Origin: an uncultured Allomuricauda sp.
Lineage (GTDB): Bacteria; Bacteroidota; Bacteroidia; Flavobacteriales; Flavobacteriaceae
Length of the DNA stretch: 64,000 nt
Reading direction: 5' to 3'
Assembly: GCF_947499585.1 (NCBI RefSeq)
Contig: NZ_CANMOO010000004.1
Coordinates: forward strand, 186,001-250,000
Positions 1-64,000 of the stretch are shown piece by piece. Under the pieces are notes generated by a model that saw only the letters and a list, made by a program, of their open reading frames with translations, was not told where the DNA came from and searched no databases. The translations under genes were made by a program, and so were the position numbers. Each line of letters starts with the position of its first letter. Position 1 is the first letter of the stretch.

Positions 1-195
1 AATTTCCATGATTCCCTTTTTTCTTGTTTCAATGGAATGACCCAACGCTATCCTGGTAGTTTTAAAAGTGGCTTCTGTAAATTGTTTGCTGTCTGGAAAC
101 TCTTTTTCTAATGACTGCAATAAATCTTGCGCCATTAGAAGGTTAAGCATAGCCGAACACAAAAAAAGAAAAACAAAGGAAATTTTAGTTCTCAT
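1..195 (-). CDS. DUF5777-type outer-membrane beta-barrel protein, N-terminal part
   Basis: Only the first 65 codons are inside the window; the gene runs off the left edge. The product starts with a signal peptide (MRTK then a hydrophobic stretch ending LLMAQ). The mature start contains F-K-T-T-R-I, G-H-S-I-E-T and K-K-G-I-M, which I recognise from flavobacterial DUF5777 beta-barrel proteins. Its ATG lies inside the end of the YceI-like gene (11 bp overlap), so the two are probably co-transcribed. The family has no firm function; it is expected in the outer membrane. Confidence 0.65.
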   Translation of the reverse strand, partial: MRTKISFVFLFLCSAMLNLLMAQDLLQSLEKEFPDSKQFTEATFKTTRIALGHSIETRKKGIMEI

Positions 196-733
196 AAGGC
201 TGATATTCAAATCTAAATTTTACTTGTATCGTTTTTGCAATATTTCCTGCCACAATGGGAGGTATTTTAATCTTAAAATCTGCTACGGTCAGATTTAGAT
301 TTCCTGATAAAACCAGGACATTATTTATATACTCAATCTGAGTTTTTATCTCAACTTCTTTGGTAACACCATGAATTGTTATTTTCCCCTTTACCAATTT
401 GGTTTGTAAAGGAGGTAAACTTGTATCAAAATCCTGTATTTCCCCCTCAAAAGTAGCTTTGGGATAAATGTCAGATTCAATATAGCTTTCATTAAAATGT
501 TCTTGCATTAGAGCTTTCCTAAAAACAAATGTGCGCATCAGCATACTAATGGCCACTTCTTTGCTGGATAAGTCTACTATGCTTAAAACCTGATTGTTGC
601 TGGCTTCAATATCTTCAACAGAAGTATATGAAAAAAAAGTTATTTGCCCTTGTTTGGTGATTACACGATTTGCTTTTTGTCCAAAACAAACCTGCGAAAC
701 AAGTATTATGGCAAATAGGGTTAGTTTATTCAT
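185..733 (-). CDS. YceI family periplasmic lipid-binding-like protein
   Basis: A 182-residue protein with an N-terminal signal peptide (about residues 1-18) followed by a YceI-like lipocalin fold. The pattern is typical of the family: an early I-T-F-F-S-Y-T strand, a central P-K-A-T-F-E-G segment, then K-G-K-I-T-I-H-G-V-T-K and a final K-I-K-I-P. YceI proteins bind isoprenoid-type lipids in the periplasm, but the ligand here is unknown. It overlaps the upstream OB-fold gene by 8 bp and the downstream DUF5777 gene by 11 bp, suggesting one transcript. The family call is firm and the role is not. Confidence 0.85.
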   Translation of the reverse strand: MNKLTLFAIILVSQVCFGQKANRVITKQGQITFFSYTSVEDIEASNNQVLSIVDLSSKEVAISMLMRTFVFRKALMQEHFNESYIESDIYPKATFEGEIQDFDTSLPPLQTKLVKGKITIHGVTKEVEIKTQIEYINNVLVLSGNLNLTVADFKIKIPPIVAGNIAKTIQVKFRFEYQPYEN

Positions 734-1163
734 TGGTTTGGTTTAATAATACACAGTTCAGCAATATAGCGTCCATCAAAAAACCCTTACATATGCCTTT
801 AAGAACTACGGTATCTCCTTTGGTCAGCGTTTTTATTTGTTCAATTTGATTTTCTTTCATATCGCACATAATACACATATACTCTTCACCACCTTGCAAT
901 AATACAGTATATCTATTATTAAAGAAAGTAACCTCTTTGACGATACCTTCAACTTCTATTATTTTTTCGACAAAAGTTTTGTTGGCGAGTGTTTCATCAG
1001 ATATAAATGAAGCTAATAAATCTGTTGAATTAATCCTTATCTCCGTTTCTGCGGTAATGGAGTTTTGGTTAGGTTCTTCATTGAATTTTACTAGAATATA
1101 GTAGACAAGGCCTAAACAAAAGGATGCTAAAAACGTTATGAAGATTTTCTTTTTTACAGTCAT
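726..1163 (-). CDS. OB-fold (tRNA_anti-like) membrane-anchored protein
   Basis: A 145-residue protein with one N-terminal membrane segment or uncleaved signal (about residues 7-25). A small OB-fold domain follows. The run I-I-E-V-E-G-I-V-K-E-V, then Y-T-V-L-L-Q-G and G-D-T-V-V-L-K-G-I-C-K-G-F, is characteristic of the tRNA_anti-like family found in flavobacteria next to YceI genes. It probably sits in the periplasm facing the cell envelope. It is the first gene of a three-gene run with the YceI and DUF5777 genes. No nucleic-acid role is implied by the family name, and the function is unknown. Confidence 0.7.
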   Translation of the reverse strand: MTVKKKIFITFLASFCLGLVYYILVKFNEEPNQNSITAETEIRINSTDLLASFISDETLANKTFVEKIIEVEGIVKEVTFFNNRYTVLLQGGEEYMCIMCDMKENQIEQIKTLTKGDTVVLKGICKGFLMDAILLNCVLLNQTNE

Positions 1164-1235
1164 TGCTTACTGTATCTAGATTAATGATAACCTATTTTTA
1201 TTTTAAGTGGTTGTGTTTTATTGGGCAAAGTATAA

Positions 1236-1284
1236 AAATAACCCATAGGAGCAATACTCGGGGAATTCCGAACTCCTATGGGTT
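1236..1284 (-). terminator. Rho-independent terminator after the small lipoprotein gene
   Basis: A perfect 12-bp inverted repeat (aacccataggag at 1240-1251, ctcctatgggtt at 1273-1284) encloses a loop that itself contains the palindrome ggaattcc. Read on the minus strand, the second arm runs into a T-rich stretch. It lies just downstream of the minus-strand genes at 1312-1488 and 1533-3080. Confidence 0.7.
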
Positions 1285-1311
1285 GTCAACAACTAAACTG
1301 GAAAATCGATT

Positions 1312-1488
1312 TTAGACATAGCAATCTATTTCCCCCGAATCAATCGTAGCCAAATCATTGTAACCATCAGCCTTTATTAGGCCTCCGTATGAGCTGTCAT
1401 CATCGTCATCACAACTTATATTCATTACAAGGATTAGGACTATAAGGACTTTCACAGTTATAGTTGCAATTAGTTTTAAGTTTTTCAT
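1312..1488 (-). CDS. Small 58-residue lipoprotein-like protein
   Basis: A short frame from an ATG at 1488 to a TAA at 1312-1314. The product has a positively charged start (MKNLK), a long hydrophobic core, and then N-I-S-C followed by five aspartates, as in Bacteroidota lipoprotein signals with an acidic stretch after the Cys. The -3 residue is Asn, so the lipobox is imperfect. The remaining 25 residues are acidic and show no known domain. It follows the lamin-tail gene by 44 bp and precedes a strong terminator, so it is probably the last gene of that transcript. Function unknown. Confidence 0.5.
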   Translation of the reverse strand: MKNLKLIATITVKVLIVLILVMNISCDDDDDSSYGGLIKADGYNDLATIDSGEIDCYV

Positions 1489-1532
1489 GGGTTGATTTTT
1501 AGATATTAATTAATTATTTGGTGAAGTATTTA

Positions 1533-3080
1533 TCATAAGGCAGAATTTCCTTCTCCAAGTGTTGGGCTGTTGTCTTCACCCCAATCGGATGATGTTTTCC
1601 CTTCTCCATCATAAGATATACTGGACCCTGAAGCCACATTAGGTACAAATCCACCTGCGTCCCATATACCGGCTTCAACAGCTACAGATTCTCTAGCATT
1701 ACCAGACGCACCCCATTGTACAAAGCTTCTAATGTTTTCAGCATTTCCAAAGCCACTATTGTTAGCGTAAAGACCAAGACCACCAGCATCATCAGGTGCT
1801 TCCAGGGTTGCCGGAGAAATTACAAGAAACTCTCCTGGCGCCAAGTTTGTAGAACCACTTACCACAGTGGTCATTGCTACATCCCCAATTCTAAAATATT
1901 GACCTGGACCAAAACACATCCAGTAGGTAGATAGGTCTACGGTTTGGTTGCCGTTGTTGTACAGTTCAATTTGATCATCCACTAAATATTCCACTTCGTT
2001 AATGACAATTGATCTAATCTCAGGAGCAGTAAAAGTGTTTGATTCCCCAAAAGTGGTCGTTGTGGTCTCGGACCAATCTGTTGCACTATTTCCTTGTCCA
2101 TCGTAAGCAATACTATTGTCTGCATTTCCAACTACCATAACGTATTCCCCAGCGGTCCAAATACCAGCTTCTACAGCAACATTTTCCCTTGGACTGTCTG
2201 CGGCACCCCATTGAACAAAATCCCGAATATTGGCGGCATCACCAAAACCTAAATTGTTGGCATAAAGACCAATGCCTCCTTCAGCATTTGGCATGTCATA
2301 AGCTATGCTTAAGAAATCCCCTGGTTCTAAGTTCAAATTCCCTACAACGGTTAGGTCACCTATTTTTCCATAAGTGCCAGGACCAAGGCATAAGAAATAA
2401 TCACTTACATCAACAGTTATATCCCCGTTGTTATAGAGTTCAATATCGTTGTTTAAATATCCAACCTCATTCAACACAATGGAGGCAGTAGGTTCTGGCG
2501 CTGTTGTAGAATTTTCAGAACCTAAGGTGGGCGTTGTAGTTTCTGTCCAATCTGAGGCAGCATTTCCAGTGCCATCATAAGCTATACTGTTATCGGTACT
2601 GCCAACAACAGGAATAAAATCGCCTGTTGTCCATATGCCGGCAGCAGCGGCAACATTTTCACGTGCACTTCCTGCATCTCCCCACTGCACAAAATCTGCA
2701 ATAGTCGAGGCGCTTGTAAAATCAGTATTATTGATATAAAGGCCCAATCCACCCGCCGCAGAGGGCATGTTATAATTGATGACCAAATACTCATCTGGAG
2801 CTAAGTCGACATTGCCCTGTAATTCTAGATCGCCTATTCTTCTATAAGTTCCAGGTCCTAAACATAAGAAGTAATCGCTAAGGTCTACATTCACGTCACC
2901 ATTATTGAAAATTTCAACGGATCCATTTAAATAAGCAACCTCATTTAACACTACAGATGCTTGACCTGTTGGTTCCTCTGGAGGAGGTGCAGGGGCGTCA
3001 TCCGGGATGTCGTTAATATCGTCTTCAGAACAGCTCCATGCTGTAAGAAGTAATGCGGAAATAAATAAATACTTTTTCAT
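1533..3080 (-). CDS. Lipoprotein with three lamin-tail-like repeats
   Basis: A 515-residue secreted lipoprotein: signal MKKYLFISALLLTAWSC with Cys17 as lipidation site, then an acidic, proline-rich linker. Three tandem repeats of about 155 residues follow, starting near residues 42, 200 and 357. Each begins with S-[IV]-V-[IL]-N-E-V-x-Y-L, then V-D-[LV]-S-x-Y and F-G-P-G or L-G-P-G, and later F-V-Q-W-G. This resembles the lamin tail domain (LTD), an immunoglobulin-like fold common in bacterial surface proteins. The repeats clearly arose by internal duplication. It is likely exported to the cell surface; ligand and function are unknown. Confidence 0.75.
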   Translation of the reverse strand: MKKYLFISALLLTAWSCSEDDINDIPDDAPAPPPEEPTGQASVVLNEVAYLNGSVEIFNNGDVNVDLSDYFLCLGPGTYRRIGDLELQGNVDLAPDEYLVINYNMPSAAGGLGLYINNTDFTSASTIADFVQWGDAGSARENVAAAAGIWTTGDFIPVVGSTDNSIAYDGTGNAASDWTETTTPTLGSENSTTAPEPTASIVLNEVGYLNNDIELYNNGDITVDVSDYFLCLGPGTYGKIGDLTVVGNLNLEPGDFLSIAYDMPNAEGGIGLYANNLGFGDAANIRDFVQWGAADSPRENVAVEAGIWTAGEYVMVVGNADNSIAYDGQGNSATDWSETTTTTFGESNTFTAPEIRSIVINEVEYLVDDQIELYNNGNQTVDLSTYWMCFGPGQYFRIGDVAMTTVVSGSTNLAPGEFLVISPATLEAPDDAGGLGLYANNSGFGNAENIRSFVQWGASGNARESVAVEAGIWDAGGFVPNVASGSSISYDGEGKTSSDWGEDNSPTLGEGNSAL

Positions 3081-3275
3081 TTTTGATTCTTTTTTTAGAT
3101 GTTAATTACAGCACAAATCAATTAATAAACCTTGCGTGAATCACTAAAAAGGTTTGTGAAAGGGAATTTTAGAGTTTAAAAAGGAATAAAAAAGGGATGT
3201 ATAAGGACCGGCCAGTTTTCTAAATTTTAAAACTTATCTTTTATATTAGCCATAGTTGCACGGAATCTTTGAACA

Positions 3276-4391
3276 ATGCGAAAAGACAAACTTTATTTTT
3301 TTACTTTTTTGGCAATTACTGCTGTGTTTATTTTGATAGCAGGAATTGCCGTAAAATCGTTTATCAAAGTAAGCGCCAATCAGTTTTTAGAAACCCAGCT
3401 AGAGTCCAGTAAAAGAGAAGCAAAAGAGGTAGCCAGTTTGATTGGCTTTCAATTGGCTAGCGGATTGGATAAAGACGTGGTAATTAAAAACGTCCAGAAA
3501 AGTATTGAAAATACAGATACTGAAAATGGTTTTATATGCATGTTCGATTGGTCTGGAAAGGAAATTTGCCACCCAGATATTACTAGGGTCGGCCAACAAG
3601 TCAGTCCAAATCAATCTTCAGTATCTACCGTTGATGGAGATATAACACCTGAAGATTTCTATAGTCTGCTTACCAGAAAAAAGAGCTTTGGGGGAATAAG
3701 GGATTTTAAAGAGGAAGAAAGAGCTTCGGAAATTATTTATTTGTATCCTGTAGAGAATTCTGATTGGATTATAGCTGCACATGCCAACATCAAAAAAATA
3801 TCCAATCAGATAGATGGGTTACGCAACAAGTTTTACACCATTTTTATAATCATGGGTTTTGCCATAATCCTTTGCTCCGTTATTATGGTAAGATTGATAG
3901 GAAGTTCTTATGAAAAACGGTTGGAGGTCAAAAACGAAAAACTTGAAGATGAAGTTGTCAGTTTGGCCAAATTAAACAGGGCATTGGACAATTATCAACA
4001 AAAAGTAACTGAAAGTACTAAACCCGAGTCTAAAAAAATAAGTGCAGAAAAAGGAAAGAAGAGAATTCTTACCTATGTTAGGAATGAGCTCAAACCGATT
4101 TCTACGGATGATATAGCATATGTTTTTATGGAAAGCACTATTACTTATATTGTTTGTTTTGATGGTAGTAGATCTACCTCTAATTTGAGCTTGGATGAAT
4201 TATTTTCAAATCTGGATGAATCACATTTTTACCGGGCCAATCGTCAGTTCATAGTGGCTATCTCATCAATTAGTAAGATTATAAAATATGGAAATAATCA
4301 ACTAAAGATTTTAGTGGACCCCAACTCCGAGGTCGATATTATAATCAGCAAGAACAGAGCCTCAGAGTTTAAGCAATGGCTCAACTTATAG
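3276..4391 (+). CDS. Membrane-bound sensor regulator: Cache-like sensor plus LytTR DNA-binding domain
   Basis: A 371-residue protein built like a one-component receptor. TM1 (about 8-28) is followed by an extracytoplasmic region (about 30-185) that looks like a single Cache sensor (F-I-C-M-F-D-W-S-G-K-E-I-C-H-P, later D-W-I-I-A-A-H). TM2 (about 187-208) leads into a coiled-coil linker (about 215-245) and a C-terminal LytTR DNA-binding domain (about 263-371). No receiver or kinase domain is present, so ligand sensing and DNA binding appear to be joined in one membrane protein. It is divergent from the lamin-tail gene, which is a plausible target. The Cache call is by pattern only. Confidence 0.75.
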   Translation: MRKDKLYFFTFLAITAVFILIAGIAVKSFIKVSANQFLETQLESSKREAKEVASLIGFQLASGLDKDVVIKNVQKSIENTDTENGFICMFDWSGKEICHPDITRVGQQVSPNQSSVSTVDGDITPEDFYSLLTRKKSFGGIRDFKEEERASEIIYLYPVENSDWIIAAHANIKKISNQIDGLRNKFYTIFIIMGFAIILCSVIMVRLIGSSYEKRLEVKNEKLEDEVVSLAKLNRALDNYQQKVTESTKPESKKISAEKGKKRILTYVRNELKPISTDDIAYVFMESTITYIVCFDGSRSTSNLSLDELFSNLDESHFYRANRQFIVAISSISKIIKYGNNQLKILVDPNSEVDIIISKNRASEFKQWLNL

Positions 4392-4399
4392 AATAAGAA

Positions 4400-5101
4400 T
4401 TAAAACTCTTTTTTTAAAGCCTTTATATCTGTTATTAACTGTGCTATGGATGATCTGTTCAATCCATTGTAAATGCCTCTAATATGCTTGTTTTTATCTA
4501 TCAATAAAAAGTTTTCTGTGTGTAAAAAATCATCAACACTCTTTGGTTCGCCTAAATCATTTTCCACAAAATAATGGTCCCTGCCAAGATTGTATATTTC
4601 CACTTTATCACCTGTTGCTAAATGCCATTTATTATCTATTACATCATATTTGTTAGCATATGCTTTTAAAACAGATACGGAATCTATTGTTGGTGTTACG
4701 GAATGTGAGAGTATTAATACTTCTGAATCATCTTTAAAGGCTTCTTGTATTTTAGACATATTATTGGTCATTTTAAGGCAAATGCCAGGACAACTTGTAA
4801 AGAAGAAGTCTACCACGTAAATCTTTTTATCAAATGTTTTTTGTGTGATGGTGTCACCCAGCTGATTTGTTAATTTGAAATCTGGGATTTTGTGAAACCT
4901 CTTTTCTTCATCACTCTCTGGTTTTACCCAATGTGGAGTAAAAGTCTCATCTCCAAAATATGGTAGGTGCTCAACTCTACTAGTTTCTTCAACCTTTATA
5001 TTTTCTTTCTTGATTTCCTTTTTACAACTTATAAAGCAAACAAGTAAATAAAGACAGAAACAGTTTAGGCCGCTAATTTTTAGAAAGTACCACTTCTTCA
5101 T
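4400..5101 (-). CDS. SCO1/SenC family copper/thiol lipoprotein
   Basis: A 233-residue lipoprotein (signal ending C-F-I-S-C at about 26) with a thioredoxin-like SCO fold. The copper-binding pair Cys104 and Cys108 is in F-F-T-S-C-P-G-I-C, and the third ligand is His194 in D-F-L-H-T-E-N-F. SCO proteins deliver copper to the CuA site of cytochrome oxidase or act as thiol oxidoreductases in the periplasm. The gene overlaps the upstream MORN-repeat gene by 29 bp and ends 8 bp from the convergent LytTR gene. Family assignment is firm; the client enzyme is not in this window. Confidence 0.9.
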   Translation of the reverse strand: MKKWYFLKISGLNCFCLYLLVCFISCKKEIKKENIKVEETSRVEHLPYFGDETFTPHWVKPESDEEKRFHKIPDFKLTNQLGDTITQKTFDKKIYVVDFFFTSCPGICLKMTNNMSKIQEAFKDDSEVLILSHSVTPTIDSVSVLKAYANKYDVIDNKWHLATGDKVEIYNLGRDHYFVENDLGEPKSVDDFLHTENFLLIDKNKHIRGIYNGLNRSSIAQLITDIKALKKEF

Positions 5102-5687
5102 CTTTTAGTTTATAGCATGAATTGGCACGCCTCATGCCAAAAATTCTTCCATTTTTTGCCTCATAGTTTACATACAACTTTCCATTTTTCAACCATGCCT
5201 GCTGCAAACCTATTTCTTTGCCATCTACCAAATTCCTTGATTTTGCTAATTCACCGGTCTTATACCACTTTTTCTCAATCCCTTGTATCTTACCATCAAC
5301 ATAGTTGGCTTTTGAAGCCAAAACCCCATTACCCCACCATGCTTTGTAACTGCCTACAAGTTTGTTCTGATTGTAATGCGATTCAATTTTTAAAATCCCG
5401 TTTGGAAACCACACTTTTGCAATCCCCATTTTTTTACCCTCATAAAAACCAACTTTTTGCTGTAGCGAATCATTCATATGATATTTTACCGCATAACCAG
5501 TAAAAAGTTGGTTCTTGTAATACCAATTACCTTCATTGCCATTTAGAACAAGACTATCCTTCGCAACTTGAACATTTGCTATAATCTTTTCTTCGCTGGC
5601 ACCATTCTTTTTTGGTTCTGAACTATGCTCACAACTCAAAATACAGCTAACAAACAACAGTAAAAGTATGCCAGGAATTATCTTCAT
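5073..5687 (-). CDS. MORN-variant repeat lipoprotein (YwqK-like)
   Basis: A 204-residue lipoprotein (signal ending C-I-L-S-C at about 19) with several MORN_2-type repeats, for example G-x-x-K-V-W-F-P-N-G-x-L-K-I-E-S and Y-K-A-W-W-G-N-G-V-L. Databases often label such proteins YwqK antitoxin-like, but nothing here supports a toxin-antitoxin role. It starts directly after the YHYH gene (stop at 5688) and overlaps the SCO1 gene, so the three are likely one operon. The repeats probably form a beta-rich surface on the periplasmic side. Confidence 0.75.
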   Translation of the reverse strand: MKIIPGILLLLFVSCILSCEHSSEPKKNGASEEKIIANVQVAKDSLVLNGNEGNWYYKNQLFTGYAVKYHMNDSLQQKVGFYEGKKMGIAKVWFPNGILKIESHYNQNKLVGSYKAWWGNGVLASKANYVDGKIQGIEKKWYKTGELAKSRNLVDGKEIGLQQAWLKNGKLYVNYEAKNGRIFGMRRANSCYKLKDEEVVLSKN

Positions 5688-6455
5688 TTAGTATCCTTGA
5701 TAAGGGCCCGCAAATACAATGTAAGAACCAGTTGTTGAATAAACCTCGTTAATAATATGATAGTGGTATTCTTCTTCACCATCTGTATATTGGGTAGCAG
5801 ATGTATGCCCACCGGAAGAATCTAAATCTGTTGGATAGGTACCTGTGGAATTACACTTTCGACCATAGATAAATACCCCGTCCAATAATACTCCAACTAA
5901 ATTTTCATCATCGTTAGAAAATGCCACTGGCTCCAAGTGGTAGTGATACACACCTGGGCCTATATGTGCTCCGGTCCAATCTAAACTTGCAGCTGCCTGA
6001 TCTAGCGCACCACCACCTTCTTGATCATTGAACAAGGAAGAACCACTAACTGCTATTCCTATTGTTCCTAATTCTGTCTGCACGGTACTGCCATCTATAT
6101 CTGGAACGGCATCAACAGTTATTGTTGTTGCATTATTATTGCTGTTTATAATTGATGGAGTAAGTCTTACATCTGGTTCTTCTATATAACCGTCATTACC
6201 TTCACCCCAATAAACGGTTTCGTGATTTGGTAGACCGGTGGTCTCTATGGTGACCGTGGTGCCTCCATCAGATAAATATATATCAGTTGCTTCGGTATTA
6301 AAAGCTGCAAAAGCTGCGGGCAACTCAGTTAATGCTATATCATTGGTATCAATACCGGTGCCATCATCTGTCAATGTATCATCAGTATCGCTTGAACAGG
6401 AGAATATTGCTATTGAAAATAATATAGCTAAAGTTAAAATTGAGTTCGTTTTCAT
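5688..6455 (-). CDS. YHYH domain lipoprotein
   Basis: A 255-residue lipoprotein (signal ending I-F-S-C at about 20, then an acidic Asp/Thr-rich linker). It carries the two signature motifs of the YHYH family: V-Y-H-Y-H-L near residue 170 and E-Y-H-Y-H-I near 235. Conserved histidines and the neighbouring SCO1 gene suggest metal binding, possibly copper, but this is inference. The gene ends one base before the MORN gene begins. YHYH proteins are common in marine bacteria and uncharacterised as a family. Confidence 0.8.
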   Translation of the reverse strand: MKTNSILTLAILFSIAIFSCSSDTDDTLTDDGTGIDTNDIALTELPAAFAAFNTEATDIYLSDGGTTVTIETTGLPNHETVYWGEGNDGYIEEPDVRLTPSIINSNNNATTITVDAVPDIDGSTVQTELGTIGIAVSGSSLFNDQEGGGALDQAAASLDWTGAHIGPGVYHYHLEPVAFSNDDENLVGVLLDGVFIYGRKCNSTGTYPTDLDSSGGHTSATQYTDGEEEYHYHIINEVYSTTGSYIVFAGPYQGY

Positions 6456-6475
6456 ACTACTACTTTTTTTGATTG

Positions 6476-6775
6476 TTAATTTCTATTGGGACCTCCTTGT
6501 CTTTTAGGTTTAGGAGCTTTTTTAAATTCCTCTTCGTTGATATAACCATCTTCGTTCAAGTCAACTTTGTCGAAATTATTTTTTAAAGGCCCTTTAACTT
6601 CTGCTTTGGAAAGTTTTCCGTCTTCATCTTTATCCATTTTTTTTAAAAGCTCATCAAAGGATGGAGGTTCTCTTCTTTCAGAGTTTCTTTCTCGCTGTTG
6701 GGCTTTTAAATTACAAGAAGTCAATATTCCAATTATTCCTATAGAGATTGCTAACTTTAAAGTGCTGTTCTTCAT
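6476..6775 (-). CDS. EF-hand lipoprotein
   Basis: A 99-residue lipoprotein (lipobox L-T-S-C, Cys21) with a pair of EF-hands. The calcium loops are D48-x-D50-x-D52-G and D72-x-N74-x-D76-G, both with complete ligand patterns. The tail is basic and rich in Pro and Gly. It lies just upstream of the YHYH gene in the same direction, so it is probably the first gene of that operon. It is divergent from the ECF sigma factor. Expected location: periplasmic side of a membrane, binding calcium. Confidence 0.85.
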   Translation of the reverse strand: MKNSTLKLAISIGIIGILTSCNLKAQQRERNSERREPPSFDELLKKMDKDEDGKLSKAEVKGPLKNNFDKVDLNEDGYINEEEFKKAPKPKRQGGPNRN

Positions 6776-6902
6776 AATATGATTGTTATGCTTTTTAAGT
6801 TTAGATGCTATTGTTTTTAAAAACTTGTGCCCGGTGATGATTTTTTTCTATTCTGATTTTAAAAATCCTTCTAAATTGCACTAAGATTAACTTGATAATT
6901 TA

Positions 6903-7481
6903 TTGGAGGACAAGCAGTTTTTAGCGGATCTTAGAGAGCAGAAACAATCCGCTTACAGTAGATTGTTAGATGATTACCAAAGCAAGGTCTTTAATACTTG
7001 TCTCTCATTTGTTCCCAACAAGGAGGATGCTGAAGATATTGCTCAGGAAGTTTTTGTAGAGGTTTATAACTCCATTAAAAAGTTCAAGGGCGACTCCAAA
7101 CTTTCCACTTGGATATATAGGATTTCTGTGAACAAGAGTTTGGAATTCATAAGAAAGAAAAGCACCAAGAAGCGTTTTGGTTTTATGCAGTCGATTACAG
7201 GCGGGAACATACCCGTTGATAAATCTTCCTATTTTACAGAATTCAATCACCCGGGGATTCAACTAGAAAACAAGGAGAAGAGTGAGCTTTTATTCAATGC
7301 GATCAATAAGCTTCCAGAGGCACAAAAAGTTGTATTCACATTGCATAAAGTTGATGGAATGAGCTACAAAGAAGTGAGTGAGGTTACCGAAAAAAGCGTA
7401 TCCTCAATTGAGTCATTGTTGTTCAGGGCAAAAAAGAATTTGCAGAAGATTTTAACAGAATATTATAAAAATGATTCCTAG
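6903..7481 (+). CDS. ECF-type RNA polymerase sigma factor
   Basis: A 192-residue sigma-70 family protein of ECF size. Region 2 (E-D-A-E-D-I-A-Q-E-V-F, then F-K-G-D-S-K-L-S-T-W-I-Y-R-I) and region 4 (L-P-E-A-Q-K-V-V-F, Y-K-E-V-S-E-V, S-S-I-E-S-L-L-F-R-A) are both intact. The frame has a stop at 6888-6890 and no ATG before region 2, so TTG at 6903 is the best start. The next two genes encode a one-TM protein, a plausible anti-sigma factor, and a Spy/CnrX-like protein. This resembles metal or envelope-stress sigma modules. Confidence 0.9.
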   Translation: MEDKQFLADLREQKQSAYSRLLDDYQSKVFNTCLSFVPNKEDAEDIAQEVFVEVYNSIKKFKGDSKLSTWIYRISVNKSLEFIRKKSTKKRFGFMQSITGGNIPVDKSSYFTEFNHPGIQLENKEKSELLFNAINKLPEAQKVVFTLHKVDGMSYKEVSEVTEKSVSSIESLLFRAKKNLQKILTEYYKNDS

Positions 7482-7532
7482 GCCGCAAGGTTGAATAAAA
7501 AAAAACATCTAAACTATATAACATTAAAAATC

Positions 7533-7850
7533 ATGGATGGTAAAAAAAATACACAGCAAAAAATTGATGAGGTCCTAGAAACGGTATCTCATATTGAAGC
7601 GGTGAATACTCCTCCGTTTTTTAAGGATAGAGTGCTTAATAGGTTGTCTAACGACAATGAAGTAAATGAAGCTTCAAACGTATTGGATTGGTTTTTACCC
7701 AAATATCAAATTGCAGCGTTGGTTGTTTTTGCTGTTTTAAATTTTGGAGCACTATATGTTTATAACCATAACAATCAAATAGAGGAGATAGAGGCATTTG
7801 CGCAGTCATATGGCCTTTCTTTTGATGAAGATAATTCTATTTTAAATTAA
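7533..7850 (+). CDS. Small single-TM protein, candidate anti-sigma factor
   Basis: About 105 residues from the ATG at 7533; an upstream TTG at 7491 would add 14 residues but has a less natural start. The N-terminal part is soluble, with E-A-V-N-T-P-P-F-F-K-D-R-V-L-N-R-L, a segment typical of small flavobacterial proteins encoded after ECF sigma genes. One membrane helix (about 55-77 of the short form) is followed by a short acidic periplasmic tail. Position between the sigma factor and a Spy-like protein suggests an anti-sigma role. That is inference, since there is no recognised zinc anti-sigma motif. Confidence 0.6.
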   Translation: MDGKKNTQQKIDEVLETVSHIEAVNTPPFFKDRVLNRLSNDNEVNEASNVLDWFLPKYQIAALVVFAVLNFGALYVYNHNNQIEEIEAFAQSYGLSFDEDNSILN

Positions 7851-7857
7851 GAACGGA

Positions 7858-8310
7858 ATGAAAAAAAATCTACTCTTAGGTCTTCTCTTACTTTTTTTGG
7901 TTGTTATGAATGGTATACTCCTTTTTATGCTATTTGGACAAGGACCGGAAAGAAGACCCCCAGGCCCCCCAGGAGATTTTATAGTTAAAGAATTGCGCTT
8001 TGATGAGAATCAAATGCAAGAATTTAGAAAATTGAGTAAGGCACATTTTAAGTCCATGCGGGTTTTGGATGAGCAATCTAGAAGACTTAAAGATGAACTC
8101 TTTAATGGTATTGGAGACAAAAGCTTTACTACAGGACAAGCAGATTCCATTACTACTTTAATTGCACAACTGAGTAAAGACAAAGAGTTAAATGTGTTTA
8201 ATCATTTTAAAGAAGTTGGTGAGATTTGTACACCAGAGCAAAAAGCTAAATTGGATAAAATAATATCCAAGGCGTTACATCGACACAGAAAAGGAATGCG
8301 ACCACACTAG
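7858..8310 (+). CDS. Spy/CpxP/CnrX-like periplasmic protein
   Basis: A 150-residue protein with an N-terminal membrane anchor (about 4-25) and a P-G-P-P-G linker. A helical-hairpin domain of the heavy-metal-resistance / LTxxQ group follows (L-R-F-D-E-N-Q-M-Q-E-F, later I-C-T-P-E-Q-K-A-K-L-D-K-I). The tail is rich in His and Arg. Relatives sense metal or misfolded protein in the periplasm. It starts 7 bp after the one-TM gene, so sigma factor, TM protein and Spy-like protein are likely one operon. That arrangement recalls CnrH-CnrY-CnrX. Confidence 0.8.
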   Translation: MKKNLLLGLLLLFLVVMNGILLFMLFGQGPERRPPGPPGDFIVKELRFDENQMQEFRKLSKAHFKSMRVLDEQSRRLKDELFNGIGDKSFTTGQADSITTLIAQLSKDKELNVFNHFKEVGEICTPEQKAKLDKIISKALHRHRKGMRPH

Positions 8311-8344
8311 ACACTAAAATATTGAAACAGTACTAGTTTATAGA

Positions 8345-8372
8345 GCTTGGAAATATTTTTCCAAGCATTTTT
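8345..8372 (+). terminator. Rho-independent terminator after the ECF operon
   Basis: The inverted repeat gcttggaaa (8345-8353) / tttccaagc (8358-8366) is followed by a T-run. It lies 35 bp after the stop codon of the Spy-like gene. Confidence 0.75.
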
Positions 8373-8513
8373 ATTGAAGACCACAGGTTTTTAGTAAAAG
8401 ACACATCTAAATAAGTAGATGGAAATGTAAAATTATCTATCCTAAATTTCATTTTGGGTAGATATGAGGTTGTTATTTACATTTTGATTGATGATTAAAT
8501 TTTGGTTGATAAG

Positions 8514-8546
8514 AAACCCAAGTGTAAATTACACTTGGGTTTTCTT
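8514..8546 (+). terminator. Perfect 14-bp hairpin with T-tail, terminator or attenuator
   Basis: The arms aaacccaagtgtaa (8514-8527) and ttacacttgggttt (8529-8542) are exact complements around a single base, followed by cttttat. It is the second hairpin in the 390-bp gap between the Spy-like gene and the Rieske cluster. It may be a backup terminator, or a leader hairpin of the operon that starts at 8701. The rest of the gap (8373-8700) shows no convincing gene. Confidence 0.55.
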
Positions 8547-8700
8547 TTATGAAAAAATGAGATAGATTTACCACAGCCGACATATTTTGATGGTCTTTAA
8601 CCCATGGCATTGGTATTAGCCCTAACTTACTGTTGTAATGAATGTTAAAATTGTTCGACATAACATTCAAGTCTAACCAATCACTAATAGTCAACCATCC

Positions 8701-10314
8701 ATGTCAAAAAAGCTTATCGAGATTGCCAAAATTTCTACCCTTCAAGAAAAAACCCCAGCCTACGCCATAGTCAAAAACACAGATTTAGTCATTATAAAGC
8801 ACGAAACAGGTATATCTGTTTTATATGGCCGTTGCCATCACAGAGGAGCTCTTTTAGCTGATGGTCATGTTGAAGGTCAGAATCTTATTTGCGGAGTTCA
8901 TGGGTGGGATTACCGGTACGACACAGGAATAAGTGAATATAACAATAGCGAACAACTTCATAAGTTTCAAGAGCATGTTGAAGGTGATTCATTACAAGTT
9001 GATGAACATGAAATAGCAGCTTTTGAAAATGAACACCCACAACCTTTCGATAGGGAAGCCTATTTAGGTACCTATGCAGACACACACCCTGAAGATACCG
9101 AACCCTATACTGGCTATATCAAGGAATTGGCCCAAAACGGCCTTAAGAATCTAGGACATCACGGGTTTTCCTCATCCATGGGTGTGGATAGAAATACCTT
9201 GCCCAAATGGAGCGATATCCAGTTTTTGCCGGCACAGCTGGCAAGCAGACCTCTTTTAGATCATGAAGAAGTGGAAACAAAAGTGACTATTGGCCCAAAA
9301 TCCAAAAAGCCACTGGTTTTGGATATACCCCTGTTTGTAAGTGATATGAGTTTTGGTGCACTATCTAGAGAAGCAAAAATTGCCCTATCTAAAGGAGCAC
9401 AGATGGCCGGAACTGGAATTTGTTCTGGAGAAGGAGGGATGTTGCCAGATGAGCAAAAAAATAATTCCAGGTATTTTTATGAATTGGCCTCCGCACAGTT
9501 TGGTTTTTCATGGGATAAACTGGATAATGTACAAGCCTTTCATTTTAAAGGAGGGCAAGGGGCTAAAACAGGCACAGGCGGACATTTGCCTGGGAATAAG
9601 GTAAGCAAAGAAATAGCCGAAGTAAGAGGATTAAAAGAAGGCGAAACCGCTATTAGCCCTGCCACTTTTCCAGATTTTCATGGAGTGAAGGATTTTAAAT
9701 CCTTTGCCGAAAAAGTTAGGGAACGTACGGGAGGAATACCCGTAGGCTTTAAAATTGCGGCAAGTCATATTGAAAAAGACATTCAGTTTGCATTGGATGT
9801 TGGGGTGGATTACATCATTTTAGACGGACGCGGAGGCGGAACTGGTTCAGCACCAACAATTCTTCGAGACAATATTAATGTTCCTACAATTCCGGCATTG
9901 GCAAGAGCCAGAAAGTATTTGGACAAAGTAGGCGCTACAGATGTTACGCTCATTATTACCGGAGGACTGCGGATTGCAGAGGACTTTTCAAAAGCAATGA
10001 TGCTGGGAGCAGATGCAATAGCTGTTTCAAATTCCGCCATTCAAGCAATAGGATGTTTGGGTATGCGTGCTTGTGGCAGCAATAATTGCCCTGTAGGTAT
10101 CGCCACACAAAAAGAAGGCTTAAGAAGTAGATTGATCATTGATACTTCAGCCAAACAATTGCATAATTTTTTCAGCGCCACCAACGATTTAATTAAAGTA
10201 GTAGCACGTTCATGTGGTTATAATGATATTTCAAAATTCAATCATAGTGACCTATCAACATTTAATAAGGACATGCATGACCTAACAGGAATCGATTATG
10301 CGGGAGTTCGCTAA
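8701..10314 (+). CDS. Rieske [2Fe-2S] domain fused to an FMN glutamate-synthase-like domain
   Basis: A 537-residue cytoplasmic fusion. Residues about 5-105 form a Rieske ferredoxin-type domain with the cluster motif Cys45-x-His47 and Cys64-x2-His67. Residues about 145-530 match the FMN/Fe-S domain of glutamate synthase: P-L-F-V-S-D-M-S-F-G-A-L-S near the start, G-G-Q-G-A-K-x-G-x-G-G-x-L-P, and D-G-R-G-G-G-T-G. Cys452, Cys458 and Cys463 (C-P-V-G-I-A-T-Q) are placed as for the [3Fe-4S] cluster. The glutaminase domain of true GltB is absent. The substrate is unknown. It is the first gene of the Rieske cluster, followed after 12 bp by an antiporter. Confidence 0.85.
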   Translation: MSKKLIEIAKISTLQEKTPAYAIVKNTDLVIIKHETGISVLYGRCHHRGALLADGHVEGQNLICGVHGWDYRYDTGISEYNNSEQLHKFQEHVEGDSLQVDEHEIAAFENEHPQPFDREAYLGTYADTHPEDTEPYTGYIKELAQNGLKNLGHHGFSSSMGVDRNTLPKWSDIQFLPAQLASRPLLDHEEVETKVTIGPKSKKPLVLDIPLFVSDMSFGALSREAKIALSKGAQMAGTGICSGEGGMLPDEQKNNSRYFYELASAQFGFSWDKLDNVQAFHFKGGQGAKTGTGGHLPGNKVSKEIAEVRGLKEGETAISPATFPDFHGVKDFKSFAEKVRERTGGIPVGFKIAASHIEKDIQFALDVGVDYIILDGRGGGTGSAPTILRDNINVPTIPALARARKYLDKVGATDVTLIITGGLRIAEDFSKAMMLGADAIAVSNSAIQAIGCLGMRACGSNNCPVGIATQKEGLRSRLIIDTSAKQLHNFFSATNDLIKVVARSCGYNDISKFNHSDLSTFNKDMHDLTGIDYAGVR

Positions 10315-10326
10315 ATTTTAAACCTA

Positions 10327-11565
10327 ATGTTTCAGATTTTCACAGGCATAGTAGCCCTATCATCCATTCTCAGCTTTATCAATAAAAAAGTACTGAAGCT
10401 TCCAGATACGATTGGTGTCATGCTCTTGGCAATTGTAGCTTCATTATTGATTGGAGCCCTTAATTTTATTGATCATGAGGCTTTTGTCAGCGTCTGTTCC
10501 GTTATTGACGAAATTGACTTTAGAACAATTTTGTTTGATTTTCTACTGAGTTTTTTACTTTTTGCCGGCTCTATTCATGTAAACCTTCACAATCTGCTCG
10601 AAGAAAAAGGCCCCGTCCTTATATATGCATCAGTAGGGGTTTTAATCTCCACATTTCTAATTGGAACATTGTTTTATTACGTAAGTGGATTTTTTGGGAT
10701 GAATATCGACTACATATATTGCCTTGTTTTTGGGGCTTTAATCTCTCCAACAGATCCTATTGCCGTTCTGGCATTACTGAAAAAAGCGGGAGCACCAAAA
10801 GATTTGGAAATCAAAATAATAGGTGAGTCCTTATTCAATGATGGTGTGGGAATCGTGGTTTTTATATCGCTTTTATCCATAGCAACGATGACCAGCGGCC
10901 ATGGTGTTGAACCGTCACATATCTTTTTGGAATTTGCACAAGAAGCTTTTGGGGGAATTGCCTTAGGGTTTGTCTTGGGTTATATCGGTAAACTTTTTCT
11001 CAATAGAATATATGAATCACCCATAGTGGCAGTGCATATTTCCATAGCTATTGTTATGGGCGGATATTGGTTAGCTTCATTAATTCATGTTTCTGGAGCA
11101 TTGGCGATGGTAGTTATGGGATTAATGATAGGGGATTATCTGCATAAATCTTGCAAAAGTGACCCACTAAAAGAACACATGAATACCTTTTGGAAGGTTT
11201 TGGATGAAATTTTAAACGCTATCCTATTCGTTTTGATAGGATTGGAAATAGTGAGTCTCGATTTTCAACTAAATTATTTAATTGCTGGATTAGTTGCGAT
11301 TCCGATTGTGCTCTTTTCAAGATATGTTTCTGTTTTTATTTCAAACATATTTTTAAAAAAAGGACACCGCAGCAATAAGAATAAAATAACCATATTGACC
11401 TGGGCAGGTTTACGAGGAGGAATTTCAATTGCACTTGCATTGACTTTACCAGATGGGGAATTTAGGGAGGCATTAATTTTTGTTACTTACTGCGTAGTGG
11501 TATTCTCAATTATAGTACAAGGCCTCACCATTGATAAAGTGGTGGTAAAACTGCTCAAAAACTAA
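10327..11565 (+). CDS. CPA1-type sodium/proton antiporter (NhaP-like)
   Basis: A 412-residue inner-membrane protein with about 12 hydrophobic segments. The family motifs F-G-A-L-I-S-P-T-D-P-I-A-V near 135-148 and G-E-S-L-F-N-D-G-V-G with Asn171-Asp172 are present, matching the electroneutral CPA1 exchangers. A late T-W-A-G-L-R-G-G-I-S-I-A-L-A-L motif is also typical. It sits between two Rieske fusion genes with gaps of 12 and 30 bp, so it is probably co-expressed with them. Coupling of ion exchange to the neighbouring redox proteins is speculation. Confidence 0.9.
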   Translation: MFQIFTGIVALSSILSFINKKVLKLPDTIGVMLLAIVASLLIGALNFIDHEAFVSVCSVIDEIDFRTILFDFLLSFLLFAGSIHVNLHNLLEEKGPVLIYASVGVLISTFLIGTLFYYVSGFFGMNIDYIYCLVFGALISPTDPIAVLALLKKAGAPKDLEIKIIGESLFNDGVGIVVFISLLSIATMTSGHGVEPSHIFLEFAQEAFGGIALGFVLGYIGKLFLNRIYESPIVAVHISIAIVMGGYWLASLIHVSGALAMVVMGLMIGDYLHKSCKSDPLKEHMNTFWKVLDEILNAILFVLIGLEIVSLDFQLNYLIAGLVAIPIVLFSRYVSVFISNIFLKKGHRSNKNKITILTWAGLRGGISIALALTLPDGEFREALIFVTYCVVVFSIIVQGLTIDKVVVKLLKN

Positions 11566-11595
11566 CTCATTAACTGGAAAAAATAACAACTAATT

Positions 11596-13551
11596 ATGGC
11601 TTCTTCAAAAAAAACGATTTGGCATAAAGTATTGGATAATAAAAAAGAGCTTCCAGAAGGAAGGGTTAAAACGGTAACGGCCGCACACAAAGGAATTTGT
11701 TTGACCCATTTTGAAGGCAAGTTTTCCGCTTTGGATAACAGATGTCCGCACCAAGGAGGGCCATTGGGTGAAGGGTCCATTGAAAATGGAATGCTCCGTT
11801 GTCCGTGGCATGGCTGGGATTTTCATCCGTGTACTGGTTTGCCTCCCGGGGGGTATGATGATGGAATTGAAACTTTTGAAGTTAAAGAAGAGAACGATGC
11901 CATTTATGTTGGGGTAGAGGAAGAAGACGTTCATGAGGCCACCATTTCAGATATTATGGCAGAAACCATGGTAAACTGGGGTGTGACTAAGGTTTTCGGA
12001 ATGGTAGGACATTCCAATCTAGGTTTTGCCGATGCCATGAAGCGTCAGGAGGAGAAAGGAAAGTTAAACTTTTACGGAATACGGCATGAAGGCGCCGCTG
12101 CTTTTGCTGCTTCTGCGTATGGAAAATTAACTGGCAAGCCTGCAGCATGTTTTTCAATCGCTGGTCCCGGAGCTACCAATATGTATACGGGGATGTGGGA
12201 TGCTAAGGTAGATCGAGCGCCGCTTCTGGCGTTAACGGGTCAAGTAGCCACGCAGGTGGTGGGAACAGGAAATTTTCAAGAAGTAGATTTAGTTAGAGGG
12301 TTTAGTACTGTCGCTGAATTTAATCAACGAGTACAAAGTGATAGTAAACATGCAGAGTTGATGTCTTTGGCTGTCAAAAGTGCCATTTTAAAGCGGGATG
12401 TCTCCCATTTGACTTTTCCTGATGAGGTTCAAGAAAGGTTGGCGAAACCCAATGAAAAAGCGCAAACACCAGACAAACGCATTACTGCAATGGAAATTGC
12501 ACCTCCAAAAGAGGCTGTAAATGATGCAGTTGAATTGATTAAAAAGTCAAAACGCCCTGTAATTGTAATGGGTCATGGTGCTAGAGCACATAAAAAGGCA
12601 ATTGTAGAGTTTGCAGAACGCTTAAATGCTACCGTAGTAACCACCTTTAAGGGCAAAGGATTAATTGCGGATAACCATCGTCTTGGTGGTGGAGTGCTTG
12701 GAAGGAGCGGTACTCCAATTGCCTCTTGGTTTATGAACGAGTCCGATGTATTGCTGGTTTTTGGAGCTTCGTTTTCCAATCACACCGGAATAACTCCCAA
12801 AAAACCCATTATTCAAGTGGATTTTGATCCTATGGCGTTAAGCAAGTTCCATAAAGTTGAAGTTGCCGTTTGGGGTGAAATATCAAGAACCCTTGAAATT
12901 TTTGAAGATGAATTGAATGGAAATATAAACACCGTAGATCAAACTCCTGAAATAGCCAAGCGTTGGAAAATTTGGAAGGAAGAAAAGGCAAAACGACTTT
13001 TGGAAACTTCAAACAAGGGTATTAGTTCCATTGCCGTTTTTGAAACGATGAATAAGTTGACCCCTGAAAATGCAGTGATGTGTGTAGATGTGGGTAATAA
13101 TGCCTATTCCTTTGGTCGTTATTTTGAACCTACAAATCAAGATTTTTTAATGTCTGGTTATTTAGGTTCTATTGGATTTGCATTACCTGCGGCCATTGGT
13201 GCTTGGACAGCGGTTGGAGATTCTAGACCAGTAGTTGCCGTTTCTGGGGATGGAGGGCTATGTCAATATTTAGCAGAAATTACCACATTGGTAAAGTATA
13301 ATATGCCTGTAAAGCTTATTGTTTTGAACAATCATGAACTTGGTAAAATTTCTAAAGAACAACGTGCAGGAGAATTTGATGTTTGGAAAACCTCACTTTC
13401 TAACCCAAACTTTGCTGAATTTGCCCAATCTTGTGGAGCTTGGGGAAAACGGGTTGAAAATCAAGATGATTTAGAGGCTGCAATGAAGGCATTGTACAAT
13501 GAAAATGGACCAGCAGTTTTAGAAGTACTAACAGATGTAAACCTGATTTAA
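11596..13551 (+). CDS. Rieske [2Fe-2S] domain fused to a ThDP-dependent pyruvate-oxidase/acetolactate-synthase-like enzyme
   Basis: A 651-residue soluble fusion. Residues about 8-108 are a Rieske domain with Cys50-x-His52 and Cys69-x2-His72 (C-P-H-Q-G-G-P-L-G-E-G and C-P-W-H-G-W-D). From about 113 a three-domain ThDP enzyme follows, with catalytic Glu165 in G-I-R-H-E-G-A-A. The ThDP-Mg motif is G551-D552-G553 and N578-N579. The middle domain could bind FAD, as in pyruvate oxidase, but that cannot be decided here. ThDP oxidases decarboxylate 2-keto acids and pass electrons on, so a fused Rieske centre could be the acceptor (inference). Confidence 0.85.
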   Translation: MASSKKTIWHKVLDNKKELPEGRVKTVTAAHKGICLTHFEGKFSALDNRCPHQGGPLGEGSIENGMLRCPWHGWDFHPCTGLPPGGYDDGIETFEVKEENDAIYVGVEEEDVHEATISDIMAETMVNWGVTKVFGMVGHSNLGFADAMKRQEEKGKLNFYGIRHEGAAAFAASAYGKLTGKPAACFSIAGPGATNMYTGMWDAKVDRAPLLALTGQVATQVVGTGNFQEVDLVRGFSTVAEFNQRVQSDSKHAELMSLAVKSAILKRDVSHLTFPDEVQERLAKPNEKAQTPDKRITAMEIAPPKEAVNDAVELIKKSKRPVIVMGHGARAHKKAIVEFAERLNATVVTTFKGKGLIADNHRLGGGVLGRSGTPIASWFMNESDVLLVFGASFSNHTGITPKKPIIQVDFDPMALSKFHKVEVAVWGEISRTLEIFEDELNGNINTVDQTPEIAKRWKIWKEEKAKRLLETSNKGISSIAVFETMNKLTPENAVMCVDVGNNAYSFGRYFEPTNQDFLMSGYLGSIGFALPAAIGAWTAVGDSRPVVAVSGDGGLCQYLAEITTLVKYNMPVKLIVLNNHELGKISKEQRAGEFDVWKTSLSNPNFAEFAQSCGAWGKRVENQDDLEAAMKALYNENGPAVLEVLTDVNLI

Positions 13552-13552
13552 T

Positions 13553-13768
13553 ATGGAAACTGTAATAACAATCTTTTTAACAATTTTAGCCCTTTACTTT
13601 GGTGTAGGACTGTTGTTTGGGTTGTATTTCGTGCTCCTTGGAGCAACAAAAATTGATTCTATAATGACGGATAGTAAAAAGAAGGTTCGACTACTTCTTT
13701 TTCCTGGAGTAGTAGCCACATGGCCCTTTTTATTGGGAAAACTATTTAAATCCCAAACTGCAGATTAA
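13553..13768 (+). CDS. Small two-TM membrane protein of the Rieske cluster
   Basis: A 71-residue protein with two hydrophobic segments (about 5-29 and 45-63) joined by a short charged loop (I-D-S-I-M-T-D-S-K-K-K-V-R). It begins one base after the Rieske-ThDP gene stop, and its stop overlaps the next start (TAATG), which argues for translation as part of the cluster. I recognise no family. It could be an accessory subunit of the membrane redox protein downstream. Confidence 0.65.
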   Translation: METVITIFLTILALYFGVGLLFGLYFVLLGATKIDSIMTDSKKKVRLLLFPGVVATWPFLLGKLFKSQTAD

Positions 13769-14157
13769 TGGATGCCAATTTAAGAAAAAGACATAAATAC
13801 AGTTGGTTGTTGCTTGCGATCATACTGCCCATTTTATTGATTTTGATTATCAAGGATTTGGATTTTAATCAACCTGAGAACGTTTCTTATGAGCCCAATG
13901 GAAGTTCAAGCAATGATATGGTTGCCGCCAGTTTAGTAAAGAGTAAGGGAACCTATATTCTTGAATTAAATATAAAGTCCCCACTTAGAAGTGCTTCATC
14001 TGTAGTCTATGCTTTGAATATGAAAGGGGAGAAGGGCACAAAATTGGGACAAATAAACGGCGCAGGTTCTTATACATTTCCTTCTGAAAAAGAAATCCAA
14101 GGAATCATAATACAGGATATACTCAAGAATCAAGAAATACTAAAACTGGAATTCTAA
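13768..14157 (+). CDS. Single-TM membrane-anchored protein of the Rieske cluster
   Basis: A 129-residue protein: basic N-terminus, one membrane helix (about 13-29), then an extracytoplasmic region of about 95 residues predicted to be beta-rich (Y-I-L-E-L-N-I-K-S-P, later G-A-G-S-Y-T-F). No cysteines or known domain are visible. It overlaps by one base with the genes on both sides, so it is surely in the operon. It may be a periplasmic accessory subunit; function unknown. Confidence 0.65.
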   Translation: MDANLRKRHKYSWLLLAIILPILLILIIKDLDFNQPENVSYEPNGSSSNDMVAASLVKSKGTYILELNIKSPLRSASSVVYALNMKGEKGTKLGQINGAGSYTFPSEKEIQGIIIQDILKNQEILKLEF

Positions 14158-15188
14158 TGGGATTGGATTATAAAATGGTGCTTTGGAATAAGCACAAAAA
14201 AACCTATGATAAGATTATTGCTTTGGGAATGGTCTTATACTTAGTACTATTTATAGCCCTAACATTGGCGTTCAATCCGGAAACCATAGCAGAAACCATG
14301 ATCATTCGAGCATTTGGCTCGTTAGCGGTTATCATGCTTCATATTATTTTGGTCATTGGACCTTTAAGCAGGTTAAATCCTCAGTTTTTGCCCATTTTGT
14401 ATAATCGTAGACATTTGGGAGTGAGTATGTTTTTGGCAGCACTGATTCATGGGGTATTCGCAATCATCCATTTTCACACATTGGGAAATGTGAACCCTAT
14501 TTATGCTGTATTCACTTCCAATATGGATTATGGTTCCTTGACCAATTTCCCATTTCAAGTTTTGGGTTTTTTAGCCTTGTTAATATTGTTCTTTATGGCT
14601 TCCACAAGTCATGATTTTTTTCTGAAAAACCTTTCTCCGAATGTATGGAAAGGGCTCCATATGCTTGTTTATGTTGCTTATGCCCTGATACTTCTTCATG
14701 TTTTTTTAGGGGCATTTCAACAAGAAACATCAATATTTACCATAGGCATTCTGGTTTTAGGGTTTATCGTGATAAGCAGTTTGCATTTAGTGGCGGCCTT
14801 TAAAGAATCTAAAGTAGATGGATTTAGGGGTGAAAAAGATACTGGAGGATGGTTGAAAGTATGTGATGTGCATGAAATTCCTGAAGACAGAGCCAAAATA
14901 TTTTCCGTAGGAGAGAAACGCGTAGCGATTTTTAAATATGATGGAAAATTATCTGCAATCCATAATGTCTGTAAGCATCAAGGAGGTCCTTTGGGAGAAG
15001 GCAAGATTGTAGATGGATGTGTTACCTGTCCTTGGCATGGATATCAATATCTGCCCCATAATGGGCAATCTCCTCCACCTTTTACCGAAAAAGTGGCCAC
15101 ATATGAGTTACGATTGGATAATGATATCATATACATTAATCCCATTGGGTTGGAAGAAGGAACCGAAGTTGAACCAATATTGTGCTAG
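14157..15188 (+). CDS. Ferric-reductase-like transmembrane protein with C-terminal Rieske domain
   Basis: A 343-residue inner-membrane protein. Residues about 18-215 contain about six helices resembling the ferric reductase-like (cytochrome b) domain, with candidate haem ligands among His62, His98, His168 and His181. A cytoplasmic or periplasmic C-terminal Rieske domain (about 230-335) carries Cys272-x-His274 and Cys291-x2-His294. Its C-K-H-Q-G-G-P-L-G-E-G core is almost identical to that of the Rieske-ThDP protein, suggesting domain duplication. The usual FAD/NAD(P)H domain of ferric reductases is missing; the Rieske domain takes its place. It probably moves electrons across or into the membrane. 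Confidence 0.85.
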   Translation: MGLDYKMVLWNKHKKTYDKIIALGMVLYLVLFIALTLAFNPETIAETMIIRAFGSLAVIMLHIILVIGPLSRLNPQFLPILYNRRHLGVSMFLAALIHGVFAIIHFHTLGNVNPIYAVFTSNMDYGSLTNFPFQVLGFLALLILFFMASTSHDFFLKNLSPNVWKGLHMLVYVAYALILLHVFLGAFQQETSIFTIGILVLGFIVISSLHLVAAFKESKVDGFRGEKDTGGWLKVCDVHEIPEDRAKIFSVGEKRVAIFKYDGKLSAIHNVCKHQGGPLGEGKIVDGCVTCPWHGYQYLPHNGQSPPPFTEKVATYELRLDNDIIYINPIGLEEGTEVEPILC

Positions 15189-15191
15189 GAC

Positions 15192-15980
15192 ATGGAGAAA
15201 AAGGATGAATTTTATATTGGTTATGTAGATGCTGTAGGTAAGGAAACGAAGAGTTCCATTAAGCGTTTTGTCCTAATTGCTTTGGCAACACTTCTAATTG
15301 GGGCCATTTTGTTTGGCTTCTTTCAGAAGGAGGCTAACAATAGCGTTTTTGATTTTGATACCCCCACAAAAATATCCGGCACTTATTATGAGGCTCCTTA
15401 TCCCATGCTACGAGTTGAACTTGCAAAGAACACTTTTAAGGATGTTCTTTTATTAGGTTTTGGGAAATTTGGGGCAAATGCTTATTTGGATAAAATCAAA
15501 AAGAGTGAAGGGAATATAAATGGCAAGCATTTGACCATTGAAGGAAATCTTATTTACTATAATGGGAAGACCTTGCTGCAGATTGATGATAGTCAAAAAA
15601 TAAGCCTGGATAATTCAAAAAAGAAAAATTTTGTACTACCAGAATCCATGGGTAATCATGAGGTTGTTGGAGAAATAGTTGACCCTAAATGCTATTTTGG
15701 GGTAATGAAACCTGGCTATGGAAAAATACACCGTAGTTGCGCAGCGCTATGTATTTCTGGCGGAATTCCCCCTGTTCTGGCTGTTTCGGACAATAATTCC
15801 ATTTCAGAATATTTTCTATTAACCGATTTGAAAGGAAACCCAATACATAAAGACATAGTACCATATATAGGCCTTCCTTCAAAATTAAAGGGAAAGGTTG
15901 AAAAACTGGAAGATTGGTACACTATGCGCATTGATGTTTCCAAAATAGAAAAGTTAGATAAAGAATCTTCAATTTACTAG
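15192..15980 (+). CDS. Membrane-anchored protein with a conserved Cys/His motif (D-P-K-C-Y ... H-x2-C-x3-C)
   Basis: A 262-residue protein: short basic N-terminus, one membrane helix (about 25-44), then a periplasmic part in two sections. Residues about 60-140 look like a small beta domain. Residues about 155-255 carry a tight motif with Cys167, His180, Cys183 and Cys187, followed by G-G-I-P-P-V. I recall this motif from uncharacterised bacterial proteins encoded beside Rieske or ferric-reductase-like genes, but I have no functional name for it. The spacing suggests a metal or haem site. It starts 3 bp after the membrane Rieske gene. Confidence 0.65.
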   Translation: MEKKDEFYIGYVDAVGKETKSSIKRFVLIALATLLIGAILFGFFQKEANNSVFDFDTPTKISGTYYEAPYPMLRVELAKNTFKDVLLLGFGKFGANAYLDKIKKSEGNINGKHLTIEGNLIYYNGKTLLQIDDSQKISLDNSKKKNFVLPESMGNHEVVGEIVDPKCYFGVMKPGYGKIHRSCAALCISGGIPPVLAVSDNNSISEYFLLTDLKGNPIHKDIVPYIGLPSKLKGKVEKLEDWYTMRIDVSKIEKLDKESSIY

Positions 15981-15981
15981 A

Positions 15982-16428
15982 ATGAAAAAAATTGTAATTG
16001 CTCTTCTTTTTATTATGAGTACCGTAACAATTGCCCAATCCATCGATTATAACACAAAAAAAGGTTATGCGGCCAATGGATATGATGTGGTTGCCTATTT
16101 TGATGGAAAAGCCGTTGAGGGAAAAAAAGAATTGGCCACTGGCCATGATGGAGTAAAATATAAGTTCTCCAGCCAAGAGAATTTGGATTCCTTCAAATCC
16201 AATCCTACTAAATTTATTCCGCAGTATGGCGGTTATTGCGCTTACGCTGTTGCCATTTCAGGCAAAAAGGTAAGCATCAACCCAGAAACTTTTGAGATTA
16301 GGGATGGCAAGCTCTATCTGTTCTACAATTCAGGAAAAACCAACACTTTAAATCTTTGGACCAAAGAATCTCCAGAAACACTGCAAACCAAGGCAGATGA
16401 GAACTGGAAAAAAATAAGAAACAAATAA
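15982..16428 (+). CDS. Secreted YHS domain protein
   Basis: A 148-residue protein with a signal peptide (about 1-18) and one YHS domain. Features are G-Y-A-A-N-G-Y-D-V-V-A-Y-F, Y-K-F-S-S-Q-E-N-L-D-S-F-K-S-N-P-T-K-F-I-P-Q-Y-G-G-Y-C-A-Y-A-V, and a closing W-x-K-x2 segment. YHS domains are linked to metal handling. It starts one base after the preceding stop and closes the Rieske cluster. Likely periplasmic, possibly presenting metal or accepting electrons from the membrane proteins (inference). An inverted repeat without a T-tail follows at about 16444-16473. Confidence 0.85.
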   Translation: MKKIVIALLFIMSTVTIAQSIDYNTKKGYAANGYDVVAYFDGKAVEGKKELATGHDGVKYKFSSQENLDSFKSNPTKFIPQYGGYCAYAVAISGKKVSINPETFEIRDGKLYLFYNSGKTNTLNLWTKESPETLQTKADENWKKIRNK

Positions 16429-16562
16429 CATTTAGTAGGATAGACAGCTTAAAATCTGCATTAGATTTGCTGTAGGATGTTAGGTATTCTTATTTTGGAG
16501 ACTATTAAAGCAATGTTGAAATAAGAGATAAACATTGATTTTAAGAAAGCCTTGGTTTTAGT

Positions 16563-17216
16563 ATGAACAAGTATTCAAAAGTTTGTTTTTCAGGATTGTT
16601 AGTTAGTTTTTTAGGGGCTTTGCCTTTAGGTACTTTGAACCTGACTGCTTTTGACATTGCTGCTTCTCAGGGTTTGAACTCGGCTATATGGTTTGCCATT
16701 GCAGTGGTTTTAGTGGAGCTTATTGTTGTAAGGTTAACGTTATATGGAAATGAGCGATTACACATAGGAGAGAAGTTATCATATTATCTTATTCCGTTTG
16801 GAATAATCCTCCTATTATATCTTGCAATTTCTAGCTTTTTAGCATCTGCTAGTTTTTCAGAAGTAGGCTCTAAAATAAATATGCTTCCACAGATTAATTC
16901 GGCGTTTTTACTTGGACTTTTATTAAGTGCGTTAAATCCATTGCACATTCCGTTCTGGATGACGTGGAACAAAGTTCTTGCCTCCAAGAAAATATTGGAG
17001 ACATCAAAAAAATCATATACATTTTATTTGTTTGGAATAGGTGTTGGGTCCCTTATAGGGCTTGGTATTTTCATTTCAGCTGGCAAATATATTTTTACAA
17101 ATTATGAGAACTATAGTATGGTTACCAATCTGTTAATGGGCCTATTGTACCTTGGGTTTTCTTTCTATCTTATGTTCTTATTCGTTAAAAAACGCCTTAA
17201 CCTCAAAATACAATAA
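16563..17216 (+). CDS. LysE family transporter
   Basis: A 217-residue inner-membrane protein with about six helices. The N-terminal G-A-L-P-L-G-T-L-N-L-T-A motif and the central A-L-N-P-L-H-I-P-F-W segment fit the LysE/RhtB amino-acid exporter superfamily. The exported substrate cannot be inferred. It begins 135 bp after the Rieske cluster and is followed at 5 bp by a DinB-like gene, so it likely leads the next operon. Confidence 0.75.
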   Translation: MNKYSKVCFSGLLVSFLGALPLGTLNLTAFDIAASQGLNSAIWFAIAVVLVELIVVRLTLYGNERLHIGEKLSYYLIPFGIILLLYLAISSFLASASFSEVGSKINMLPQINSAFLLGLLLSALNPLHIPFWMTWNKVLASKKILETSKKSYTFYLFGIGVGSLIGLGIFISAGKYIFTNYENYSMVTNLLMGLLYLGFSFYLMFLFVKKRLNLKIQ

Positions 17217-17221
17217 TTATT

Positions 17222-17707
17222 ATGTTCAAATCTTCCATAGATACTATTGAGCAGTTTAAAGAAATACTTTTACAACTTCCGGAAGAGCGCTATGCACAGT
17301 CATGTGAAGTACTCTCTAATGCAACTATTGGTCAACACACCAGACATATTATCGAATTATACTTATGTCTGATTAATGGGTATGAAGGAGCTGATGTATC
17401 TTATGACAAGCGTGAGCGAAATCATAGAATTGAACAAGAGCTACCATTTGCCATTGAACAATTACAATTGATTCAATCAAGTCTGGAAAGACCCAATAAA
17501 TCAGTAAAAGTGACCTACGAATTGGGTGATTCGGATACTTGTTTGGAATCTAATTATTATCGAGAGGTGATGTACAATTTGGAGCATACCATACACCATC
17601 ATGCTCTTATTAAGGTAGGTATTAGACATTTTTGCGCAATGGAACTACCCGAATCGTTTGGAGTTGCTCCATCAACAATGCAACATAGACAGGCATGTGC
17701 ACAGTAA
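17222..17707 (+). CDS. DinB-like helical-bundle protein
   Basis: A 161-residue protein with the metal-site pattern of the DinB/YfiT superfamily: His39 and His42 in I-G-Q-H-T-R-H-I-I-E and the cluster His122, His125-127 in L-E-H-T-I-H-H-H-A-L. Members are often metal-dependent thiol-S-transferases or unknown. It overlaps the NRDE gene by 13 bp and sits just after LysE. The family call is good; the reaction is unknown. Bacillithiol chemistry is possible given the YpdA gene nearby, but that is only a suggestion. Confidence 0.75.
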   Translation: MFKSSIDTIEQFKEILLQLPEERYAQSCEVLSNATIGQHTRHIIELYLCLINGYEGADVSYDKRERNHRIEQELPFAIEQLQLIQSSLERPNKSVKVTYELGDSDTCLESNYYREVMYNLEHTIHHHALIKVGIRHFCAMELPESFGVAPSTMQHRQACAQ

Positions 17708-18417
17708 GCTTTATTTCTAGAAATAATAACTATTTCATCACTTCAAACCGTGATGAACATATTTCACGTCCCTTGGCATTTGAACCAATGGAGGAAATTG
17801 TCAATTCAATTAAAATTCTTTTTCCAAAAGACCCCAAAGCAGGAGGCACATGGTTTGCGCTAAATGAAAATGGTGTTGTTGCAGTGCTGTTGAATGGTGC
17901 TTTTAAAAAACACAAATCCAAAGGAAACTATGCTAAAAGCAGGGGATTGATTTTGTTGGATGTAATCAGTGCTTCCAATCCTAAATCTTTTGTTGATGAG
18001 ATGGATTTGAACAATATTGAACCTTTTACATTGGTGTTGTTTGATGCCATTACTTTGATGGAGTTTAGGTGGGATGGGAAACAAAAACATTCTAAACCAC
18101 TGGATAAAAATCAAAGTCATATCTGGTCATCGGCTACATTATATGATGAAGAAGCAATAGCAAATAGAACTTCTCTTTTTTCTGAATTTATGAGTGTAAG
18201 CTCAGATATAGAGGCCTCTGATGTTGTTGATTTTCATTCCAATAACAATGAAGATTATGAGAACGGATTCATCATCGATAGAAATACTGGGCTTAAAACC
18301 TTTAGTGTTACACAAGCAGTTTTAACTAAGGAGGAAGCAGTTTTAAAACATTTTGATCTATTGAATGATAAGAAGTACGTTATTCCTTTTTCACCAAATC
18401 AACTCATAACAAAATGA
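17695..18417 (+). CDS. NRDE/TANGO2 family protein
   Basis: A 240-residue protein beginning M-C-T-V-S-F with the N-R-D-E motif at about 18-21, then P-K-D-P-K-A-G-G-T-W-F-A and N-G-V-V-A-V-L-L-N, as in the TANGO2 family. Cys2 would become the N-terminal nucleophile if the family acts as an Ntn hydrolase. Eukaryotic TANGO2 is tied to haem and lipid metabolism; bacterial roles are not established. It overlaps the DinB gene and, by 4 bp, the ATP-grasp gene, so the three are translationally coupled. Confidence 0.85.
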   Translation: MCTVSFISRNNNYFITSNRDEHISRPLAFEPMEEIVNSIKILFPKDPKAGGTWFALNENGVVAVLLNGAFKKHKSKGNYAKSRGLILLDVISASNPKSFVDEMDLNNIEPFTLVLFDAITLMEFRWDGKQKHSKPLDKNQSHIWSSATLYDEEAIANRTSLFSEFMSVSSDIEASDVVDFHSNNNEDYENGFIIDRNTGLKTFSVTQAVLTKEEAVLKHFDLLNDKKYVIPFSPNQLITK

Positions 18418-19457
18418 AACCTTGGAGATTAAAACTTCATAAACTAACACATTGGGAATATTGGCCTTTATGGGCAATTTATTACCCCTTGTTTCCCGTT
18501 TGGTTGTATTTCTCTATAAAGGCTCGTTCTTTCTTCTTCTTCAATGCAGCCAATCCCTCAATGAAAAATGGAGGTATGGCAATGGAATCAAAAATGGAGA
18601 TCTATGATATGATTCCGAAACAATATATCCCTAAGACCGTATTTATTTCTAAAAATGAAGCTCCGGAATTAGCTTTGGAAAAGGTATTGGTCGAAGGAAT
18701 TAGATTCCCGTTCATAGCTAAACCAGATATTGGTATGAAGGCGTTTGGAGTGGATAAGATTCATAACAAAGATGAGTTTAAAGATTATTTTTTAAGGAAC
18801 CCAGAACATTTTTTAATTCAAGAATTAATACCCTACACCAATGAAGTTGGAATTTTCTATGTTAGAAAACCTGGTGAGGAAAAAGGGGAAATTACAGGAA
18901 TAGTATCCAAACTGTTTTTATCTGTTTTGGGAGATGGAAAAAGTTCAATTTTGGAGCTTATAAAAAAAGACCCAAGAAGCCATTTACAATTAGAAGCTTT
19001 GCAAAAGAAGTTTGGTTTTAAACTGAATATGGTGTTGGATAAGGGTAAGGAGTTTATTTTGGTTCCATATGGTAGCCATACGCGAGGAGCTAAATTTATT
19101 GACGATACCCATAGATTAAATGAAGGGCTTTTGCATACCATAGACAGTATTTGTTCAAAAATTGAAGGGTTTCATTACGGGCGCTTAGATGTACTGCACA
19201 GCTCCATTGAAGAACTTTCTGAAGGGAAAAATTTCAGTATTATTGAGATTAATGGAGCAGGGGGAGAGGCCACACATATTTATGACCCCAAACACTCTTT
19301 GTTTTTTGCATGGAAAGAAATCACAAGGCATTGGAGTATGCTAAATAACATTAGTATAATAAACCATAAAAAAGGGTATTCTTATCTAAGCTTTAAGGAT
19401 GGTAGGGCTATGCTCAGAGCTAATGGAGAATTAGAAGCACAATTAAAAGTGATTTAG
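18414..19457 (+). CDS. ATP-grasp family ligase-like protein
   Basis: A 347-residue protein with an ATP-grasp core: F-P-F-I-A-K-P-D-I-G-M-K near 100, a middle lobe with Q-E-L-I-P-Y-T-N-E-V-G, and the Mg-binding E-I-N-G-A-G-G-E-A-T-H near 280. The first 45 residues contain a Trp/Tyr/Phe-rich segment that could lie on the membrane. It resembles D-alanine-D-alanine ligase-like proteins, but the substrate is unknown. The ATGA overlap with the NRDE gene suggests the two products act in one pathway. Confidence 0.75.
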   Translation: MKPWRLKLHKLTHWEYWPLWAIYYPLFPVWLYFSIKARSFFFFNAANPSMKNGGMAMESKMEIYDMIPKQYIPKTVFISKNEAPELALEKVLVEGIRFPFIAKPDIGMKAFGVDKIHNKDEFKDYFLRNPEHFLIQELIPYTNEVGIFYVRKPGEEKGEITGIVSKLFLSVLGDGKSSILELIKKDPRSHLQLEALQKKFGFKLNMVLDKGKEFILVPYGSHTRGAKFIDDTHRLNEGLLHTIDSICSKIEGFHYGRLDVLHSSIEELSEGKNFSIIEINGAGGEATHIYDPKHSLFFAWKEITRHWSMLNNISIINHKKGYSYLSFKDGRAMLRANGELEAQLKVI

Positions 19458-19458
19458 T

Positions 19459-20040
19459 ATGAAAACGAAAAATAATATTTTTGGCTTACTTTTTTGTGTT
19501 TCCAGTTTATCGCTTTGCTATGCCCAAGATTCAGATTCATCAAAAAATCAAACCGATTTGGGTGTTTCTATTCAAGTATACCCCGCGGGGATTATCCCTA
19601 CGGTAAATTTGGAATACTACTTAAATGAAAAGTCCTCTTTGGTCTTTCGCTTAGGCGCTAATTTTGTTGATAGGCAAGATTTTAGCGATGTTAACCTTAC
19701 CGAAGAAGGTGAAGGTTTTGGTGGTTCTGTTGGGTTTAGAAGGCATTTTCCATCGGGAAAAGGAAAGTTTGTAGCTGGACTTAATCTTGATGTTTGGAGT
19801 CTTAACATAGATTGGACCGATGATAATGGACCTAATGGAAATGTACAATCTGGTAGCACATATACATTAGTGGTACAACCTTGGTTGGAAGGCGGATATT
19901 TCTTGCCCATTAAGAATACAAAATCTCAAATTGGTCTTACACTTGGATTTGGTAGAGAAATCAATGCAATAACAAGTGGGGATGAGGTTGAACAAGGATT
20001 TATTGCAAGTGTCTTGTTGCAATATCAATTTTCACTTTAA
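19459..20040 (+). CDS. Outer-membrane beta-barrel protein
   Basis: A 193-residue protein with a signal peptide ending C-Y-A-Q (about 22). Alternating strands follow (V-N-L-E-Y-Y-L-N-E-K-S-S-L-V-F-R-L-G), and the C-terminus is aromatic (A-S-V-L-L-Q-Y-Q-F-S-L), as in small outer-membrane barrels. It begins one base after the ATP-grasp gene and closes the operon. Its end overlaps by 4 bp the convergent gene at 20037. Function unknown. Confidence 0.75.
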   Translation: MKTKNNIFGLLFCVSSLSLCYAQDSDSSKNQTDLGVSIQVYPAGIIPTVNLEYYLNEKSSLVFRLGANFVDRQDFSDVNLTEEGEGFGGSVGFRRHFPSGKGKFVAGLNLDVWSLNIDWTDDNGPNGNVQSGSTYTLVVQPWLEGGYFLPIKNTKSQIGLTLGFGREINAITSGDEVEQGFIASVLLQYQFSL

Positions 20041-20768
20041 TTCTTATAGTTTTTAAAAGCTTCTCTAAAAAACTGAACTACAATTTCTTGATTTGTTTCT
20101 GAAGCAGGTAAAACGGCTCCTTTAAACCCTTCATTAAGCCATTTTCCATGAGATAGGTTTTCAAAAGTTGAAGTATCCAAGCTATCATGACCTAAATATC
20201 CACTGATGTAAAAATAGTGTTCATTAATCATGGAATCCGGAATGGACAATCCCATACCTAAAGATTTTTCTGAGTTATCCAATTTTGAAAATGCTCCGGA
20301 ATCAAAATGATGGGGCCAAATTCGAATATCAGAAGTCAATTGTTCTTTTTCCAAAAATGATTTTAGTGCATTTTGGGCCAGTGTTCTTAACCCAATTAAT
20401 TCTTGTACATCTGACTTTTTAAATTTATCAGTTGGATTCATACTATAAGGCATATCGTAATGCAAATCAAATTGATATGGCTTTTCAAATCCAAGGGTTT
20501 TGGAAGTCTGGCTTAACCAGTTCACTACTTCCTCATGGGTTTTTCCATCTAATAAAAAGGAATTGTTTTCATGGGATTTCCACTCTAGTGAAAATTGCTC
20601 ATAGTTTAGGCAAAGTTTTGTGCCTGTATAATCCAAAGGCCAAGTTTGAATACTTTTTTCTTCAACAGAAAATCCTAGATTAGTATGGCTATCATCTGCT
20701 TTAGCTTCTAAAAAGCTTTTTGCCGCTGTAGCCAAATATTGGGCTGCCAAATGCAATTGTTGAGTCAT
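20037..20768 (-). CDS. Uncharacterised cytoplasmic protein (possibly DUF5996-like)
   Basis: A 243-residue soluble protein starting at the ATG at 20768; an upstream in-frame start at 20795 would add nine residues. It has no signal or membrane segment. Its order of features (W-P-L-D-Y-T-G-T-K-L-C-L near 45, D-L-H-Y-D-M-P-Y near 115, R-I-W-P-H-H-F-D-S-G-A near 168) loosely recalls the DUF5996 layout, but I am not sure. It converges on the outer-membrane gene with a 4-bp overlap. No function proposed. Confidence 0.6.
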   Translation of the reverse strand: MTQQLHLAAQYLATAAKSFLEAKADDSHTNLGFSVEEKSIQTWPLDYTGTKLCLNYEQFSLEWKSHENNSFLLDGKTHEEVVNWLSQTSKTLGFEKPYQFDLHYDMPYSMNPTDKFKKSDVQELIGLRTLAQNALKSFLEKEQLTSDIRIWPHHFDSGAFSKLDNSEKSLGMGLSIPDSMINEHYFYISGYLGHDSLDTSTFENLSHGKWLNEGFKGAVLPASETNQEIVVQFFREAFKNYKN

Positions 20769-20865
20769 TTTAATGGTTTTTAGTGTCCTTACCAATTAAA
20801 AGTAGGGATTTAGGTATGTTCCTTACTATTAAAAGCGGTTTAAGTAAAATGTAAAACCTCTTTTC

Positions 20866-21834
20866 CTAGTTCCTTTTGTCCTTAATGGATTTCATAATGA
20901 TAGGCGCATGGATTCTGGAGTTTTCAATAAACCATTTATGGGTTTCCATACCCCCACAGATTACCCCTGCAAGATAAAGTCCTCCAATATTGGATTCCAT
21001 GGTATCTGGATTGTAATTTGGCAGTCGCTTTTCATCTTGAGATAGCTCGATTCCCAGTTTTTCTAGAAATTCAAAATTGGGCATATACCCTGTGAGTGCT
21101 AGAACGAAGTCGTTTTCTAGGGTAACAGTTCCATCAGGAGTCTTAATGTGTATTTCAGTGGGTGTAATTTCCTTTACAGCGGCATTGTAATAGGCCTTAA
21201 TGCTACCTTCGTTAATTCTGTTTATAATGTCTGGGCGTACCCAATATTTAACACGTTGGCCCACCTCTGGCCCTCGAATAATTAAACTGACCTCAGCACC
21301 TTTTCGGTAACATTCCAAAGCAGCATCAATAGCGGAATTGCTAGCACCCACAACGGCCAATTTCTGGCTGGCATAAAAATGGGGGTCTTTGTAGTAATGA
21401 GAGACTTTGGGTAAATCCTCTCCTGGAACATTTAGATTGTTTGGTAAGTCATAAAAACCTGTAGCCACCACGATATTCTTTGCAGTATATTGATTTTTAT
21501 TGGTTGTTATTGAAAAAGAGTTGTTATTTTTTTTAACCTCCATCACCTTTTCAAATAAATGAATATTCAACTGGTTAGAAGTAACAATTCTCCTATAATA
21601 TTCTAAAGCTTCATTCCGCTTGGGCTTGGCTTCTTTGCTAATAAATGGGATATCATCAATTTCCAGCTTTTCCGAAGAAGAAAAAAACTGCATGTTGATT
21701 GGGTAATTGAAAAGTGAATTTACAATAGGTCCTTTTTCAATAATTAAGAATGAGATGCCTTGTTTTTTTGCTTCTAAACCACAGGCAATACCAATAGGGC
21801 CTCCACCAATTATAATAACATCAAAATCTTGCAT
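20866..21834 (-). CDS. ypdA: YpdA family bacillithiol disulfide reductase-like flavoprotein
   Basis: A 322-residue two-dinucleotide-fold flavoprotein: FAD motif I-I-G-G-G-P-I-G-I-A-C near 8-18, NAD(P) motif V-V-G-A-S-N-S-A-I-D-A-A near 162-173, and a closing G-L-Y-L-A-G-V near 290. No redox-active CxxC pair is present, as expected for YpdA rather than thioredoxin reductase. YpdA reduces bacillithiol disulfide in Firmicutes and occurs widely in Bacteroidota. It shares one base with the stop of rpe upstream, so they are co-transcribed. Confidence 0.85.
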   Translation of the reverse strand: MQDFDVIIIGGGPIGIACGLEAKKQGISFLIIEKGPIVNSLFNYPINMQFFSSSEKLEIDDIPFISKEAKPKRNEALEYYRRIVTSNQLNIHLFEKVMEVKKNNNSFSITTNKNQYTAKNIVVATGFYDLPNNLNVPGEDLPKVSHYYKDPHFYASQKLAVVGASNSAIDAALECYRKGAEVSLIIRGPEVGQRVKYWVRPDIINRINEGSIKAYYNAAVKEITPTEIHIKTPDGTVTLENDFVLALTGYMPNFEFLEKLGIELSQDEKRLPNYNPDTMESNIGGLYLAGVICGGMETHKWFIENSRIHAPIIMKSIKDKRN

Positions 21835-22493
21835 TAAGCAATCTGTTCTTTAAGATTTTTGATGGTCTCTGTCGGATTTTCACTTTTAAAGACAAAACTG
21901 CCTGCAACTAAAACATCCGCACCTGCATCCACCAATTTTTTGGCATTAGTCGCATTTACTCCTCCATCAATTTCAATAAGGGCCTTAGAATTTTTCTTTT
22001 CAATGAGATTTTTTAAATCACTTACCTTTTGATAGGTGTTTTCAATAAAAGATTGACCTCCAAAACCTGGATTTACACTCATCATACAGATCAAGTCTAT
22101 ATCTTGAATTGTATCTTCTAATAAATGCACAGAAGTATGCGGATTTAGAGCAACTCCAGCTTTCATGCCCTCTGCTTTTATAGCTTGTAGAGTTCTGTGC
22201 AAATGTGTACAAGCTTCGTAATGTACAGATAAAATAGAAGCGCCCAAATCAGCAAATGTTTTAATATACCTATCTGGATCAACAATCATTAAATGTACAT
22301 CCAATGGTTTGGTGGCATGTTGGGCAATTGCTTTTACCACGGGCATTCCGTAAGAAATATTGGGAACAAAAACGCCATCCATAACATCTATATGATGCCA
22401 GTCGGCATCACTTTGGTTGACCATTTCAACATCTCGTTGTAGGTTTCCGAAATCTGCAGCTAATAGGGAAGGGGCTACTATTTTTGTACTCAT
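21834..22493 (-). CDS. rpe: Ribulose-phosphate 3-epimerase
   Basis: A 219-residue TIM-barrel enzyme of normal family length that interconverts ribulose 5-phosphate and xylulose 5-phosphate in the pentose phosphate pathway. Family motifs are H-H-I-D-V-M-D-G-V-F-V-P-N near 33-45, V-H-L-M-I near 66, M-M-S-V-N-P-G-F-G-G-Q near 138 and I-D-G-G-V-N near 175. These include the metal-binding His and catalytic Asp residues. A TACTTTTG promoter box lies 25 bp upstream. Confidence 0.97.
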   Translation of the reverse strand: MSTKIVAPSLLAADFGNLQRDVEMVNQSDADWHHIDVMDGVFVPNISYGMPVVKAIAQHATKPLDVHLMIVDPDRYIKTFADLGASILSVHYEACTHLHRTLQAIKAEGMKAGVALNPHTSVHLLEDTIQDIDLICMMSVNPGFGGQSFIENTYQKVSDLKNLIEKKNSKALIEIDGGVNATNAKKLVDAGADVLVAGSFVFKSENPTETIKNLKEQIA

Positions 22494-22517
22494 AGTGCTC
22501 TTTTGAGAAATATTCTA

Positions 22518-22525
22518 CAAAAGTA
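22518..22525 (-). promoter_or_regulatory. Candidate -7 box (TACTTTTG) for rpe-ypdA
   Basis: This matches the Bacteroidota -7 consensus TAnnTTTG on the minus strand, 25 bp before the rpe ATG. A clear -33 TTG was not seen. Confidence 0.45.
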
Positions 22526-22577
22526 GCGAAATGAAATGGTTCGTTTATGATTCTCTATTGGGTTCAAAGTTGTGCTG

Positions 22578-24290
22578 CTAACCCAAATCTATTAATTTGG
22601 TAAAAAAGAGACCTTGAATACCATCAGTGTTTATATAAAACCCGTTTATGGTTCCACTTTTATTTCTTCTAAAAACAATGCTTCCAAATTGAAGGGTATT
22701 ACTTCTAAACACATCTTTTATGACAGGGAAGAGCTCTATTTCCAGGTTTTCAAGGCCTTGCACAACTAGTGTGTCATTTTGGATACTAAAGGTATATATG
22801 CTGCTTAATTCTTTAATATGGAAGCTGCCAGTGTATTGTTTTAATTCCTCTTTATTATAGGTGATCGGTTGGTATTTTTTATATCGATATGGAGTGCCTA
22901 TGCCAGACGCAACATCATATACCTGTTGTTCATCTTCTTTGGTGAAGGAAAAGGTAATGATATCATCACTTTCTACTTTTAATTGAAAACCTCCCTCGTT
23001 TAACAAGGGAATTGTTGCAAGCCCTTGATCTTGTCCTAATCTGGCATATCGTAAAGTATCACCTTCAACATAAAATCGCCTTGCAAGTGCGCGATCAGAA
23101 TTCCAATAATGTCCCTCGTACTCTTTTAGTTTGGAAACAGTTAGTTTTTGTGATTTTATTTTGCTGATATCGACAGTGCTTGGTTCTGGGTATTCTTTTT
23201 CTATAAAGTGATTGGCCATTAGCATAGCAGGCATTCCATTATATCTGTCATTGTTTCCAAGAACAAAAGATGTAAGGTTTTGCTCAGGAAATCGAAATAC
23301 ATTGGCGCCATAACCTCCAACCAAACCATATTGCCAATAGGCGGGCAGGCCACGTTCTAGATGAAAAAACGATTGCCCCAATGTCATCTGACCCCATGAT
23401 GATTTATAGGTGGAACCATCGTTTAAAGTAACCGGTTTATCCAATTGTTGTATCAACTCAACAAGCTCGGATTTGGTTGAGGTGGTGAATTTCTTATACC
23501 AATTCAAAAGATCTTCTGCGGTGGTAAACAAATTTGTGGGACCAGCATTACTTAAATTCAGCGCTTTGTTTTTGAACCCTTCGCCATCAATTTGATAAGA
23601 ATATGCCATATTGGGAATCCTGGCATTATAATCTTCATTAAAAAGTGTATTGTGCATTTCTAGAGGGTCAAAAACATATTGTTTTGTAAAAGATGCCAAA
23701 GACTCTCCTGATATCTTTGCAATAACTTCGGCCAGCAGTGTAGTTTCCGTTTTGGAAAGCATGTAAGAGAATTGAGTGCCTGGTACAAAATTTAACTGTT
23801 TTTGACTGCTTATCAGGTGCAATGCATCATTATGGGTGAATACATCATCCTCTTCCTTCCCGAGCAGGGTTTTAATAACTTCATAATCATTTAAACCACT
23901 AGAATGATTGATTAAATGCTCTATCCTTAGTGGATGTTTATAGTTTGGAAGTTGGGGAATAAATTTCTGAACAGAGTCACTAAGTGATAACCTCCCCATT
24001 TTTTCTAAAAGCAGGACAGACAGAACCGTAAATTGTCTGGATAAGTGGCCTACCTGAAACTTTGTCTGTTGATCAATGGCTCTATTGCTTTCTAGATTGG
24101 CAGTGCCAAACCCTTTTAAATATTGAATGTTGTCCCCATAAATAAGTCCTGCAGCCACTCCTGGCTTGTTGCTTTGGACCCATTCACTAAAAATACTGTC
24201 AATACGCTGTTCCTCTATGTTTGATAATTGAGATTGCCCATTTGCACTTATAAACAGGAAGAAAATGATAAAAAATATTTTTTGATACAT
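22578..24290 (-). CDS. Serine-hydrolase (class C beta-lactamase) family protein, probably inactive
   Basis: About 570 residues from the ATG at 24290, which gives a clean signal peptide (M-Y-Q-K-I-F-F ... A-N-G-Q-S). A start at 24359 overlaps the previous gene by ATGA but puts 23 extra residues before the signal. The fold is that of the beta-lactamase/PBP4* group, but the SxxK catalytic motif reads G-H-L-S-R-Q-F-T: Ser is replaced by His and Lys by Arg. The Y-x-N site reads Y-M-L. The C-terminal third (about 390-570) is beta-rich, as in DUF3471-like tails. Likely a secreted pseudoenzyme. Confidence 0.8.
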   Translation of the reverse strand: MYQKIFFIIFFLFISANGQSQLSNIEEQRIDSIFSEWVQSNKPGVAAGLIYGDNIQYLKGFGTANLESNRAIDQQTKFQVGHLSRQFTVLSVLLLEKMGRLSLSDSVQKFIPQLPNYKHPLRIEHLINHSSGLNDYEVIKTLLGKEEDDVFTHNDALHLISSQKQLNFVPGTQFSYMLSKTETTLLAEVIAKISGESLASFTKQYVFDPLEMHNTLFNEDYNARIPNMAYSYQIDGEGFKNKALNLSNAGPTNLFTTAEDLLNWYKKFTTSTKSELVELIQQLDKPVTLNDGSTYKSSWGQMTLGQSFFHLERGLPAYWQYGLVGGYGANVFRFPEQNLTSFVLGNNDRYNGMPAMLMANHFIEKEYPEPSTVDISKIKSQKLTVSKLKEYEGHYWNSDRALARRFYVEGDTLRYARLGQDQGLATIPLLNEGGFQLKVESDDIITFSFTKEDEQQVYDVASGIGTPYRYKKYQPITYNKEELKQYTGSFHIKELSSIYTFSIQNDTLVVQGLENLEIELFPVIKDVFRSNTLQFGSIVFRRNKSGTINGFYINTDGIQGLFFTKLIDLG

Positions 24291-24355
24291 TTTTTGCTTT
24301 CCTTGGATGAATGCTATAAGTAACAGGTGTGCTACGCTTGTTGATTTTTGATTTT

Positions 24356-24775
24356 TCATTCAGGGTAGTTTTTAAAGGTGAATGATTTATGTATGATTTT
24401 CCATTTACTATTTACTTTTAAGAGCATTAAATAGTCTGTGTAGATCCGTTTTCTTGCTGGCATTAAAATTTCAATTTTTGCAATGGCAGCATTCCCTTCA
24501 AAATCAATAGATAACACTTTACCAATACGATTACTTTTTCTTCCCGGCTTAACATTGTCTATGTATTGTTTTCCTGACCATACATGGAGAGAATCATTTT
24601 TGACAAAGTATAAATTGAAATCTTCATGAAAAGCTTGTTTTAATCTTTCCGGTTCACCATTAGCTGTACCTTCTATATAATCATAGAGCGTTTTGTTAAT
24701 ATTTTCGATATCAGATTGTGAATGCGTTAAAAGAATTCCTGCAAACAACAGGAACAAGGTCATTGTTTTCTTCAT
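24356..24775 (-). CDS. Secreted SnoaL/NTF2-like (lumazine-binding-like) protein
   Basis: A 139-residue protein with signal peptide M-K-K-T-M-T-L-F-L-L-F-A-G-I-L-L-T-H-S and one NTF2-like domain. Matching segments are I-N-K-T-L-Y-D-Y-I-E-G-T-A-N-G-E-P-E-R-L near 27-46, H-E-D-F-N, and the closing K-W-K-I-I-H-K-S-F. It resembles the putative lumazine-binding family of DUF4440-like proteins; ligand unknown. It overlaps the DJ-1 gene and the hydrolase-like gene by 4 bp each, so the three are one operon. Confidence 0.8.
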   Translation of the reverse strand: MKKTMTLFLLFAGILLTHSQSDIENINKTLYDYIEGTANGEPERLKQAFHEDFNLYFVKNDSLHVWSGKQYIDNVKPGRKSNRIGKVLSIDFEGNAAIAKIEILMPARKRIYTDYLMLLKVNSKWKIIHKSFTFKNYPE

Positions 24776-25596
24776 TTTGTATTGTTTTCTAAAGCTTCAA
24801 TGATTTTTTTGGCGACTGAAACCGCTGCAGTTGGGTCTTGACCGGTAATTAACCTTCCATCTGCAATGGAATAATTGTCCCACCCTTCCTTGGAATAGGT
24901 GAAATCTCCTCCACGGGCTTTAATTTCCTGTTCAATTGAGAAGGGGAACTGCTTATAGTATTCGGCTTCCATATTTTCAAATTGATCTGGAAACCCATTA
25001 ACTTTTTTTCCTTCATATAGAAATTTTCCGTCCATGGTTTTAAGGTTTACCAATCCAGCAGTACCATGGCATATAGCAGAGACAATACCATCATTTTTTT
25101 CATAAATATCCATGGCAATCTTCTGTATGGCCTCATTTTCTGGTACACCGAACATAGCCGCCCCTCCACCTCCAAAATAGACAGCAACATAGTTTGAAGA
25201 CACAATAGCTTTCGGCTTTTTTGTATGCTTAAGAAGTTCCATGAACTCAAAATCATATAAATAGTTCTTCTGGATAGAATCCGAAGTGCTTATATAACCA
25301 ATAGGTATGGCACCACCCTTTGGACTTACAAAATCAATAAGATATCCTTTGTGTTTTAGAACATCGTAGGCCAGAACTATTTCAGCAAAATGGTTGGATG
25401 CATTTATATCTGTATCTCCGTAAGTATGTTGATTTGAAACAACAAATAGAATTCTATTGTTTTTTTGACTGAGGCTGTTCTGGGAATTAATTGACTCTGA
25501 ATTTGTGTCTTCTGCCGTGTTCTTGCAACTAAGGGATAGCGCAAAAATCAAAATGTAAAAAAGGATGTTTCTCATTACGGATACTTTTATCGGCAA
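24772..25596 (-). CDS. DJ-1/PfpI family lipoprotein
   Basis: A 274-residue protein. The signal starts at M1 or M8 (V-M-R-N-I-L-F-Y) and ends L-S-L-S-C, which suggests lipidation. The DJ-1/PfpI domain has the nucleophile elbow A-I-C-H-G-T-A-G and G-G-G-G-A-A-M-F, as in Hsp31-like and type-1 glutamine amidotransferase-like proteins. It is the first gene after an AraC regulator and is coupled to the NTF2-like gene. Expected periplasmic; activity (glyoxalase, hydrolase or chaperone) cannot be told. Confidence 0.8.
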   Translation of the reverse strand: MPIKVSVMRNILFYILIFALSLSCKNTAEDTNSESINSQNSLSQKNNRILFVVSNQHTYGDTDINASNHFAEIVLAYDVLKHKGYLIDFVSPKGGAIPIGYISTSDSIQKNYLYDFEFMELLKHTKKPKAIVSSNYVAVYFGGGGAAMFGVPENEAIQKIAMDIYEKNDGIVSAICHGTAGLVNLKTMDGKFLYEGKKVNGFPDQFENMEAEYYKQFPFSIEQEIKARGGDFTYSKEGWDNYSIADGRLITGQDPTAAVSVAKKIIEALENNTK

Positions 25597-25650
25597 TATG
25601 AGATTTCCTTCCTTTATTGGGATTTTAGGTTATAAAGTAGAAGTTCGGAT

Positions 25651-26706
25651 TTATAAATATGAACCCTGCAACTTCTCTTTGAATTTGGCAGGTGTAGTAC
25701 CAGTTAACTTTTTAAAAGTGGTGTAAAATGTTGATTTTGAGTTAAAACCACATTCGTAGCCAATAGTCTCTAAAGTAATGTTTGTATGGGATGCAATCAG
25801 TTGCTGTGCTTTTTCAATTCTATGTTCGTTTATGTACAAAGGAAAACTCTTACCCATATTATCATTCAACAATTGTGATAATTGGTGAACCGAGATTTGC
25901 AGTTTTTTTGCTAAATCTGAAGACTTTATATTGGCATCTTTAAATGGTTCATCTTCTTTCATGAAATGATTTAAGCGTTTTATGAGTATATCGGCTTGAG
26001 TATTATTGATCCTTTTATCCGCATATTTTTGATTTGGAACAAATAGGTTGACACTCTTTTTCTTATTTAGAAATACCAATATCATAAGAATGTAAAAAAG
26101 AAAGGAAAAAGTTAATGCACCTACAATGTAATACGTGTAATTAGTAAAGAAATATGCTGCCCAAATTGCGAGGTTTCCAAAAAGGATACTTAAAATCCAT
26201 ATTTCTTGAGTATTCAACTTTCTTGGTTGATCAACCAGTTTTCCCAATTTTTCTCGGAGAACCCAAGCTGATGCCATAATATAAAAAAACCATTGAAGAT
26301 AAATTCCATGAATAATATATGGTCGCCAAAGTTCAATATTGGTCTCAAAAGGATACAGATAACCTACAATGATTATTATCGGGAATAGGGCAAGAATGTG
26401 ATACTTCCAATAATTGCGGATGTTATTTTGAGGTTGAACTATGGATTTTATATAGAAATATAGAAAAGGACCAATAAAAAAACAGGCTGAGAGTCCTATT
26501 TGCAAGTAAATAAATGATAAGTCCGGTTTAAAATAGAAAAATACTGATTTTCCAATCCTAACACTCATCATTAACAGGAGCAGTCCAAGAAACCGGTTTG
26601 CAATGTGCTTTGGTTTGGCAAAACCTAAAAAATAAATTCCCAAACACAAACCATTGAACGCACCTAGAGCACTAAAAAAGAACAAAAGTGTTTGATTCAA
26701 CTCCAT
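25651..26706 (-). CDS. AraC family regulator with N-terminal membrane domain
   Basis: A 351-residue protein. Residues 1-215 form about seven membrane helices. The C-terminal 100 residues are an AraC DNA-binding domain: two helix-turn-helix units, with L-A-K-K-L-Q-I-S-V-H-Q-L-S near 265 and I-G-Y-E-C-G-F-N-S-K-S-T-F-Y-T-T-F-K-K near 318-336. It lies 55 bp upstream of the DJ-1 / NTF2-like / hydrolase-like operon in the same direction and probably regulates it. The 7TM-AraC layout is common in Bacteroidota. Confidence 0.9.
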   Translation of the reverse strand: MELNQTLLFFFSALGAFNGLCLGIYFLGFAKPKHIANRFLGLLLLMMSVRIGKSVFFYFKPDLSFIYLQIGLSACFFIGPFLYFYIKSIVQPQNNIRNYWKYHILALFPIIIIVGYLYPFETNIELWRPYIIHGIYLQWFFYIMASAWVLREKLGKLVDQPRKLNTQEIWILSILFGNLAIWAAYFFTNYTYYIVGALTFSFLFYILMILVFLNKKKSVNLFVPNQKYADKRINNTQADILIKRLNHFMKEDEPFKDANIKSSDLAKKLQISVHQLSQLLNDNMGKSFPLYINEHRIEKAQQLIASHTNITLETIGYECGFNSKSTFYTTFKKLTGTTPAKFKEKLQGSYL

Positions 26707-26783
26707 AAACTACTAAAAGGTTCTTAAATCTAAAAATAAGCATTTTAGAAGAGGTTTGTTTCCTCTGCAATGGTATGTATTTC

Positions 26784-27236
26784 TTATTGAAGCTGTCTTA
26801 GTCCCTCATAGGTAACTATGCTCACTGCATTTGCCAAATTTAGACTACGGATGTGATCGCTATAAAGGGGAATCTTGTAAAGTTTTTCCCTATTGGTTTC
26901 TATGATTTGTTTTGAAAGCCCTACGGACTCCTTTCCAAATACTAAAAACAACTCATCTTTATATGGTATGGACCAATGATTCTTTTCTCCGTGACTAGAG
27001 AAATAAACAAAATCTTTGTCTTTGTGAATGGAAAAAAAATCAGCTTCGTTTTCATAAATTGAAATTGAAATATGCTTCCAATAATCTAATCCTGCTCGTT
27101 TAAGTCGTTTATCATCGATTTCAAAACCAAATGGTTTTACCAAATGCAGATGAGAATTTGTCGCCAATGCAAGTCTACCAATATTCCCAGTATTGGTAGG
27201 AATTTCAGGTTCTATAAGAACAATATTAAAACTCAT
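26784..27236 (-). CDS. trmL: tRNA (cytidine(34)-2'-O)-methyltransferase
   Basis: A 150-residue SPOUT methyltransferase of normal TrmL size. Motifs are I-E-P-E-I-P-T-N-T-G-N-I-G-R near 8-21, L-V-F-G-K-E-S-V-G-L near 100, and the knot-closing I-P-L-Y-S-D-H-I-R-S-L-N-L-A-N-A-V near 122-138. It methylates the wobble ribose of tRNA-Leu. No operon partner is evident. Confidence 0.92.
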   Translation of the reverse strand: MSFNIVLIEPEIPTNTGNIGRLALATNSHLHLVKPFGFEIDDKRLKRAGLDYWKHISISIYENEADFFSIHKDKDFVYFSSHGEKNHWSIPYKDELFLVFGKESVGLSKQIIETNREKLYKIPLYSDHIRSLNLANAVSIVTYEGLRQLQ

Positions 27237-27328
27237 ATGAAGAAAATTCGCAAATCAGATGTGGTTCAAATATAGAATAGATTTGAAATAAACTTATCTA
27301 AATGAAGCAATTTCAATAAATATTCAGT

Positions 27329-28117
27329 TTAATTGAGGTAGGCGGATTCTGGAAGTATAATTGGGTCACATCTAAGAATTTTTCTACTGCACATTTTACA
27401 CTGATTGTTTTCTTTTAGTTCTTTTAAAGCCAATTGCATAGGGTCAGGTAAAGTATAGATATTAGCCGCGCTATAGGCAACTTCGTATCCCATATCCTCA
27501 AAAGCAGCAATAGACAATTTGCTTATTGGGTTGTCGCCATCATCTATAAACCCGGTCATTAACTCATTATCAAAAGTAAGTTCACGCCAATGTCCATCGC
27601 GAGTTCCTGGTCCGCCAGTATTAGCTAAGGGAACTGGATTTGACTCATCATTGTTGGTTAGAACATTATATTCACGTATTGCATTTGCACCTATGAATAC
27701 TGGATTTTCTGAGCCTTCATTTGAGATGAGGTTTAAAAATTGTGTAGACCAAAGCGTACCAAAACCTAACACATGGCCCATTTCATGAATAATAACATCT
27801 ACAAGGCTGTTCTCAGCTTCTAAGCGGGCTAAATCAGCACTATCAAAGCGCATGATGCCTGTTGCTGGCAAAAAGCTTCCAGCTCTAAGTTGTGTAGGCC
27901 CAGCTTGGCCAAGAATTCCAGAGGCACCATCAATACTGGCACCTTGGGCATCAATTCTTACATTATCTATGATATCTCCGTTTGCCAGTTGTACTGAAGG
28001 TAAATCTCCTGTGATAATTTCTTGCCACCTACAAGCAGCTTCGTCAAAAATTGTTTGTTGACTCTCTGTCAATCCACCTAAAAATCTAACTTCTATGCTA
28101 AAACTCATCTTCTCCAA
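27329..28117 (-). CDS. M8 (leishmanolysin)-like zinc metalloprotease without signal peptide
   Basis: A 262-residue protein with the metzincin zinc motif H111-E112-M-G-H115-V-L-G-F. A later His in R-D-G-H-W-R-E and a Met-turn candidate in N-E-L-M-T-G-F match leishmanolysin-like proteases. Residues 1-10 show no signal peptide, so export, if any, would use another route. The C-terminal 30 residues hold a Cys cluster (C-K-M-C-x4-L-R-C). Start may be M1 or M4. It stands alone between trmL and the DUF5916 gene. Substrate unknown. Confidence 0.75.
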   Translation of the reverse strand: MEKMSFSIEVRFLGGLTESQQTIFDEAACRWQEIITGDLPSVQLANGDIIDNVRIDAQGASIDGASGILGQAGPTQLRAGSFLPATGIMRFDSADLARLEAENSLVDVIIHEMGHVLGFGTLWSTQFLNLISNEGSENPVFIGANAIREYNVLTNNDESNPVPLANTGGPGTRDGHWRELTFDNELMTGFIDDGDNPISKLSIAAFEDMGYEVAYSAANIYTLPDPMQLALKELKENNQCKMCSRKILRCDPIILPESAYLN

Positions 28118-28249
28118 TTTTAAAATTCATGTGCAATATGATATATGATCTGAGGTCATTTAAATGCAAAACCAATACTGCGCACAATATTTACGTTCCA
28201 AATTGGTAAACACGATGTTAACGAGGATGGAGAAATGTGTTATAAAGTG

Positions 28250-30463
28250 TTAAAGCCAATAGGTGACTTTAAGTACAATGGACCTGTTTTTGATGCCTAA
28301 GCCAGTGGTATCATGATTCTCGTTAAAAATTAGAAATATGTCTGACATTGGACTATATCGCCATTGTAGACGGGAAAAAGCGCTTAGATTATCACCTTGA
28401 GTATTGTATTGCAGTACATTTCTGAGGAATAACTTGTTGGAAAAACTGATATCTCCATTGAATCGCACCAAATGCAACTGATCTTCACCAAAACCGTCTG
28501 CTAATCGGATATCATTGAAATCATAAGTAATTCCAAAACTTCCCCATGGTCGCAGTCGAAAAGAACCTTGGACCATAGCGCCCATTCTTGTACCATTAAA
28601 AAATTCCCCGTAGGCGAGTCGGGTGTTCCATACAAAGGTTTTCCTAACATCAGAATCATACCGTAGTTCAGCCCATGGAAAAGAATAATCACCAACCGGA
28701 ATTGGGGTATAATCATCACCCAAAAGGCCAGTTGGAAACATCAGGTTTACCTTGCGATACCTTGATAATAGGGTCAATCTAGCTGTATTACGATAATAAA
28801 AATCCCATCCAAAGTTATTTTGACTTTCATTGAAAGAGCCATCAGGATTTAAATACATGTTATGCCAAGTGCGAAGTCCATGAGAGTTCAATTTTTTGCT
28901 TTCATCGTCGATAAAGGTGAGATACCGAACCCATGGGTTGATCAGTGTGTAGCCCATTCGTGTGGTTTCTTCTGTTATGGCATTATAATTTTCGAGCCTT
29001 GGATTAACCCCTAATTCGGTAATATAGTTATCGCCAATTACATTAAAAACCCACCCAGATCGAAAGCGTTTAGAGGTAAAGGAGCCGACAAATCCATAAA
29101 AATGGGTGTCCTTGTAGTTTTCAGGAGTTAAGGAGGTATGGTATAAAAAAGTGGTGTTTAATTTTCCGCTTTCTGATATATAGCTGAATTCCAGCCCTGC
29201 ATTTCTTGAATATTCTAAATCTTGGGTAGTACTTGTAGCCTGTCTATTCATGAAAATACCCTTGATTACAGATCGTTTCAATACTTTTTGTTGAAAAGCG
29301 CCGACACTATAGTTCTGTGCGGCAAAATCATCGGTTTTTCGTGTTTGCACGTTCATTACACCAATTCTTAGACTTGGAGTAACATTCCCAGTGAGTCGCC
29401 CACCAAAATCTATTGGCGTGGGTTCACCATTGTTGATTCCAATCCGCCGGGAGAAAAATGGTCGAACATCATAACTGCCAAAACTTGAAAAGATATCGCT
29501 ATTTTCTAGAAAAAAGTTTCGTTGCTCGGGAAGAAAAATACTGAATCTGGTTATGTTTGTTACCTGCTGATCGACATCAGCATTGGAGAAATCCGGAAAC
29601 AATGTTAAATCCAGATTAAGATTGCTGGTCAACGCAATTTTAACTTCTCCACCAATATCATTATTAAAATCAGCCTCCAACTGTTCACTGTCTTCAAAAT
29701 CCCTAATAGAAGACGAGGTAACATACGGATTGAAAATAAAGGCACCTTTGGCTTTTTCTGGACTTCTATCCCATAGTAAAGTACCCATGAAATTCATACT
29801 TGCGGTACTAAAATTTAATGGATATAGCGTCCAGGTAGTGTAGGCATTATTTTGCTTGTCTCCTCGGATAAAATTTATGCCCCAATTACTTTGGTTTGGA
29901 TTGTATCGAAGCGTTTTAAAAGGAATGGCCATTTCCACAATCCAATAATCATCATATTGTGCAATTTTGGACGTCCATTTGTTATCCCAATTTTCAGAAA
30001 AATCAGTCTGCGATCCTTGAATAGTTAAATCGCCTTCTATTTCTGAACCACCAGCTGTAACTCCAAACAAAAAACCACTCTGCTTATTGTTTACAGGATC
30101 TAATACAATGGAGAAGTTATCACTGTCCCAGTAATCTTGGCGGTTATCCCGCATTAAGGACTGAACGATACGTTTACCTTTATCATAGCATTTGGCCATA
30201 ACATAAAGGTTCTGATTGTCATAAGTAAGTTTGACTTCAGTTTGGTTTTCTGCATAACCGGTATCTGTTGGCCAATGATTGTAAAAACTTGATGTAGTGT
30301 CATACGCTTCCCACTCATTTTCTCCAGCAATACCATCTAATTGAATAGGAGCAACGGTTTTTTGGATGGTGTATTTAAAAAGTGACCTAGTATCGCCCTC
30401 TCCATTTTGAGTAAAGCCAATTAGGGAAATGAGCAAGAAGCATGATGACAAAACAATTTTCAT
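28250..30463 (-). CDS. DUF5916 protein with N-terminal CBM9-like domain
   Basis: A 737-residue secreted protein: signal peptide to about 18, a CBM9-like beta-sandwich (about 35-215, with L-D-G-I-A-G-E-N-E-W and L-Y-V-M-A-K-C-Y-D), then a long DUF5916 region. That region ends in alternating aromatic strands (S-I-V-L-K-V-T-Y-W-L), typical of an outer-membrane barrel. These proteins are common in marine Bacteroidota; ligand and role are unknown. A LytS/LytR-type pair lies just upstream and may control it. Confidence 0.85.
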   Translation of the reverse strand: MKIVLSSCFLLISLIGFTQNGEGDTRSLFKYTIQKTVAPIQLDGIAGENEWEAYDTTSSFYNHWPTDTGYAENQTEVKLTYDNQNLYVMAKCYDKGKRIVQSLMRDNRQDYWDSDNFSIVLDPVNNKQSGFLFGVTAGGSEIEGDLTIQGSQTDFSENWDNKWTSKIAQYDDYWIVEMAIPFKTLRYNPNQSNWGINFIRGDKQNNAYTTWTLYPLNFSTASMNFMGTLLWDRSPEKAKGAFIFNPYVTSSSIRDFEDSEQLEADFNNDIGGEVKIALTSNLNLDLTLFPDFSNADVDQQVTNITRFSIFLPEQRNFFLENSDIFSSFGSYDVRPFFSRRIGINNGEPTPIDFGGRLTGNVTPSLRIGVMNVQTRKTDDFAAQNYSVGAFQQKVLKRSVIKGIFMNRQATSTTQDLEYSRNAGLEFSYISESGKLNTTFLYHTSLTPENYKDTHFYGFVGSFTSKRFRSGWVFNVIGDNYITELGVNPRLENYNAITEETTRMGYTLINPWVRYLTFIDDESKKLNSHGLRTWHNMYLNPDGSFNESQNNFGWDFYYRNTARLTLLSRYRKVNLMFPTGLLGDDYTPIPVGDYSFPWAELRYDSDVRKTFVWNTRLAYGEFFNGTRMGAMVQGSFRLRPWGSFGITYDFNDIRLADGFGEDQLHLVRFNGDISFSNKLFLRNVLQYNTQGDNLSAFSRLQWRYSPMSDIFLIFNENHDTTGLGIKNRSIVLKVTYWL

Positions 30464-30663
30464 AAACTGTTCGTTTTTTGATGATACTCAAAGAACACGG
30501 TCTTTAAAATGATTATCAAATGCTTTTTGGGAATGCCATTTTTAAACTGGTAAATGACTTTAAGTGGCGGTTTGTCGCCGAAAGGCCGGATAATGTTGTC
30601 GAAAATGTGAAGAGAGATGCACTGGGAACGGATTTAAGGAATGCTTAACAACGTTTGTCACCT

Positions 30664-31410
30664 TTATCTGGAACGGTCTTGAAGTATAGTTAATGCCTGA
30701 GATCGGTAATTTCTACCAATGGGTAACTCTTTTCCATTAATTTCTACCATAATACTATTGAATGCAGTCACTTTCTCTACGGATACGATAAAGGACCTAT
30801 GAATTCTAATAAACTGTTTTGATGGTAGTTTTTCGGCCAAATAACCAATACGTTGTGTAGTTGTAACTTCTTGGGATCCAATATGGATAATGACCTTGTC
30901 ATTCAAGCTTTCCAAATATAGAATATTGGATAAATCCAATTTAACCACCTTTCTTTGGGTCTTTATATATAGTAATTCTGATTCAGTTTCTGACCTATCG
31001 TCTTTTGTACGTTCTTGGGTTTCATTTTGTGGTGAAGAAGCACTCCCTGTTAAGTATTTGTTTGCTTTAGCTACTGTCTTCATAAAGCGACCTAAAGAAA
31101 TCGGCTTTAAAAGGTAATCTATAGCATCAAGCTCAAAGGCTTTTATGGCGAATTCCCTATAAGCTGTTGTAAATACTACTAAAGGGATGGGGTTAAGGGA
31201 CTCAAGGAGTTCCAAGCCATTGATTTTAGGCATTTTAATATCTAAAAAAACAAGATCTATATTTTCTTTTTGAAGGTGTCCAAAAGCTTCAACGGCATTG
31301 GTGCAAGCGGCCACTACCTCTAACTGTTCAATTTGATTGGCGTAGTTTTCCAATACATTTCTAGCAAGAGGCTCGTCATCAACTATAATACATCTTATTT
31401 TTTTATCCAT
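30664..31410 (-). CDS. LytR/AlgR-type response regulator
   Basis: A 248-residue regulator: receiver domain (1-120) with acidic pocket D11-D12 and phospho-acceptor Asp57 in V-F-L-D-I-K-M-P, a linker, and a LytTR DNA-binding domain (about 148-245, with F-I-R-I-H-R-S-F-I-V). It follows its kinase gene by 15 bp. Together they form a two-component system of the LytS/LytR (YehU/YehT) kind. The signal is unknown; the DUF5916 gene 200 bp downstream is a candidate target. Confidence 0.93.
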   Translation of the reverse strand: MDKKIRCIIVDDEPLARNVLENYANQIEQLEVVAACTNAVEAFGHLQKENIDLVFLDIKMPKINGLELLESLNPIPLVVFTTAYREFAIKAFELDAIDYLLKPISLGRFMKTVAKANKYLTGSASSPQNETQERTKDDRSETESELLYIKTQRKVVKLDLSNILYLESLNDKVIIHIGSQEVTTTQRIGYLAEKLPSKQFIRIHRSFIVSVEKVTAFNSIMVEINGKELPIGRNYRSQALTILQDRSR

Positions 31411-31425
31411 GCCTTGAATATGAAT

Positions 31426-32493
31426 TTAAGAACTTATTCCACTTAAATCAATTTCCAGTTTCACTAAAAAACTATCAGGCTCTTCTAAAACTTTTAACCG
31501 GTGTTTTTCTGGAAAAAATAAGGCTAACCTGCGTTTTACGTTTTTGAGACCAATATTTTTATCACCATCTAAATTTCCACTACTTTCTGAGGAAGCTTTG
31601 CTATTTTCCACCATAAATTGTAGTTGTTGGTTCTCGAGTTTAAGGTCTATGTTGATCCAAGAATCGCTAATTAAGGTATCTGCGCCATGTTTGAACGCAT
31701 TTTCTACAAATGGCAATAAAAGTAATGGAGGGATTAGGCTTTCCTTATTGTCGTCCTTTATTACTGTAGATATGGTTAGGTGTTCACCATATCGTAATCT
31801 TTCCAGTTCCACCAGATTCATTAATTGTTCCCATTCCTTATCTACCGTGATTAAGCGGTCATTACACTCATAGAGCATATAATCCAAAAATTTGGATAAA
31901 CCCAGTACGGCATCAGGTGTTTCGGCAGATTTAGCTAGGGAAAGGGAATAGATGCTATTTAGGGTGTTAAAAAGGAAATGCGGATGTATTTGGGCTTTGA
32001 GGAACTTTAGTTCTGTTTCCACTTTTTCTTTTTCCAAAGCTTTGTTTATCTGGTCTTTTTGGAAGATGAAGCGTTGTAATTTAATGGCCATAGCCACAAA
32101 AACAGGAATGTACACCCTAAGTAGTGAGTTAAAGACTTTAGGGGCATACCATACAGGGTCTTTCCAGTACCCTTCTTCATATTGAAACCAGCGATAGAGA
32201 TAGCGCCAGTTCATGTATCTATCAATTAAGGCCATTGAAATGCCCAATATCAAGGAAAGTACGATGTATGTCACAATCTTCTTTGGATACAGATACTTAG
32301 GCATTAAATAATAAAGTGTGATGTAGGTCGGAATTATCTTCCAGGGTAATAGAAACAGGAGCTGTAGAAATTGATCGCAATAATAATTTCCGTCATAACT
32401 ACCCCAAAAAACGGTATAGAACAGGATATACGCCAACCAGAATAGGATGTGATAGTGGATCCGGTATTTTGCGTATTGCTGTTGTTCAATCAT
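31426..32493 (-). CDS. LytS-type sensor histidine kinase
   Basis: A 355-residue kinase with four N-terminal membrane helices (about 12-140) and no large extracellular domain. A coiled coil leads to the His_kinase motif with His172 in Q-I-H-P-H-F-L-F-N. A degenerate ATPase domain follows with L-L-P-F-V-E-N-A-F-K-H-G near 255 and G-x-N-V near 325. It is paired with the LytTR regulator downstream and probably senses membrane or small-molecule signals. Confidence 0.92.
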   Translation of the reverse strand: MIEQQQYAKYRIHYHILFWLAYILFYTVFWGSYDGNYYCDQFLQLLFLLPWKIIPTYITLYYLMPKYLYPKKIVTYIVLSLILGISMALIDRYMNWRYLYRWFQYEEGYWKDPVWYAPKVFNSLLRVYIPVFVAMAIKLQRFIFQKDQINKALEKEKVETELKFLKAQIHPHFLFNTLNSIYSLSLAKSAETPDAVLGLSKFLDYMLYECNDRLITVDKEWEQLMNLVELERLRYGEHLTISTVIKDDNKESLIPPLLLLPFVENAFKHGADTLISDSWINIDLKLENQQLQFMVENSKASSESSGNLDGDKNIGLKNVKRRLALFFPEKHRLKVLEEPDSFLVKLEIDLSGISS

Positions 32494-32854
32494 GCTGGAT
32501 CAAGTTTCTTCTCATAGCAAGGAGGTCCAAATGTAATTTTGGGGAATGAAATTACAAAATAGGATGAAAATTTAAAGAAAACAGCCGTAGACAACAGGTT
32601 TTTGAAGTTGAATGTTCCTTTCTTTACAGAAGTGTTGCAGATTATATCTGCTGTTTTCTTTTAAGTTCATTGTAATTTTCTTAACAATAAAATCCTTAGT
32701 TTTTTTAAGTATTTCCTGTAATGTAATGTCAGGACCCCTATGTATATTGCAGTCTCTTTTTAAGCAGACGCTGTTGATAAGTACTTCCTCAACTTGTATC
32801 AACCTGCACAAAATGAGGTAGTTTAATGGTTTTAAACCCTTAAATTTTCTTATT

Positions 32855-33016
32855 ATGAAAAGAGTAGTATCGAAAACCTTATTGTTAATCGGGATAACTG
32901 TCATGGCAGTTTCTTGCGAAATCTCATCCATTGATGAAGAAGAGAAATCAATTGTCACAGATGTTGACATTCTTTCACCTGACAAAAAAACCAGACCGCC
33001 AGGTAGTAACGATTAG
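32855..33016 (+). CDS. Small 53-residue lipoprotein
   Basis: A short frame from ATG at 32855 to TAG at 33014-33016. It encodes M-K-R-V-V-S-K, a hydrophobic stretch, and a good lipobox M-A-V-S-C (Cys21). About 32 mostly polar, acidic residues follow, with no domain. Small lipoproteins of this kind are frequent in flavobacteria. It is followed directly by a membrane-protein frame at about 33030, so both may share a transcript. Confidence 0.5.
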   Translation: MKRVVSKTLLLIGITVMAVSCEISSIDEEEKSIVTDVDILSPDKKTRPPGSND

Positions 33017-33029
33017 TGCATTGGCCTTT

Positions 33030-33623
33030 ATGGGAATTTTCATGAAGTTTGCATATATCTTTTTCATGAAGGACAACGATGTTGCTATTGATTTTAACGG
33101 CTATACATCGTTGTCCTCCCTTTTGTGGGTATGGGGCAACGAACTTTCAACAATTTCCATTGGAGCCATTATTTGGGTTTCTGCTACATATCATTCAAAA
33201 AACTCACTTTCAAAAAAAGTATTTCGGATTATTTCCTCATTTACGATAGTATCTGGATTCTATTTTGTTTGCTGGACTTTTTTGGATAGCAAGTATTTTA
33301 CAGAGATGGTAGAAATCATCGGTAGCATTACAATGGCAATAATAAGCACAATTTTATATATTGGATTTATCTCATTTCTCTCTAAGGAAATAACCAATGT
33401 ACGAGAATTAAGAACCGTGATTATTGACTTCTTTGTTGAACTGAACAATGTTCATATTTGGGGGTTGCTAAAAAACTTCAAAAAGTTGGAATTACTTGAT
33501 GATTATAATATTGAGCAAAACTTAAGAAAGCAAATCAATGCGAAATTGAAAATTGAGAGAGAACAAATAATAGCAAGTCTTGATAAAAGTATACGAGAGA
33601 AAGCGAGTGAAATCGATTGTTAA
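33030..33623 (+). CDS. Uncharacterised four-TM membrane protein with coiled-coil tail
   Basis: About 197 residues from the ATG at 33030; TTG at 33021 is an alternative. The same frame stays open back to 32931, but there it overlaps the lipoprotein gene, so a later start is more natural. Four hydrophobic helices (near M-G-I-F-M-K-F-A-Y-I-F-F, W-V-W-G-N-E-L-S, I-I-S-S-F-T-I-V-S-G-F and I-G-S-I-T-M-A-I-I-S) precede a charged helical tail of about 60 residues. No family recognised. The region is poor in recognisable genes and may be recently acquired. Confidence 0.5.
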   Translation: MGIFMKFAYIFFMKDNDVAIDFNGYTSLSSLLWVWGNELSTISIGAIIWVSATYHSKNSLSKKVFRIISSFTIVSGFYFVCWTFLDSKYFTEMVEIIGSITMAIISTILYIGFISFLSKEITNVRELRTVIIDFFVELNNVHIWGLLKNFKKLELLDDYNIEQNLRKQINAKLKIEREQIIASLDKSIREKASEIDC

Positions 33624-34127
33624 CAGCCTTTTTTCAGCTGCTATTTAATGAATTGCCTATAAAGAATTTACAACCAAATTTGTTCTCAGGCGTTCCTATA
33701 ACCTTGATTTTTCAATTTCTATTTTAGTTGTAACTTATTTTGTGGACAGCATCGAAAATTTCTTTTCAATCTTTTTATAACCGATATCATTGGTTAGATC
33801 ATAATTTAAAACCAACTTGTTCTTAAGTGGTTTTCCAAAAATCATGCTATAATAGTTACTTACTTGTCAATTGTCTACAACACTCAATCTATACCCTTAT
33901 CAGCTAACATATCCTAATATCTATGCTTTTCTACTAATAGCTATATAATTTACCGCCACTAGTGCCCACCAAAATTGTATATATGAGATTAAGTTTGAAG
34001 TGAACAAAATAACAAATAGAATTAAAAATTTGTTTTAAAGTGTGTAATGATAATGAGTGTTACGAATGTATAAATCAATTTTTTGAAAATGAAAGATGAG
34101 TAGTTTGAACAGTAAAGTCAAAGTATT
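33624..34127. other. Gene-poor gap with a possible ORF remnant
   Basis: No intact conserved gene is visible. A minus-strand frame of 36 codons (33845 to 33735) reads like part of a larger protein (M-I-F-G-K-P-L-K-N-K-L-V-L-N-Y-D), but it has stops on both sides. The rest is AT-rich sequence with many stops in all frames. It may be eroded coding DNA. Confidence 0.4.
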
Positions 34128-34294
34128 ATGGGAATCAGATTCGGTAACCCAGATATGCTTTAGAACAAAAGCTTCAAAAGAGAAAGTTAGAGCAAAAAAA
34201 TGTAGAGAGTATTGACAAACAATTGAATTTCAATGTTCAAATTCCTACATTGCCTATCCTCCCATACTTCAGATTAATTCTGGCAGTGAATTAA
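34128..34294 (+). pseudogene. Small gene with an apparent frameshift
   Basis: An ATG at 34128 opens M-G-I-R-F-G-N-P-D-M-L and meets TAG at 34161. The frame one base back is open from 34148 and continues with L-E-Q-K-L-Q-K-R-K-L-E-Q-K-N to TAA at 34292-34294. Joined by a one-base shift, the two give about 55 residues with a charged helix and a Pro-rich end. It lies 12 bp before the next small gene. It could be a broken gene, a sequencing error or chance. Confidence 0.3.
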
Positions 34295-34306
34295 TCTAAA
34301 GAATTT

Positions 34307-34612
34307 ATGACAAAATCAAAATTTTCCATTCCACACAAGAGCCCCTATGCAGATATTATATCAGTGGTTCATAACGATTTAGTTTATGAACAAGGTTTTT
34401 ATTTTAGCAATCTTGGAACAGTGATGATTCATTCCCAAGAGCTCAATCAAGGTTTTTGGGCTTTGTTCAGTTATTACTATAACGATCGGTACCACTTTTT
34501 AAGCACTGAGAACAGATTGAAGTTCACTCGTCGAAGCCTGGCAATATTAGCGGGTAAATTTGCAAGGGACATATATCATTCAGAAAGAAAAAAAAGGAGA
34601 AGATTTATCTAG
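34307..34612 (+). CDS. Uncharacterised 101-residue protein
   Basis: A soluble, aromatic-rich protein starting at ATG 34307, with no signal or membrane segment. The middle (G-T-V-M-I-H-S-Q-E-L-N-Q-G-F-W-A-L-F-S-Y-Y-Y) is followed by a strongly basic C-terminus (E-R-K-K-R-R-R-F), which could bind nucleic acid or be a remnant. No family is recognised. It sits in the gene-poor patch before rpoD. The 303-bp gap after it contains only the rpoD terminator that I can identify. Confidence 0.45.
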   Translation: MTKSKFSIPHKSPYADIISVVHNDLVYEQGFYFSNLGTVMIHSQELNQGFWALFSYYYNDRYHFLSTENRLKFTRRSLAILAGKFARDIYHSERKKRRRFI

Positions 34613-34764
34613 ATGCTAGGCTATCATTCTAACTTGCTTAATTTGGAACCCTTCTAGGATTAACTTCTTTGTGGTTTGGGATTTTCACTTTTGGGTCTGT
34701 CAGACCGTTGTCTTTTAAATCTCCTTACTATACCATTTCTTCACAAAAATAGAACCTTTATAAA

Positions 34765-34793
34765 TGAAAAAACTCCGGTAATCAGCCGGAGTT
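34765..34793 (-). terminator. Rho-independent terminator of rpoD
   Basis: The stem aactccgg (34771-34778) / ccggagtt (34786-34793) is preceded on the plus strand by a run of A. On the minus strand this becomes a T-run after the hairpin, 120 bp downstream of the rpoD stop. Confidence 0.75.
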
Positions 34794-34915
34794 TATTCAT
34801 CAATCAAAAAACGAACAGTCATGATAAACTGTTGTAGGATTACAAATTACAACTTTCCTGCCAAAAAACAAATTTAAGGTATGTTTAACTGTAATTTGTG
34901 TGGATAATCTTAGGA

Positions 34916-35779
34916 TTATCCCAAATATGTCTTTAAAATCTTACTTCTAGAAGTATGCTTTAACCTTCTAATTGCTTTTTCTTTTATTTGGCGAACACGC
35001 TCTCTTGTTAGATCAAAAGTTTCACCAATTTCTTCCAAAGTCATGGAATGTTGACCTGCTAAACCAAAATATAAGCGGATAACGTCTGCTTCTCTTGGTG
35101 TCAATGTTTCCAATGCGCGCTCAATTTCCGTACGTAAAGATTCGTGTAATAAATCTTTATCTGGATTTGGAGATTCTCCACTTCGCAATACATCGTACAA
35201 ATTGGAATCCTCACCATCAATCAACGGAGCATCCATAGATACATGACGACCTGAGTTTTTCAGCGATTGCTTAACATCTTCAACGGTCATGTCCAATTCC
35301 TTGGCAATTTCCTCTGCAGATGGAATACGTTCATGTGCCTGCTCTAAGAAAGCAAAGGTTTTATTGATCTTGTTAATAGAACCAATTTTGTTCAAAGGCA
35401 AACGTACAATACGTGATTGTTCTGCCAAGGCCTGCAGAATGGACTGACGAATCCACCAAACTGCATATGATATAAATTTAAATCCACGGGTTTCATCAAA
35501 ACGCTGTGCTGCTTTGATCAGTCCTAGGTTTCCTTCATTTATTAAATCAGGAAGGGTCAATCCTTGGTTTTGATACTGCTTTGCAACAGAAACCACGAAT
35601 CTAAGGTTGGCTTTAGTTAATTTTTCCAAGGCTATTTGGTCGCCCGCTTTAATTCGCTGTGCCAATTCTACTTCTTCATCGGCCGTGATTAAATCAACTT
35701 TACCGATTTCCTGTAAATATTTGTCTAACGAAGCGGTTTCCCTATTGGTAACCTGTTTTGTGATTTTTAACTGTCTCAT
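34916..35779 (-). CDS. rpoD: Primary RNA polymerase sigma factor RpoD/SigA
   Basis: A 287-residue primary sigma factor, the short form usual in Bacteroidota that lacks region 1.1. Region 1.2 ([11 protein letters not shown]), region 2 ([18 protein letters not shown], then [10 protein letters not shown]), region 3 and region 4.2 ([19 protein letters not shown]) are complete. It directs housekeeping transcription from TTG / TAnnTTTG promoters. It is monocistronic, ending in its own terminator. Confidence 0.97.
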
Positions 35780-35889
35780 TTAATTTCCCTTCAAATTAAG
35801 TTTGTGAACCGAAGCTCATTAAGTTATACGTAGGAAAACGCAAAAAGTTACAATTTGACAAAACTTATTTAGATTTTTTTCTTAAAAGC

Positions 35890-35921
35890 AAAACGCCCAA
35901 GGAGAAATCCTTGGGCGTTTT
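35890..35921 (-). terminator. Terminator of pnp, possibly bidirectional
   Basis: A 13-bp perfect stem, aaaacgcccaagg (35890-35902) and ccttgggcgtttt (35909-35921), lies 26 bp after the pnp stop. A/T runs are present on both sides. Confidence 0.85.
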
Positions 35922-35946
35922 AGGCTATAATATTCTAACTAATTTG

Positions 35947-38184
35947 TTAGTCTCTTCTAGGTTTTCTGTCTCTATCACCACCTCTGCGATCTCCACCTCT
36001 ACGGTCACCACCTCTGCGATCTCCACCTCTATCATTTCTTGGTGGTCGTTCAACATATCCTTCAGGTTTTGGAAGCAAAGCTTTTCTGGAAACCTTCTCT
36101 TTTCTAGTTCTAGGATCCAGACCAAAGTATTTTACATCAAAGACATCTCCCATGTTTACAACATCGGTAACATTTTCTGTGCGTTCCCAAGCTAACTCTG
36201 AAACATGAAGTAACACTTCGTTACCAGGAGCTTCAGCATATTCAACTACAGCACCAAAGTCCAACATTTTGATAACTTTTACTTCGTAAACGCTACCAAC
36301 TTCAGGCTTGAACATCAATGCCTCGATTTTTGCAATTACTGCATCGATACCTTCTTGACCTGTACCCAAGATTTCAACAATACCTTCTTCAGTATCCGGG
36401 TCTTCATTAATAACAATAGTGGTATTGGTTTCTTTTTGTAGTTCTTGAATCACTTTTCCACCAGAACCAATAACTGCACCAATATATTCTCCTGGAATAA
36501 TTTTGGTAACGATTTTTGGTGCGTATGTTTTTACATCAGCATTAGGTGCGGCGATAGTGTCAGTCAGTTTTTCAAGGATATGTAATCTACCCTCTTTAGC
36601 TTGAATCAATGCATTGACCAAAATCTCATAGGAAAGGCCTTTTACTTTGATATCCATTTGACAGGCAGTAATACCATCAGCGGTTCCAGTAACTTTAAAG
36701 TCCATATCCCCTAAGTGATCTTCATCACCTAAAATATCGGATAAAACTGCATATTTTCCTGAATCAGCATCGGAAATTAATCCCATTGCGATACCTGAAA
36801 CAGGTTTTTTCAATTGAATACCCGCATCCATCAATGCCATTGTACCAGAACAAACAGTTGCCATAGAAGATGAACCGTTAGATTCCAATACTTCAGAAAC
36901 AACTCTTACGGTATATGGACAATCTTCAGGAATCATTCCTTTTAATGCACGTTGTGCCAAGTTTCCGTGACCTACTTCTCTACGTGATGTACCACGTATT
37001 GGTCTTGCTTCTCCTGTTGAAAAAGGAGGGAAGTTATAGTGTAGGTAGAACGTTTCTTCGCCTTCGTAAGATGGCATGTCTATCTTATTGGCTTCTCTTG
37101 AAGTTCCTAGAGTTACTGTGGCCAATGCTTGAGTTTCACCTCTTGTAAAGATAGATGAACCATGAACAGATGGTAAATAGTCAATCTCACACCAGATTGG
37201 TCTGATTTCATCGGTTTTTCTACCGTCTAACCTTAGACCATCATTTAGCGTTAAATCTCTTACTGCAGCTTTTTCTGCTTTGTAGAAGTATTTTGATACT
37301 AAACCTCCAAAATCTTCCAATTCTTCTTCAGAAAAAGTAGCTTTAATTTCCTCTTTGATAGCATCAAAAGCAGCACTACGCTCATGCTTTGCAGAACCTG
37401 CTTTGGCAACGGCATAAACCTTATCATAAGCTAGGTCATGTACTTTTTTGGCTAAATCCTCATCTTCTCTTTCTGGCTCGTACTCTCGTACTTCTTTCTT
37501 TCCGAAAGCTTCAGCCAATTTTACTTGGGCAGCACATTGTACTTTTATTGCTTCGTGCGCAAATTTAATGGCTTCGGTCATTTCTTCTTCAGAAATCTCT
37601 TCCATTTCTCCTTCTACCATCATTACAGAATCAGCAGAAGCACCGATCATCATATCAATGTCGGATTCTTTTAACTGTTCTCTAGTTGGGTTAATGATGA
37701 ACTCACCGTTAACACGTCCAACTCTAGCTTCTGAAATAGCACACTCAAATGGAAAATCTGATAACTGAATTGCAGCAGATGCAGCAAGACCTGCCATTGC
37801 ATCTGGCATTACATTTTCATCATGAGACATTAATTGAATCATCACCTGAGTTTCAGAATGATAATCTTTTGGGAATAATGGCCGTAAAACCCTATCAACC
37901 AAACGCATGGTTAAAACTTCACCATCACTAGGACGAGCTTCACGTTTGAAGAAACCGCCCGGGTAACGCCCAGCGGCCGCAAATTTTTCGCGATAATCTA
38001 CCGTAAGAGGTAAAAAATCAACATCGCTTTGTTTGTAATTTGAAACAACTGTACATAATAACATACACTTGCCTGACTGGACAACAACAGAACCATGGGC
38101 CTGTTTTGCCAATTTTCCGGTTTCAATAGAAATCTCTCTACCGTCACCAAGGTCAATGACCTCTCTAAAAGTTTTTGGAATCAT
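35947..38184 (-). CDS. pnp: Polyribonucleotide nucleotidyltransferase (PNPase)
   Basis: A 745-residue exoribonuclease that degrades RNA 3' to 5' using phosphate. Domain order is standard: first RNase PH core (1-220), helical linker, second RNase PH core (about 310-550, with R-A-L-K-G-M-I-P), a KH domain ([13 protein letters not shown] near 575) and an S1 domain (about 640-705). The last 35 residues are an Arg/Gly/Asp-rich tail with R-R-G-G-D repeats, unlike short-tailed PNPases; it probably adds RNA binding. It lies 225 bp downstream of rpsO in the classical rpsO-pnp order. Confidence 0.97.
35975..36030 (-). repeat. 26-bp direct repeat coding the PNPase RGGD tail
   Basis: Two identical 26-bp copies (35975-36000 and 36005-36030, 30-bp period) lie in the end of pnp and encode the R-R-G-G-D-R repeats. 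Such a repeat could change copy number by slippage. Confidence 0.8.
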
Positions 38185-38353
38185 AAAAAATATCTTGACC
38201 CGTCTAAAATTTACAGGTCGTTAAACATTTGGTCTACCGTCATCCGGACGGTCGGGTTGTGTTGTTGTTGTGTGTGCCTGTGGCACTGACCAATGAAAAA
38301 CTGTAAGCAGCTTTTTGTGTTTGCCCAACCTATATTGGCAGGGACTTTTGAAT

Positions 38354-38369
38354 GCTAAACATGTTTAGC
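38354..38369. repeat. 16-bp perfect palindrome between rpsO and pnp
   Basis: gctaaacatgtttagc is its own reverse complement. It lies just after the rpsO terminator hairpin on the minus strand, in the leader of pnp. It may be a protein-binding site or an RNA processing hairpin. Confidence 0.45.
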
Positions 38370-38370
38370 A

Positions 38371-38403
38371 AAAATAAAAGGGGAAGCTAAAGCCTCCCCT
38401 TTT
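38371..38403 (-). terminator. Terminator of rpsO
   Basis: The stem aaaagggga (38376-38384) / tcccctttt (38395-38403) is followed on the minus strand by TATTTTTG. It ends 6 bp after the rpsO stop and may allow partial read-through into pnp. Confidence 0.7.
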
Positions 38404-38408
38404 ATTAT

Positions 38409-38678
38409 TTATTTTCTAATATTTAGCTCCTTAATTAAGGAACGGTATTTTTCAATATCTTTTTTCTTTAGGTAATCTAAAAGACTACGTCTTTTCCCTA
38501 CCAGTTTTACCAAAGAACGTTCAGTATTGTAGTCCTTGTGGTTTCTTTTTAAATGCGTTGTTAAGTGGTTGATACGGTGAGTGAACAATGCTACTTGCCC
38601 TTCCGTTGAACCTGTGTTCCCCTCGGAACCGCCATGTTTCTTGAAAATCTCGGCCTTTACTTCTTTTGTTAAATACAT
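38409..38678 (-). CDS. rpsO: Ribosomal protein S15
   Basis: An 89-residue protein starting at the ATG at 38678 (M-Y-L-T-K-E-V-K-A-E-I-F), the usual S15 start and length. An upstream in-frame ATG at 38723 would add 15 atypical residues. Family features are H-G-G-S-E-G-N-T-G-S-T-E-G-Q, R-I-N-H-L-T-T-H-L and H-K-D-Y-N-T-E-R-S-L-V-K-L-V-G-K-R-R. S15 binds 16S rRNA in the platform of the small subunit. It is upstream of pnp, as in many bacteria. Confidence 0.97.
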   Translation of the reverse strand: MYLTKEVKAEIFKKHGGSEGNTGSTEGQVALFTHRINHLTTHLKRNHKDYNTERSLVKLVGKRRSLLDYLKKKDIEKYRSLIKELNIRK

Positions 38679-38731
38679 TCCAATATTATTTAAATGATTT
38701 TTATGTATATGATTGTCTATCAATCAGCGTG

Positions 38732-38739
38732 CAAAGATA
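38732..38739 (-). promoter_or_regulatory. Candidate -7 box (TATCTTTG) of rpsO
   Basis: A TAnnTTTG match on the minus strand 53 bp before the rpsO ATG, preceded by A/T-rich DNA. The position gives a leader of about 45 bases, compatible with S15 autoregulation. A -33 TTG is not clear. Confidence 0.55.
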
Positions 38740-38828
38740 ATCCTTTTTTTAATTTAAAAGTTTTAATACTTGATTAAACCTTTTGTTTTCCCCTAGGTCA
38801 TAGAAACAAACCATAAAATTTGATTATT

Positions 38829-39707
38829 ATGAAAAAGAGTGTCGAACAAGTGAACTTTACAAGAATTATCTCCATGCTTACGGGAATTGTACTTTTAGCT
38901 GCAATTTCATGTAGTAAAGAGGAGAATTCTACAGAAGAATTATCAAGTACGGAGGTGATTTCCTCAACAGAATTGCAGTTTAGTGATGAAGCTGAAATGA
39001 TTTCTGAGGAAGTCACTACTATAGCTGAAGATGTATATGCCACAGATGAAATTTCTATTATCTCCAAAGCAGATTATAAATCTGATTACCTTCCAGATTG
39101 TGTAACCATTACCACCGTTGTTACGGACACTACTCGTGAGAAAACCATAGATTTTGGAGAAGGTTGCGAACTTCCAAATGGAAATGTTTTGAGTGGAATC
39201 ATCAATTTAAGCTACGCAAAGAATATGGAATCAGCATCTAAAAGCGTTGCTTTAAGCCTTGAAAATTTTACCTTTAATGGTGTCGCTGTTGAAGGCTCCG
39301 CGGATATTTTACGGGTACGTTCCAACGAAAATGGGAACCCACAAGGCACAACTAATGCGTCTTTTGAAGCTACCTGGCCTAATGGTGATACAGCTTCTTT
39401 TGTAGGTACCCGAAACCGAGAGTGGATAGAAGGTTTTGGTTCTGGTTTCTGGGGAGATAATGTTTTCTTAATCACTGGTAAAAGAACATATGTAGGAAGA
39501 GAAGGGAATGTTTTTGTAAAAGAAGTGATTTCACCACTAAGGCGAGAGTTATCCTGCAGGTTTATTGTTAGCGGAATTATAGAAATTACTAGGAATGATA
39601 ATACGGCCAGTTTGGATTTTGGAGATGGTAGTTGTGATCCGAATGGAATTTTGACACAGCCTGATGGAACTGAAAAAGAAGTATTCTTAAGGCGCTTTTT
39701 GAAATAG
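38829..39707 (+). CDS. Uncharacterised lipoprotein
   Basis: 292 residues from the ATG at 38829; a TTG nine bases upstream is less likely. A long N-region, a hydrophobic core and the lipobox A-A-I-S-C (about Cys28) mark a lipoprotein, followed by an acidic Ser/Thr/Glu-rich linker. The rest is beta-rich, with D-F-G-E-G-C near 115 and a matching D-F-G-D-G-S-C near 270. I recognise it as a generic Bacteroidota surface lipoprotein and cannot name its function. It faces accD and shares a two-way terminator. Confidence 0.7.
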   Translation: MKKSVEQVNFTRIISMLTGIVLLAAISCSKEENSTEELSSTEVISSTELQFSDEAEMISEEVTTIAEDVYATDEISIISKADYKSDYLPDCVTITTVVTDTTREKTIDFGEGCELPNGNVLSGIINLSYAKNMESASKSVALSLENFTFNGVAVEGSADILRVRSNENGNPQGTTNASFEATWPNGDTASFVGTRNREWIEGFGSGFWGDNVFLITGKRTYVGREGNVFVKEVISPLRRELSCRFIVSGIIEITRNDNTASLDFGDGSCDPNGILTQPDGTEKEVFLRRFLK

Positions 39708-39730
39708 GATTACGGTTAGAAAAAGAAAAA

Positions 39731-39753
39731 GCCTGCAATTGCAGGCTTTTTTT
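39731..39753. terminator. Bidirectional terminator between the lipoprotein gene and accD
   Basis: The perfect palindrome gcctgcaattgcaggc (39731-39746) has an A-run on its left and a T-run on its right. It can therefore terminate both the plus-strand lipoprotein gene and the minus-strand accD, whose stop lies at the edge of the T-run. Confidence 0.85.
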
Positions 39754-40612
39754 ATGCTCTTACAGGTTGGTTTTGGATTAAATCAATATACAAATTGACT
39801 TTTTGTTTTAAATCTCTACGGTGTGTGATAAAATCTAAAAACCCGTGTTCTTTTACAAATTCTGATGTTTGAAACCCTTCTGGAAGGTCTTTTCCAACGG
39901 TATCTTTAACCACTCTTGGTCCAGCAAAACCTATTAGCGCTCCTGGTTCAGAAATATTAATATCTCCCAACATAGCATAGGAAGCAGTGGTTCCACCAGT
40001 TGTAGGATCAGTGCACAAAGAAATATAAGGAACTTTTGCTTCGGCCAACTGGGCCAATTTTGCAGAAGTTTTTGCCAATTGCATTAACGATAGGGCAGCT
40101 TCCATCATCCGTGCCCCTCCAGACTTGGAAATCATTAGGAATGGAATTTTTCTTCTTTTGGCAACATCAATCGCTCTGGCAATTTTTTCTCCTACAACAC
40201 TCCCCATTGAACCTCCAATAAAACTAAAGTCCATACAGGCTATAACTATTTCCTTTCCCATGGATTTTCCCACTGCGGTCCTTATAGCATCCTTGAGGCC
40301 TGTTTTTTGCTGTGCAGCCTTTAGTCTTTCAGAATATTTTTTAGTGTCGACAAAACGCAAAGGGTCCTTGGAAGATAATTTTTCATCCAACTCTTTGAAC
40401 TTATTATCATCAAATAGAATTTCAAAGTATTCTTTACTGCCTATTCTAACATGATAATCATCTTCTGGACTTACATAGAAGTTTTTTGCTAAATCTTCTG
40501 ATTCAACAATTTTTCCGGTAGGGGATTTGTACCATAGCCCTTTTGGGGTGTCTTTTTTCTCCTCCGTAGCTGTTTGAATTCCTTTTTCTTTTCTTTTAAA
40601 CCAAGACGACAT
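39752..40612 (-). CDS. accD: Acetyl-CoA carboxylase carboxyltransferase beta subunit
   Basis: A 286-residue subunit that with AccA transfers the carboxyl group from biotin to acetyl-CoA, the first step of fatty-acid synthesis. The crotonase-like core is intact ([11 protein letters not shown] near 133, S-G-G-A-R-M-M-E near 164, [11 protein letters not shown] near 202). The N-terminal zinc ribbon is changed: where E. coli has four Cys, this protein reads [11 protein letters not shown] and F-Y-V-S-P-E-D-D-Y, with none. I recall the same change in other flavobacterial AccD. Confidence 0.95.
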
Positions 40613-40651
40613 ACAATCAAAAATTAAATTAAACTGCTCTCCTTTGGGTAA

Positions 40652-41719
40652 TTACAATGTATTTACATTGTTTAAGTCTTCAAAAGCTTTCTTCAAACGG
40701 TCTACAAAAGCTTTTTCTCCTTCGCGAAGCCAAACTCTTGGATCGTAGAATTTTTTGTTTGGTTGATCACTGCCATCTGGATTTCCTATCTGAGCTTGAA
40801 GGTATCCTGATTTCCCTTGAACATAATCCCTAACTCCTGCAAGAAAGGCATACTGAAGGTCAGTATCAATATTCATTTTTATAACTCCATACCCGATAGC
40901 CTCTCTGATTTCCTCTACAGAAGAACCTGATCCGCCGTGAAAAACGAAGTCAATATGGTTATGCTCCACTCCATATTTTTCTGAAACAAATTCCTGAGAA
41001 TTTTTCAAGATTTTTGGAGTCAATGTTACATTTCCAGGTTTATAAACCCCGTGGACATTACCAAAAGCAGCTGCAACGGTGAACTTAGGACTTACTTTGG
41101 ATAGCTCTTCATATGCAAAGGCAACTTCTTCTGGTTGCGTATATAATTTTGAACTATCTACATCTGTGTTGTCCACACCATCTTCTTCACCACCGGTTAC
41201 TCCCAATTCAATTTCCAAGGTCATATCCATCTTGCTCATGCGTTCCAAATAACCTTTGCAGATTTCAATATTCTCTTCAATGGGTTCTTCGGATAAATCG
41301 ATCATGTGGGAACTGAACAAGGATTTTCCTGTAGCAGCATAATGCTCTTCACTGGCATCTAACAAGCCATCGATCCAAGGCAATAATTTTTTAGCACAGT
41401 GATCAGTATGTAGAATTACCGTTGCTCCATAAGCCTCTGCTAATTGGTGTACGTGTTTAGCTCCTGCTACGGCTCCAAGTATTGCCGCTCTTTGGTTTTC
41501 GTTGGATAGGCCTTTTCCAGCATTAAATTGAGCTCCTCCATTAGAAAATTGAACTATTACTGGGGAATTTAGGGCTGCAGCGGTTTCCAAAACTGCATTT
41601 ATGGTATTAGATCCAATTACGTTTACTGCCGGTAAAGCATAGCCGTTTTCTTTGGCGTGATTAAAAATCGCTTGCACTTCATCACCTGTAGCAACACCTG
41701 GCTTAATATTGTGGGACAT
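40652..41719 (-). CDS. fbaA: Class II fructose-bisphosphate aldolase
   Basis: A 355-residue zinc aldolase of the class IIA (E. coli FbaA) type, which cleaves fructose 1,6-bisphosphate in glycolysis. Motifs include L-H-T-D-H-C-A-K-K-L-L-P-W near 105-117 with the zinc-binding His, L-E-I-E-L-G-V-T-G-G-E-E-D near 172, F-G-N-V-H-G near 220 and V-F-H-G-G-S-G-S near 258. It has a promoter box 33 bp upstream and ends 39 bp from accD. Confidence 0.96.
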   Translation of the reverse strand: MSHNIKPGVATGDEVQAIFNHAKENGYALPAVNVIGSNTINAVLETAAALNSPVIVQFSNGGAQFNAGKGLSNENQRAAILGAVAGAKHVHQLAEAYGATVILHTDHCAKKLLPWIDGLLDASEEHYAATGKSLFSSHMIDLSEEPIEENIEICKGYLERMSKMDMTLEIELGVTGGEEDGVDNTDVDSSKLYTQPEEVAFAYEELSKVSPKFTVAAAFGNVHGVYKPGNVTLTPKILKNSQEFVSEKYGVEHNHIDFVFHGGSGSSVEEIREAIGYGVIKMNIDTDLQYAFLAGVRDYVQGKSGYLQAQIGNPDGSDQPNKKFYDPRVWLREGEKAFVDRLKKAFEDLNNVNTL

Positions 41720-41752
41720 ATTTTTTTAGTTAGTTATGGTTGAATTAAGCCA

Positions 41753-41760
41753 CAAAAGTA
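41753..41760 (-). promoter_or_regulatory. Candidate -7 box (TACTTTTG) of fbaA
   Basis: A TAnnTTTG match on the minus strand, 34 bp before the fbaA ATG and just inside the 5' side of the intergenic gap. No TTG at the expected -33 distance is obvious. Confidence 0.5.
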
Positions 41761-41774
41761 ATAAAATATTTACT

Positions 41775-44339
41775 CTAGAAAGGATAATTGATTCCTATAT
41801 TAAATACGGCATTTCTAAGGTTGTACCCCCTAAACCATCTTTTAGACGATTCATCAGCAGGGTTGTAGGTTTTAAAGCCTATATCCAACCTAAAAACAAA
41901 GTAGGTAAAGTCGTACCTAAGTCCAAAACCTGTACCCAAAGCAATATCTGCCAAAGAATCAAAACCGCTAAAAATGGCATCTGGGTTATCTTCATTATCA
42001 AATACGTTCCAGATATTACCTGCATCAGCAAAAAGAGCCCCTTTCACGTCTCCCGCTATAGGGAAACGGTACTCCATGTTCAAAGCAATTTTTAAATTGG
42101 CCTCATTAAAATCATTAACGTTACTGGTTCTTCCCGGGCCTAATTCATATGCGTTCCATGCCCTATTATCATTAGATCCACCAGCAAAGTAACTTCGGAC
42201 AAAAGGAATGCTTTTAGAGTTGCCATAGGGGATGCCAAGACCAACGAAGCTTCTAAAAGCAATTACTTTGGAATCTGCTACTTCCCAATGTTTTATATAA
42301 TCAACCTCAGATTTAAAGTATTGGGAAAAAGGAATTTCAAATACCAAAAGTTGATCACTATCATTTTTGTTGTAAGGTACAATACCATCCAACAGTGACA
42401 GTAGGTTTCCAGCACTCTCTAATTTTACTCTAAGTTGATAAAAACTATTATCATTGATGTCTGCCTTGTTGTTTTTGGTAAAAGTATAGTTACTGGCAAA
42501 AATCAAATTATTTTCAGTTAAACGCTGCCTCCGTTCTTCAATGCTGTTGACTTCACTTTGTTGTTCAGAAGTAACAGGAATTTCATTATTGAGTGCTGCC
42601 TGTGCAAATTCGTTGGCTCCTTCAGGAATGCTTAATGTTAATGGGTCATCAGTATTCCCTGTTTCTTCAAAGAATGAGGCATATTGTGGGTCATCTTGAA
42701 AATCCTGTGCTATTGCATCTAGATTGTTAAAGGTATTTTGGTAGACATTATAAAAGTTATCTGGATTAACATTACGGACAAACTCCACGTTCATCAATTC
42801 AATATTGTGTTTTAAACTATTTGATGGTGACCAGTTGTATGATAGCACACTATTGAAAGATTGTTTGTCCAAACCAATGTTCTTCTGGAAATTGGTACCG
42901 ACTAACAATCTACTCTGAGGTAGCATGTAGTAAGGAATTATTTTCTCTGTATTTATAGGGAACCATATTCTGGGGAAAATAATATTTACATCGCCCCCAA
43001 GTTCGGATGTAAAGGTTTCATCAGATAGCGAAGCATCGCTTAACAGGCCAATAGACCCCCTTGCGGAAATATTTAATGTCTCAGCTCCTCCAAAAACGTT
43101 TCTAGTGATTACAGTTGCACTGAAGGCTGTTCCTACTCGTTGAATATTGGAATGTGTCACGTCAAAATCCAAATTCAAAGAATATTTTGGTCTTGGGGCT
43201 AGGTAAATATTGGTAATTAGCTGTGCTTGTGTGGTATCTGGGATAAACTCAATATTGGGGTATTTAAAAGTGTTTAAGTTGGTAATTTGCCTATAAGTTC
43301 TAATCCTATCCAAATCTCTATAAACACTGTCTTTTTCAAAAAAAATAGCGTCTGTTAGAGCCTCTGGTTTGTATTTGAGTCTGTCATTATAGAATATGGT
43401 GTAGTTCTCATAGTCTATGGACTTTAAAGAATCCGTTCCTCCACCAATTAAATAATCTGCATATATATTTATTTTCTTAAGATGATGAATGCGGTACGGA
43501 TTATTTACTAAACTATCACCAACATTACGAGGTTTTTGAATATTCAACTGTACATTCATTAGTTGATCATTTGCCACTTGAGATGTATCTCTTAGGATAT
43601 CATAATTAATGGAACTCTCCTGAAAGTTGTAGACGCCAGAATTTCTAAATAATGTTGTCAATCGCTCACGTTCTTGGTTGAAATTGGCCAAATCAAACTG
43701 CTCTCCATCCTTTACAAATGCTAAATTTGTTGAGTTGTCGTAAATAGAATCGAGCTCTGGCGAGGAAATGTTTTTTAGTATAGTATCAATTAAAAAAGGT
43801 TTTTCCAGAGAAATTTTGTAATCAACTTCTGCCCTTTTTTTTCTTTTTCCCTTGATAACAGTATACGTTCCAGAGTTGTTGAAGTAACCTTTGCTATTAT
43901 AATATGCCTTTAGTCGGTCAACAGTTTTTTGGGTCAGAGAAGTATCTATGACAACCGGAGGTTCCCCAATTCTTTTAAAGAAATCACTTGCACCTTTAAC
44001 TGCAAAGGATTCTTTTAATCTGTTCACTTGTTTTTGGGAAAGTAATCTGTTTAATCTTTTTTCTCGTTTTTCTTTTCTGTGTAGCCAATTCTGAAAAGAA
44101 GAATCCGGATTTTCTTTGGCAAGATTGTATAAATTTAACCTAAGGCGATAACCAAGTAAACTACTATTTGGTTTTTGGGCAATAAGATTTTGAATGTTAT
44201 CATCCTTTATCTTTTCTTGGTCTGCGTAAATGGAGTTTTTGGTCAGAAGCAATTCATTGTCATCCACCCTTTTAAGGGTATTGCAACCTATCATGGCAAC
44301 CATAAGCAACAATAACCCTATTTTTGCCTTGTTACGCAT
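41775..44339 (-). CDS. tamL: TamL-type Omp85 lipoprotein
   Basis: About 854 residues from the ATG at 44339; ATGs at 44360 and 44402 are also in frame, but a -7 box at 44367-44374 favours the shorter forms. The lipoprotein signal ends A-M-I-G-C, followed by N-T-L-K-R-V-D-D-N-E-L-L-L-T-K-N. POTRA-like domains (about 30-370) lead to a C-terminal Omp85 barrel with the conserved V-R-S-Y-F-A-G-G segment and a final F-N-I-G-I-N-Y-P-F. TamL is the Bacteroidota partner of TamB in outer-membrane assembly. Confidence 0.88.
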   Translation of the reverse strand: MRNKAKIGLLLLMVAMIGCNTLKRVDDNELLLTKNSIYADQEKIKDDNIQNLIAQKPNSSLLGYRLRLNLYNLAKENPDSSFQNWLHRKEKREKRLNRLLSQKQVNRLKESFAVKGASDFFKRIGEPPVVIDTSLTQKTVDRLKAYYNSKGYFNNSGTYTVIKGKRKKRAEVDYKISLEKPFLIDTILKNISSPELDSIYDNSTNLAFVKDGEQFDLANFNQERERLTTLFRNSGVYNFQESSINYDILRDTSQVANDQLMNVQLNIQKPRNVGDSLVNNPYRIHHLKKINIYADYLIGGGTDSLKSIDYENYTIFYNDRLKYKPEALTDAIFFEKDSVYRDLDRIRTYRQITNLNTFKYPNIEFIPDTTQAQLITNIYLAPRPKYSLNLDFDVTHSNIQRVGTAFSATVITRNVFGGAETLNISARGSIGLLSDASLSDETFTSELGGDVNIIFPRIWFPINTEKIIPYYMLPQSRLLVGTNFQKNIGLDKQSFNSVLSYNWSPSNSLKHNIELMNVEFVRNVNPDNFYNVYQNTFNNLDAIAQDFQDDPQYASFFEETGNTDDPLTLSIPEGANEFAQAALNNEIPVTSEQQSEVNSIEERRQRLTENNLIFASNYTFTKNNKADINDNSFYQLRVKLESAGNLLSLLDGIVPYNKNDSDQLLVFEIPFSQYFKSEVDYIKHWEVADSKVIAFRSFVGLGIPYGNSKSIPFVRSYFAGGSNDNRAWNAYELGPGRTSNVNDFNEANLKIALNMEYRFPIAGDVKGALFADAGNIWNVFDNEDNPDAIFSGFDSLADIALGTGFGLRYDFTYFVFRLDIGFKTYNPADESSKRWFRGYNLRNAVFNIGINYPF

Positions 44340-44366
44340 TAGACATAAAAAACCCTTCATAGACGC

Positions 44367-44374
44367 CAAAAATA
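44367..44374 (-). promoter_or_regulatory. Candidate -7 box (TATTTTTG) of tamL
   Basis: A TAnnTTTG match on the minus strand, 28 bp before the ATG at 44339. If real, it excludes the longest tamL start at 44402. Confidence 0.45.
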
Positions 44375-44384
44375 CACGATTTAG

Positions 44385-45104
44385 ATGGTTACCAAAAACC
44401 AAATTAAACTAGTTGTTAGCTTACAGCAAAAAAAGTACCGAACTCAACATGGGCTATTTGTGGTTGAGGGTGCAAAGACCACAAGAGAAATATTAAAAGC
44501 TGGACTTAAGCCTTTTAAACTGTTTATTGATGAACCTCAGAAAATTGAAGATTTTATCGAAGCTGAGGTTATCTCAAAATCAGAATTAAAGCAAATGAGC
44601 AGTTTAAGTAATCCAAATGGGGTATTGGGAGTATTTTATATGCCAGATACTAAAAAGCCTGATAATACGGATTGGTTGGTCGGTTTAGATGCAGTTCGTG
44701 ATCCGGGTAATTTGGGTACTATAATTAGATTATGTGATTGGTTTGGTGTAAAGCATCTTATATGTTCAATGGATACGGTAGATTGCTACAATCCTAAGGT
44801 GTTGCAGGCCACTATGGGTTCTATAACTAGGGTCAATGTTGTTTATACTGATTTACTTGACTATTTGAAAAAAAGCTCACTTTCAATTTTTGGAACTTTT
44901 ATGAATGGTGATACGGTTTACCAAAAAGAATTACCAGAAGCAGGAATTATGATCATGGGCAATGAGGCCAATGGAATTTCTAAAGAAATCTGCGACGTGG
45001 TAACAGAAAATATAGCTATTCCACAGTTTGGTTCAAAAACGACCGAGAGCTTAAATGTTGCTGCCGCAACTGCGATTCTTTTAAACGAAATAAGAAGAGG
45101 GTAG
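44385..45104 (+). CDS. TrmH/SpoU family RNA methyltransferase
   Basis: A 239-residue SPOUT enzyme with an N-terminal RNA-binding domain (L-Q-Q-K-K-Y-R-x2-H-G-L-F-V-V-E-G near 15-28) and a knotted catalytic domain. Motif 1 is L-D-A-V-R-D-P-G-N-L-G-T-I-I-R, motif 2 M-G-N-E-A-N-G-I-S and motif 3 I-P-Q-F-G-S-K-T-T-E-S-L-N-V-A-A-A. It probably methylates a ribose 2'-OH in 23S rRNA; the exact site is unknown. It is divergent from tamL and converges on porT. Confidence 0.92.
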   Translation: MVTKNQIKLVVSLQQKKYRTQHGLFVVEGAKTTREILKAGLKPFKLFIDEPQKIEDFIEAEVISKSELKQMSSLSNPNGVLGVFYMPDTKKPDNTDWLVGLDAVRDPGNLGTIIRLCDWFGVKHLICSMDTVDCYNPKVLQATMGSITRVNVVYTDLLDYLKKSSLSIFGTFMNGDTVYQKELPEAGIMIMGNEANGISKEICDVVTENIAIPQFGSKTTESLNVAAATAILLNEIRRG

Positions 45105-45105
45105 A

Positions 45106-45804
45106 TTACTCAAAAGTAAAATTGATAAAGATTCCCCGAGTACGCATGGCATTAATGTTTCCGGTCCAAGGACTATTGGGGTCATTATCAGGAACGAGTT
45201 CGTCCGTCAAAGCAAAAACACCTCTAATAGATGGTGAAAACTTAAAGTACTCTGTATAAATATCAATTCCAAAACCAAGTTCATAACCATAAACATTCTG
45301 TTTCATACGGAATTCACCACTACTATTATCATCTAGACTATCCTCTTTGCTTCCTAGATTCATTGCGGTGTATACACCTCCTGTTATATAAGGTTTCCAG
45401 TTACCAAACCTTTTGGCGCTTACCTTAACTAATAAAGGAAATCTAATATAGGTGGACTTGACTTCTCTAATGGCATCATTTTCTGATGTAAAACCAGGAA
45501 AACCTAGAATTCTAGAAGTGTAAAGCAAGCCAGGTTCAAAACGTAAATCTAAAAATTCATTGATTCGCATTTCACCAATCAAACCAACATTGAACCCTGC
45601 GCTTGTATCAACTAAAATGTCCTGTCCAATATCGTTTTCATATTCAAATTGAAAGTCATATAAATTAAATCCTAGATAGTATCCCCAGTTCAATAACTTT
45701 AAATCTTCAGTTTGAAGATTAAGAATAGGGTCTTTTCTAAACTGTGCCGAGGAATTTGGACATAGCAATAACAGCAGGCCAAATAGAAGAAGGACGTTTT
45801 TCAT
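45106..45804 (-). CDS. porT: PorT-like type IX secretion outer-membrane protein
   Basis: About 232 residues from the ATG at 45804, which begins a clean signal peptide (M-K-N-V-L-L-L-F-G ... S-S-A-Q). The body is an eight-strand-type barrel with the PorT-like segments R-F-P-L-L-V-K-V-S-A-K-R and Y-I-T-G-G-V-Y-T-A-M-N-L near 140-160. In flavobacteria porT (sprT) lies next to ubiE, as here (4 bp between ubiE stop and this ATG). PorT is needed for T9SS protein export and gliding. Confidence 0.85.
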   Translation of the reverse strand: MKNVLLLFGLLLLLCPNSSAQFRKDPILNLQTEDLKLLNWGYYLGFNLYDFQFEYENDIGQDILVDTSAGFNVGLIGEMRINEFLDLRFEPGLLYTSRILGFPGFTSENDAIREVKSTYIRFPLLVKVSAKRFGNWKPYITGGVYTAMNLGSKEDSLDDNSSGEFRMKQNVYGYELGFGIDIYTEYFKFSPSIRGVFALTDELVPDNDPNSPWTGNINAMRTRGIFINFTFE

Positions 45805-45808
45805 CAAA

Positions 45809-46537
45809 TTATTTTGTAGCGACATATATAGATGCCACCCCAAATGTCTGGGGCATGTTCTCTATACCTATAAACCCAATTTTGTCCAAAATATTGTTGA
45901 ATTCTTGACCATGAGGAAAAACGGAAGCTGATTCACTTAAATAATCATAAGCAGAACGATCCTTAGAGAAGGTTTTGCCAATTCCGGTAAGTATGTATTT
46001 TGTGTACAATCTATACCCTTGTTTAAATGGTGTTTTGGTCGGAACAGATGTTTCGAGTATTACCAAACTTCCTTCAGGTTTTAGGACTCTATAGATTTCT
46101 TGAAGCCCTTTTTCCAAGTTTTCAAAGTTGCGCACCCCAAAAGCTACTGTAACGGCATCAAAGGTATTATCATCAAAAGAAAGATTTTCACTGTCACCAA
46201 CTACCATTTGAATGGTGTTTTGTAGGTTTTTATCAGTAATCTTGGTCTTTCCAACTTCCAGCATTCCAGGAGAAATATCCAATCCAATAATTTTTTCCGC
46301 GCCCGTCTTGGTCATGGCAATAGCAAGATCTCCAGTGCCCGTGGCAATATCCAGAATAGTTTTTGGAGATTTCTTCTTAAGAAGATTCACCACCCTTTTG
46401 CGCCATTTTAAATCAATACCTAAAGAAATAACCCTGTTTAGCCCATCATAATCCTTAGAAATAGTATCGAACATTTGCTTTACTTGTTCCTTCTTTCCGA
46501 GGTCAGAATCTTTATAAGGCTTGACTTTTTTGGACAT
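45809..46537 (-). CDS. ubiE: Demethylmenaquinone methyltransferase
   Basis: About 242 residues from the ATG at 46537 (M-S-K-K-V-K-P-Y); the longer frame start at 46588 is not needed. SAM-dependent class I methyltransferase with [11 protein letters not shown] near 68-78, [13 protein letters not shown] near 130 and [10 protein letters not shown] near 165, as in UbiE/MenG. It makes menaquinone, the respiratory quinone of this group. It is followed at 4 bp by porT, and a TATATTTG box lies 17 bp upstream. Confidence 0.95.
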
Positions 46538-46553
46538 GTGCTGAATTTGCTGG

Positions 46554-46561
46554 CAAATATA
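46554..46561 (-). promoter_or_regulatory. Candidate -7 box (TATATTTG) of ubiE-porT
   Basis: A TAnnTTTG match on the minus strand, 17 bp before the ubiE ATG, implying a very short leader. A possible -33 TTTTTG is further away than usual. Confidence 0.45.
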
Positions 46562-46725
46562 CAACTTAGGTATATGAGAGGTGTACAAAAATAATTACGT
46601 AATTTTGCCTCGCAACAAAGGAAAACTTTTCCGTATTATGTTAGGTATTCGTCTTTTAGACTGTGGTCAATATTCTTTTTTTACCATTACAAATTGAATC
46701 TATTAAGAACATCTTATTCTAATCA

Positions 46726-48075
46726 ATGAAGATTATAATTGCGGGAGCAGGTGAGGTAGGTTTTCATTTGGCAAAACTTTTGTCATATGAAGCACAAGAA
46801 ATTACATTGATTGATACGGACAAAGAGAGTCTGTCGTATGCAGACAATCATTTGGATATTAGAGTTCTTAGGGGCGATGCAACATCAATAGAAGTATTAA
46901 GAGATGCTAAAGTAGAAGCTTCTGATTTGGTGATTGGTGTAACAGCATCGGAGACTACCAATTTAACGCTCTGTTTCTTGGCCAAACAATTGGGTTGCAA
47001 GAAGACCATTGCCAGAATATCCAATACAGAGTTTATAGACAATAGGGAACTTATTAAGTTTGAGGAACTTGGTGTAGATGAATTAATTTCTCCAGAAGAA
47101 CTGGCAGCAACAGAAATTCAGTTGTTGTTGAACCAATCGGCTTTCAACGATACCTACGAGTTTGAAGGAGGATTACTGACCATGATTGGGGTTTTCTTAC
47201 CAAAATCGGCACCTTTTGTAGGTAAAATGGTGAAAGAGGCCGCTAAAATTTTCCCAGAACTTCATTTTATGCCCATTGCATTGCAGCGAATGGGAACTCA
47301 GTATACTCTTATTCCAAGAGGAGATACGGTTTTTAAAGAAGGGGATCAAGTGTATTTCATTACTTCGGCCGAAGGTGTAGAAGAGCTTTACAAGCTCACA
47401 GGGATGCAAAAAAAGGAAATTAAAAATGTGATGATTCTTGGCGGCAGTAAAGTTGGTTTTAAAACTGCCCGTGATTTATGCAATAAAAAGTTCAATGTAA
47501 AACTCATTGAAAAAAATAAAGAAAAGGCATTTGATATAGCTGATGAACTTCCCCATGCATTGGTTATTAACGGAGATGGCAGAAACGTTGAGCTTTTAGA
47601 TGAAGAGAGTTTAGAATCAATGGATGCTTTCATCGCGGTTACAGGAAATTCGGAAACGAACATCATGTCCTGTTTGGTTGCTAAATCCAAGAAAATCAAG
47701 AAAACCATAGCAATGGTGGAGAATATGGATTATTTCCAGCTGTCACACTCCATCGGGGTAGATACGCTTATCAATAAAAAATTGTTGGCGGCCAATAATA
47801 TCTTTAGGTATATAAGAAGGGGAGAAGTACTTGCATTAACGCGTTTAAGTAATCTTAATGCGGAAATTCTTGAGTTTGAAGTGAAAGCTACCTCATTGGT
47901 GAATGGCGAGATTATTAAAGAATTGGACTTTCCAAGAGAAGCAAGCATTGGCGGTGTAATTAGAGATGGCAAAGGTATTATTGCATTAGGAGACTTTAAG
48001 ATTATGAAAGGTGACCGTGTTGTGGTCTGCTGCTTGCCCAAAGCTATCCCACGTATAGAAAAGCTGTTCTTGTAA
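46726..48075 (+). CDS. trkA: Trk potassium uptake regulatory subunit TrkA
   Basis: A 449-residue cytoplasmic NAD-binding regulator made of two TrkA_N/TrkA_C units. The Rossmann motifs are G-A-G-E-V-G-F-H near 6-13 and G-G-S-K-V-G-F near 238-244, each followed by a TrkA_C domain. It gates the TrkH channel. Its stop and the trkH ATG overlap (TAATG), so the two are one operon. Full length and all motifs are present. Confidence 0.95.
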   Translation: MKIIIAGAGEVGFHLAKLLSYEAQEITLIDTDKESLSYADNHLDIRVLRGDATSIEVLRDAKVEASDLVIGVTASETTNLTLCFLAKQLGCKKTIARISNTEFIDNRELIKFEELGVDELISPEELAATEIQLLLNQSAFNDTYEFEGGLLTMIGVFLPKSAPFVGKMVKEAAKIFPELHFMPIALQRMGTQYTLIPRGDTVFKEGDQVYFITSAEGVEELYKLTGMQKKEIKNVMILGGSKVGFKTARDLCNKKFNVKLIEKNKEKAFDIADELPHALVINGDGRNVELLDEESLESMDAFIAVTGNSETNIMSCLVAKSKKIKKTIAMVENMDYFQLSHSIGVDTLINKKLLAANNIFRYIRRGEVLALTRLSNLNAEILEFEVKATSLVNGEIIKELDFPREASIGGVIRDGKGIIALGDFKIMKGDRVVVCCLPKAIPRIEKLFL

Positions 48076-49565
48076 TGAAGCTTAACACACGAATTATTGT
48101 TCATATTATGGGGCTATTGCTACTTTGCAATGGCTCTTTTATGCTTTTGGCAGCGTTTGTTAGCGGTATTTATAAGGATGGTGCGACCTTAGATATTACC
48201 CTTGCTGCTATTGTCACTATGCTTTTTGGAGTTATGGCGATGTTTTATACAAGAGGTCATAAGAAGGAAGTAAAAAGAAAAGAAGGATACATTGTGGTCA
48301 CCTTTGGATGGATAATTATGTCTATCTCAGGAACACTACCTTATCTTTTTTCAGGAGCAATACCAGAGGTTACCAACGCTTTTTTTGAAACCATATCTGG
48401 TTATACAACTACTGGAGCATCCATTATAGATGATATAGAGGCTATGCCTGAAGGAATCCTTTTTTGGCGGAGTCTTACGCATTGGATAGGAGGCATGGGA
48501 ATTATTGTACTTGCAATAGCCATTCTTCCGCTTTTAGGTATAGGGGGAATGCAATTGTTTGCGGCAGAAGCACCAGGGCCAGCTGGGGATAAGCTACACC
48601 CAAGAATAACAGATACTGCAAAACGATTGTGGTTGATTTATTTTGGATATACGGTTGCTGAAACTATTCTTTTGAAGCTGGCTGGAATGTCTTTTTTCGA
48701 TGCAATGAACCATTCCTTAGCCACCTTATCAACCGGAGGTTTTTCAACCAAAAATGCAAGCTTGGCGTATTGGAACAATCAGCCTTTAATTCAGTATATC
48801 ACTATTGTTTTCATGTTTTTGGCAGGTAGTAATTTTGTATTGAGCTATTTTGCCTTTACGGGCAAAGTACAACGAATACTAAAAGATGAAGAATTCAAAT
48901 ACTACACGATTTTTCTTATTCTCTTTACAATTATAGCAGCATTAGTAGTTTATTTTAATGCAAATGTTCCTGTATCCGACTTCCACCCTATGGTTTCAGG
49001 CAAAGGAGAGAGTGCATTTAGGCACGCACTTTTTCAAGTTGTGGCAATTGTTACGACAACAGGTTTTGTAACCGCTGATTTCACCAGTTGGACTCCCTTT
49101 TTGACCATTTTCTTTTTTGGACTTATGTTCTTGGGAGGATCCGCCGGTTCTACTGCAGGTGGAATAAAGGTGATGCGACATTTATTGATTATAAAAAATG
49201 GACTGCTGGAGTTCAAACGTACCTTACATACCAATGCAATTATTCCGGTTCGTTACAATGAAAAAACGGTTTCGGAACATATCGTATATAACATAATCGC
49301 CTTTTTTGTGCTTTATATGTTATTCTTTATAATAGGTTCTTTGGTGTTAGGGTTTTTGGGTCTTGACTTCGTTTCAGCAATTGGCGGTTCAGCATCCTCC
49401 CTAGGTAATGTGGGCCCCGCGTTAGGAAGCCTTAACCCTGTTAGCAATTATAACAGCCTCCCGGACGCTGGTAAATGGTGGTGTGGGTTTTTGATGTTAT
49501 TAGGGCGTTTAGAACTTTTTACGGTGCTTATTATTTTAACCCCATATTTTTGGAAGAAGACCTAA
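48075..49565 (+). CDS. trkH: Trk potassium transporter membrane subunit TrkH
   Basis: A 496-residue inner-membrane potassium channel with four selectivity-filter loops typical of TrkH: T-T-T-G-A-S near 112, L-S-T-G-G-F-S-T near 220, T-T-T-G-F near 325, and A-S-S-L-G-N-V-G-P-A-L near 447. The family motif W-I-G-G-M-G-I-I-V-L-A near 138 is also present. It works with TrkA for potassium uptake. Confidence 0.95.
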   Translation: MKLNTRIIVHIMGLLLLCNGSFMLLAAFVSGIYKDGATLDITLAAIVTMLFGVMAMFYTRGHKKEVKRKEGYIVVTFGWIIMSISGTLPYLFSGAIPEVTNAFFETISGYTTTGASIIDDIEAMPEGILFWRSLTHWIGGMGIIVLAIAILPLLGIGGMQLFAAEAPGPAGDKLHPRITDTAKRLWLIYFGYTVAETILLKLAGMSFFDAMNHSLATLSTGGFSTKNASLAYWNNQPLIQYITIVFMFLAGSNFVLSYFAFTGKVQRILKDEEFKYYTIFLILFTIIAALVVYFNANVPVSDFHPMVSGKGESAFRHALFQVVAIVTTTGFVTADFTSWTPFLTIFFFGLMFLGGSAGSTAGGIKVMRHLLIIKNGLLEFKRTLHTNAIIPVRYNEKTVSEHIVYNIIAFFVLYMLFFIIGSLVLGFLGLDFVSAIGGSASSLGNVGPALGSLNPVSNYNSLPDAGKWWCGFLMLLGRLELFTVLIILTPYFWKKT

Positions 49566-49619
49566 AGTGGATAATAAAAACACCTTAAAGGGTTACTCGG
49601 AGATGTTCTTAATTTTTAA

Positions 49620-51590
49620 TTATCGGTAACCTTTGGTATATATTGTGCGATTGGTTGAAGATAAGCCGCCCAATAATCCTTCTCTGGTTGTCTCTACAAT
49701 TAAAGTCGGTTCCCATGGGGTTCCTGTAGCGGGTTGAAGCCATAAGGTTTGGGTCACTTTGCTATTGAGCCATTCTCCGCTTTTTGAATCTTGAAAGGGA
49801 TAAGTGGACGTAATCATCAATCTGTTATCCTGCCAAGAAGCCGTTGAAACTATTGGTTTCCCGGTACGACCCATTAATATGTTGTTTTCGGATGTTGAAC
49901 CATCTAAGGCAAAGCGGTAACGAACCAATTGTTGAATTTCCCTTGGAACAAAGACCACACGTTCAACGTCCAATTGATTAGGTGCGTGTTTGATGGATAT
50001 TTTATCGCCCCAACCACTTCCCAGCGATGGAATTGGTGACTCATCTACCCGATTAATTACAGAGACCCTATGAAGTGTTGTGGTTGACCAAGTACCCGTA
50101 AAATCAGGATTTTTCATAGCAAAACCCCTTGCTTCAAGGGCAGTTCTATCTGATCTCTCATAGGTCTTTACAGGACTTCCGGAACCCGCTTTAGGTGGTA
50201 AATAAGGATCGACAGCATTAGCACTTGCGGAAACTCTAGGGTGTTTAATGAATGAGGCTTCATATTCCTTTACTATACTATCCATAATGCCTATAACCCC
50301 TGGATAATAATCTTTGACGTCGATTTCTTCTCTTGGGTCCACCCTTAAATCAAATAACCGTACTTGGTTTTCAGGTTCGGAATCTGGCATTTCGGTTTTG
50401 TACACATACCATAGTTTCCAATCCCGCCATTTGACGGCCATTATTTGACCGAATCGTTGTGTGAATATGGCACTTTCGCGGTTAGATCTACTTTGCTTTC
50501 CTTCTAGAAAAGGGAGTTGATTTACCCCATCTATAATTCGGTCTTTTGGTATGGCTTCATCTTTTCCTGTGGCATGGATAATGGTCGAGAACAAATCAAC
50601 TTCATGAACCATTTCATTGGAAACCTGCCCAGCCTTAATTTTATCTGGCCATCTAATAACACATGGTGTTCGTACACCACCTTCCATGGCCGAATTGTAA
50701 TATCCACGCCAAGGGCCGGGTGAACCTCTCCAAGGGCGTCTCATCTCTGCACCATTGTCCGTACACCATATAATCAAGGTATTATCTTCGATTCCTAGTT
50801 CTTTTAATTGATTTAAAATCAAACCAACGTTATAATCTATATCAGCCATTGAATCCCCCATATCCCCAGCTCCAGTAGTGCCAGCCTTATCGGGATGAGG
50901 TAATGCAGGAAAATGCAATTGTGTCATGGCATAATACAAAAAGAAGGGTCTATCCTTTTCTGCATTCTTCTTTATAAAAGCAATGCTGCGTTGTGCAGCT
51001 TCACGATCAATTGTACGCCTTGTTTTTTGATTAAAAGGTTTTACTTTTTTGGATACGGTTCCTGCGTTCCCTTCCCATATGTAGGGAGCTGGTTGTAAAT
51101 TAGGGTCAAAACCATCCATTGAAGGAAATTGAGAGACATGAGTTGTGCCTGGAATTCCATACCACTCATCAAAACCTTGGTTGGTTGGTTCACGTTTTCC
51201 ATGCCAGTTTTTGGCACCAAGATCCCATTTCCCAAAAAGTGCAGTTGAATATCCCACGGACTTTAAACGCTCGGCAATGGTTTCTTCCCACAATGTGGTG
51301 CCAGCGTAATAGTCTTCACCTGCCCGAACCGCATATCTACCGGTAAGTATAGCGATACGAGAAGGGGTACATGAGTATTCTACATTAAAGTTTGTCAACC
51401 GCATACCTTCAGCACCTATTCTGTCAATGTTCGGGGTAGCTACACCGCGAGCGCCTCCGTAAGCAGCAACTTCACCAACACCCAAATTGTCTGGAAAAAT
51501 CAATATAACATTGGGCTTTTTTTGAGAAAAACCAGAAAGGGCGACCAAACAGAAGATTAGCGAGGTTAAATATAAAATTGGTTTCTTCAT
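49620..51590 (-). CDS. Type I sulfatase with extra C-terminal domain
   Basis: A 656-residue secreted sulfatase (signal to about 22). The formylglycine motif is C74-T-P-S-R near the start of G-R-Y-A, with D34-N35 and a later C-T-D-N-G-A-E as metal ligands. It needs a maturation enzyme that is not in this window. The sulfatase domain ends near residue 480. The last 160 residues form a separate beta-rich domain starting D-F-T-G-T-W. Substrate could be a sulfated polysaccharide, as is common in marine flavobacteria, but it stands alone without a carbohydrate cluster. Confidence 0.9.
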   Translation of the reverse strand: MKKPILYLTSLIFCLVALSGFSQKKPNVILIFPDNLGVGEVAAYGGARGVATPNIDRIGAEGMRLTNFNVEYSCTPSRIAILTGRYAVRAGEDYYAGTTLWEETIAERLKSVGYSTALFGKWDLGAKNWHGKREPTNQGFDEWYGIPGTTHVSQFPSMDGFDPNLQPAPYIWEGNAGTVSKKVKPFNQKTRRTIDREAAQRSIAFIKKNAEKDRPFFLYYAMTQLHFPALPHPDKAGTTGAGDMGDSMADIDYNVGLILNQLKELGIEDNTLIIWCTDNGAEMRRPWRGSPGPWRGYYNSAMEGGVRTPCVIRWPDKIKAGQVSNEMVHEVDLFSTIIHATGKDEAIPKDRIIDGVNQLPFLEGKQSRSNRESAIFTQRFGQIMAVKWRDWKLWYVYKTEMPDSEPENQVRLFDLRVDPREEIDVKDYYPGVIGIMDSIVKEYEASFIKHPRVSASANAVDPYLPPKAGSGSPVKTYERSDRTALEARGFAMKNPDFTGTWSTTTLHRVSVINRVDESPIPSLGSGWGDKISIKHAPNQLDVERVVFVPREIQQLVRYRFALDGSTSENNILMGRTGKPIVSTASWQDNRLMITSTYPFQDSKSGEWLNSKVTQTLWLQPATGTPWEPTLIVETTREGLLGGLSSTNRTIYTKGYR

Positions 51591-51655
51591 TTGGAAAGTT
51601 TTATTATCTCGAAGATACTATATGATTTTATCTAGTGCGATAAAACTATCCAAAT

Positions 51656-51690
51656 AAAAAAGCCCTCAAGAATTTTTTATTCTTGAGGGC
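51656..51690 (-). terminator. Terminator of the aminotransferase gene
   Basis: An 11-bp perfect stem (gccctcaagaa 51662-51672 / ttcttgagggc 51680-51690) with a T-run on the minus strand, 25 bp after the stop at 51715. Confidence 0.85.
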
Positions 51691-51714
51691 AGTTATTTTT
51701 AATTGCTTTACAAT

Positions 51715-52905
51715 CTATTTTACTGCTTCAGCAATCCTAGAAATAGCTTTTCTAATGTCTTCTTCGCTTGCAGCATAGGAGATACGGATGCTATTGCCGT
51801 TTCCAAAAGCGTCTCCTGTAACAGTAGCTACATTGGCTTGTTCCAATAGATACATGGCAAAGTCAGATGCGTTGTTTATGGTTTTGCCGTTAAATGTTTT
51901 TCCAAAAAAAGCGGTCACATCAGGATATACATAAAAAGCCCCTTCGGGTTCATTACATTTAAATCCGTCAATGTTATTCAATAATTCCAAGATAAGCTTC
52001 CTACGATTTTTGAATTCATCCACCATATACTGAACGCGACTTGGAGATTCTAATAATGCAGTGATCACTGCACGTTGAGCAATACAATTGGCGCCACTTG
52101 TAACTTGTCCTTGCAATTTATTACAAGCTCTGGCGATATATGCTGGAGCTCCAATATAACCTATTCGCCACCCCGTCATGGCAAAAGCCTTGGCAACACC
52201 ATTTACGGTAACTGTACGGTCATACATATCGTCAAAAGCAGCCATTGAGGCGTGAGCTGTAACTCCGTAATTAATATGTTCGTAAATCTCATCACTGACC
52301 ACTACAATTTGTGGGTATTTTTGAAGTACATCAGCCAAACCTCTTAACTCCTCTTTACTATAAATTGAGCCACTTGGATTGCATGGGGAACTGTACCACA
52401 ACATTTTAGTCTTTGGTGTGATTGCAGCTTCCAATTGCTCCGGCGTCATTTTAAAATCATTTTCAATAGAAGTAGCAACCTCCACAGGAACTCCCTCAGA
52501 AAGTTTGACAATATCACTATAGCTTACCCAATATGGGCAAGGTAAAATGACTTCATCTCCTTTATTCAAACAAGCTTGGGCTAGATTGTAGAGTGCCTGC
52601 TTTGCACCTGTAGAAACAACAATTTGAGGGCGTTCATAAGTAATACCATTATCTCTTTTGAACTTGGTGCTTATAGCATCTTTTAATTCTACATAGCCAT
52701 CTACAGGTGTGTACGAATTGTAACCATCCTTTACTGCCTGTATGGCGGCATCTTTAATGTAGTCCGGTGTATTAAAGTCAGGTTCACCTAAACTAAGGCC
52801 AATAATATCTTTTCCAGATGCTCTAAGTTCTCTGGCTTTTGCAGCCATTTCAAGAGTTGCTGAAGGAACTAGGTTATTAATCCTTTCAGAAAGTTGGTTG
52901 CTCAT
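51715..52905 (-). CDS. PLP-dependent class I aminotransferase (aspartate type)
   Basis: A 396-residue enzyme of the Thermus-type aspartate aminotransferase group (I-gamma). It has L-S-L-G-E-P-D-F near 37-44, Y-S-S-P-C-N-P-S-G near 170-178, D-E-I-Y near 204, and the PLP lysine in V-N-G-V-A-K-A-F-A-M-T-G-W-R near 233-246. It exchanges amino groups between aspartate and 2-oxoglutarate, or related substrates. It lies 13 bp after the desaturase stop and may be co-transcribed with it, then terminated by a strong hairpin. Confidence 0.93.
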   Translation of the reverse strand: MSNQLSERINNLVPSATLEMAAKARELRASGKDIIGLSLGEPDFNTPDYIKDAAIQAVKDGYNSYTPVDGYVELKDAISTKFKRDNGITYERPQIVVSTGAKQALYNLAQACLNKGDEVILPCPYWVSYSDIVKLSEGVPVEVATSIENDFKMTPEQLEAAITPKTKMLWYSSPCNPSGSIYSKEELRGLADVLQKYPQIVVVSDEIYEHINYGVTAHASMAAFDDMYDRTVTVNGVAKAFAMTGWRIGYIGAPAYIARACNKLQGQVTSGANCIAQRAVITALLESPSRVQYMVDEFKNRRKLILELLNNIDGFKCNEPEGAFYVYPDVTAFFGKTFNGKTINNASDFAMYLLEQANVATVTGDAFGNGNSIRISYAASEEDIRKAISRIAEAVK

Positions 52906-52918
52906 TGGTTTTACTATT

Positions 52919-54022
52919 TTACTGGTACTGAAGTGCTGGATTTTTACCCAACTCTTTCAAATGTTTGAAGTGCGAAATTATAGCTTTTCTAGTAGTTTTA
53001 TACTCGTTGTAAGGCAAATTAAACTCCTTGGCCGTTTGTTTCACAATTTTGGAGATTTTTGTATAATGAACATGACTAATATTGGGAAATATATGATGTT
53101 CAACCTGATGGTTCAGACCACCGGTAAACCAATTTACAATTCTATTTTTGGTGCCAAAATTCACTGTTGTTGCAAGTTGATGAATAGCCCAAGTATTTTT
53201 CATAGTTCCGGTTTCATCAGGTAGAGGAGTGTCTGCTTCATCAACAATATGGGCCAATTGAAATACTACACTTAAAATTACTCCAGCCACATAATGCATG
53301 ATAAAGAACCCAAGCAGTACTTGCCACCAAGGAATATCAACAAGGAGCAGAGGTAAAACAATCCAAATAGTAATATATATAGTCTTTGTTATGACCAAGG
53401 TACTCCAGTTTATTACTGGATTTGGCAGTTTTCCATAAGACAATTTTCTTTTCATGTATCGATACATTTGTTGAAAATCTGTGGTTATCGCCCAATTAAA
53501 AGTCAATAATCCATAAAGAAGAATGGAATAAAAATGCTGGAATTTATGGTGCTTTTGCCACTCTGCATGTTTTGAAAAGCGAAGAATTCTTCCTGCTTCC
53601 ATATCTTCATCATGCTCGTGTATGTTGGTATAGGTATGGTGCAAAACGTTATGTTGTACTTGCCAATTGTATACGTTCCCAGCCAAAATATAGATACTGC
53701 TACCCATAAGCTTATTAACCCATTTTTTGTTGGAATAAGCACCATGATTTCCATCATGCATAACATTCATTCCCACACCGGCCATTCCCACTCCCATGGT
53801 AATGGACAATAAGATGTAAGCCCAAAAAGGCAGGTTTAATGTCAACATTAAAAAGTAAGGAGCCAAGAAAACGGCAAACATCACAACTGTTTTAAGGTGA
53901 AGTTTCCAATTTCCGGTTTTCTTTATTTGATTTTCACTAAAATATTGGTTTACCCTTTTATTTAGTGTTCTGAAGAATTGTGCTGAATCTTTTCTTGAAA
54001 ATCGGATGATATCCTTTTCCAT
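52919..54022 (-). CDS. Membrane fatty-acid (acyl-CoA / acyl-lipid) desaturase
   Basis: A 367-residue membrane di-iron desaturase with four or more helices and the three His boxes H-D-G-N-H-G near 92, H-N-V-L-H-H near 125 and H-Q-V-E-H-H near 310. This front-end or linoleoyl-CoA-like type inserts a double bond into an acyl chain, probably to adjust membrane fluidity. A good promoter box lies 15 bp upstream, and the aminotransferase gene follows at 13 bp. Confidence 0.9.
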   Translation of the reverse strand: MEKDIIRFSRKDSAQFFRTLNKRVNQYFSENQIKKTGNWKLHLKTVVMFAVFLAPYFLMLTLNLPFWAYILLSITMGVGMAGVGMNVMHDGNHGAYSNKKWVNKLMGSSIYILAGNVYNWQVQHNVLHHTYTNIHEHDEDMEAGRILRFSKHAEWQKHHKFQHFYSILLYGLLTFNWAITTDFQQMYRYMKRKLSYGKLPNPVINWSTLVITKTIYITIWIVLPLLLVDIPWWQVLLGFFIMHYVAGVILSVVFQLAHIVDEADTPLPDETGTMKNTWAIHQLATTVNFGTKNRIVNWFTGGLNHQVEHHIFPNISHVHYTKISKIVKQTAKEFNLPYNEYKTTRKAIISHFKHLKELGKNPALQYQ

Positions 54023-54036
54023 AAATTAATTTTTTA

Positions 54037-54044
54037 CAAAGGTA
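54037..54044 (-). promoter_or_regulatory. Candidate promoter (TACCTTTG) of the desaturase operon
   Basis: The -7 box TACCTTTG is 15 bp before the ATG, and a TTG lies about 15 bp further upstream on the minus strand, close to the Bacteroidota -33/-7 spacing. Confidence 0.55.
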
Positions 54045-54135
54045 AGTAAATTGATTTCTCAAGTTCCCAACTTTATATGAAAACGATGTTAAGGTGTTTA
54101 AAAGTATTAATTTTGCTGAAATTAACAGATTGAGC

Positions 54136-54777
54136 ATGAATGTAGATTTAATATCTAAATATTTTACGACACTCACCGATGCCCAAAAGCAACATTTTAA
54201 GGGCTTAGAAGTGCTTTATCAAGATTGGAACCAAAAGATAAATGTGGTATCCCGTAAAGACATAGATGAGCTTTATCTACGACATGTATTGCATTCCTTG
54301 GGAATTGCTAAAATCCAAGGGTTTAATGAGGGTTCTAAAATTTTGGATGTTGGAACCGGTGGCGGATTTCCTGGTATTCCTCTGGCAATTTTATTTCCCA
54401 ATACCCATTTTACCTTAGTGGACGCAATTGGAAAGAAAATTAAGGTGGTACAGGGAGTTGTTGAGGGCCTTCAATTGGAAAACGTATCCGCTAAGCATAT
54501 TAGGGTTGAGGATTTAACCGAGCAGTTTGATTTTATTGTTAGTAGAGCGGTTGCAGCTATGCCAACCTTTGTGCATTGGACCAAAGGGAAAATTAAAAAA
54601 GATTCGGCTCACGAAAGAAAAAATGGAATTTTCTATCTAAAAGGAGGGGATTTGACCGAGGAATTGAAAGAGTATAAAACAGCTGAAATCTTTGATTTAA
54701 AAGAATATTTTAATGAAGATTTTTTTAAAACTAAAAAAGTAGTGTACTTACCGCAAAAGTTTAAGAATCCCTCTTAA
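54136..54777 (+). CDS. rsmG: 16S rRNA (guanine(527)-N7)-methyltransferase
   Basis: A 213-residue enzyme from the ATG at 54136; an upstream GTG at 54094 would add 14 unconserved residues. Motifs are N-x-V-S-R near 38, R-H-V-L-H-S near 49, D-V-G-T-G-G-G-F-P-G-I-P-L-A near 71-84, and V-S-R-A-V-A near 134, all typical of RsmG. It methylates G527 of 16S rRNA. It is divergent from the desaturase gene and overlaps a possible small antisense gene at its end. Confidence 0.93.
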   Translation: MNVDLISKYFTTLTDAQKQHFKGLEVLYQDWNQKINVVSRKDIDELYLRHVLHSLGIAKIQGFNEGSKILDVGTGGGFPGIPLAILFPNTHFTLVDAIGKKIKVVQGVVEGLQLENVSAKHIRVEDLTEQFDFIVSRAVAAMPTFVHWTKGKIKKDSAHERKNGIFYLKGGDLTEELKEYKTAEIFDLKEYFNEDFFKTKKVVYLPQKFKNPS

Positions 54778-54896
54778 GTATTGTGCACGTTATAATATAC
54801 TATTCTACACTTTCTAGAGTATTCCTTTGCATATTGCCATAGAGCATCAAATTGTTCAGTCATCAATTTCAGCCAATTGTATATTTGTTGTTTCAT
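54774..54896 (-). CDS. Possible 40-residue microprotein
   Basis: A frame from ATG 54896 to TAA 54774-54776, overlapping the rsmG stop. The product begins M-K-Q-Q-I-Y-N-W-L and has aromatic residues spaced as on one face of an amphipathic helix (W-L-K-L-M-T-E-Q-F-D-A-L-W-Q-Y-A). It looks more protein-like than chance, but no family is known to me. The remaining gap (54897-55271) shows no convincing gene. Confidence 0.4.
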   Translation of the reverse strand: MKQQIYNWLKLMTEQFDALWQYAKEYSRKCRIVYYNVHNT

Positions 54897-55271
54897 TTTG
54901 ATGTGAATTGAAGGGTTAAAATGAACTAATTACATTTAATTTACTATTACTTAACGTTAAATTTACATATAAAATTGTATTATTCCAATAATATGGGTCT
55001 TAATTTGGAAAAACCACGTAATTACTCTATAAGTTTAAAAGGGTGATTTAGATTATTTTACAACAGTAAGATTGGCGAAAAAGACTAAAGATTTCATCAG
55101 TGTAAGTTTGGATAAAATCAAATGTATTGAGCCAACCGCACAATTGTTTTTAGTGAGTTTAGCCTTTTATTGCAAAAACTATTTTCTATTAAGAAATTTT
55201 AAGAATAGCGTTAGAACGGGGTACGTAATATGGTTTTTATGTATCAGCTTTACAAAAAATTTAATACAGCG

Positions 55272-56109
55272 TTATTTTTTTTCAATTCCCAGAAGTTTCC
55301 CATTGTGCCAGTATTCAGTTGATGTTTTTTGTCCGTTTAGGTTATAGTAGTGGTGCTTGTTAATAGCTTTACTTTCTTTAAAAACGCCCTCGTATTTTGG
55401 ATTACTATTTTTATGATATTCTTTGTGAATACCATCTTTGTTGCCATTGAAGAACTCTGTTTCGGTTTTTAATATTCCATTGGCGTAATATTCTTTAAAA
55501 GATTGGCGTTGCCGATTATCTTCTAATAATTTGATTTCTCTTTGGATTTTAAGTGCGCCGTCTTTATGAAATTCCCAAAGTAAAGTCATTTTTAACTTTT
55601 GTGTAGAACCTTTATTGAAGTTATAAAAATAGGCTTTGCTTAATTCCAATTTGCCATCACTACCAAATTTATGCATACTTATTTCTTTATCGGCTACGTA
55701 GTAATGTGAACTTATAAGCTTCCTGTTTCGGTCATAAAAAAGTGAATTTCCATGCTGTAAGCCATAATTGTAATTGCATTTTGATTTTACAACCCCATTT
55801 TCATAATGCTCTGACCATAGGCCATGTCTTTTCCCTGGATTAATGTTTAATGTATCATTATAATAATGAGCTTTACTTTCCGTGCTTTGAGCTTGGACAG
55901 CCTCTTTTGTGGTGTTACACTCTTTAAACTGACCTTCAATTTTTATTCTACCATTTTTGTGATACTCAACATATAAACTGTCCAAGGTATTGTCTTTCAA
56001 ATAGCTTTCAATTTTAATTTACCCATCAATATATTTTTCAGCATACTTTAATTGCATATAGCCATTACTGGAAATACAGATTGAAAAAAAAGAAACAGAT
56101 AATGTTTAG
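55272..56109 (-). pseudogene. MORN-repeat protein gene interrupted by a stop codon
   Basis: Downstream of a TTG at 56000 the frame codes 242 residues of MORN_2-type repeats (E-Y-H-K-N-G-x-I-K-I-E-G, E-H-Y-E-N-G-V-V-K-S, D-G-x-H-K-E-Y). Just upstream, seven codons from that TTG, a TAA (56019-56021) breaks the repeat Y-A-E-K-Y-I-D-G-[stop]-I-K-I-E-S, and the frame goes on to about 56109. No ATG with a signal peptide is seen there. The gene is probably a pseudogene or truncated at its 5' end. It resembles the intact MORN lipoprotein at 5073. The rest of the gap to 56323 shows no gene. Confidence 0.6.
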
Positions 56110-56323
56110 AGCAGCTCATTTATACACTTTACTAAATGTGCTAAAGGAAGCATGACTCATGTGAAGAAATATATAGAAATCTTTCTTCAGATAAAGGGGA
56201 GATCTTACGGTTCTAGTCTTTGGGTTTATGAATGATATGTACTAATAAAGGTATTGTGTGAAGCATATTTTGGTTATAGGGAATTGAAACCTGAAATCGA
56301 TTCTATTCCTAAAAGAATTTCTT

Positions 56324-57361
56324 CTATAACTTCTTGTACAGTTTACCATCCTCTGCTAAAGAATAGCCTACAATTTGGTTTTTGTCGTTTCTTCTAAAGA
56401 AAATTTCATCATCACCAATATTAGAGAATGTATCATCCACTTCATGATAAAGTGGATAAACCAACTCATCTATCATTGTATAAAGGTCGCCATCCTTTTT
56501 ATTGATTTTCAATGTAATTTGACCGCCATCTTTGTACTCATAAAGCCCTTCAAAAGGCATCAGATCAGTAGTGGATATTCTGTTTTCATATGGATTATCC
56601 TCAGACAGGATTAACCCATCACCAAGTTGCCAATTATCATATTCCATATTGTATGCAATGCGCTTAGCGGCATTTAACCCATGTAGTTTTGCAACCAAAT
56701 GTAATGCGCCATCTATTCCTGCAGATATACCTGCTGTCGTGATCACCTTTCCATTGTCCACAAAACGCACATTTTTACGAACATTTATTTTAGGATAGTT
56801 GTCTCGGAGGTTGTCTAGCGAACTGTGGAATGTTGTTGCTGTTTTCCCATCCAATATTCCCGCTTCGGCCAAAATAAAAGCTCCGGTACAAACTGAAAAA
56901 TGATATGCTACATTTTCTTGTTTTTTAATCCATTTCATCACCTCAGGGTTTTTAGAGGTTGGTGATGCATTACCTCCAAAAAATGCCAAAATATCTGCCT
57001 CAGGTGCATTGTCTATAGTATAATCTGGAATAACACTAAGAATGCCTTGTGACTTTATTGGTTCTTTGGTAGCGGAAACAGTGAAAACGTTAAACCCAGC
57101 ATAGGACAACACTTCCATGGGGCCAGCAAAATCAAGGACTTCAACTCTGTCCTGTAAATAGAAGGCAATGGTTTTTAAATCTTCTTTTTTCATAAGCTTC
57201 ATATTACAGAATGAACATATTCCGGGACTGTCATGTTCATCATTATCACATTTAAGCCCACATGGAGGGCAAACATATACTTCGGATGTTTTGATGCTAT
57301 TTTGGGGGTAACTGAATGCAATTCCAAAAAGCAATAAGAATGGTATTACTAATCTGCTCAT
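56324..57361 (-). CDS. DJ-1/PfpI protein with N-terminal Cys-rich metal-binding segment
   Basis: A 345-residue secreted protein with three parts. After the signal (to about 19) comes a zinc-ribbon-like stretch with Cys31, Cys34, Cys38, Cys49 and Cys52, reminiscent of the heavy-metal-binding domain of copper ATPases. A DJ-1/PfpI domain follows (about 65-250) with F-A-G-P-M-E-V-L near 79-86 and the nucleophile in S-V-C-T-G-A-F near 157. The last 75 residues form a small beta domain (F-E-G-L-Y-E-Y-K-D-G-G-Q). It lies just downstream of a GlxA-type regulator. Confidence 0.8.
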   Translation of the reverse strand: MSRLVIPFLLLFGIAFSYPQNSIKTSEVYVCPPCGLKCDNDEHDSPGICSFCNMKLMKKEDLKTIAFYLQDRVEVLDFAGPMEVLSYAGFNVFTVSATKEPIKSQGILSVIPDYTIDNAPEADILAFFGGNASPTSKNPEVMKWIKKQENVAYHFSVCTGAFILAEAGILDGKTATTFHSSLDNLRDNYPKINVRKNVRFVDNGKVITTAGISAGIDGALHLVAKLHGLNAAKRIAYNMEYDNWQLGDGLILSEDNPYENRISTTDLMPFEGLYEYKDGGQITLKINKKDGDLYTMIDELVYPLYHEVDDTFSNIGDDEIFFRRNDKNQIVGYSLAEDGKLYKKL

Positions 57362-57441
57362 TTTTTTGATTTTTGATGAGCTACAAAGTTAACCTACCCA
57401 TTTTGCTTTAGGAAGGACAACCATGCGCAACATCGGGACAA

Positions 57442-58410
57442 TTATTCTCGCCATTCTGAAGGAAGAGAGGCAGTATGTTTTTTAAGCAAAGTTCTTAATT
57501 GATTACTGCTTTGAAATCCACATGCCGTGGATACGGTACTCACTTTAGAGCCATTTGAGAGTAGTTGCACGGCACGCTCAACACGAAGCTTAACCAAATA
57601 ATCGCCTATTGTAATTCCAGTGGTCCTTTTAAACAAGCGTGTCAAGTTTCTTGGGCTCATATGCACATTTTCAGCAAGCTCTTCTATTTTTAATTTTTTA
57701 TCAAGATTTTGGGCTAAAGTATCTTGGGCCTGATGGATGCGATTGTCCAAATGATTTCGGTACTGTAAAAAGACGCTAAGTTGTGGGTCGTGTTCTGTTC
57801 GGCGAAGGTATATCACTACTTCTTTGGCGATTTTTGTAGCGAAAACAGGTCCATAGAGCTCTTCTAAAAGAAATAAAGCTAAATCTATTCCTGATGAAAC
57901 TCCAGCACTGGAATATAGATTGCCGTCTTTAACGATTAACCTATCTGAACGTAGTTTTGTATTGGGAAACCTTGATTGAAACTCCTCTAAATATTTCCAA
58001 TGGGTAGTGCAATTTTTCCCATCAAAAAGACCTGCAAAAGCTATGACGTATGCACCAGTACAGATAGAACAGATTTTAGCACTGTTTTGATTTTGTTTGT
58101 GCAACCACAGAAAAAATCGCTGGTTTTGTTGTACAAATTTTTCATCAAAAAATAGATGGGATTCCAAACCTGGAATAAAAAGAAGATCATGAATTCCTAA
58201 TGTAAAGTTTTCAAAACCCTCTAAATTACCTAGCGAAATCCCAGCACTTGATACTTCTTTGTTCGAGGTGTTTAGACTTAAATAATGAGTTTCTATCTGG
58301 GCACCATACTCATTTGCTTCATAAAAAAGATGCGCTGGACCTGCCATGTCCAGAAGCTGTACTTCTGGCGGCACAAGAAAGAAAGCTCTATGTTTATTTT
58401 GGTTCTTCAA
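57442..58410 (-). CDS. GlxA family transcriptional regulator (DJ-1 domain plus AraC domain)
   Basis: A 322-residue regulator: DJ-1/PfpI-like sensing domain (about 8-190, with D-M-A-G-P near 21 and I-C-T-G-A-Y near 116) and AraC double helix-turn-helix (about 215-320, with M-S-P-R-N-L-T-R-L-F-K and A-C-G-F-Q-S-S-N-Q-L-R). It overlaps the arylamine N-acetyltransferase gene by 17 bp and sits 80 bp before the DJ-1 gene. The three probably form one regulated unit. Confidence 0.92.
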   Translation of the reverse strand: MKNQNKHRAFFLVPPEVQLLDMAGPAHLFYEANEYGAQIETHYLSLNTSNKEVSSAGISLGNLEGFENFTLGIHDLLFIPGLESHLFFDEKFVQQNQRFFLWLHKQNQNSAKICSICTGAYVIAFAGLFDGKNCTTHWKYLEEFQSRFPNTKLRSDRLIVKDGNLYSSAGVSSGIDLALFLLEELYGPVFATKIAKEVVIYLRRTEHDPQLSVFLQYRNHLDNRIHQAQDTLAQNLDKKLKIEELAENVHMSPRNLTRLFKRTTGITIGDYLVKLRVERAVQLLSNGSKVSTVSTACGFQSSNQLRTLLKKHTASLPSEWRE

Positions 58411-59161
58411 TTTTTACAATAATATCGAAGTATTCTTTAAGATAGGTCTCGAATAGGTCTTTGTTAAATTCGATTTCTTTAGTTTTCGACCCTTCAGTAA
58501 TTTTTATTTTACTGTTATTCAGTGTGATACGTCCATGCTCAGTGCTTATGGAAATCACCTTTTTTTGAGTGAAATGAGACTCTTTACTGGTTTGGTGATA
58601 TTCGCACATATCCTTAAATTCAGATAATTTGTACTGTTTTGTGCTAAAGATATACTGTGGTTCTAAAGCATTATTTTTTTGTTCGGACACCCTCAAATAG
58701 TCTTTGTCATAATTATCAAAAACAAACTTTCCGTAATCATCAACGAGGGTTTTATTAAACTTTAATGGAAGAGGTTCTAATGAGAATTTCCCAAAGCCCA
58801 CATCGACCAGGAATTGTTCTGTCCCAATGTTTGCTAGGATAGCCAAGTGATCCTTCTCCTTGCCGTATTGTTCTTTTTCAGAATATACCCGTGCAGAAAT
58901 AATTTTTGCGTTAAATCCAATTTCCTTCAGAAGAGTATAAAAAAGACTGTTGAGTTCGTAACAGAACCCACCTCTTTTACGGTTGACGATTTTCTCAAAA
59001 ATTGTATCAATATCCAAAACGATTTGTTTTTTGTAATGAATATCTAAATTTTCAAAGGGCACACTTAACAAGTGTGCCCTTTGAAGTCCAAACAAAGTTT
59101 GTTTGTCAATTTCAACCTTTTTATTATAATTAATTCTTTTCAAATAGGCCGAAACGTTCAT
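58394..59161 (-). CDS. nat: Arylamine N-acetyltransferase
   Basis: About 255 residues from the ATG at 59161; the frame extends to 59248 into the aldehyde dehydrogenase gene, but the NAT family start fits here (M-N-V-S-A-Y-L-K-R-I). The catalytic Cys67 is in R-G-G-F-C-Y-E-L-N. The His-Asp partners are in D-H-L-A-I-L near 106 and V-D-V-G-F-G near 120. It transfers acetyl groups from acetyl-CoA to arylamines, often for detoxification. It is coupled to the GlxA gene. Confidence 0.92.
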   Translation of the reverse strand: MNVSAYLKRINYNKKVEIDKQTLFGLQRAHLLSVPFENLDIHYKKQIVLDIDTIFEKIVNRKRGGFCYELNSLFYTLLKEIGFNAKIISARVYSEKEQYGKEKDHLAILANIGTEQFLVDVGFGKFSLEPLPLKFNKTLVDDYGKFVFDNYDKDYLRVSEQKNNALEPQYIFSTKQYKLSEFKDMCEYHQTSKESHFTQKKVISISTEHGRITLNNSKIKITEGSKTKEIEFNKDLFETYLKEYFDIIVKIEEPK

Positions 59162-59175
59162 TGTATGTGATTTAT

Positions 59176-60804
59176 TTACCCCAAAAATGGATATCTGTAA
59201 TCTTCTGGAGTAACAAAAGTCTCTTTTATCAACCTTGGAGATACCCAACGCAATAAATTTTGAGCAGAACCGGCTTTATCATTGGTACCTGAAGCTCTTG
59301 CTCCTCCAAATGGTTGTTGTCCTACTACAGCTCCGGTTGGCTTATCATTGATATAGAAATTACCGGCACAATTTTGAAGAGCCTTAGTGGCTTCATCAAT
59401 TGCATAACGATCTGTGGCCAAAACAGCACCTGTTAAAGCGTATTCTGATGTGCTGTCTACCAATTCCAAAGTTTTCGCCCAGTCAGCATCCTCATATACA
59501 TAGATGGTAACTACAGGACCAAAAAGCTCAGTACACATTGTAGTGTATTTTGGGTCTTGGGTTAAGATAACCGTAGGTTCTATAAAATAACCGACAGATT
59601 TGTCATAGTTACCTCCAGCAATTATTTCTGCATTGCTATCAGCTTTGGCCTGATCAATATATTTGGCAAGCTTATCAAAAGAACCTTCGTGGATTACGGC
59701 AGTAATAAAATTACTCATATCCGCAGGAGAACCAGGCTTATTAAAAGAGGCAATATCCGCTTTAACAAAATCTAAAACTTCAGTTGCGATAGATTTTGGT
59801 AGGTATACTCTTGATGCAGCACTACATTTTTGTCCTTGAAACTCAAATGCTCCTCTAATAATGGCTGTAGATACTTGTTTTGGTTTTGCAGATGGGTGTG
59901 CAACAATAAAATCTTTTCCACCTGTCTCTCCAACAATCTTTGGATATGTTTTATAAGTGTGGATGTTATTTCCTATCTGTTTCCATAATTCTTTAAAGAC
60001 AAAAGTGGAACCTGTAAAATGAAGGCCAGAAAAATCCGGGCTCGAAAGAACAGTCTCGGTAACCATTACCGGATCTCCGAAAACAACATTGATTACTCCG
60101 CCTGGCAACCCAGCTTCTTTGAAAACATCAATAATTACTTTTGCAGAGAACACTTGACTGTCACTTGGCTTCCAGATAACAACGTTCCCCATCATTGCTG
60201 CACTTGCTGGTAGATTCCCTGCAATGGCAGTAAAATTAAATGGTGTAATGGCGTATATAAAACCTTCTAATGGACGATATTCAACTCGATTCCAGATACC
60301 TTCTGCAGATTCTGGTTGCTCAGTATAAATCTGAGTCATGTATTCTACATTGAATCTAAGAAAATCTATAAATTCACAAGCGGCATCAATCTCAGCTTGA
60401 TGAATTGTTTTAGACTGCGCGATCATGGTGGCAGCGTTGATTTTTGCGCGGTAAGGACCCGCTATTAGTTCGGCAGCTTTTAAGAAAATAGCGGCACGCT
60501 GTTCCCAAGTTAAATTGGCCCAGGCTTCTCGCGCTTCCAAACCGTTTGCAATAGCTTGCTCTACATGTTTCTTTTCAGCTAAGTGGAATTTTCCAACTAT
60601 ATGCTTATGCTCATGTGGTGGCGACATGGATCTAGTATTTCCAGTCTTTATTTCCTCAGAACCTATATATAAAGGAACTTCAACATTACCCTTGTAGTAT
60701 GCATCGTATTGTTGCAGTACTTCTTCACGTTCCGGAGTGCCGGGAGCAAAACTCTTTATTGGCTCGTTATATGCCGTTGGAACTTGAAAAAAACCTTTTC
60801 CCAT
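59176..60804 (-). CDS. pruA: L-glutamate gamma-semialdehyde (P5C) dehydrogenase
   Basis: A 542-residue aldehyde dehydrogenase of the P5C type that oxidises glutamate semialdehyde to glutamate in proline degradation. Motifs are the catalytic Cys in Q-G-Q-K-C-S-A-A-S-R near 318, Glu in V-G-E-T-G-G-K-D near 284, and F-T-G-S-T-F near 262. The N-terminal N-E-P-I-K-S-F-A-P-G-T-P-E-R stretch is the family mark. A TACCTTTG promoter box lies 32 bp upstream. The nat gene follows 14 bp after its stop. Confidence 0.95.
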   Translation of the reverse strand: MGKGFFQVPTAYNEPIKSFAPGTPEREEVLQQYDAYYKGNVEVPLYIGSEEIKTGNTRSMSPPHEHKHIVGKFHLAEKKHVEQAIANGLEAREAWANLTWEQRAAIFLKAAELIAGPYRAKINAATMIAQSKTIHQAEIDAACEFIDFLRFNVEYMTQIYTEQPESAEGIWNRVEYRPLEGFIYAITPFNFTAIAGNLPASAAMMGNVVIWKPSDSQVFSAKVIIDVFKEAGLPGGVINVVFGDPVMVTETVLSSPDFSGLHFTGSTFVFKELWKQIGNNIHTYKTYPKIVGETGGKDFIVAHPSAKPKQVSTAIIRGAFEFQGQKCSAASRVYLPKSIATEVLDFVKADIASFNKPGSPADMSNFITAVIHEGSFDKLAKYIDQAKADSNAEIIAGGNYDKSVGYFIEPTVILTQDPKYTTMCTELFGPVVTIYVYEDADWAKTLELVDSTSEYALTGAVLATDRYAIDEATKALQNCAGNFYINDKPTGAVVGQQPFGGARASGTNDKAGSAQNLLRWVSPRLIKETFVTPEDYRYPFLG

Positions 60805-60835
60805 AATGGTGAATTTTATGTGTTAAAAATTCCAC

Positions 60836-60843
60836 CAAAGGTA
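60836..60843 (-). promoter_or_regulatory. Candidate promoter (TACCTTTG) of pruA
   Basis: A TAnnTTTG box on the minus strand 32 bp before the pruA ATG, with a TTG about 14 bp further upstream. Confidence 0.55.
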
Positions 60844-60877
60844 GTGAAAGGAATAGCCAATATAAAATGAATTCTAA

Positions 60878-61264
60878 CTAGTTTATGGCAAAAGGAGCTG
60901 CAAACTTAAAGGTTGGGATATCTACTTCAAATTCTTCTGTTGAAGTGAAATTGACCATGTGATAATAGCCGCGCATAGCACCAATAGGGGATGCCAACAA
61001 ACAACCAGAACTGTAGGTGTGCGATTTACCAGGTTTTATTACAGGTTTCTTACCAATTACACCTTCACCGTCAACAGTTTCTATTTCTTTAAGTGCATCA
61101 AAAATATCCCAATGCCTAGCAGTTAGCTGAACCGAGTCTTTACTTTGGTTTTCTATGGTGATAGTATATCCAAAAGCATAATGCATTTTGTAGTTTTTAA
61201 AGAATGTGCCCTCGAAAGTGGTTTGCACAGATACTTTAATTCCTTTTGTGATTTGAGTGAACAT
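60878..61264 (-). CDS. apaG: ApaG family protein
   Basis: A 128-residue protein from the ATG at 61264 (M-F-T-Q-I-T-K-G-I-K-V-S-V); a start at 61285 would overlap the previous gene. The fibronectin-III-like fold is marked by F-G-Y-T-I-T-I-E-N, Q-L-T-A-R-H-W, V-D-G-E-G-V-I-G-K-x-P and G-x-M-R-G-Y-Y. It lies 4 bp after the DUF3667 gene stop, so it is likely co-expressed. Its role is uncertain, with links to Mg/Co sensitivity in enterobacteria. Confidence 0.95.
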   Translation of the reverse strand: MFTQITKGIKVSVQTTFEGTFFKNYKMHYAFGYTITIENQSKDSVQLTARHWDIFDALKEIETVDGEGVIGKKPVIKPGKSHTYSSGCLLASPIGAMRGYYHMVNFTSTEEFEVDIPTFKFAAPFAIN

Positions 61265-61268
61265 AGTT

Positions 61269-62465
61269 CTAATAGGTAAAGACACTTCCCGTAAACAAAA
61301 TGATTACCACAATAAAACCTAAAAAGGCGAACATCGTGTTTAGGAAAATGTATTTGACAATCGTTTTAACCCTTCCTTGCCCATAAAATTTTCTCATTGC
61401 TTTGTACAGGTAAAAACCGAAAATCAGTAAAAAAATACCGGCACTCGTCACACTAAAAATAGAATCTATTATTAGGCTAAGGATGAGCAAGATAAATAAT
61501 AATGATTGGTTGTGAAAGCTAAAGATAAGATGATCGGTGTAGGTGTATTTTTTTCTGATGTAAACCACCCAAAGGAAAACTGTGAATATGGGAAGAAAGA
61601 AGAAAATGACCAAAGGCAGCTTGGCAATTGTATTGTTTAAGTATGTACCAGGTTGTGCAATTGCTTTAAGAGAGCTCTTGGATCCATTAAAGGCCACTTT
61701 ATTTCTCCATGTTTCATTGGCCCCATATTTTTCTTTTGCTTCTTCGAAGGTTTTTATTGAGTCCTTTTGCAGAAATGTAAAGAAAAACTCCATTCTTCCC
61801 CCAAGACCTCCAGAATTGTTGTTTTGAAGGTTTTCAAAGTATTTTCGAGGATTTGCAAGCATAAAAGAATCTTTTTTTGCCTCTTCTTTTATCCCTTGAC
61901 CTATTAAAGTCTGCAGTGAGTCTAAATTTTGAATTCCTGGAATAGGAACGTTTTCTAAATTTTTCAGGGAATCAAGCTGTTTTAGTGCTTTTTCGGTCTG
62001 TTCCTTTGCGTTGATGCTGTCAGCGGCAGTTTTTCCATTGTTAAAACTGTAGGACATGGGGCCAGTTTGCTCAATTTTATCTTCTAAACCAAGATTGTCC
62101 AAATTGGAAAAACTATTATCATAAGTGACCATTAAAAAATACAGAAATGCCAAACTTAATAGAAATCGGAATGGATTGGTATAGGCGATACGCTTACCTT
62201 TAATATAATCTTTGGTCATGGTGCCCGGTCTTACCAGAAGGGCATATAGTGTTTTTAATAACTTGGAATCGTAGTTGATCAAGTTAGAAAAGAACTCATC
62301 CCAAAAATCTTTAAGGACTAATTTCTTGGTGCTATTGGCCTGAGAGCAATTGGGGCAATATTTATCGCTTATGTCAAGAAGGTGACCACAATTAAGACAT
62401 TTGGTTCCTCTAAACTTAAGTTCATAGCGGCCTTTGGTTATTAAGGTTGGTTTTTTATCCTCCAT
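61269..62465 (-). CDS. DUF3667 membrane protein with zinc-ribbon N-terminus
   Basis: A 398-residue protein. Residues 18-40 contain two CxxC pairs (C-L-N-C-G-H and C-P-N-C-S-Q), the zinc ribbon of DUF3667 proteins, followed by a segment with M-T-K-D-Y-I-K-G-K-R. About five membrane helices (near 97-115 and 285-395) flank a long soluble region rich in Lys/Asn. The family is widespread in Bacteroidota and has no known function. It is coupled to apaG. Confidence 0.85.
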   Translation of the reverse strand: MEDKKPTLITKGRYELKFRGTKCLNCGHLLDISDKYCPNCSQANSTKKLVLKDFWDEFFSNLINYDSKLLKTLYALLVRPGTMTKDYIKGKRIAYTNPFRFLLSLAFLYFLMVTYDNSFSNLDNLGLEDKIEQTGPMSYSFNNGKTAADSINAKEQTEKALKQLDSLKNLENVPIPGIQNLDSLQTLIGQGIKEEAKKDSFMLANPRKYFENLQNNNSGGLGGRMEFFFTFLQKDSIKTFEEAKEKYGANETWRNKVAFNGSKSSLKAIAQPGTYLNNTIAKLPLVIFFFLPIFTVFLWVVYIRKKYTYTDHLIFSFHNQSLLFILLILSLIIDSIFSVTSAGIFLLIFGFYLYKAMRKFYGQGRVKTIVKYIFLNTMFAFLGFIVVIILFTGSVFTY

Positions 62466-62495
62466 TCCATTTCAAGGATTAGGAGCTAAAGATAA

Positions 62496-63740
62496 TTAAT
62501 TGCTGATATTTCTAGAATTAACGGAACCTATTCCTATAATACTATCATACATATCACCAAAATCACGGTAATAAACAAGAATAAGATAGTTGTTTTCAGT
62601 AAAGTGAAAGTTTCCACTTACATAGTTAAGGTCAATGGTGTCATCCTGTCGTTCAACTACATATTTATAATTGTAAAAGCCTTGCTTCATAACAAGGGTA
62701 AGTTCCATCTTTCCTGTTTCTGAATTAAAAGTCATTTTGTTTTCTTCACCTAAGTCATAGTTATTGAACTTTCCAAAAACGTAAACATTGTCCAGCCCAA
62801 TCTCGTTTGAATAAGGAAGGCTAAAATGAATTTCGGTATACTCCGCTTCTCTAGATACATCTTCACCTTGTAAGGTTCGTATAACAAAGTCACCATTTAT
62901 ATCAGGGAAATAGGTGTACGGTCTGTCATACCTATAGGTGTTGGTGAATAGATAGTGATTATATAATTCTTTGAACTCAATTTTGGATATGGCAAAAGTT
63001 GGTGACCTTAAATCCTTGGTATCAAAATTCAAGAATTCATTGCCTCCATAAAAACTTGTTTCCTGGTCATATTTATACACAAGCTCGGTTCCAACCGTAA
63101 ATTGCGGTTTTATATTGTACAAAGCTGTTGGCCAAAAGTGGTTTTGTAAAATAGCCACTTTAACTTCTTTCTTTGGGTTAACCACAGGGAACCCTGCGGT
63201 ATTAACATTAAATTGGACTACCTGTTTTTCATTAAGGAAGTTAAAATCCCTAGAGCGTTTTACGGTGCCACCAACGGTTACCAAATCCCTGTACACCAAA
63301 AATCTTCGTGAAAATTGCAGTTCGCCATAACTGTTATGAATTTCTAAAACATAATTGCCACTTACTTTTAAACGTACATTTTCATTGGGGATGGTCAGTC
63401 TATAGTTGGAATAGGGCTGAAGAGTGTTATAGCTATTTTCATAATCAATGATGCGCTGGTTATCTATTCCAATTAGGTATTGCGATTTTAACAATTGTGA
63501 TGGGGTCCAATCGTAATCACAATGTATAATTTTGTAATAATAGTCTTGTTCATTAGCTGTAAGGTCATCAAATTCCAAAGTCATGGATTCTCCAAGTTTG
63601 ATGAGAGGGAATTGATCTTCTGTAGGACCTTTAAAAACTATGGACTTTATATTGACTGGAGGATTAACTTCTTCCTGTACCTGTGCAAAAATGCTGGAAA
63701 CAAAAAGGAGTAAAAAGATTTGTTTGATCACAAAGCGCAT
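62496..63740 (-). CDS. Type IX secretion system plug protein (DUF5103)
   Basis: A 414-residue secreted protein (signal to about 19) with the DUF5103 layout: an N-terminal beta domain with Y-Y-Y-K-I-I-H-C-D-Y-D-W near 64-75 and a C-terminal domain ending with V-Y-V-F-G-K-F-N-N-Y and Y-V-S-G-N-F-H-F-T-E-N-N-Y. In Flavobacterium johnsoniae this family closes the SprA pore of the T9SS when it is idle. It lies 30 bp upstream of the DUF3667-apaG pair, in the same direction. Confidence 0.85.
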   Translation of the reverse strand: MRFVIKQIFLLLFVSSIFAQVQEEVNPPVNIKSIVFKGPTEDQFPLIKLGESMTLEFDDLTANEQDYYYKIIHCDYDWTPSQLLKSQYLIGIDNQRIIDYENSYNTLQPYSNYRLTIPNENVRLKVSGNYVLEIHNSYGELQFSRRFLVYRDLVTVGGTVKRSRDFNFLNEKQVVQFNVNTAGFPVVNPKKEVKVAILQNHFWPTALYNIKPQFTVGTELVYKYDQETSFYGGNEFLNFDTKDLRSPTFAISKIEFKELYNHYLFTNTYRYDRPYTYFPDINGDFVIRTLQGEDVSREAEYTEIHFSLPYSNEIGLDNVYVFGKFNNYDLGEENKMTFNSETGKMELTLVMKQGFYNYKYVVERQDDTIDLNYVSGNFHFTENNYLILVYYRDFGDMYDSIIGIGSVNSRNISN

Positions 63741-63891
63741 TTAGGGCGTAAATTTTGGGTAAAGGTAAACAAAAAGTGTGCCTAGCAAGTTTAGCTCGAT
63801 GTAATCCCATTTTTATGGTTAATAATTATGAAAACAATCCTTTTAGTGCTAAATTTGCTTGCAATTTTGTTAACAAAAGGTCTACAACAAT

Positions 63892-64000
63892 ATGTCTAAA
63901 GACATCCGGATTAAAAAAGGGTTAAACATCAACCTTATCGGGGCAGCAGAACAGACTACTTCCAAAGCCGTTTTAAGTAACGTATACGCCCTAAACCTAG
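63892..64000 (+). CDS. nqrA: Na+-translocating NADH:quinone reductase subunit A, N-terminal part
   Basis: The first 36 codons are present, M-S-K-D-I-R-I-K-K-G-L-N-I-N-L-I-G-A-A-E; the gene runs off the right edge. This start is characteristic of NqrA, the soluble quinone-linked subunit of the sodium pump that forms the main NADH entry to the respiratory chain in marine flavobacteria. It is divergent from the T9SS plug gene with 151 bp between them. Confidence 0.88.
   Translation, partial: MSKDIRIKKGLNINLIGAAEQTTSKAVLSNVYALNL

Follow-up and report, generated by a model that had tools for sequence, protein, structure and literature searches.

A cluster of three Rieske-tagged proteins in an uncultured Allomuricauda sp. 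as a possible two-module electron-transfer system

Introduction

Do three proteins with otherwise unrelated catalytic or membrane parts, each bearing a Rieske domain and all encoded side by side, exchange electrons with one another? The question is raised by a locus of an uncultured Allomuricauda sp. (assembly GCF_947499585.1, contig NZ_CANMOO010000004.1), of which a window of 64,000 nt (positions 186,001–250,000, forward strand) was analysed; all coordinates below are those of the window. The three proteins are glutamate-synthase-like (Rieske-GltS), ThDP-dependent (Rieske-ThDP) and a Ferric_reduct haem protein (FRD). A sequence-only reading had proposed that electrons pass between the soluble enzymes and the membrane haem protein through the Rieske centres.

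Organization of the gene cluster

Eight tightly packed open reading frames occupy positions 8701–16428, the place given by the sequence-only reading, all on the + strand. They encode Rieske-GltS (537 aa; 8701–10314), a CPA1-type Na+/H+ antiporter (412 aa; 10327–11565), Rieske-ThDP (651 aa; 11596–13551), a small membrane protein, sm71 (71 aa; 13553–13768), a small membrane-anchored protein, sm129 (129 aa; 13768–14157), FRD (343 aa; 14157–15188), a Cys/His protein designated KCYF (262 aa; 15192–15980), and a secreted YHS-domain protein (148 aa; 15982–16428). The reported spacings, from a 1-base overlap to 30 bp, agree with the ORF coordinates, which give in order 12, 30 and 1 bp, two 1-bp overlaps, and 3 and 1 bp. 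The Bacteroidota promoter pattern was matched six times versus 5.8 expected by chance, with no match near 8701, and co-transcription is therefore based on spacing. Upstream of the cluster lie genes for an ECF sigma factor and for a protein with a weak Metal_resist/LTXXQ match.

Rieske domains

The presence of a Rieske domain in three of the cluster proteins was likewise confirmed by Pfam (4e-11 in Rieske-GltS, 4e-15 in Rieske-ThDP and 6e-18 in FRD) and by the complete CxH...CxxH ligand set in each. The 3.77 Mb genome contains four Rieske matches, three within about 6.4 kb at the cluster and one elsewhere; by a rough random-placement estimate, the chance of three such genes lying this close is ~4e-5. 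Among clustered homologues unselected for the motif, it was retained in 52/56 GltS, 59/59 ThDP and 80/81 FRD proteins. The ligands were also present in 53/53 GltS and 60/60 ThDP alignment rows, counts that are partly circular since these rows were picked by the Rieske motif. In the FRD alignment, C272, H274 and H294 occurred in 89/89 rows and C291 in 88/89.

The ligand loops of the window proteins read CHHRG/CGVHG, CPHQG/CPWHG and CKHQG/CPWHG. The extra disulphide cysteines of bc1/b6f-type Rieske proteins are absent from both loops in all three, and the domains are therefore of the ferredoxin type, which is of low potential. In a tree with 16 other Rieske domains, the GltS, ThDP and FRD lineages formed one clade (support 97/96, few columns).

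Cytoplasmic enzymes

In Rieske-GltS, the N-terminal Rieske domain (aa 6–77; ligands C45, H47, C64 and H67) is followed by a Glu_synthase FMN/[3Fe-4S] domain (aa 182–507; 1e-85, 288.5 bits). The latter contains a C-x5-C-x4-C cluster motif, whose cysteines C452/C458/C463 fit [3Fe-4S] spacing and are kept in 53/53 rows. K289 and R309, which we take to be 2-oxoglutarate contact positions, are invariant in the alignment. No hydrophobic segment above threshold was found. Canonical glutamate synthase is a chain of about 1500 aa with a glutaminase domain, whereas Pfam detected only Rieske and Glu_synthase domains in the 537 residues of Rieske-GltS. Since a full-length GltS is encoded elsewhere in the genome, as an open frame of 1506 aa, a role in glutamate assimilation was put aside; the Gln position of that canonical GltS is His in Rieske-GltS.

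Related GltS proteins carry CDGSH, rubredoxin or N-terminal hydrophobic helices in place of the Rieske domain. In the tree of catalytic domains, one clade bears Rieske or CDGSH, and the rubredoxin forms adjoin it. The CDGSH-GltS of Vibrio fortis was placed inside the Rieske-GltS clade (98/98) and has 65% identity to the catalytic part of the window protein, in which Pfam detected no CDGSH domain. This pattern suggests that the N-terminal part of GltS is an exchangeable one-electron domain. In some relatives, an FMN_red flavoprotein takes the place of GltS altogether. Among the plasmid matches to GltS, H19 and H21 begin beyond the N-terminal part, and H22 is likewise without N-terminal coverage.

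Rieske-ThDP combines an N-terminal Rieske domain (aa 13–81; ligands C50, H52, C69 and H72) with a complete ThDP-enzyme core (aa 116–644). Three TPP domains, the catalytic Glu and a GDG...NN motif assign the core to the fold of ThDP-dependent 2-oxo-acid enzymes; E165, D552 and N579 are kept in 60/60 rows. The nearest solved structure is E. coli PoxB (530 residues aligned, E 3e-64), and the phmmer neighbours include acetolactate synthase. Among the curated models, the pyruvate oxidase equivalog was not reached (best 406.8 bits versus a cut-off of 742). The enzyme most likely catalyses the oxidative decarboxylation of a 2-oxo acid. In one congener (G594), the ThDP match begins at residue 74, and the Rieske half is therefore missing or broken there.

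The antiporter (Na_H_Exchanger, 2e-66) scored 169 bits against NCBIfam a_cpa1, below the cut-off of 279.6. A ninth linked gene, missed by the earlier reading, encodes a DUF5996-like protein; many relatives have it interspersed with the cluster genes, linked to GltS and ThDP. Here it is located 3.6 kb downstream of the cluster on the opposite strand (20037–20795, −). DUF5996 (PF19459) was matched by 5/30 aligned relatives (best 3.9e-13), the window copy being unmatched at E 0.1.

Membrane haem protein and its partners

FRD has six hydrophobic segments, a Ferric_reduct domain (3.6e-13; 50.1 bits versus a cut-off of 28) and a C-terminal Rieske domain (aa 232–305). R84, H98, H168 and H181 were found in 89/89 rows. 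R84 lies 14 residues before H98, 14 residues being the TM3 spacing, and H168 and H181 are 13 apart. Further invariant or near-invariant histidines are 62, 86, 107, 152 and 210. In the YedZ/STEAP branch, Arg replaces the first canonical haem His and the other three YedZ histidines are retained (PMC3591440). FRD has this ligand pattern and is classified on it as a putative YedZ/STEAP-type b-haem protein. The K+R counts of its loops are 5/0/3/0/2/0, which by positive-inside charges puts both termini inside; the Rieske domain is thus predicted to face the cytoplasm, on the same side as both enzymes.

FRD found at least 566 loci, and its neighbours were examined in the best 80 of them, a set skewed to close relatives. 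In these best 80, sm71 (hydrophobic segments 4–22 and 47–65) was upstream of FRD in 77 loci, KCYF was located no more than 200 bp downstream in 79, and sm129 was recognised by BLAST in 55. The last has one hydrophobic segment (13–31) with 4 K/R ahead of it, the remainder being predicted outside. KCYF has an N-terminal anchor followed by two predicted OB-like barrels, also predicted outside, and an invariant motif of C167, H180, C183 and C187. For sm71, sm129 and KCYF of the window, no Pfam family was matched at E 0.01; among 49 KCYF proteins, Pfam matches were scattered over 16 families, each in at most four members and mostly in one. The YHS protein (Pfam YHS 6.5e-8; NCBIfam NF041384, 128.7 bits versus a cut-off of 70) is accessory, being present in 31 of the best 80 loci.

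Distribution and linkage

Co-occurrence was determined in 395 genomes of the phylum and in 60 congeners, with hypergeometric P-values that treat related genomes as independent. Among the 395 genomes, Rieske-GltS was present in 12/13 with FRD (expected 1.6, P 3e-11) and in 10/11 with Rieske-ThDP (expected 1.3, P 3e-9). FRD and Rieske-ThDP, found in 13 and 11 genomes, occurred together in six (expected 0.4, P 1e-7). A Rieske enzyme was encoded within 10 kb of FRD in 8/13 FRD genomes. Ten of the 60 congeners had FRD, and in all ten Rieske-ThDP was adjacent, the match starts being 1.6–2.6 kb apart. In the best 80 FRD-found loci, drawn from at least 566, Rieske-ThDP was present in 57 and Rieske-GltS in 48, with varied gene orders; the DUF5996-like gene was present in 39 and the antiporter in 40, of which 39 also had ThDP. 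Dokdonia or Aquimarina relatives, which are marine flavobacteria, also have the set. The association of the three Rieske proteins is real and far beyond chance.

They are not always together. FRD was missing from 36/48 Rieske-GltS genomes and from 5/11 Rieske-ThDP genomes of the phylum sample, and one FRD genome (G389) had neither Rieske enzyme. Two congeners (G584 and G593) retained both enzymes with FRD absent; in G584, FRD was lost and a remnant of the KCYF gene is left. Thus, the linkage expected by the sequence-only reading was found, FRD as a required partner was contradicted, and both separate and shared neighbourhoods of the fusions occur. There are two modules, the cytoplasmic enzymes and the membrane unit, which are joined in many cases and separate in others. 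Since they are separable, electrons may enter the membrane haem, but this route is not obligatory.

Plasmids extend this distribution. Rieske-ThDP and Rieske-GltS occur together on three haloarchaeal plasmids, of which the Halorarius plasmid additionally carries an antiporter and a K+ channel; the haloarchaeal antiporter has only 29% identity. On two haloarchaeal plasmids, Rieske-ThDP is near merA or arsenic genes. On a Mycobacteroides plasmid, Rieske-ThDP is accompanied by a cation:proton antiporter and by a flavoprotein with 55% identity to the one that stands in the GltS place of relatives. Rhizobium plasmids encode FRD and KCYF with no Rieske enzymes nearby.

Proposed electron path and alternatives

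We tentatively prefer a two-module redox system in which the enzymes pass on electrons via their Rieske domains, a reading that is quite possible though short of probable. Module E, in the cytoplasm, would consist of Rieske-ThDP, Rieske-GltS (or the FMN_red flavoprotein in some relatives), the antiporter and the DUF5996-like protein; module M, in the membrane, would consist of a small membrane protein, FRD with its cytoplasmic Rieske domain and the outward anchored KCYF, a second small protein being optional. Within each enzyme, electrons would move singly from the cofactor to the Rieske domain of the same protein. With module M present, they would proceed to the FRD Rieske domain, the haem and then the quinone pool or the outer KCYF; with module M absent, another acceptor would take them. 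What the sequences show is the order of the genes, their domains, the cluster ligands and the pattern of haem ligands, together with the predicted sidedness, linkage that is conserved and an N-terminal domain of GltS that is exchanged; the substrates, the cofactors bound, the direction in which electrons flow, any contact of one Rieske domain with another and the role of the antiporter are inferred. The relay is favoured because the three proteins co-occur in mixed gene orders and the Rieske enzymes, or Rieske-ThDP with the flavoprotein, recur on haloarchaeal and Mycobacteroides plasmids, and because the FRD Rieske domain is predicted to be cytoplasmic, the haem pattern is of the YedZ/STEAP kind, the GltS domain is exchanged and the Rieske domains form a single clade. 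Counted against it are the separation of the modules, the genomes G389, G584 and G594, the lack of a promoter match near 8701 and the 29% identity of the haloarchaeal antiporter. A broader version, possible but doubtful, makes the Rieske domain a plug on unrelated cytoplasmic oxidoreductases with a matching socket on FRD: oxidations of the 2-oxo-acid and amino-acid type would feed one cytochrome and the outer KCYF, the arrangement would be modular enough to move across phyla and reach haloarchaea, and CDGSH or rubredoxin could replace the plug in GltS.

The finding of each module without the other, as on the Rhizobium plasmids, could also mean that two separate stress units travel together, which we regard as rather unlikely. 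An MsrQ-like reductase fed by quinol or a soluble reductase would then act on an outside target (metal or oxidised protein), a soluble reductase would supply electrons to the Rieske enzymes or take them up, as in Rieske dioxygenase systems, and the proximity of the units would reflect shared regulation or joint transfer rather than electron exchange. The patchy presence in the genus (10/60), the merA or arsenic genes near haloarchaeal Rieske-ThDP and the upstream ECF sigma factor and Metal_resist/LTXXQ protein fit such units. Their independence is at odds with the origin of all three Rieske domains in one sub-lineage, with only one other in the genome, with linkage that persists through changes of gene order, and with Rieske-GltS in 12/13 FRD genomes even where not adjacent. 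It is improbable that the Rieske domains, instead of relaying electrons, sense redox state or oxidants, or serve as dimer or structural parts, and so turn the enzymes on and off. In favour of such a role, an Fe-S domain is dispensable in ThDP enzymes with this fold, GltS proteins with CDGSH domains are known (PMC3174974) and CDGSH proteins are discussed also in cluster transfer (PMC5859297), but what Rieske, CDGSH and rubredoxin have in common at the GltS N-terminus is one-electron transfer and no sensing mechanism, and all four Rieske ligands are retained. Reverse flow, from quinol through FRD to the Rieske enzymes, has an equally small likelihood. It would make GltS reductive, aminating 2-oxo acids, and the ThDP enzyme a carboligase or synthase, in keeping with the reductive canonical GltS, the acetolactate synthase among the phmmer neighbours of the ThDP part and the invariant K289 and R309. 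However, with a full-length GltS present, assimilation needs no Rieske-GltS, in which moreover the canonical Gln is His, and the ThDP part is closest to the oxidase PoxB among solved structures, pyruvate oxidase models being the nearest though below cut-offs.

If the electron path of the two-module reading is true, the Rieske domain would be a plug that lets unrelated soluble enzymes share one transmembrane cytochrome, a role not found described in the literature searched. Even without it, the replacement of Rieske by CDGSH or rubredoxin before related catalytic domains is a swap experiment made by nature, and it bears on what one-electron domains contribute to a flavo-iron-sulphur enzyme. The clear linkage permits straightforward deletion and reconstitution tests in marine flavobacteria.

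Comparison with known systems

FRD resembles MsrQ/YedZ (MsrPQ = YedYZ) and STEAP in its Ferric_reduct core, its six helices, the Arg that stands in place of haem His 1 and, judged by spacing, the three YedZ histidines, and, as in MsrPQ, the gene for an outside partner adjoins it. Unlike them, it carries a Rieske domain and several extra histidines that are invariant or nearly so; an MsrP-type molybdoenzyme was not matched by Pfam among the eight cluster proteins, the partner being the double-OB KCYF. Rieske-ThDP and E. coli PoxB are alike in the ThDP core, and in both, electrons taken from a 2-oxo acid would finally reach the membrane. PoxB itself is membrane-binding; Rieske-ThDP differs from it by the added Rieske domain and by scores below the pyruvate oxidase equivalog cut-offs. 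NOX enzymes belong to the same superfamily as FRD, and their transmembrane electron flow has to be accompanied by ion exchange. Unlike NOX, FRD has no FAD/NADPH domain, and the antiporter tracks ThDP, not FRD. NOX-like charge compensation for outward electron flow was not adopted for the antiporter, which accompanies ThDP, in haloarchaea too, on stretches showing no FRD.

No description of the system was found in the open-access literature searched; as this comprised open-licence papers only, the absence is weak evidence of novelty. Ferric_reduct–Rieske and CDGSH–GltS fusions are already in print. A 2013 survey of FRD proteins lists architecture M4, a bacterial FRD core with a Rieske extension, and its passages on M4 assign it neither a function nor a gene neighbourhood or partner enzymes (PMC3591440). 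What is new is the alternation of Rieske, CDGSH, rubredoxin or hydrophobic helices before related GltS domains. This alternation also offers a place to seek the job of the CDGSH-GltS proteins, known since 2011 and assigned no role in the passages that describe them (PMC3174974). In these type 5 CISD proteins, tandem CDGSH domains are joined to the FMN domain of a glutamate synthase (PMC3174974), and the stretch shown for Vibrio has no ThDP or FRD linkage. Type 5 CISD and Rieske-GltS belong to the same catalytic lineage and differ in the domain in front of it, two CDGSH (3 Cys, 1 His) in the former and Rieske (2 Cys, 2 His) in the window GltS.

Gene cluster and host genome

Eight genes on the plus strand occupy positions 8701–16428 of the window; the closest overlap by 1 bp, and the widest gap is 30 bp. 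In order, they encode a GltS-like FMN/[3Fe-4S] protein with a Rieske domain (Rieske-GltS, 537 aa), a CPA1-type antiporter (412 aa), a ThDP oxidase-like enzyme with a Rieske domain (Rieske-ThDP, 651 aa), two small membrane proteins of 71 and 129 aa (sm71 and sm129), a Ferric_reduct b-haem protein with a C-terminal Rieske domain (FRD, 343 aa), an anchored Cys/His protein (KCYF, 262 aa), and a secreted YHS protein (148 aa). The host genome (3.77 Mb, 14 contigs) contained four Rieske matches, three of them in the cluster; the fourth belonged to a protein of 151 aa whose start, as judged by eye, resembles that of a lipoprotein. Among the best 80 of at least 566 relatives of FRD, the closest named one was that of Flagellimonas hymeniacidonis (98% identity).

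Upstream genes (6903–8310, +) encode an ECF sigma factor, a small protein, and a Spy/LTXXQ-like protein, for which LTXXQ was barely above and Metal_resist below the cut-off. The sigma and Spy genes also precede the cluster in several congeners and are possibly its envelope- or metal-stress regulator. Downstream (16563–19457, +) are genes for a LysE exporter, a DinB-like protein, TANGO2 (1e-18), and a 347-aa protein with weak ATP-ligase-like matches. Distant genomes, too, had a DinB-like gene close to FRD (28 loci among the 80 best of at least 566; L131 and L132).

Co-occurrence of the Rieske proteins

FRD, GltS, and ThDP were each searched over the same 395 genomes of the phylum. FRD, counted if matched over most of its length, was found in 13 genomes (38 more with a Rieske-domain match only were excluded), GltS, counted if its Rieske part was matched, in 48 (13 without this part were excluded), and Rieske-ThDP in 11. 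The overlaps were 12 genomes vs. 1.6 expected for FRD and GltS (hypergeometric P 3e-11), 10 vs. 1.3 for ThDP and GltS (3e-9), and 6 vs. 0.4 for FRD and ThDP (1e-7), P values that are optimistic because related genomes are not independent. A Rieske enzyme was encoded <10 kb from FRD in 8 of the 13 FRD genomes. Among the other five, one had no partner (G389), three had FRD at or near contig ends (G420, G514, and G358), and one had the genes on separate contigs (G484). A stop interrupted the GltS match in two genomes (G514 and G484) and the ThDP match in one (G072).

Of 60 congeners, 10 carried FRD and 8 the antiporter with ≥80% identity, and Rieske-ThDP and GltS were each present in 12. In all ten FRD congeners, FRD and ThDP shared a contig, and their matches began 1.6–2.6 kb from each other; in G594 the Rieske half of ThDP is missing or broken, because the match begins at residue 74. 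GltS was present in eight of these ten, and all eight close antiporters belonged to congeners with FRD and ThDP; six other antiporter matches (46–48% identity, in six congeners) are paralogues. GltS and ThDP adjoined without FRD in G584 and G593. In G584 a piece matching KCYF residues 200–262 was kept between Rieske-ThDP and YHS (L134, 6561–6734), with the membrane unit missing, as a loss of that module would leave. Two congeners (G573 and G580) had only GltS and the DUF5996-like gene.

Gene neighbourhoods were compared for the 80 best-matching FRD relatives out of at least 566, a set biased towards close kin. Across these 80 loci, FRD was preceded by sm71 in 77 and followed within 200 bp by KCYF in 79; sm129 could be recognised in 55. 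Rieske-ThDP was found in 57, Rieske-GltS in 48, both in 44, and either in 61; the antiporter was present in 40, in 39 of them with ThDP. YHS, DUF5996-like, and K+ channel genes occurred in 31, 39, and 9 loci, respectively. In the distant subset (26 loci with FRD <70% identity and a stretch of ≥19 kb), ThDP was found in 14, GltS in 13, either in 17, and the antiporter in 9, always with ThDP. Gene order was not fixed: GltS–antiporter–ThDP–FRD in the window, ThDP–antiporter–DUF5996–GltS–FRD in L105, and FRD–KCYF–antiporter–ThDP in L102. An FMN_red flavoprotein was encoded in nine of the 80 loci, all with ThDP and none with Rieske-GltS, that is, in 9 of 13 loci with ThDP and no Rieske-GltS vs. 0 of 48 with GltS.

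No other gene accompanies stand-alone Rieske-GltS (L026, L027, L136, and L137) as faithfully as the DUF5996-like gene (20037–20795, −, in the window); in 16 of the 39 FRD loci having it among the best 80, it lay downstream on the opposite strand, as in the window. Near one stand-alone Rieske-GltS (L026, 10928–11551) there was a PycTM (Pycsar effector-like) membrane gene, a family found in 10 of 89 clustered loci.

The search outside the phylum covered plasmids. FRD and KCYF were found in five Rhizobium plasmid records and overlapped by 1 bp in both plasmids examined. These two also carry a ThDP enzyme without Rieske, as judged by Pfam on the L114 copy (L114 and L115, 2054–3722, −); encoded ~3.3 kb away from FRD, on the opposite strand, it is 25–26% identical to the window ThDP. 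The ThDP link may thus reach Rhizobium plasmids too. Rieske-ThDP occurred on four haloarchaeal plasmids (57–59% identity), three of which also had Rieske-GltS: 4 kb away in Halorarius, with an antiporter and a K+ channel in between, 1.4 kb in Salinirubellus, and 17 kb in Halorubrum. No GltS match was found on the Haloferax larsenii plasmid, and FRD was not found in the haloarchaeal plasmid stretches except for a match to its Rieske part. On a Mycobacteroides plasmid, the neighbours of Rieske-ThDP (51%) included a cation:proton antiporter and a flavoprotein that shares 55% identity with FMN_red from the flavobacterial loci.

Features of the proteins and domain exchange

FRD had six hydrophobic segments. 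The K+R counts of the N-terminus and the successive loops (5/0/3/0/2/0) predict a location inside the cell for both ends and hence for the Rieske domain. The pattern R84-H98 and H168-H181 was found in every one of 89 aligned copies and, as a putative haem-ligand pattern, fits the YedZ/STEAP rule stated in PMC3591440. In the outer part of KCYF, C167, H180, C183, and C187 were invariant (49 aligned sequences). For KCYF, structure prediction pointed to two OB-like barrels and an anchor helix, and structural comparison gave no more than weak matches.

In GltS, K289, R309, and three cluster cysteines were kept in 53 of 53 rows, and all Rieske, CDGSH, and rubredoxin forms displayed had GGH vs. GGQ in the canonical GltS of the genome. 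The nearest solved structure to the ThDP part was E. coli PoxB (3eya, E 3e-64); its scores fell short of the cut-off for all pyruvate oxidase equivalogs listed. The active-site stretch LGKISKEQ includes Lys584, which was invariant (60 of 60 rows) and aligned with a Phe of PoxB that belongs to the electron path of that enzyme.

The Rieske motif was present in 52 of 56 clustered GltS. Three without it (L090, L104, and L107) had two N-terminal hydrophobic segments and adjoined FRD, and their catalytic parts formed a separate clade with a second short GltS of the genome; the fourth (L112) aligned over its residues 6–536 to the window GltS at 63% (BLAST). In a tree of catalytic parts, limited to a single CDGSH sequence and four with rubredoxin, the Vibrio fortis GltS, which has two CDGSH domains, fell inside the Rieske clade beside the haloarchaeal proteins (98/98). 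Three proteins of other phylum members, with one or two rubredoxin domains, were placed just outside it (96/94). Against 16 other Rieske domains, those of GltS, FRD, and ThDP formed one clade (97/96), with the haloarchaeal domains nested among bacterial ones, in a tree of few columns and long branches.

Proposed function and comparison with known systems

Linkage of the Rieske genes is near certain. The sequence-only reading, which took the cluster for a candidate undescribed electron-transfer system, was right that it is real and under-described; a single system is plausible but must be amended to two separable modules, a cytoplasmic enzyme module (ThDP, GltS, antiporter, and DUF5996-like) and a membrane module (sm71, FRD, KCYF, with or without sm129). 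ThDP would oxidise a 2-oxo acid in the cytoplasm, and GltS, or the flavoprotein in its place, an amino-acid-like substrate, both passing single electrons to their own Rieske domains. In genomes with the membrane unit, the inward-facing Rieske domain of FRD would be the natural acceptor, and the FRD haem could relay electrons in the direction of quinone or of the outer Cys/His protein. We tentatively regard this path from the enzymes through Rieske domains to the FRD haem as the most likely working, at slightly less than an even chance. Because the enzymes occur independently of FRD, the haem protein cannot be their sole partner, although it is a possible one. Since the antiporter tracks ThDP more than FRD, it probably helps the enzyme module to balance acid or ions.

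A Rieske-ThDP fusion and the joint system were not found in the open-licence papers searched, which is weak evidence of absence, and the accessible parts of PMC3174974 and PMC5859297 contain no Rieske or rubredoxin form of GltS. None of the cluster parts is of a new kind, and publications already cover two of the three fusion types: PMC3591440 lists FRD-Rieske as an architecture, and PMC3174974 describes, as type 5 CISD, the GltS fusion with CDGSH in the Rieske place, which PMC5859297 mentions again.
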